In this document: one piece after another, positions 1 to 18,979 of the stretch
Layout of the letters: every line of letters starts with the position of its first letter
Numbering within the stretch: the first letter of the stretch is position 1
Assembly: GCA_947258675.1 (NCBI GenBank)
Contig: CAMYJP010000074.1
Span: 1-18,979 of the forward strand
DNA: 18,979 nucleotides
Source: an uncultured Desulfobulbaceae bacterium
GTDB lineage: Bacteria > Desulfobacterota > Desulfobulbia > Desulfobulbales > BM004
Direction: 5' to 3'
Made by a program: the position numbers and the translations under genes
Notes under the pieces: model-generated
What the model was told of the DNA's origin: nothing
Databases searched by the model: none
Seen by the model: the letters and a program-made list of their open reading frames with translations, nothing else

Positions 1-208
1 CTTCAGCGCAGATACCTCCTTCTATTTTTTTTTAATTTTCCATCCTGGTGGTCGCGCCAAGACGGGCCATATGGATTTCTATTTATGAAACAGCAACCCA
101 TTGATTTTTTGATCCCAGAGTACTTTCCGGGAAGATCTCCCTTTATTTGGTGGGGAATAATTTATGTTATTTTCTCACGCCTTTAAGGGAGATAATTTAC
201 AGAAGAAC

Positions 209-240
209 AGTATATACCACGGTGTGGTATAAAGGGTCAA
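209..240 (-). promoter_or_regulatory. Leftward MerR-style promoter with dyad operator
   Basis: Reading leftwards, TTGACC (235-240) and TATACT (209-214) are separated by 20 bp. The spacer carries a near-perfect 19-bp dyad, TATACCACGGTGTGGTATA (213-231). An over-long spacer filled by a dyad is the hallmark of promoters controlled by MerR-family metal or stress regulators. An alternative -10 (TATATA) would give an 18-bp spacer and a simple repressor site. The controlled gene would lie off the left edge, with a leader of about 200 nt that contains a GGAGG-like sequence near position 15. The rest of 1-415 holds T-rich sequence with no convincing gene. Confidence 0.5.
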
Positions 241-415
241 TAAAAAAGTAATTGAAATGTAATCAAAAGAAGGGTTTGTTCGTGGAGATATGCTGTTATT
301 AAAATATCATGTTTTTTTGTAACATTTTGATTTTTAATGTTTTTTTTGCGGCTTGGCTGTAGGACGATGAAACATTTGAGAGGATATCAATTTTTGATTG
401 CAATTGGAATAAAAA

Positions 416-640
416 TTATTTTTTTTTCACATTTAATCCAAGTTTTCTTATCCTTTCAACCAGTTGAACTTCAGTTATTTCCTCAGGATCAAACTGGAGA
501 TAGATTTTTCCTTCCCCGTAATTAACAGAAACGCTGACGACGCCATCTGTGTCACCCAGAATGGTTTCCACATCTTCGGCGCAACCGGCACAAACGATAC
601 CTTCTACCGGTAGGGTAATTTTTGCTATGTGTTCATTCAT
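416..640 (-). CDS. Small HMA-domain heavy-metal-binding protein (copper chaperone-like)
   Basis: The 74-residue product is a single heavy-metal-associated domain (ferredoxin-like fold). It carries the metal site GIVCAGC near its N-terminus (C17 and C20), followed by the usual acidic helix and a C-terminal strand ending in KLGLNVKKK. Proteins of this kind carry Cu(I) or another soft metal in the cytoplasm, usually to a P-type ATPase; no ATPase is visible here. The frame stays open upstream to an ATG at 784, which would add 48 residues including a Cys/His-rich stretch. I prefer 640 because it begins right at the HMA fold and leaves about 160 bp for the divergent promoters. Neither start has a strong ribosome binding site. 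The downstream side faces a MerR-style promoter, which fits a metal-response context. Confidence 0.72.
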   Translation of the reverse strand: MNEHIAKITLPVEGIVCAGCAEDVETILGDTDGVVSVSVNYGEGKIYLQFDPEEITEVQLVERIRKLGLNVKKK

Positions 641-799
641 TTGAGAATAATCTTGGTGTTTTTTCCCATGACGGGAGCAGGAAGAATGTGTTACTCGTGG
701 GAAAGTATTTTTTTGTGATTTATAAAATTGTATAACCTCACCAATAGAATTTTCGCAAGACATTTTTCTTATGTTTGTTAACAATTGATAGTGGAAAAA

Positions 800-2485
800 A
801 TGCAGCTTTTTAAGCCTAGCAAAAAAACAGAGTATTATGGTGTGGTCGGTTTTTTTTCCATTATTATTCCGTTGATCCTTTATATTTCCCGCACCGTAGA
901 TGATAATAGACTTACAAGCTGGGGCTGGATTTTCACAAGTGAGAATGTTCTTTTGCTTTTTGGAGTTCTTCTTATAAGCCCTATATTTTCCTTTGTTATT
1001 TCATGTACCCCTGAACTACCAAAGAGACTCAAACCGGTTTTTCTATTACTGGTTTCTTATTTTGCAGCTAGGTATTTCTGGCAAGCGCCTGAAGTTATTC
1101 TTGATACTGCGCGATACTTTACCCAGGCAAAGCAACTTGCTCTAAACGGACCTGGCTACTTTTTTTCAGAGTGGGGGAAAGAGATCTTTGCCTGGACAGA
1201 CCTTCCCCTTATCCCTTTTTTGTATGGCATGGTTTTTTCCTTTTTTGGGGAGCACAGGGAAAATATCCAGCTTTTTACGACTCTTCTGTATTCCGGAACA
1301 GTGCTGCTCGTGTATTACTGGGGTAAAGAGCTGTGGGACGAAAATACTGGTTTTTACGGAGGCATGTTTCTTTTAGGTTTTCCCTATCTCTATACACAGG
1401 TACCGCTTATGCTGGTCGATGTACCGACCATGTTTTTTTTCATGCTGGCAGTATACTTGACAACGATGGCGGTCCGCCTTGGAGGTTGGCCACGGCTTTT
1501 GGCCGCCGCCTTTGCCCTTTTTCTTTCAATTTTTACCAAATATTCAAGCCTTGTTTTTCTCCCCGGGCTAATTGTGTTGTTTTTTGTACATCTTTATTCA
1601 AACCCTCGACAAACCTTAAGAAGAGGTTTGGTTTTAGCTGCTACTCTCATTTCTCTGGTTGGGTTGGTGCTGGTTTTCAAATTTGAAGTATTCGCTGAAC
1701 AGATTCGATTCCTCATACAATATCAAAAACCAGGTCTCGGCCGCTGGGTTGAGGGATATCACTCCACATTTTTTTACCAGACCCATGCATTTATTACTCT
1801 TGGGGCTTTATTTTCGCTGTATGAGGCTTTCAGGAAAAGAGATATTACAATTCTGTGTGTTTGTGTTTTTGTGATTATCATTTTTGTTTTACAGATCAAA
1901 CGAATACGATACACAATGCCAGTTTTTCCCATGCTGGCGTTAATGGCAGCCTATGGCTTGAAAGACATAGGCGACAAGGAGATACGAAAATTTATTGTAT
2001 CCTGTGTAATCATCACATCTCTTGGTCTTGCGGTGTCAGGATATCTTCCCTTTTTAAAGAAAATGAGCGCAGTAAATATTCCTAATGCTGTCAACTTTTT
2101 GGAATCTTTAGATATTAATCAAATAGAGGCGACAACACTTCCCATTGATGAACAAATTGTCAACCCCGACGTTTCCATACCGTTGATAGACCTTTTTTCG
2201 TCAAAACAGGTAGTACATAAAACGGGAATTGATTTTTCCTCACCTGAAGGGGTTGAGACATCTTCTTTGCGCTTTACCTGGGAATTTCAAGTTCCTTCTC
2301 TTTATTATTCGCCGAGTATACATCCTCGACCCAAAAGGGCGGTCATGGTGGTTTCAGGGAAAAAAAATCAGTTGCTGCCTCAAGAGCTTCAAAAGGGACT
2401 TGAAGATTTTAACCACATGAAATCATTCCAATCTTCTACAGGTGTTTTTCGTTATCAGACATTTGTTCAAGTGTATTATGATTAG
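800..2485 (+). CDS. GT39/PMT_2-family membrane glycosyltransferase
   Basis: This is a multi-spanning membrane protein of about 561 residues with roughly ten hydrophobic segments. The first large extracytoplasmic loop contains the acidic DTAR motif (about D102 and R105), and a later segment has LVDVPTMFFFML, typical of dolichyl-phosphate-mannose/ArnT-like GT-C transferases. Such enzymes move a sugar from a polyprenyl-phosphate donor to lipid A, protein or another envelope acceptor; the substrate cannot be read from the sequence. The C-terminal ~130 residues are soluble. ATG 800 is chosen over in-frame TTG 785 and GTG 791; the ribosome site is weak (GTGGA). The TAG stop lies at the first bases of an inserted repeat element, so the last residues may have been altered by insertion. 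The gene stands alone and is divergent from the HMA gene. Confidence 0.75.
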   Translation: MQLFKPSKKTEYYGVVGFFSIIIPLILYISRTVDDNRLTSWGWIFTSENVLLLFGVLLISPIFSFVISCTPELPKRLKPVFLLLVSYFAARYFWQAPEVILDTARYFTQAKQLALNGPGYFFSEWGKEIFAWTDLPLIPFLYGMVFSFFGEHRENIQLFTTLLYSGTVLLVYYWGKELWDENTGFYGGMFLLGFPYLYTQVPLMLVDVPTMFFFMLAVYLTTMAVRLGGWPRLLAAAFALFLSIFTKYSSLVFLPGLIVLFFVHLYSNPRQTLRRGLVLAATLISLVGLVLVFKFEVFAEQIRFLIQYQKPGLGRWVEGYHSTFFYQTHAFITLGALFSLYEAFRKRDITILCVCVFVIIIFVLQIKRIRYTMPVFPMLALMAAYGLKDIGDKEIRKFIVSCVIITSLGLAVSGYLPFLKKMSAVNIPNAVNFLESLDINQIEATTLPIDEQIVNPDVSIPLIDLFSSKQVVHKTGIDFSSPEGVETSSLRFTWEFQVPSLYYSPSIHPRPKRAVMVVSGKKNQLLPQELQKGLEDFNHMKSFQSSTGVFRYQTFVQVYYD

Positions 2486-2669
2486 TTTCCATCCGGGAAC
2501 GCCCCTTTTGAAAAATCTCGGCGTCGATTTTCAGAATTGCTTGTGCGACGTATTCATATACGACTCCGCGCAATTCTTTGATTTCCTGGATCTTTTCTAA
2601 AATTGTCTGTTTCCGAACTTGAAACAATTTAGTGTAGCCATCCGTAAAAAACAGACTTTCCGGTGGACA
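2483..2669. repeat. TIR-bounded miniature element, copy 1
   Basis: This ~187-bp stretch is closely similar along its whole length to 16304-16500. Its left end reads TTTCCATCCGGGAACG and its right end reads as an imperfect inverted copy (ACTTTCCGGTGGACA). The inner part contains a small palindrome, CGTAT-TCAT-ATACG (2549-2562), also found in copy 2. The element begins at the stop codon of the glycosyltransferase gene. No transposase is encoded; a ~50-codon reading frame on the minus strand is open in both copies. Non-autonomous MITE-like element is the likeliest reading. Confidence 0.75.
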
Positions 2670-3010
2670 TTAATTAGGCATCTACCTCATTTTTTTTGTA
2701 AATAAAATATCAGGTCGAAAAAAAGTAATAATTGTAATTTCAACTATAAAGAGGCTTCCGACTAGGTATGGCAATGAATATAGATTCATTATTTCCTTGA
2801 TTTTGCCTGCCACTTTGTAGTAACCTCTTGACCTCGGATGCCACAATGTAGTAATTTGTGCAGCACTTTTTTTGTAAATGGCTAGAAAGTGGGTTTATTA
2901 CGGATCAAAAAAGAAGGCTTGGCTGCAGTCGGTAACGTTTGAACCAGTGGAAAAAATAAAAGAATTTCCACATCAATAGACCTGAAACTGTTCAATGAGG
3001 GGGGGATCGT
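2670..3010 (+). promoter_or_regulatory. Non-coding leader of the sulfur block with paired 16-bp direct repeats
   Basis: There is no gene in this 340-bp interval. TGCCACTTTGTAGTAA (2808-2823) and TGCCACAATGTAGTAA (2839-2854) are direct repeats 31 bp apart, three helical turns, which suits a pair of regulator sites. TTGACC at 2828-2833, between the repeats, is followed 17 bp later by GTAATT, a weak sigma-70 -10. If this is the promoter, the second repeat lies in the spacer and over the -10, a repressor-like position. The YedE gene has an excellent ribosome site, GAGGGGGG, just before its ATG. Confidence 0.4.
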
Positions 3011-4462
3011 ATGGAAGAAAAACGAAACGCAATGTGGGCCTACCTGATAACAGGTGTCCTTGTTTTGATCAGCCTAACGTACTGGGCGGTGGATACATAT
3101 TATATGTATCTGGTGGTTTATATCTGGTTCGGCTTTGCCTACGGTATGATGCTGCAGTATGGCAGGTTCTGCTTTGCCTCTGCTTCGCGGGATCTTTTTG
3201 CCGCCGGTGTGCCGCGAATGGCGGTCGGCATTCTGGTGGCTCTGACATTTTTCAGTTTGATCCAGGCAACCCTGGAAACTGTCAATATGAGCACCTTTCA
3301 TCCCGCACCCTTTGGTATCCATATGTTGATATCCGGGTCGGTTTTCGGGGTTGGCATGTGTCTTGCCGGCGGTTGTGCCTCGGGTTCACTCTACAAAGTG
3401 GGTGAGGGGAATATGACCTCGCTGCTGGCGGTTATCTTTGGCCTCTGTCTCGGCCAGGCCATCTTTGTTGATCTCGGCGGAATTTTTAACAACCTGATGC
3501 CCCAGGCCTGGGCTGATAAAGCGATGCAGACGGCTGCCGCCATCAAGGCTGGATCCGGTGTTGAAATTCCACTAAATTCATGGTTTGACCACTATCTTGT
3601 CGGCTATGTCTGGCACAAGCCGCAATTCACCGTTGCCAAGCTTATCTCCGGCGGGCATCCTGAGGCTTTCCATTATTTTATTGGTAATGCCTTTATTAAC
3701 TCTATTATTCCCGCCATGCTCATTCTCTGCATGATCTATTACTTCTATCCGCGCAAAGTCTTTTTGAAGAAAAAGAAGAAAGCCCTGAAAAAAGCGGGGT
3801 TGGAACCGATCACCGGATTGAAGGATGAACTGGAAGGAATCTGGACCATGATCACCGCTTCCAAACGAACCAGTTGGATGGGTATCCTGGTCGGAGTCAC
3901 CGCTGGTCTGCATATTCTGACCATGGCCGGTATGCAGAAAAAATTTGGGGTTACCAACTTTGGATCGTTGTTGAAAAGAATGGGACATTATTCCGATGTC
4001 TCGCTCAAAGGAACGGTATTTGATCCAGGCTACTGGTATATAACCAGCCAGGAAGGTCAATTGGGCGCCTGGATTCTGGAAAAATTCGGCTGGAACATGC
4101 ACGATAATATGTTTTTCGGCTATGTGAACGGTTTACCGGAACTCTGGCGCAATCCAGCGCTCTGGATGTCCCTGGGAATCGTTTTTGGCGCAATGGTCAT
4201 GGCCAGGTTGAACAATGAATTCAAATTTAAATTGCCTTCACCTGAATTAATCATGTGGGGTTTTTCCGGTGGCCTGCTCATGGGATTTGGCTCCCGCCCC
4301 TCTCTTGGTTGTAATATCGGTGGTTTCTTTATCAGGGCGGCTGGCGGTGACCCGAACGGCTGGGTTTACGGAACCGGTATGGTGATTGGCGCTTTTATCG
4401 GAGTTTCGTTTTTAAATTGGTTTACTGAACGAAGAATGCAAAAAGAAATGGCAGATTTTTAG
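3011..4462 (+). CDS. yedE: YedE/YeeE-family sulfur-compound permease (TsuA-like)
   Basis: A 483-residue polytopic membrane protein of the sulfur-transport (YeeE/YedE) family. Duplicated signature regions are visible: GRFCFAS with C54, GMCLAGGCASG with C122 followed by LYKVGEGN, and a C-terminal GFGSRPSLGCNIGG with C434. In the thiosulfate transporter TsuA, cysteines in equivalent conserved motifs relay the substrate across the membrane; those residues are all present. A charged lysine-rich cytoplasmic loop lies at about 249-270. The length exceeds single-unit TsuA and fits the longer YedE type. A TusA-like gene follows 38 bp downstream, the classic partnership for importing thiosulfate or another reduced sulfur species and passing sulfur to a carrier. 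Related YedE/TusA clusters are known in sulfur-disproportionating bacteria. The ATG is preceded by a strong GAGGGGGG site. Confidence 0.9.
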   Translation: MEEKRNAMWAYLITGVLVLISLTYWAVDTYYMYLVVYIWFGFAYGMMLQYGRFCFASASRDLFAAGVPRMAVGILVALTFFSLIQATLETVNMSTFHPAPFGIHMLISGSVFGVGMCLAGGCASGSLYKVGEGNMTSLLAVIFGLCLGQAIFVDLGGIFNNLMPQAWADKAMQTAAAIKAGSGVEIPLNSWFDHYLVGYVWHKPQFTVAKLISGGHPEAFHYFIGNAFINSIIPAMLILCMIYYFYPRKVFLKKKKKALKKAGLEPITGLKDELEGIWTMITASKRTSWMGILVGVTAGLHILTMAGMQKKFGVTNFGSLLKRMGHYSDVSLKGTVFDPGYWYITSQEGQLGAWILEKFGWNMHDNMFFGYVNGLPELWRNPALWMSLGIVFGAMVMARLNNEFKFKLPSPELIMWGFSGGLLMGFGSRPSLGCNIGGFFIRAAGGDPNGWVYGTGMVIGAFIGVSFLNWFTERRMQKEMADF

Positions 4463-4500
4463 GTACGCATAACAAACTACTTATTTAGGAGGAATGAATC

Positions 4501-4755
4501 ATGGCAGAAATTAAATTTGAAAAAACAGGTGACGGAAACTACTTACTTGATGTTTGTGGTTATGTCTGTCCGCATCCGCAATTGTATACGAAGAAATCTC
4601 TTGAGAAGATTGAAGAAGGGGATGTAATTGATGTTGTCTTTGATAATCCTTCATCAAAGGAAACTATTGTCCAGATGTGTGAAGCAGCAGGAAATGAAAT
4701 TATAGAAGAGAAGACCGAAGGTGGAAAGCTGTATTTAAAAATAGAAAAAGGCTAA
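4501..4755 (+). CDS. tusA: TusA/SirA-family sulfur carrier protein
   Basis: 84 residues with the family motif CPHP (C23) after a first strand (YLLDVCGYVC), then KKSLEKIEEGD and a C-terminal strand. TusA-family proteins carry a persulfide on the motif cysteine and hand sulfur to other enzymes. Next to a YedE permease the paralog TsuB acts in thiosulfate uptake, so this copy is more likely a transporter partner than the tRNA-thiolation TusA. An extra cysteine, C19, precedes the motif. The ribosome site is a perfect AGGAGG eight bases before the ATG. A strong terminator follows, so the permease and carrier form a two-gene operon. Confidence 0.9.
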   Translation: MAEIKFEKTGDGNYLLDVCGYVCPHPQLYTKKSLEKIEEGDVIDVVFDNPSSKETIVQMCEAAGNEIIEEKTEGGKLYLKIEKG

Positions 4756-4780
4756 CGAGCTGTTTTTCGCTCACAAAGAG

Positions 4781-4819
4781 GCCGGGTTTGGCATTAGTAG
4801 TGTCAACCCGGGGTTTTTT
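4781..4819 (+). terminator. Rho-independent terminator after tusA
   Basis: CCGGGTTTGG... pairs with ...TCAACCCGG around a short A/T loop and is followed by GGTTTTTTG. It lies 25 bp after the tusA stop and closes the yedE-tusA operon. Confidence 0.85.
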
Positions 4820-4955
4820 GACTACGTAATAATTCGGTAGAAATTTTTCTTTCATAATAGTATGTTAACTCCCGTGTTCAGCGTTAAACGGGAAAATGGT
4901 AAACGGTAAACGAAAATTTTTTCAAAGCAGTTTTTGACCAAACGAGGGGGGAAAT

Positions 4956-5285
4956 ATGAAGACACCATTTGTTGTTATATTATTAATTTTGATTGGCGTT
5001 TTAGGATTTGTTATCGGATACAGCATTGCACCGACTGATGTAAGTGTTGTCAGGCATGGTGCCCCCCAGGCATCTTCCGGCGGTGGCGGACAGGCGTCCG
5101 GCGGCTATGGCGCGGACTCCGGTGGCTATGGCGCGGATTCCGGTGGCTATGGTGCTGCCCCAGCGGCTGGTGGATATGGCGCTCCTGCAGCTGGTGGTTA
5201 CGGTGCTCCCGCAGCTGGTGGTTATGGTGCTCCTGCAGCTGGTGGTTATGGCGCTCCCGCAGTTGGTGGGTATGGAGCGAAATAA
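4956..5285 (+). CDS. Membrane-anchored Gly/Tyr-rich tandem-repeat protein
   Basis: 109 residues. The N-terminal ~25 form one hydrophobic helix (VVILLILIGVLGFVIGY) with little positive charge, so it is probably a signal anchor with the tail outside. The remainder is low complexity: eight GGYGA units, first as GGYGADS, then GGYGAPAA, ending GGYGAK. The repeat tail is about 60 residues and contains only G, Y, A, P, D, S and V plus the last K. Such Gly/Tyr repeats suit a flexible, self-associating or adhesive filament-like segment; this is inference, and I recognise no named family. The ribosome site is GAGGGGGG. It sits between the tusA terminator and the Usp gene and probably shares a transcript with the latter. 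Confidence 0.8.
   Translation: MKTPFVVILLILIGVLGFVIGYSIAPTDVSVVRHGAPQASSGGGGQASGGYGADSGGYGADSGGYGAAPAAGGYGAPAAGGYGAPAAGGYGAPAAGGYGAPAVGGYGAK
5100..5282 (+). repeat. In-frame tandem repeats (21- and 24-bp units)
   Basis: The repeats encode GGYGADS (21-bp units, the first copies) and GGYGAPAA (24-bp units, the later copies). Neighbouring units differ mostly at third positions, for example GGTGGTTACGGTGCT against GGTGGTTATGGTGCT, so they are old enough to have drifted synonymously while keeping the protein sequence. Copy number is expected to vary between strains. Confidence 0.85.
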
Positions 5286-5327
5286 TGTTTATAAATTCTC
5301 CGTAAACTAAAAAGAGAGGGGGATATT

Positions 5328-5792
5328 ATGAAAAACATTTTAATTGCCGTTGACGATACTAAAGCCACGAAAGAGATATTTTCCAAATGTACAAATATAT
5401 GCAAATGCATGGCGCCGGATGTCATTAATCTTCTTTATGTAGAAAAGTACGAGGGTGCTTCACTCATGGATGATATGCTCGGCGAAGCGGAGCTCTCTAC
5501 CCTGAAAGAGGTTCTTGAAGGAACGGAATATAAAGAAGCGCTTGATGAAAAAGCCAATAAAGTCTTGCAATACTATAAAAGCATGCTGGAAAAGAGTCCA
5601 CCGGTTCCAAATGTAAAGACCATACTCAAATCAGGTCATCCGGCTGAAGAAATTTTGAAAACAGCAGAAGAAAATGATGTGGATATGATTATGATCGGTT
5701 CGACTGGTGTGAAAGGTTCCCAGCTGTTAATGCGCAGTGTCAGCAGAGAGGTTGTTTTCAATGCTGATTGCCCGGTGCTTGTAGTGAAGTAA
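5328..5792 (+). CDS. Universal stress protein (UspA fold), degenerate ATP motif
   Basis: 154 residues, single Usp domain: N-terminal strand MKNILIAVDDT, then KTILKSGHPAEEILKTAEENDVDMIMIGSTG and the C-terminal CPVLVVK. ATP-binding Usps carry G-2x-G-9x-G(S/T). Here the first two glycines (GSTG) are present, but the third is replaced in LLMRSVS by Arg, so ATP binding is doubtful and the protein may be of the non-nucleotide UspA type. Cysteines at CTNICKC near residues 21-27 are unusual and could be thiol-active. The AGAGAGGGGG ribosome site is strong. It lies 42 bp after the Gly/Tyr repeat gene and ends before a strong terminator. The neighbourhood suggests a stress or sulfur-state role, which is inference. 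Confidence 0.88.
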   Translation: MKNILIAVDDTKATKEIFSKCTNICKCMAPDVINLLYVEKYEGASLMDDMLGEAELSTLKEVLEGTEYKEALDEKANKVLQYYKSMLEKSPPVPNVKTILKSGHPAEEILKTAEENDVDMIMIGSTGVKGSQLLMRSVSREVVFNADCPVLVVK

Positions 5793-5860
5793 TGCGATGA
5801 TTTTTTTCCTGGAATACCTTCCAGGTATTAGTAATACAAAACATTAGGTTTATTTATGCT

Positions 5861-5907
5861 GCCAGAAGAACCCCCGAGAGCGGAGGTTCTTCTGGCTTTT
5901 TTGTTTG
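5861..5907 (+). terminator. Strong Rho-independent terminator after Usp gene
   Basis: A 12-bp perfect stem, GCCAGAAGAACC with GGTTCTTCTGGC, encloses a 12-nt loop and is followed by TTTTTTG. A smaller hairpin (CCTGGAA/TTCCAGG) lies upstream at about 5809-5826 without a T-run. Confidence 0.92.
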
Positions 5908-6056
5908 TTTCTTGATTCAATAATTGAGGCAGATAGGTACAAGGCTTCGAGAAAAAAATATCAGAAATTATAGGGTTCCAGGGTGGTGATGTATTTGAAT
6001 GCGCCACTGAAAGGGGGATAGCCGACAAAACAGGCTGTTCACCCGGAAATAAAAGT

Positions 6057-7409
6057 GTGGTGATTTTGGGCGGAGGGCTTTCAGGGCTCGCATCTGGATA
6101 TGTTCTCTCTCAAAATGGCTTGCCGGTAAGGGTTTTTGAAGGATCAAACACAGTCGGCGGCCTTTCAAAAACAATAGCCTATGCAGGTTTTCTTTTTGAT
6201 TTAGGCGGTCACAGGTTTCTTACAAAGAATAAAAAGATAGAGGATTTTGTCTTAAACCTGATGAAGGACAACTATCTTACTGTTTCACGTACTAGTAAAA
6301 TTTATATGATGAACAGGTATTTTGACTATCCTCTCAAACCGGCCAATGCGATTTTCGGTTTGGGATTAGGTACGACGTTTCATATTCTTTTTGATTACTG
6401 CAAGGTTAAAGTGAAAAATTTATTCAAGACCCCAGATATTGTGTCGCTGGAGGATTGGATTGTCAGTCAGTTCGGCCGCAAAATGTTTGACTTGTATTTT
6501 AAAGGATACAGTGAAAAAGTCTGGGGAATACAATGCAGAAAAATCAGCAAGGAATGGATTGACCAGCGAATCAATGGTCTCTCTTTATGGGAGGCAATTA
6601 AAAACGGCATTTTCAAAGTAAGCGGTAGAAAAATTCTTACCTTAACAGACGAGTTTTTTTATCCTCCCAAGGGAATCGGTCAGATATCCGACCGTCTTAA
6701 GGATGGAATTGAAGCCAATAATCATGTCAAGACCGGCTCCAGGGTTATGGAAGTAAACCATAAAGATAACAGGATCACAGATATTGTTATCAAAAACGGT
6801 GAAAATACTTATACAGCTGTGGGCTGCTCCTTTGTTTCCAGCATTCCACTAACCACCCTGGTAGAGATGATGCACCCCCTGGTTCCTGAGGATATTCTTG
6901 AGGCTTCTGCAAAATTAAAATATAGAGATTTAATAATTGTAACCGTAATGCTAAACAAAAATAGTGTTACCGATCTTACATGGCTATATCTGCCCGGTGA
7001 TGATATTCCTTTTGGCAGGATTCATGAACCAAAAAACTGGAGTATGGAAATGGCACCGGAAGGCAAAACCCACCTGGTGATCGAGTACTTCTGTTTTAAG
7101 GGAGACAGGATTTGGAATTCAAGTGACAAAGAATTAACCGACTTAACAGTAAACCACTTAAAAGCACTTAATTTTATTGATAAAAACGATGTGCTTGACA
7201 GCTGTGTACTACGGCTGCAGAATGCCTATCCGCTATTTGAGGTTGGCTACATGGACCATTTTAATAAAATTGCTAAATATTTATCTAATTTCAAGAACTT
7301 ACACATAATAGGTCGGAGTGGGAAGTTTAAATATTATAATATGGATCACGCCATCGAGTCAGGTATTGAAGTGGCGGAGGAAATATTGGACAAATCCTCG
7401 TTACTATGA
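6057..7409 (+). CDS. FAD-dependent amine-oxidase/protoporphyrinogen-oxidase-fold enzyme
   Basis: 450 residues. The N-terminus VVILGGGLSGLASGY is a dinucleotide-binding GxGxxG fold, followed by the second FAD motif GGLSKT and the GGHRF segment (about residues 38-53). A mid-domain KTPDIVSLEDWIVSQFG and a C-terminal FAD-closing segment (GYMDHF... HIIGRSG) fit COG1232-like oxidoreductases and UDP-galactopyranose-mutase-like enzymes found in polysaccharide clusters. The substrate is unknown; a heme-pathway role is not supported by context. The start is GTG at 6057, since no ATG exists in frame back to the stop at 5934; the ribosome site is poor. The stop overlaps the start of the next gene by 4 bp (ATGA), so the two are translationally coupled and probably act on the same product. 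Confidence 0.8.
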   Translation: MVILGGGLSGLASGYVLSQNGLPVRVFEGSNTVGGLSKTIAYAGFLFDLGGHRFLTKNKKIEDFVLNLMKDNYLTVSRTSKIYMMNRYFDYPLKPANAIFGLGLGTTFHILFDYCKVKVKNLFKTPDIVSLEDWIVSQFGRKMFDLYFKGYSEKVWGIQCRKISKEWIDQRINGLSLWEAIKNGIFKVSGRKILTLTDEFFYPPKGIGQISDRLKDGIEANNHVKTGSRVMEVNHKDNRITDIVIKNGENTYTAVGCSFVSSIPLTTLVEMMHPLVPEDILEASAKLKYRDLIIVTVMLNKNSVTDLTWLYLPGDDIPFGRIHEPKNWSMEMAPEGKTHLVIEYFCFKGDRIWNSSDKELTDLTVNHLKALNFIDKNDVLDSCVLRLQNAYPLFEVGYMDHFNKIAKYLSNFKNLHIIGRSGKFKYYNMDHAIESGIEVAEEILDKSSLL

Positions 7410-8839
7410 AATGCGCTCTTATCATACCTTCCTGGATCCCTGGTGATATTTTTTCTCAGAAAACAGCAGGTTCTCAGATAAATTACTGGCAACCTTTGGG
7501 CACTCTCTATGTTGCTGCAGCTATGATGCAGGCTGGCCATGAGGTACGATTTTTCAATGGTGCCTTTTTAAGTCACAGTCAGATACTCGATGGTGTAAAA
7601 TCGTTCCAACCTGATTTTATTGGACTTTATTCCACGACCTTTGGTTGGAATAAAGCAAAAATGACAGCTGGGGAGATTAGAGCAACCCTGGGCAAGAATA
7701 TATTTATAACTGTGGGTGGCCCTTATGCTGTGGCTATTCAGGAGGGCTGCCTCGATGATTGTGTATGGCTTGATGCGGTAATTACCGGTGAGGGCGAGCT
7801 TACAGTAGTCGAGATACTTGAAAGACTCGCTTCTGGCAAAAGTCTTGACAGTGTGGAGGGAACTGTTTATCGGGAAGGAGGTAAAATTATTAAGAATCCT
7901 CCCAGACCCCTGATTACTGATCTTGACTCTTTACCATTTCCTGCCAGAGAACTTCTTGGTGATGCTGCCAAATATATTCCGCCACCGGCCACCTATAAAA
8001 GAAAACCAGTTGCGGTTATCATGACAGCAAGAGGCTGCAATCGCAAATGCCTTTATTGTTTTCAGATTGATAAGGAAAGGAAACTCGGGATCAGATACCG
8101 CAGTGTGGCAAATGTCATGGAGGAGATTGAATTGATTCTAAACCAGGGGTATCGGGAAATTAAATTCATCGATGACACGCTGGCGGCTGATTATAACAGA
8201 GCCATGGATATTACCAGAGAGATTAAGCGGCGCGGCCTTGATTTTACCTGGTTTGCTTCGGCCTGCGTCAACCAGGTGGACAAACCTCTGCTGCAGGCAT
8301 TTAAAGATGCCGGCTGCTGGGCCATACTTTTCGGAGCTGAGAGTGGTAACCAGAAAAATCTGAATGCTATTAAAAAAGGAATTACACCAGCTCAGATAAA
8401 AAAGGCTGTTAAGGCAGCAAAAGAAGTGGGTATAAGAGTTTATACTCCTTTTCTTTTCGGTATCCCCGGTCAGACCTATGAAGAAGGGCTGCAAACTATT
8501 GACTTCGCATGCGAACTTGACCCTGATATTGCTAATTTTCATGCGATTACGCCGTTCCCGGGTACGGAGTTATACGACAATATAGAACAATACGGCACCA
8601 TGTCAGATGATCTGTCGGATTTTACTTATCAGGGTGCGGCTTTTACTCCCTATACTATGACCAGGGAGGAGATAGCCGAGCTTCGTCAGCTTGCCTTTAA
8701 ACGGTTTTATTCACGGCCGAAATTTCTTTTCAAAAGACTGCTTATGATGCGGAATATTAATGATATACGTGCTGCCTTCGGGGGAATACGGAGCCTGTTC
8801 TGGATCTGGTTAAAAGGTGGGCTTTTTCGGCGCGGATGA
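7406..8839 (+). CDS. B12-binding-domain radical SAM enzyme
   Basis: 477 residues in two parts. Residues about 25-145 resemble a cobalamin-binding Rossmann domain (FIGLYSTTFGW, ITVGGPYAV, DAVITGEGE). Residues about 200-400 are a radical SAM barrel with the [4Fe-4S] motif C211-x3-C215-x2-C218 in ARGCNRKCLYCFQ, then FIDDTL, the GAESGNQ segment and FLFGIPGQTYEEG. The family (COG1032) includes methylases, cyclases and lipid- or natural-product-modifying enzymes; the exact reaction cannot be assigned. The B12 domain lacks the DxHxxG base-off motif in a clear form. It overlaps the preceding FAD gene by 4 bp. A hairpin follows and separates it from the convergent minus-strand operon. Confidence 0.88.
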   Translation: MKCALIIPSWIPGDIFSQKTAGSQINYWQPLGTLYVAAAMMQAGHEVRFFNGAFLSHSQILDGVKSFQPDFIGLYSTTFGWNKAKMTAGEIRATLGKNIFITVGGPYAVAIQEGCLDDCVWLDAVITGEGELTVVEILERLASGKSLDSVEGTVYREGGKIIKNPPRPLITDLDSLPFPARELLGDAAKYIPPPATYKRKPVAVIMTARGCNRKCLYCFQIDKERKLGIRYRSVANVMEEIELILNQGYREIKFIDDTLAADYNRAMDITREIKRRGLDFTWFASACVNQVDKPLLQAFKDAGCWAILFGAESGNQKNLNAIKKGITPAQIKKAVKAAKEVGIRVYTPFLFGIPGQTYEEGLQTIDFACELDPDIANFHAITPFPGTELYDNIEQYGTMSDDLSDFTYQGAAFTPYTMTREEIAELRQLAFKRFYSRPKFLFKRLLMMRNINDIRAAFGGIRSLFWIWLKGGLFRRG

Positions 8840-8884
8840 CTTGCCTGAAAAATTCATGAGCGTTGCGTGAACTTTCCAGGCAAG
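8840..8884. terminator. Hairpin between convergent genes
   Basis: CTTGCCTG (8840-8847) pairs perfectly with CAGGCAAG (8877-8884), with an inner TTCA/TGAA pairing. It lies immediately after the radical SAM stop and before the stop of the convergent cytochrome gene. There is no T-run on either side, so terminator function is tentative. Confidence 0.45.
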
Positions 8885-8894
8885 GAGGTTTGGG

Positions 8895-9260
8895 CTAGAG
8901 TAGACGATAATTGGGACGTTTTGCAGGAGAAGTTGGTCTAAGAATATTGGGGTGACAATAGAAACAATCTCCTTTAAGAAAAAAAGATATACAGATACTG
9001 AATGGTTCAAAATCATCTTTCTGCAGTGAAACATGAAAAGAGTTATCCCATAATTTTCTGATACTTTCCAGTTCGGATCTTTGCCAGTCAATGTGACAGG
9101 CCAAAGAGCTTGGGTGGCATTCTATGCATCCCTGGATATTTATTTTAGGACACTCTTCAATATTACGCTGAATTTGGGCGGCGGCGAGAAAGTTGTTGGC
9201 AACAAAGATAAGTGATATCGCTACCGAGAAAAAACAGAACAGACTTTTATATCCTCTCAT
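8895..9260 (-). CDS. Small exported diheme c-type cytochrome (predicted)
   Basis: 121 residues. A signal peptide (about 1-28, LFCFFSVAISLIFVANNFLAAA) is followed by a short mature domain with two CxxCH heme-attachment motifs: CIECH (45-49) and CFYCH (99-103). Additional cysteines (C37, C55, C90) and two histidines (H56, H76) could be ligands or disulfide partners. Both hemes would be attached in the periplasm and serve electron transfer. The spacing (54 residues) and small size match no named cytochrome family that I recognise. The start overlaps the end of the lipoprotein gene by 14 bp, so the two are co-translated. The ribosome site is weak, fitting coupling. Last gene of the left module. 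Confidence 0.72.
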   Translation of the reverse strand: MRGYKSLFCFFSVAISLIFVANNFLAAAQIQRNIEECPKINIQGCIECHPSSLACHIDWQRSELESIRKLWDNSFHVSLQKDDFEPFSICISFFLKGDCFYCHPNILRPTSPAKRPNYRLL

Positions 9261-9822
9261 TTTCTGGAATTGTATCTAGTTCATTTTTTGGAATCGCATC
9301 TAGAAATGCTGTTATATAATATCCTGGAATTATAATAATTTCTTCTCCTCCTTTTCCACTGATAGTTATGTTCATGCCAGTTTCAGTATGCTCTTCTAAA
9401 TATTCCTGGTTTGTGTTGATAATTATGTGCTCGTCATAGTGTGTAGTGCTGCCGCATCCTGTGCGGTTTCCCATTTCTCTGGAAAGGACCAGCACGTTGA
9501 GTTCTTTGCCGTTTGAATCAAAAGCGGTGTCATAGTTTCTCCAAGTATCACTCTTATAATAGGCTAATATGTAAATTTGATAGTGTGGTACCACAAGACG
9601 TGCCGGCTTGATTGATCGGAGAAAGACATTTGTTTCAAGAAGCTTATTCGGAATGGGAGGGCCAGTAACCTCTGTTTGGCTCGTGAGACCATCGGTGTTT
9701 TCTTCACACAATGCGGCAATATATTCGTATTGATTTGAAGTGGATGGGCTCACATCTTTCTGTGCAGCGCAACCAGCCATTACTAAAGGTACTATAAGTA
9801 AAAAAAAGATTTTATTTTTCAT
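9247..9822 (-). CDS. Lipoprotein of unknown function
   Basis: 191 residues. A lipoprotein signal is clear: MKNKIFFLLIVPLVMAGC with lipobox VMAGC, so the mature protein begins at an acylated Cys and is membrane-tethered. The remainder is a mixed beta-rich domain with a central YYKSDTWRNYDTAFDSNG region and a CG-containing segment (GCGSTTHYDEH). I recognise no family. The start at 9822 is chosen because AGAAGGA lies 8 bases upstream; in-frame ATGs at 9831 and 9873 have no correct ribosome site. The last residues contain an 8-residue imperfect duplication (IPKNELD / IPENER) from a 24-bp repeat near 9266-9302. It overlaps the downstream diheme cytochrome and follows the 164-aa gene after 5 bp, so it is part of the same operon. 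Confidence 0.75.
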   Translation of the reverse strand: MKNKIFFLLIVPLVMAGCAAQKDVSPSTSNQYEYIAALCEENTDGLTSQTEVTGPPIPNKLLETNVFLRSIKPARLVVPHYQIYILAYYKSDTWRNYDTAFDSNGKELNVLVLSREMGNRTGCGSTTHYDEHIIINTNQEYLEEHTETGMNITISGKGGEEIIIIPGYYITAFLDAIPKNELDTIPENERI

Positions 9823-9827
9823 TGCTT

Positions 9828-10322
9828 TCATCCTTCTGAGTATAAATACAAATGTTTTTGTGTATAAATACAAATGTTTTTGCGGAGTTGGAGCTTGATC
9901 TCATCATTCGGAATTAATTGTTGATCAGCTATGGAGATTTCTTCTCCGGATCGACAAGCAACCTGGCGGAAACTACTGCCAAACTTGGCCCGTCGATAAG
10001 CTTGATGAATACCGCAGAAGGCGGAAACCCAGGCAGATCCCTGCTGATTAGCATGATCGGCAAGAATAGATAGCTCCTCTGGTAACTTGCGACAATTATT
10101 TGTATATAAAGCCAATGTTGAAGCAAACGGACAAATTTCCTGCACAAAAACACCGTTTCGCACCTCATTTACTGTTTTTTCCAAATCATTTGTGCAGCTG
10201 GGATCTTTAGCCATCTGTTCGCCAACAAGCCGTAAAAGGCCTATTGCTCCAACGTCGAACAGAAGATAGGATGCCTTGATTAACTCAACGAGACTTATCT
10301 GTCCAGGTGTGTCATTTCCCAT
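9828..10322 (-). CDS. Cys-rich cytoplasmic protein of unknown function
   Basis: 164 residues, no signal peptide or membrane segment. The body is largely helical. Cysteines recur (in PSCTND, EICPFAS, NNCRKLP, SAFCGIH, VACRSG, NICIY). The segment CPFASTLALYTNNCRKLPEEL followed by an acidic ADHANQQGSAWVSAFCGIHQ looks conserved-domain-like, but I cannot name it. A V4R-like or ATC-hydrolase-like fold was considered and is unproven. The start at 10322 is used because GGAGG lies 8 bases upstream; ATG 10337 sits directly on the Shine-Dalgarno. The C-terminal tail is altered by a 22-bp duplication (9840-9883). It is followed after 5 bp by the lipoprotein gene. Confidence 0.65.
   Translation of the reverse strand: MGNDTPGQISLVELIKASYLLFDVGAIGLLRLVGEQMAKDPSCTNDLEKTVNEVRNGVFVQEICPFASTLALYTNNCRKLPEELSILADHANQQGSAWVSAFCGIHQAYRRAKFGSSFRQVACRSGEEISIADQQLIPNDEIKLQLRKNICIYTQKHLYLYSEG
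9840..9883. repeat. 22-bp perfect tandem duplication (frame-shifting)
   Basis: GTATAAATACAAATGTTTTT plus two bases occurs twice, at 9840-9861 and 9862-9883. The unit is not a multiple of three, so the duplication extended and rewrote the C-terminus of the 164-aa protein. Confidence 0.9.
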
Positions 10323-10384
10323 AGAATCATCCTCCAAAAAAGCTGTAAGGTCATGCAGCTGAACTTCGCTGCATGGGATTGAAT

Positions 10385-10615
10385 TTACTTGAAGACATTT
10401 ACATCAAACACGGCGGCATCTTCCTTTCTATCCTTGTCGATTATAATGTATACTTCCCAGGCTCCTTCCCTGGAAAAATTAAGTTTTTCTATTATATACT
10501 GCCTGTTGCCCAACTCGGTTACAACAGGCAACTCTGTTGTGTCATGTTCAGAGGTTGGCATCCATGGGATCACTGCCATATCAAGTTTTTTTTGAACCGG
10601 CTTCCATCCCTCCAT
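10385..10615 (-). CDS. Short YtkA-like protein lacking the signal peptide
   Basis: 76 residues that match the C-terminal half of the exported YtkA-like protein at 15877-16281: PVQKKLDMAVIPWM against PVNKKLDLEIIPWM, then KLNFSREGAWEVYIIIDKD against RLNFPQKGAWEIYIRIDKD, ending KEDAAVFDV in both. The signal peptide and first strands are missing, and no remnant of them is seen upstream. A good ribosome site (AGAGAGGTG) stands before the ATG, so it may still be translated, as a cytosolic fragment unlikely to fold as the parent does. It lies downstream of tatA, the same order as in the right-hand module, so it looks like the degraded partner of a duplicated pair. Could be annotated as pseudogene. 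Confidence 0.6.
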   Translation of the reverse strand: MEGWKPVQKKLDMAVIPWMPTSEHDTTELPVVTELGNRQYIIEKLNFSREGAWEVYIIIDKDRKEDAAVFDVNVFK

Positions 10616-10748
10616 TTATCACCTCTCTGTTAGAACTAAATCTGTTCAGTTGGTGAGAGTCAGTTAATCAGCATAATTGGGTAGTTACTTATTGTGGGTA
10701 AAAATCTGGACTCAGTCAGTTGGGAAAATGTTGCAAGGATCTCCTCAA

Positions 10749-10949
10749 CTATGCTTTTGTTTCTGTCTCTCCTTCGATAATTCTATTTCTCATGGTTTTA
10801 TCAGTGTCATCAACTTCCCGCAGACCCTTTTTGAAGGAAGTTATGCCCTTACCGAGACCAGCGCCAATTTCAGGCAGTTTTTTGCCACCGAAAACCAGTA
10901 CGGCTATGCCAAAAATTACCATTAGTTCTGTTGTTCCCAAGCCAAACAT
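10749..10949 (-). CDS. tatA: Twin-arginine translocase subunit TatA/TatE (copy 1)
   Basis: 66 residues. It has the N-terminal FGLGTTELMVIFGIAVLVFGGKKLP hinge region, then the amphipathic helix (LPEIGAGLGKGITSFKKGL) and a short charged tail. TatA oligomers form the protein-conducting part of the Tat machine that exports folded, cofactor-bearing proteins. Nearly identical to the copy at 16579-16785 over the first ~43 residues and divergent in the tail, as expected of a duplication. No tatB or tatC is in the window, and no twin-arginine signal is evident among the neighbours. AGGAGG stands before the ATG. Confidence 0.92.
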   Translation of the reverse strand: MFGLGTTELMVIFGIAVLVFGGKKLPEIGAGLGKGITSFKKGLREVDDTDKTMRNRIIEGETETKA

Positions 10950-10984
10950 AGCAAACCTCCTTTTATGTAATTGCTAAGGAAAGA

Positions 10985-11032
10985 CTACATGCCTTCCCGT
11001 AAAATCCATTAACGTAACCACCGGCCCGACTC
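10985..11032 (-). pseudogene. Remnant of the C-terminus of a 175-aa-family gene
   Basis: On the minus strand the last residues WILREGM-stop are identical to those of the intact gene at 16883-17410, with WLR just before matching the intact WLK. A stop codon (TAA, 11009-11011) precedes the W, and four residues of the intact copy are missing. The remnant lies directly upstream of tatA, exactly as the intact gene does in the right module. Upstream of it no further homology is seen; the interval 11033-11191 holds a GC-rich hairpin (CCGGCCCG 11021-11028 with CGGGCCGG 11038-11045) and otherwise nothing recognisable. Confidence 0.65.
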
Positions 11033-11191
11033 GCGGCCGGGCCGGCAGCTATGCCTTACTACTACCAGCAGCAGGAGAAGAACATGTGATAGCCTGGGAG
11101 GGGGTCTATTAGGCACATTTGCCACTGCCAGAGTAGGAAGTGCTTTTATTTCAAATTGTTTAATTGAATTCATTCGCTTGTTAAATGTGTC

Positions 11192-11374
11192 TAGGGCTTG
11201 CGCAAAAATAATTTCACATTTTCGCATATCGTCTTTGGTCATTTTTGGCCGAGCGTCATTCGCAAAATCCTCGACGTAGCGCTGCTACGCCTGTGGTTTG
11301 GCTCAATCAGCCCAGCCAAATCTAATCCAAATCGAGACGCGAATTCTGCGAACATATTTTTGCACCAACCCTTA
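11192..11374. repeat. TIR element, second type (palindromic, imperfect ends)
   Basis: The ~183-bp stretch starts AGGGCTTGCGCAAAAATA and ends with the inverse of AGGGTTGGTGCAAAAATA. A 15-bp stem-loop CGTAGC-GCT-GCTACG sits at 11275-11289, exactly at the element centre, so the whole element can fold as one long imperfect hairpin. No gene inside. It lies between the 175-aa remnant and a YtkA-like gene whose stop codon is 2 bp away. Confidence 0.7.
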
Positions 11375-11376
11375 AA

Positions 11377-11841
11377 TCACTGCATAGTATGACTTTTTGT
11401 TTTATTATGACCCATCATTTTTTTTTCCCCCGAGCCCGTTACTTTGACTTCATGTATCGCAGTATCCTCTATATTCTCTCTTGAGATCCTGATATGGATC
11501 TGCCATGGACCGGGCATGCTAAAAGTCACATTTTCAACTAGATATTTACCTTCCGATAATTGTTTCACCACAGATTCTACAAGGGTGCCATGTTCATGAA
11601 TAGCCATCCAGGGCACAACCTCAATGGATAATTTGTCTTTTATGATTTTTTTCGTTTTACCGTCATAAACCACCATTTTAAATGTGTTACCTCCTACCAC
11701 AGGCTTTTCTTTCATTTCTATATCAAGGAAGAACGCGCCATTGTCGGATGGAGTTTCATTTCCACTGAAGCCAAAGAGGAAAAACGTAAACACCAACAAA
11801 ATGCAACACCCCAACAGTCTTTTTTCTACCAATATTTTCAT
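11377..11841 (-). CDS. Exported YtkA-like domain protein (left module)
   Basis: 154 residues. A signal peptide or N-terminal anchor (LLGCCILLVFTFFLFGFSG) is followed by one beta-sandwich domain. The YtkA hallmark segment is present: IEVVPWMAIHEHGTL (W-M-x-x-H-x-H-G), then GKYLVENVTFSMPGPWQIHIRISRE. The His residues of WMAIHEHG are candidate metal ligands; the right-module paralog has WMRSGQHD. A C-terminal tail rich in K, H and M (KKMMGHNKTKSHTMQ) is unique to this copy and could bind metal. The AGGAGG ribosome site is clear. It directly follows the PD40 propeller gene and precedes a TIR element. Confidence 0.78.
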   Translation of the reverse strand: MKILVEKRLLGCCILLVFTFFLFGFSGNETPSDNGAFFLDIEMKEKPVVGGNTFKMVVYDGKTKKIIKDKLSIEVVPWMAIHEHGTLVESVVKQLSEGKYLVENVTFSMPGPWQIHIRISRENIEDTAIHEVKVTGSGEKKMMGHNKTKSHTMQ

Positions 11842-11891
11842 CCTTTTTTCCTCCTGTTGATAATGGTTAGTGGGGTGGCAAATGCAGTTGC

Positions 11892-12872
11892 CTATCTTAC
11901 TGATATTCCGGTGGTTTCTTCGTAATAGTCTAGCATGGTGTCGGTATGGAGCCAGTAGAGCGTGTAGCGGTTTGGAAAGTCATAGCCGGCCGGCCGGTCT
12001 CGGCCTGAAGACCATACCCATTTTTTGCCGTCGTCGAAAAAACGACCGCAGCCTTCACTCTGCCCACCGGGCGAATTCCAGCCAGCCATTATCCGCGGCC
12101 CAACCCACTCTTCTTTATTTTCATCCCACCGGACCAAAAATTCCTGGTGATGCTGGCTGTCATGGTCTGTGACAATGCCAATCTTGTTGCCGAGGCCCGG
12201 CACAAAACGGCACTGATTCTGGCCTGTGTTTATTGCCGTCCCGGGACTTACCGGTTCCGACCATTGGCCATTGGCCAGTTTCTTGAACATCACAATATTC
12301 ATGCCTTTCATGCCCTTCATCGGTCTGGTCGTGGCCAAATAGGCAACTTCCTGGCCATTCGGATTAGTGGTGCTAACAAAACAGTGGTCCATTTGAGGGC
12401 TATTGATAGGGGCGCCCATGTTCTGCACTTCGCCCCATTCTTCGGAGCCTGGTTTCTTTTTGACTACCCAGATATCCCTGCTTCCCAGGCCTCCTGGCCG
12501 CATACTCATGAAATGCAGGGTTCTGCCGTCGGCTGAAATCATTGGCTCAGTGTCCATATATTTGGAGTTAATCGGCGCTGGAAGCAGGGAAGGCTCTGAC
12601 CATTTTCCGTTTGACAGGTGAGAGACATAAATATCCCGATCACCAGGCCTGTTCGGATCAGGATCGCCAATTGGCGCAGCAAACTGGGCAAAATAAATAG
12701 TTTTCCCGTCGGCGGTAATTGAAGGTTCATAGGTGCCATGCGGTGTGTTCGGAGGGGAGGCAAAGGGAAAGGGTTTGGTTATGTCATACGCCACGGCCAT
12801 CCCGCTATTGAACGCCCATAAGGTGGTGCAAAGAAATAATGCACATAAGCTTTTGAATAATTGGCTTTTCAT
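11892..12872 (-). CDS. Exported PD40/TolB-type beta-propeller protein
   Basis: 326 residues. A signal peptide (LCALFLCTTLWAFNSGMAVAYD) is followed by repeated PD40 blades: EPSITADGKTIYFAQ, EPMISADGRTLHFMSMRP with GSRDIWVVKK, and later PNGQEVAYLAT and DDGKKWVWSSGRDR. Propellers of this kind scaffold or bind partners in the periplasm; the partner is unknown. Conserved WSEPS / INS motifs mark the blade ends. ATG 12872 is preferred over 12878 because the AGGAGA site then has proper spacing. The gene sits between a TIR element upstream and the YtkA-like gene downstream (50 bp). No homologue of it occurs in the right-hand module. Confidence 0.82.
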   Translation of the reverse strand: MKSQLFKSLCALFLCTTLWAFNSGMAVAYDITKPFPFASPPNTPHGTYEPSITADGKTIYFAQFAAPIGDPDPNRPGDRDIYVSHLSNGKWSEPSLLPAPINSKYMDTEPMISADGRTLHFMSMRPGGLGSRDIWVVKKKPGSEEWGEVQNMGAPINSPQMDHCFVSTTNPNGQEVAYLATTRPMKGMKGMNIVMFKKLANGQWSEPVSPGTAINTGQNQCRFVPGLGNKIGIVTDHDSQHHQEFLVRWDENKEEWVGPRIMAGWNSPGGQSEGCGRFFDDGKKWVWSSGRDRPAGYDFPNRYTLYWLHTDTMLDYYEETTGISVR

Positions 12873-12914
12873 TGTCATTCTCCTTTTTTTTCGTTTTTTT
12901 GGCCTGATTACACT

Positions 12915-13096
12915 CTAGCCCGCATTTCTCACAAGCGATCTGCTACGAAACAGAAAAGCACGGCGTCTACTGCGTTACGGTTGAAAAATATTCTCAACAT
13001 ACTGCTAGTATGCCTGCGAGTATTTTCCTTCGCGTGCCTTGTATCCACAGCACTTTCCGGTTTCTCGCGACGATCTTTGTGAGAAATGCGGGCTAG
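12915..13096. repeat. TIR element, third type with perfect 20-bp ends
   Basis: 182 bp bounded by perfect inverted repeats CTAGCCCGCATTTCTCACAA. A central CATACT-GCT-AGTATG (12998-13012) marks the exact midpoint, and the arms show further inverted similarity (GAAAAATATTCTCAA against GGAAAATACTCGCAG). No coding content. It lies between the stop of family member A (6 bp away) and the leader of the PD40 gene, so it may also act as a structured intergenic RNA. Likely a MITE mobilised by a transposase elsewhere in the genome. Confidence 0.85.
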
Positions 13097-13101
13097 CGTA
13101 G

Positions 13102-13797
13102 TTATTCCATCATTCCTGTTTGCCTGTTCCATTTCCTCCATGCAGTTACTGGGATATATTCCGGAACTTGGGTCTTGCCCCATTCCATCGTCTCCCGTAT
13201 TTTTTCCCTACTGATGTAATAGGGCTTGACAAAACAGAAGGTCGGAGCCTTCCGCTCCACAACTTCACCCTCCTTGAAGCCGCTTTCCGGCAATACGTTC
13301 AGCCTGATAACCACCTTCAGTTGCATGTAATACCCCATTTCATCATTCATGAGGTAAGGGATATCGCTATCAATGGTAAACAGCTTTTTTATGGGTATAC
13401 TTAATTCTTCGACCTTGTACATCTGCTCAACTGGCTCGTCCGGCTTTTCTATCAACGGCAGTTCAATCCAGGACACTTTGCTGGTGGCCATGTAAACCTG
13501 TGCTTCGGGATGCGAAACATAAACAGGTTCATCGGCCACGTTGTCGATCCTCAGTATCATCTCATATTTCTCAGTATTTTCGATGTCCGGGGTGTAGACA
13601 ATGTCGCGAATGTCAGCGGCAATGTAATAATTGGCCTGTTTCTGCAGCTTGAACATCCTTTCCGCTTTATCCTTGAGGATAGCCTCCTCTCTCATCGTCA
13701 ACCCGTAGTCAATCACGAGTAAAATAACCAGCAGCCCTATGAGGCCCCCCAAGACGGCGAACACCTGTTTAATTCTTTTTTTTATGGTTGGTTTCAT
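13102..13797 (-). CDS. Single-pass membrane protein, unknown A/B/C family (member A)
   Basis: 231 residues. A basic N-terminus and one hydrophobic helix (about 13-30, VFAVLGGLIGLLVILLVI) anchor a ~190-residue extracytoplasmic domain. Family landmarks shared with members B and C: DYG just after the helix, ADIRD (61-65), RIDNVADEPVYVSHPE (83-98), a central WIELP, KLFTIDSDIPY, LPESGFKEGEVVER, and a C-terminal VKPYYIS plus EWGKTQVPEYIP. Closely similar to C (18408-) and more distantly to B. I recognise no family; the alternation of hydrophobic strands suggests a beta-sandwich. The ribosome site GAGGAGA is good. A TIR element separates it from the downstream PD40 gene. Confidence 0.75.
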   Translation of the reverse strand: MKPTIKKRIKQVFAVLGGLIGLLVILLVIDYGLTMREEAILKDKAERMFKLQKQANYYIAADIRDIVYTPDIENTEKYEMILRIDNVADEPVYVSHPEAQVYMATSKVSWIELPLIEKPDEPVEQMYKVEELSIPIKKLFTIDSDIPYLMNDEMGYYMQLKVVIRLNVLPESGFKEGEVVERKAPTFCFVKPYYISREKIRETMEWGKTQVPEYIPVTAWRKWNRQTGMME

Positions 13798-13846
13798 CTC
13801 GTCTCCTCTTTCAGGTGATTGCGCACCGTTTTAGTTATCGCGAAAC

Positions 13847-14052
13847 CCACCACTTCTAGTGGTGGACCCGGATAGGTTCTACCGGTCCGGCGAATAGTTT
13901 TATGTTCATTTTCTTTGCTTGCCCAAAGAAAATGAACCAAAAGAAAGGGCACCCGTGTCACTTGGTCCTTCGGACTTCCCTGTGCTCCTCGAATCTGCTG
14001 GGAGTTTGAAAACTCGCTTCGCTCAGACAGTTCAAACTCTTTTTTCAGCAGC
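13847..14052. repeat. Foldback-rich intergenic repeat region
   Basis: Three perfect hairpins lie in series: CCACCACT-TCT-AGTGGTGG (13847-13865), GTTCATTTTCTTTG with CAAAGAAAATGAAC (13904-13937), and CTGCTG/AGTTTGAA with TTCAAACT/CAGCAG (13995-14052). Sequence of this type recurs widely in proteobacterial genomes and is often mis-called as short proteins. The first hairpin resembles the subterminal hairpins recognised by IS200/IS605-type transposases. A decayed or non-autonomous element is likely; none of its reading frames is convincing. Confidence 0.5.
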
Positions 14053-14610
14053 TTCTGTGGGGCTCGGCTGCGTGCCAATGGGAAAAACCGAAAAATTTAA
14101 ATATTCTAACGCCCCCTTTTAAGGGGCTCGAAGTCTTCGCTTATCTCCTGAGGCCACCCGCACTGAGGGTGGAGACTCACTGAAGTATCAATAACAAATA
14201 GTCTGTTTTTTATAACTACCACCTTTTTGGCTTTTTCCACCCAGGTAGGAGTGCGGTTCTCTGCGATTAGGTTTTCTTATACCCCCCCTAAGATGTTCAA
14301 GAATTATGCCGAAGCTGATCAACTTGGCAACAAGCTGATTTTGCGAGAATAATGAAATATCTTTGCGTACTGCCAACCGGCAGAGTGTTTCAATTTGAAA
14401 AGTTGATGTTGCAGAATGAAAAATCTACAACACAAAATGCATATTTGGGATGATACGTTGGGCTGGAATTGAAAAGAAGGAAAGGTAGGGAAATTCTTTA
14501 ATTAAAAAAACTGGTAACAAATTATTCATCCCCAGGTCTTCCAAACAGTTGTTCAGGTCCCGGGAAAATAATTCCACCGAAGAGAACAGATTTCTTTTCC
14601 AGCAGTGGGG
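14053..14610. other. Gene-free interval between FKBP gene and foldback region
   Basis: No convincing gene was found. Short hairpins occur at about 14111-14127 (GCCCC/GGGGC) and 14152-14172 (CCACCC/GGGTGG). The rest is T/A-rich sequence without clear promoter or terminator. It separates the FKBP gene (end of the right module) from member A (start of the left module), so it should contain the left module's promoter, which I could not pinpoint. Confidence 0.45.
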
Positions 14611-15258
14611 TTAGACGATATCAAGGAGTTCCACTTCAAAAATAAGCATTGCACCCGGGGGAATAACCCCAACGCTGCGAGAACCATAGGCAAGATCCGA
14701 AGGAATAAAAAGTTTGTACTTACTGCCCACATTCATAAGTTGCAGAGCTTCAGTCCAGCCGGGAATAACCTGCTCTACAGTGAACGTAGCCGGTTCGTCA
14801 CGTTCAACAGAGCTGTCAAAAACAGTTCCATCAAGAAGGGTTCCGGTGTAGTGCACCTTAACAGTATCCTTGGCAGTAGGTTTTGTTCCATTACTCTCCT
14901 CAATAACCAGATACTGAAGGCCGGAGTCGGTGACTTTTACTCCATTTACATCTTTATTCTTTTCTAGAAAAGCCTTCTGTTCCTCAGCATTTTTTCCTAC
15001 CGATTCTTCCACGGCTTTTTTTTCAAGATTCTGCATCTCTTCCTGGAGAGAACGCAGGCATTCAGCAAACTCTTCCGGTGAAATGATAGGGGCATTCCCT
15101 TCAAAAACATCTTTGACGCCCTGTATTACAAGCTGTTTGTCCAGTTTTTTAGGTATTGGCAGAATTGACTGAGCAAAATTTAAACCCAGTGAATAGCTGA
15201 TATTTAAACCCAGTGAATAGCTGATTTTTTCAATGTCTGTTGTTAACTTGATTTTCAT
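14611..15258 (-). CDS. FKBP-type peptidyl-prolyl cis-trans isomerase (FklB/Mip-like)
   Basis: 215 residues. Residues ~1-100 are the helical N-terminal FKBP_N dimerisation domain; ~125-215 the catalytic FKBP fold with VKVHYTGTLLDGTVFDSS, VIPGWTEAL, LAYGSRS and the closing MLIFEVELLDI, all usual active-site elements. No signal peptide is visible, so it is probably cytoplasmic like FklB. The N-terminal segment carries a perfect in-frame duplication (ISYSLGLN twice) caused by a 24-bp repeat at 15179-15225, which is absent from typical family members. The AGGAG ribosome site is good. A structured intergenic region separates it from the 131-aa gene upstream. Confidence 0.93.
   Translation of the reverse strand: MKIKLTTDIEKISYSLGLNISYSLGLNFAQSILPIPKKLDKQLVIQGVKDVFEGNAPIISPEEFAECLRSLQEEMQNLEKKAVEESVGKNAEEQKAFLEKNKDVNGVKVTDSGLQYLVIEESNGTKPTAKDTVKVHYTGTLLDGTVFDSSVERDEPATFTVEQVIPGWTEALQLMNVGSKYKLFIPSDLAYGSRSVGVIPPGAMLIFEVELLDIV
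15179..15225. repeat. In-frame 24-bp tandem duplication inside the FKBP gene
   Basis: TTTAAACCCAGTGAATAGCT plus three bases occurs at 15179-15201 and again at 15203-15225 (period 24). It adds eight residues to the N-terminal helix of the isomerase. Confidence 0.93.
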
Positions 15259-15303
15259 GATTCTCCTTTGGATTGAATGACTAATCCGGGAAACCTGGAA
15301 ATA

Positions 15304-15411
15304 AGTGCCTTAACAGCGGTCTGCAACGTATCAAGAATATAGACTTTTTTGAGTTTTCTCGGAGTCTTTGCTTACCTGTTTTTTGTTGCAGAATTCCAGG
15401 GGTAAGGCACT
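15304..15411. other. Nested inverted repeats between the 131-aa and FKBP genes
   Basis: AGTGCCTTA (15304-15312) pairs with TAAGGCACT (15403-15411). Inside it TGCAAC pairs with GTTGCA (15322-15327, 15385-15390), and inside that AGACT pairs with AGTCT (15341-15345, 15363-15367). The order is properly nested. It may be a structured leader, attenuator or small mobile-element relic. Confidence 0.5.
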
Positions 15412-15442
15412 AAGAGTGGGGAGGTCATGGGTGCTAAGGTTT

Positions 15443-15838
15443 TCAGAACACCCCAGGCATAGTTTGATTCTCAGAGGGAACTTCTTTTTCCAAATGTAAG
15501 GCAATAAGCCGCTCATGTGCGGGAGAAATCTTTTTATAGGTTTTCACTGAGGCATACGGCAGATATTTTTTCCCGAGAACATCTTTCAGGTTGAAAGGTA
15601 CAATTAATTTCGCGTCATCACATATATATAAATATCGCAGTTTGCCATTATTGGCCGGCCAGTCAGTTAACCGCATCGTATAGTGAATCTGTTTTTCGCT
15701 AGATTTGCAGTCCTGTTTATTTTTACATATCAAAACAAGTTCTCCTGGCTTCCAGTCACTGGGAATACTGGGGAAAGCATGCAGTTGGTGCTGAATTACA
15801 GTGTCTATTTCGATGTCAGATGTTTTCAAAAGATACAT
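15443..15838 (-). CDS. Small protein of unknown function (131 aa)
   Basis: 131 residues, soluble, no signal peptide. Strand-rich core: WKPGELVLICKNK, KQIHYTMRLTDW, KLRYLYICDDAKLIVPF, then a K/Y-rich helix-containing tail (KTYKKISPAHERLIALHLEKE). The W-x-PGE-hydrophobic pattern recalls EVE/PUA-like folds, but I cannot confirm this. The GGGAGA ribosome site is acceptable. It follows the YtkA-like gene by 38 bp and lies in the same operon; its role there is unknown. Confidence 0.65.
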   Translation of the reverse strand: MYLLKTSDIEIDTVIQHQLHAFPSIPSDWKPGELVLICKNKQDCKSSEKQIHYTMRLTDWPANNGKLRYLYICDDAKLIVPFNLKDVLGKKYLPYASVKTYKKISPAHERLIALHLEKEVPSENQTMPGVF

Positions 15839-15876
15839 TTTCTTTCTCCCGTTAATTTGCCTTACGTGAAGTCGAA

Positions 15877-16281
15877 TTATTCAAACACCTCCACATCAAA
15901 AACTGCGGCATCTTCTTTTTTGTCTTTATCTATCCTGATATAAATCTCCCAGGCGCCTTTCTGTGGAAAATTAAGTCGTTCAACAAGATATTGTCCGTTG
16001 TTCAAATACTTCACATTCGGCAGTTCAGAGGCATCATGTTGACCTGAACGCATCCAGGGGATAATTTCCAGATCGAGCTTTTTATTGACCGGCTTTTTGG
16101 ATTTTTTATGCAGAAATGTGAACTTGAGATTGTGATATCCAACCTTAAAAACTTTCTCTTCAGATTCCACGTTGAATAAATAGTGTCCCTGCTCGGTTCC
16201 AATGCCTTTCTTTGTGAAACCAAATAGAAAAAACACCAAAAATAGCACTGTTATCACTTTGATATATTTCACCAGGTTCAT
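15877..16281 (-). CDS. Exported YtkA-like domain protein (right module)
   Basis: 134 residues. An N-terminal hydrophobic segment (IKVITVLFLVFFLFGF) is a signal peptide or anchor, followed by one YtkA-like beta domain: YHNLKFTFLHKKSKKP, LEIIPWMRSGQHD, GQYLVERLNFPQKGAWEIYIRI and the closing DAAVFDVEVFE. YtkA-like domains are exported beta-sandwiches often found near copper- or electron-transport genes; no enzymatic role is known to me. Its ribosome site GAGGAGG is excellent. It follows tatA with a TIR element between, and its signal-less relative (10385-10615) has the same position in the left module. Confidence 0.8.
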   Translation of the reverse strand: MNLVKYIKVITVLFLVFFLFGFTKKGIGTEQGHYLFNVESEEKVFKVGYHNLKFTFLHKKSKKPVNKKLDLEIIPWMRSGQHDASELPNVKYLNNGQYLVERLNFPQKGAWEIYIRIDKDKKEDAAVFDVEVFE

Positions 16282-16303
16282 AGAGCCTCCTCTCTAGTTG
16301 ACT

Positions 16304-16500
16304 AGCTAGTTTCCATCCGGAAACGGTCCTTTTGAAAAATCTCTGCGTCGATCTTCAGAATTGCTTGTGCGACGTATTCATATACGACTCCGTGCAATTC
16401 GTTGATATCCTTGATCTTTTTCAAAATTGGCTGTTTCCGAACTGGAAACAACTTTGTGTAGCCATCCGTAAAAAACTGCGTTTCCGGATGGACACTAGCT
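16304..16500. repeat. TIR-bounded miniature element, copy 2
   Basis: 197 bp whose ends are AGCTAGTTTCCATCCGGAAA and an inverted GCTAGTGTCCATCCGGAAAC, a ~20-bp near-perfect TIR. TA bases flank both ends (GAC-TA / TA-CAA), consistent with a TA target duplication as made by IS630/Tc1-type transposases. An inner inverted repeat GTTTCCGAACTGGAAAC lies at about 16433-16449. Same element as 2483-2669. A minus-strand frame (ending KDRFRMETS) stays open in both copies. Confidence 0.82.
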
Positions 16501-16578
16501 ACAATAATATAATTTCTAATTCGGCTAATTAATAATCACAAAATCATCCCGTCTATTCTTGGCCCTGGACGCTTCATC

Positions 16579-16785
16579 CTATCCACGCAGGAGAGGCTTT
16601 TCCTCCTCTGTGACTACATCCTTGGTGATAGATGTGGAGGTATCTTCAACCTCTTTCAACCCTTTCTTAAAAGATGTAATCCCCTTCCCCAGACCGGCAC
16701 CTATCTCCGGCAGTTTCTTGCCACCAAAGATGAGAAAGGCTATCCCCAAAATTACCATTAATTCAGTGGTTCCTAAACCAAACAT
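16579..16785 (-). CDS. tatA: Twin-arginine translocase subunit TatA/TatE (copy 2)
   Basis: 68 residues. Membrane helix FGLGTTELMVILGIAFLIFGG, then hinge and amphipathic helix KKLPEIGAGLGKGITSFKKGL and an acidic tail (EEEKPLLRG). It differs from copy 1 by a few conservative changes up to residue ~50. The ribosome site AGGAGG is perfect. It follows the 175-aa exported gene by 97 bp. A dedicated TatA within an operon could serve a specialised folded substrate, but none with a twin-arginine signal is seen here. Confidence 0.93.
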   Translation of the reverse strand: MFGLGTTELMVILGIAFLIFGGKKLPEIGAGLGKGITSFKKGLKEVEDTSTSITKDVVTEEEKPLLRG

Positions 16786-16882
16786 AATTTCCTCCTTTAT
16801 CAGTTTATTTTCTCAAAGTGGCCGGCAGTCAGTGCGGATTTTCGAGACTGACCGCTGCAGGTGTTTTCATCTAACCTTGTGC

Positions 16883-17410
16883 CTACATGCCCTCCCTCAG
16901 AATCCACTGGCTAGTGCCTAGTTTAAGCCAGTATGCGGTTTCATCAGAGATGCTTGCCTGTTTTTTATCCGATCCCATCACCAAGACCAGCTGGTGTCTG
17001 AGTTGGAGATTGACCTCATTATCAGAGTTGACATACAGGTTTGGGATAGAAAGTGGAATTTTTATCAGTACGATTTGGGAATAACTCTCATGAGGCTCCA
17101 GCGAAATCGCTTTTTTGAGAGGAACCCCATCGTCCTCTAACTCGGTCCAGCGCCCGATAACGTCATTCTGGATATGAAAATTCTTTTCATAGACTAACAG
17201 GGAAATTTCCCTGTCCGACATGTTATTTAAAACGGTGGTTATTTTATATTTATCATCGCCGAGATAAGATATATCATCAATGATAAGCCTCATTGATCCG
17301 CCATTTCCTGATGCGGCCTGGACTGTTGCGACACGCAATGCCAGCAGAATACAGAGGGCGATCAAACGGATGGTCGTCCAGGTCCGGTAACGGTTTGAGG
17401 CAATTGTCAT
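16883..17410 (-). CDS. Exported divergent relative of the A/B/C family (175 aa)
   Basis: 175 residues. The N-terminal signal (IRLIALCILLALRVATVQA, cleavage near residue 32) precedes a beta-rich domain. Its pattern VLNNMSDREISLLVYEKNF then GRWTELEDD lines up with RIDNVADEPVYVSHPE then WIELP of family member A, and its ending (DETAYWLKLG) with the VKPYYIS region, so I infer a distant relative without the membrane anchor. There is no conserved Cys or His cluster. A remnant of a second copy (WILREGM) occurs at 10985. The ribosome site AGGAGA lies 9 bases before the ATG; member B ends only 25 bp upstream. Confidence 0.72.
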   Translation of the reverse strand: MTIASNRYRTWTTIRLIALCILLALRVATVQAASGNGGSMRLIIDDISYLGDDKYKITTVLNNMSDREISLLVYEKNFHIQNDVIGRWTELEDDGVPLKKAISLEPHESYSQIVLIKIPLSIPNLYVNSDNEVNLQLRHQLVLVMGSDKKQASISDETAYWLKLGTSQWILREGM

Positions 17411-17435
17411 TATTTTGATCTCCTGTTAAATATGT

Positions 17436-18155
17436 TCAATGCGGGGGCATAGGTATCACGATCGGTACCTTGTTCTCTTCCCATGTCATTTCTTTTAAGA
17501 TCGCCTGGTCGCTAATGAAGAACGGTTTAAGATAGACATAGACATCGGTGTAGCGCTCCATCACCTCCTCTTCGTCAAAAACGCTCTCCGGCAGTACGTA
17601 CACGGAGATGCGGAACCTGACGTGCATGTAATAGGGAACCTGGTAGGGCGTATATTCAATATTTTTATCGATGCTGATAATCTTGCTGTAAAGGTATTGA
17701 CCGGGATCAAGAACATAAAGCTGCGTCTTGGTAGCTCCTTGCGGATCGTGGACCGGCACTTCCTGCCAATAGAATTTTGTCTGCACATAGGCCTTTACTT
17801 CAGGGTAGGTGACATAGATAACCTCGTCCGCGACATTATCGATCTTGATCACTGCTTCGTATTTTTCCGGCTCCCCTTTTATGTCCCAGGCATCATGAAT
17901 GTCCGGCAAAATCATGTAATTGGCCATTTTTGACAGCCGTTCTTTTTTTGCAACAATTGCTTTTAAAACAGCCTCTTGTCTTTTTCCAACACCATAGTCA
18001 ATCAGTATCAGCAGGGCGATAACTATAAGTGCTGCCGACACAATTTTTCTCTTCCGGAAGAAGGCAAACAGACTTCGGCAGAACCCCGGTAAAGATCGTA
18101 GCAGTACTAAAATGTAGAGTGGAAAAGTCAGAATTTTTTTTAGCAATTGTATCAT
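17436..18155 (-). CDS. Membrane protein, unknown A/B/C family (member B)
   Basis: 239 residues. Two hydrophobic stretches at the N-terminus (ILTFPLYILVLLRSLPGF and VSAALIVIALLILIDYG) precede a ~180-residue extracytoplasmic domain. It shares with A and C: DYG after the second helix, LPDIHDAWDI, VIKIDNVADEVIYVTYPE, SIDKNIEYTP, VYVLPESVFDEEEVMERY and YLKPFFIS. It lacks the E-K-P-x-EPVEQMYKVEE block of A and C and has its own PHDPQGATKTQLYVLDPG instead. The start at 18155 has an AGGG site; an ATG at 18176 would add seven residues with none. Member C is upstream; the 175-aa gene is 25 bp downstream. Confidence 0.72.
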   Translation of the reverse strand: MIQLLKKILTFPLYILVLLRSLPGFCRSLFAFFRKRKIVSAALIVIALLILIDYGVGKRQEAVLKAIVAKKERLSKMANYMILPDIHDAWDIKGEPEKYEAVIKIDNVADEVIYVTYPEVKAYVQTKFYWQEVPVHDPQGATKTQLYVLDPGQYLYSKIISIDKNIEYTPYQVPYYMHVRFRISVYVLPESVFDEEEVMERYTDVYVYLKPFFISDQAILKEMTWEENKVPIVIPMPPH

Positions 18156-18211
18156 TTGGATACACCCTGGATACATCGAGTACTGTCAGTGTTTTTCCAT
18201 AAATAGTCTTT

Positions 18212-18300
18212 TCGGAGTCTCCCAGGTTCGCTTATCCGCCCGCCCTCTGCGTTATGTAAAAAAAAACACCTCAGTGGTAGGTGAAGGAATGAGACTCCGA
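18212..18300. other. Inverted repeat between members B and C
   Basis: TCGGAGTCTC (18212-18221) pairs with GAGACTCCGA (18291-18300). An inner CACCT/AGGTG pair (18267-18283) is nested. The 230-bp gap between C and B holds no gene. A CGGAGTCT motif also occurs in the hairpin at 15361-15368. Confidence 0.45.
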
Positions 18301-18407
18301 TATCGCAAATGTACACCTCAAGGGCACTTCCTATGGGGCGCCTGTGGATATTTTTTTTCGCATGCCTTAAACTCGATAAAAAATCCTCATTTATGGACGG
18401 GCACTAA

Positions 18408-18979
18408 TTATTCAGGCCTATTCTTTTCCCTGTTCCATTTTCTAAATGCAGTTATAGGCATATAGATGGGAACTTTGGTCTCACCCCATTCCATCACCTC
18501 CCGCATTTTTTGTCTGCTGATATAATAGGGCTTGACAAAAATGACTGCCGGACCCTTGCGCTCAACAATTTCACCTTCCTTAAAGCCGCTCTCCGGCATA
18601 ATATTCATCCTGATCACCGTTTTAAGACGCATGTAATACCCCATCTTATTGATGGTGTAAGGGATATCTCTATCAATGGTTAACAGCTTTTTAATTATCA
18701 AACTTTTTTCTTCGACCTTGTACATCTGCTCAACTGGTTCGCCCGGCTTTTCTTTAAACGGTACTTCGATCCAGGACGCTTTACCTGTGGCCATGTAGGC
18801 CTGTAACTCCGGATGGGAAACATAAACAGGTTCATCGGCGATGTTGTCGATTCTGACCTTCACTTCATATTCATCGGTGTTTTCGATGTTCGGGGTGTAG
18901 ACCACATCGCGAATGTCGGCGCTAATGTAATAGAAGGCCTGTTTCTGCAACTGCAACATCCTGTCCGCTTTTTCCTTGA
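18408..18979 (-). CDS. Unknown A/B/C family, member C (5' end off window)
   Basis: The frame is open to the right edge, reading KEKADRM before the first internal ATG (18959), which matches KDKAERM of member A, so the gene continues beyond 18979 and would carry a membrane helix there. The ~189 visible residues closely match A: ADIRDVVYTPNIENTDEYEVKVRIDNIADEPVYVSHPE, WIEVPFKEKPGEPVEQMYKVEE, TIDRDIPYTINKMGYYM, MPESGFKEGEIVERK and VKPYYISRQKMREVMEWGETKVP. C is the paralog nearest to A. It heads the right-hand module as far as visible. Confidence 0.75.
   Translation of the reverse strand, partial: KEKADRMLQLQKQAFYYISADIRDVVYTPNIENTDEYEVKVRIDNIADEPVYVSHPELQAYMATGKASWIEVPFKEKPGEPVEQMYKVEEKSLIIKKLLTIDRDIPYTINKMGYYMRLKTVIRMNIMPESGFKEGEIVERKGPAVIFVKPYYISRQKMREVMEWGETKVPIYMPITAFRKWNREKNRPE

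What the first reader, a model, noticed from the sequence alone, without database searches (positions are those of the whole stretch)
8895..18979. Two duplicated TatA/YtkA modules with an unknown membrane-protein family
Right set: C, B, 175-aa gene, tatA, YtkA-like. Left set: A, PD40, YtkA-like, 175-aa remnant, tatA, short YtkA-like. The order '175-aa gene, tatA, YtkA-like' is seen twice (once as wreckage), and A and C are close paralogs. This suggests a co-inherited, possibly undescribed envelope system that includes the anchored family, the 175-aa protein, YtkA-like and TatA, plus (left only) a lipoprotein and diheme cytochrome. Function is not known.
Basis: partly seen in the sequence, partly recalled or inferred. 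Interest (0 to 1): 0.72.

Follow-up and report, generated by a model that had tools for sequence, protein, structure and literature searches.

The report
Accessory cassette of thiocyanate-oxidising copper enzyme
The odd membrane proteins in this window belong to a gene cassette that, in other bacteria, sits next to the gene for thiocyanate dehydrogenase, a copper enzyme that breaks down thiocyanate; they probably help build or support that enzyme outside the cell membrane, and their family had no name or function in the databases searched.

Summary
A, B and C are one family without a Pfam or NCBIfam name; the window carries two sets, one cut by the window edge, one decayed. In 230 genomes of one Nitrospirota class, thiocyanate dehydrogenase (TcDH) occurs in 12, the A/B family in 10, and both in 9, always on one contig within about 10 kb (Fisher p 5e-13); all four mismatches lie at contig ends. 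Of 72,556 plasmid records only two, both Methylocella tundrae, hold either protein, and they hold both. The loci run TcDH, FtsX/MacB-type permeases and ATPases, then A, B, YtkA and p175 in varying order. The window's diheme cytochrome matches one encoded just before TcDH in two genomes. B-type proteins end in IPMPPH (118 of 120 listed); p175 is a remote relative of A/B. I infer a membrane-anchored periplasmic machine that assembles or supports TcDH's copper site. It is kept where TcDH lacks a Tat motif, so it probably works outside the membrane. TcDH itself is not in the window; I predict it upstream of C, beyond base 18979. PD40 and the lipoprotein match nothing in 17 related stretches. One divergent TcDH-like protein lacks the cassette. 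The mechanism is inferred.

The parts
18408..18977 (-). C: A/C-type member of the TcDH-associated anchored Ig-like family, 5' end cut by the window edge
   Evidence: 189 aa open; 71% identical to A; 99% identical to metagenome protein P0005; in L001-L006 the gene just upstream of the A/C-type gene is the second ABC ATPase, and in L001 and L003-L006 TcDH starts about 7 kb upstream
17436..18176 (-). B: B-type member, N-terminal helices, periplasmic beta-sandwich, C-terminal IPMPPH
   Evidence: AlphaFold model pLDDT 87.4, helix 43-86 then beta-sandwich; IPMPPH ending in 118 of the 120 B-type homologues listed
16883..17410 (-). p175: exported Ig-like protein ending in REGM, remote homologue of A/B
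   Evidence: hhalign against A/B E 1.3e-6 over 135 columns; REGM ending 9 of 9; in the same loci L002-L007, L034-L036, L069
16579..16785 (-). tatA of the right set
   Evidence: PF02416 E 1.1e-16
15877..16281 (-). YtkA-like periplasmic protein of the right set
   Evidence: PF13115 E 2.2e-11; invariant W76 and W111, near-invariant M77 and H82 in 12 sequences
13102..13797 (-). A: intact paralogue of C in the left set
   Evidence: 71% identical to C; dN/dS 0.31; groups with P0002-P0004 (100/97) while C groups with P0005-P0009 (94/93, drawn open), so both types persist in several metagenome lineages
11377..11841 (-). YtkA-like protein of the left set
   Evidence: PF13115 E 7.7e-10
10985..11008 (-). 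3' end of a lost p175 gene (WILREGM-stop) between YtkA and tatA of the left set
   Evidence: 20 of 24 nt match to the end of p175; weak on its own, supported by frame and place
10749..10949 (-). tatA of the left set
   Evidence: PF02416 E 1.9e-16; 74% identical to the right tatA
10385..10615 (-). 5'-truncated YtkA-like gene of the left set
   Evidence: PF13115 E 1.2e-5; matches residues 63-133 of the right YtkA, 65% identity
8895..9260 (-). small diheme (two CxxCH) cytochrome c, relative of the cytochrome encoded directly before TcDH
   Evidence: matches in 2 of 15 genomes, both just upstream of TcDH (G070, G269)
11892..12878 (-). PD40 propeller protein lying inside the left set; not shown to belong
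   Evidence: PF07676 E 2.7e-15; no match in 17 related stretches
9247..9873 (-). lipoprotein-like gene beside the left set; not shown to belong
   Evidence: no Pfam cut-off met; no match in 17 related stretches

Best explanation
A, B, C and p175 are the accessory, probably maturation, proteins of a thiocyanate dehydrogenase (TcDH) system. SHOWN by comparison: the family travels with TcDH, with FtsX/MacB-type ABC genes, YtkA and a two-component system; B carries a near-invariant IPMPPH tail; p175 is related to A/B; the window's diheme cytochrome is related to one encoded next to TcDH. INFERRED: the window's organism has TcDH and the ABC genes just beyond base 18979. TcDH is exported (by Tat, in other lineages probably by Sec). 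A, B and p175 stand on the periplasmic face as Ig-like domains, A and B on a membrane helix, next to the FtsX-type permeases. ATP-driven movement of the permeases, with YtkA (and a NosL-domain protein where present) handling copper, loads or opens the three-copper site of TcDH. B's Met/His/C-terminal tail is the likely copper-passing element. The diheme cytochrome takes electrons from TcDH (SCN- to OCN- and S0). The left set is a decayed duplicate that kept A, YtkA, tatA and the cytochrome.
For: Both proteins in 9 of 12 TcDH genomes and 9 of 10 A/B genomes among 230, same contig, p 5e-13. Among 72,556 plasmid records the two with TcDH are the two with B (one species), in the order TcDH, permease, ATPase, B. 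The neighbour is TcDH by sequence (E 6.6e-172 to 8q9x, 2.5e-161 to 5f75), with His96, 97, 167, 346, 402 and 493 (L006 numbering) kept in 14 of 14. IPMPPH in 118 of 120, also in Methylocella. NosL domain in L006 (E 2.7e-14), with matches in L003 and L036 and a fragment in L005; NosL is described as a dedicated copper chaperone for another copper enzyme (PMC6530538, title and abstract start). Five TcDHs with the ABC genes downstream lack the Tat motif; the cassette is on the same contig in three of them (L034, L035, L069), on another contig of the genome in one (G070) and cut off in one (L070). Window cytochrome next to TcDH in 2 of 2 hits. In T. thiocyanoxidans a hypothetical protein with one N-terminal membrane helix, right after the ABC genes, rises with TcDH on thiocyanate (PMC5744179, passages).
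Confidence: 0.6

Rival explanations
1. The cassette belongs to TcDH but handles its products or substrate: the FtsX/MacB-type ABC proteins with A, B and p175 move or shed sulfur, polysulfide, cyanate or thiocyanate at the membrane, rather than building the copper site.
For: The ATPases are nearest to LolD and MacB models, whose systems move substrates (recalled); TcDH makes elemental sulfur (PMC9456337, passages).
Against: YtkA and, where present, NosL hint at copper, though weakly. No adaptor or outer-membrane gene was noticed between TcDH and the cassette; this was not searched for by model, and Methylocella has an RND adaptor gene about 7 kb further on.
Confidence: 0.2
2. A, B and p175 are a membrane dock: they hold TcDH and its cytochrome at the inner membrane for electron transfer.
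For: B has N-terminal helices, one long, and a beta-sandwich domain; the diheme cytochrome is linked.
Against: Does not explain the ABC genes or the IPMPPH tail; the cytochrome was found in only 2 of 15 genomes.
Confidence: 0.12
3. The genes are a general envelope or copper-stress set that merely lies near TcDH in some genomes.
For: TatA and YtkA are common proteins (recalled); tatA is in the stretches read of only 6 of 15 genomes.
Against: A/B was found in 10 of 230 genomes and in 9 of these beside TcDH; the same pairing occurs on an alphaproteobacterial plasmid.
Confidence: 0.04
4. The proteins sense thiocyanate or copper and signal to the two-component system of the locus.
For: Kinase and regulator genes lie in 13 of 17 related stretches; a sigma-54 promoter motif lies within 400 nt before TcDH in 6 of 15 loci against 47 of 3000 random stretches.
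Against: The kinase of L006 has a membrane-associated region of its own (MASE3-like, below Pfam's cut-off); three related proteins plus several ABC genes are more than a sensor needs.
Confidence: 0.04

Closest known systems
TcDH gene clusters of Thioalkalivibrio (Berben et al. 2017, PMC5328954 and PMC5744179)
   Different: There copCD and fccAB flank the cluster; YtkA, NosL and p175 are not mentioned in the passages read. I could not obtain the Thioalkalivibrio hypothetical protein to test whether it is B. The window has two family sets and no TcDH inside its bounds.
Nitrous oxide reductase maturation (NosDFY-NosL)
   Same: An exported copper enzyme with a multinuclear site, an ABC complex and a NosL copper chaperone (PMC6530538 title and abstract start; the rest recalled)
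   Different: The permeases here are FtsX/MacB type; A/B/p175 have no counterpart there that I know of; TcDH lacks NosZ's cupredoxin domain (recalled)
Type VII ABC systems (MacB, LolCDE, FtsEX, YbbAP)
   Same: The permeases of L006 carry FtsX and MacB_PCD domains and its ATPases are nearest to LolD, MacB and FtsE or DevA models
   Different: No NCBIfam cut-off is met among the rows shown; partnered with TcDH and the A/B family

Membership tests
TcDH gene cluster (as in Thioalkalivibrio) | A TcDH gene in the cluster | tested here: inconclusive
   Not in the window: TcDH tblastn finds nothing. Present in 12 of 230 genomes of one class. The window ends inside C, upstream of which TcDH is expected.
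TcDH gene cluster (as in Thioalkalivibrio) | ABC permease and ATPase genes next to TcDH | tested here: inconclusive
   In relatives: three permeases and two ATPases in L001 and L003-L007, two of each in L034, L035, L069, one of each in Methylocella, partial in cut contigs (L037, L038, L070), none in L039. In the window: no convincing match (one 28-aa ATPase fragment, E 0.009).
TcDH gene cluster (as in Thioalkalivibrio) | Single-helix anchored hypothetical protein after the ABC genes | tested here: inconclusive
Thiocyanate dehydrogenase (the enzyme in the related loci) | Sequence match over the propeller and conserved histidines | tested here: met
   E 2.5e-161 to 5f75 for L006; six histidines in 14 of 14; His492 in 13; His447 (aligned with the residue that is Gln in 8yu5) in 12 of 14. 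Applies to the relatives, not to the window; doubtful for L039 and L040.
YtkA (PF13115) | Score over Pfam's gathering cut-off | tested here: met
   44.6, 39.7 and 26.3 bits against 25.9
TatA (PF02416) | Score over Pfam's gathering cut-off | tested here: met
   60.2 and 59.4 bits against 21
DUF1775 / YcnI-like (PF07987) | Score over Pfam's gathering cut-off | tested here: not met
   A and C reach 14.0 and 14.4 bits against 25
Nos maturation system | NosD, NosF, NosY beside nosZ | not tested
   Not searched for by model; the ORF lists read were not scanned for them

The most novel reading that the evidence does not exclude
A dedicated periplasmic machine that assembles a three-copper enzyme site: two membrane-anchored and one exported Ig-like paralogues, driven by FtsX-type ABC motors, with a near-invariant C-terminal IPMPPH tail that hands copper to apo-TcDH. 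It would be a cuproenzyme maturation system distinct from NosDFYL, Cop and Cus, working for both Tat- and Sec-exported TcDH and reaching Nitrospirota, Alphaproteobacteria and probably Desulfobacterota.
Probability: 0.4. Interest if true: 0.8.

Novelty: new variant of a known kind. Interest (0 to 1): 0.62.

Why it matters
How copper is acquired and put into TcDH was said to remain to be determined in the 2017 transcriptome paper (PMC5744179, passage). This work singles out a small set of conserved unknown proteins, one with an almost invariant C-terminal motif, that accompany TcDH in 9 of 9 genomes of one class in which the contig allows a look. That makes the question testable with single-gene removals and a tail deletion. 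The loci in Nitrospirota, and probably Desulfobacterota, suggest thiocyanate oxidation in lineages outside the Gammaproteobacteria studied in the papers I saw. TcDH lineages without a Tat motif argue that copper can be loaded after export, against the reasoning that Tat export means loading in the cytoplasm (PMC6504805, passage).

Tried and rejected
No whole genome is held for the window, so it could not be searched beyond base 18979. The first genome-contig scan with A alone gave no relative; the second, with an alignment, gave seven. Viral contigs gave none. Pfam, NCBIfam and fold comparisons gave no function for A, B, C or p175. DUF1775 and Big_14 were rejected as sub-threshold. A copper metallochaperone chain (3zja) appears in p175's Foldseek list at E 5.9e-4 but with TM 0.27 for the model, and was not used. 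Relatedness of YtkA to A/B or p175 was tested and not found (hhalign E 0.075 and 0.019). The sigma-54 motif has one one-mismatch site in the window, as chance predicts (mean 1.22). NosL counts were not informative, since NosL is common in relatives (15 of 21). The paper search combining TcDH and NosL found none; the one on maturation, copper insertion, FtsX and MacB listed no TcDH paper among the 10 shown of 1,496. The PNAS paper on the TcDH active site is not held, so the roles of its residues are recalled. I did not obtain Thioalkalivibrio sequences, nor the contigs behind P0005 or P0008. The third protein search went to B-type homologues, so TcDH proteins on contigs of equal length could not be looked up.
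Full report
OBSERVATION. A (13102-13797), B (17436-18176) and C (18408-18977, cut by the window end) are one family: A against C 71% over 190 aa, A against B 39% over 189 aa. None meets a Pfam or NCBIfam cut-off. TatA and YtkA are certain. The left set is decayed: p175 survives as 24 nt at 10985-11008 (WILREGM-stop; weak by DNA alone) and one YtkA is 5'-truncated. A itself is intact, with dN/dS 0.31 against C. In a tree of 52 rows A groups with P0002-P0004 (100/97), and C with P0005 (100/98) and, less surely, P0006-P0009 (94/93), so both types persist in several metagenome lineages; whether single genomes carry both, as the window does, is not known for those.

WHAT TRAVELS WITH THE FAMILY. 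A search with A found 49 proteins at E 1e-3, the window's own included, from 335 candidates in 5.8 billion. A scan of 84,980 species genomes with an alignment gave seven loci, all Nitrospirota assemblies (L001-L007). tblastn of all reference proteins on 17 stretches (replacing the ORF lists) gives these orders. L001 and L003-L006: TcDH, permease, ATPase, permease, permease, ATPase, A, B, YtkA, p175 (not seen in L001), a NosL-domain gene (L003, L006; a fragment in L005), a two-CW protein, then regulator and kinase on the other strand. L002 is the same from the second ATPase on, where its contig begins. L007: TcDH, permease, ATPase, permease, permease, ATPase, B, YtkA, p175, A/C-type, TatA, kinase, regulator. 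L034, L035 and L069: kinase, regulator, TcDH, permease, ATPase, permease, ATPase, p175, A, B, and YtkA (not seen in L034). The permeases of L006 are FtsX/MacB type and its ATPases nearest to LolD. Over the 15 genomes behind these stretches YtkA is seen in 12, p175 in 10 and TatA in 6. PD40, the lipoprotein, the 169-aa protein, the FKBP and the 131-aa protein of the window match nothing in the 17.

THE NEIGHBOUR IS THIOCYANATE DEHYDROGENASE. The 513-aa protein of L006 matches TcDH structures: 8q9x E 6.6e-172, 5f75 E 2.5e-161. In 14 TcDH-like proteins from the loci read, His96, 97, 167, 346, 402 and 493 (L006 numbering) are present in 14; His492 in 13; and His447 in 12, with Gln in L039 (G226) and L040 (Methylocella). 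In one search His447 aligns with a histidine of 5f75 that is glutamine in the chain of 8yu5; that it is catalytic is recalled.

CO-OCCURRENCE. In 230 genomes of the class of G006, TcDH (profile A3, E 1e-20) is in 12 and the A/B family (profile A4, E 1e-5) in 10; 9 have both, each time on one contig within about 10 kb; Fisher p 5.1e-13. The mismatches: G176 (TcDH 1.2 kb from the contig end), G305 (contig ends inside the second ATPase), G304 (contig starts inside TcDH) and G002 (A/B at a contig end; no TcDH found in that genome). In an overlapping sample of 295 genomes of the phylum TcDH is in 6, A/B in 5 and both in 4; in G070 the two lie on different contigs that each break off between them. 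The one exception not explained by contig ends is G226, a divergent TcDH-like protein (43% identity) in a genome without A/B, with no ABC or cassette gene on the 16 kb read. Outside the phylum, tblastn over 72,556 plasmid records found TcDH (limit 1e-5) in two Methylocella tundrae records only, and window B (limit 1e-2) in the same two only (E 2e-7); as one species this counts once. The order there is TcDH, permease, ATPase, B. Of the 48 non-window A-type proteins, 13 share their longest-contig length with a B-type protein among the 120 listed (count), which suggests the same contigs.

THE WINDOW'S CYTOCHROME. The two-CxxCH protein at 8895-9260 has a relative in 2 of 15 genomes searched, G070 and G269 (E 2.7e-7 and 4.1e-7). 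In both it is encoded directly before TcDH.

EXPORT. Seven of the 14 TcDH-like proteins carry a twin-arginine motif (L001, L003-L007, L038). Five with ABC genes downstream (L034, L035, L037, L069, L070) do not; by eye four of their starts look like ordinary Sec signals, and L070's is longer. L039 and L040 also lack the motif but their starts are uncertain. The cassette lies on the same contig in three of the five (L034, L035, L069), on another contig of the same genome in one (G070) and is cut off in one (L070). Since it is kept with both kinds of TcDH, I infer that it acts on the periplasmic side.

REGULATION. Kinase and regulator genes lie in 13 of the 17 stretches. A -24/-12 motif with at most one mismatch lies within 400 nt before TcDH in 6 of 15 loci, against 47 of 3000 random stretches. 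In the window the motif is no commoner than chance; the start of the C operon is not in it.

LITERATURE. In Thioalkalivibrio the TcDH cluster has two permease/ATPase pairs, hypothetical protein(s), a sigma-54 two-component system and tatA (PMC5328954, passages). On thiocyanate the first hypothetical protein after the ABC genes, with one N-terminal membrane helix, rises with TcDH, and the mechanism of copper incorporation is said to remain to be determined (PMC5744179, passages). I predict that protein to be a B homologue; I could not test it. A tcdh gene is mentioned as transcribed in one bioreactor genome (PMC8906906, passages). The whole-library search for 'thiocyanate dehydrogenase' lists 17 papers. 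I saw passages of five of them, and none of those passages names the A/B/p175 family. I make no wider claim of novelty in print.

TAXON. The window's YeeE-like protein has its best named relatives in 'Deltaproteobacteria' (74% and, partial, 81%), against 68-69% for named Nitrospirota and one Planctomycetota; closer ones (up to 86%) are unnamed. The host is probably Desulfobacterota; this is not certain.

CONCLUSION. That the cassette assembles or supports the copper site is the best-supported mechanism but is inferred (about 0.5-0.6), by analogy with NosL-assisted assembly of another copper centre (PMC6530538, title and abstract start). Product handling and docking remain possible. PD40, the lipoprotein and the 169-aa protein are not shown to belong.

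Noticed in passing
window 2483-2672 and 16307-16497: A repeated element of about 190 nt in the same orientation at two places (local score 280); the right copy lies between tatA and YtkA of the right set and its ends read like inverted repeats (TTTCCATCCGG-like), as in a MITE.
   Followed up: partly
window 12912-13099: Inverted-repeat element (arms about 47 nt) between A and the PD40 gene, possibly another small mobile element that helped break up the left set.
   Followed up: partly
window 15178-15225: Perfect 24-nt tandem duplication near the start of the FKBP-type isomerase gene, giving a repeated ISYSLGLN.
   Followed up: no
window 3011-5792: YeeE/YedE, TusA-like, a glycine/tyrosine (GGYGA) repeat protein and a universal stress protein in a row; yedE and tusA are parts of the 'YTD' cluster discussed for sulfur disproportionation (PMC12998232, passages); I identified no DsrE or other YTD gene here but did not search for them by model.
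   Followed up: partly
L040:5818-7659 and L039:3393-5120: TcDH-like proteins of Methylocella tundrae and of G226 have Gln where the other 12 have His447; they may have another activity.
   Followed up: partly
L034, L035, L037, L069, L070: TcDH homologues without a Tat motif in otherwise similar loci; probably a Sec-exported branch of TcDH.
   Followed up: partly
L003, L004, L005, L006, L035, L038 upstream of TcDH: Sigma-54 -24/-12 motif with at most one mismatch within 400 nt before TcDH, 6 of 15 loci against 47 of 3000 random stretches.
   Followed up: partly
L004:15181-15933 and L036:5557-6381: Two 250-274 aa proteins with a Tat-like start and one CxxCH near the TcDH-type loci of two genomes; function not examined.
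   Followed up: no
window 9828-10337: 169-aa cysteine-containing protein with no Pfam or NCBIfam match, whose 3' end overlaps a short tandem repeat at the start of the lipoprotein gene.
   Followed up: no
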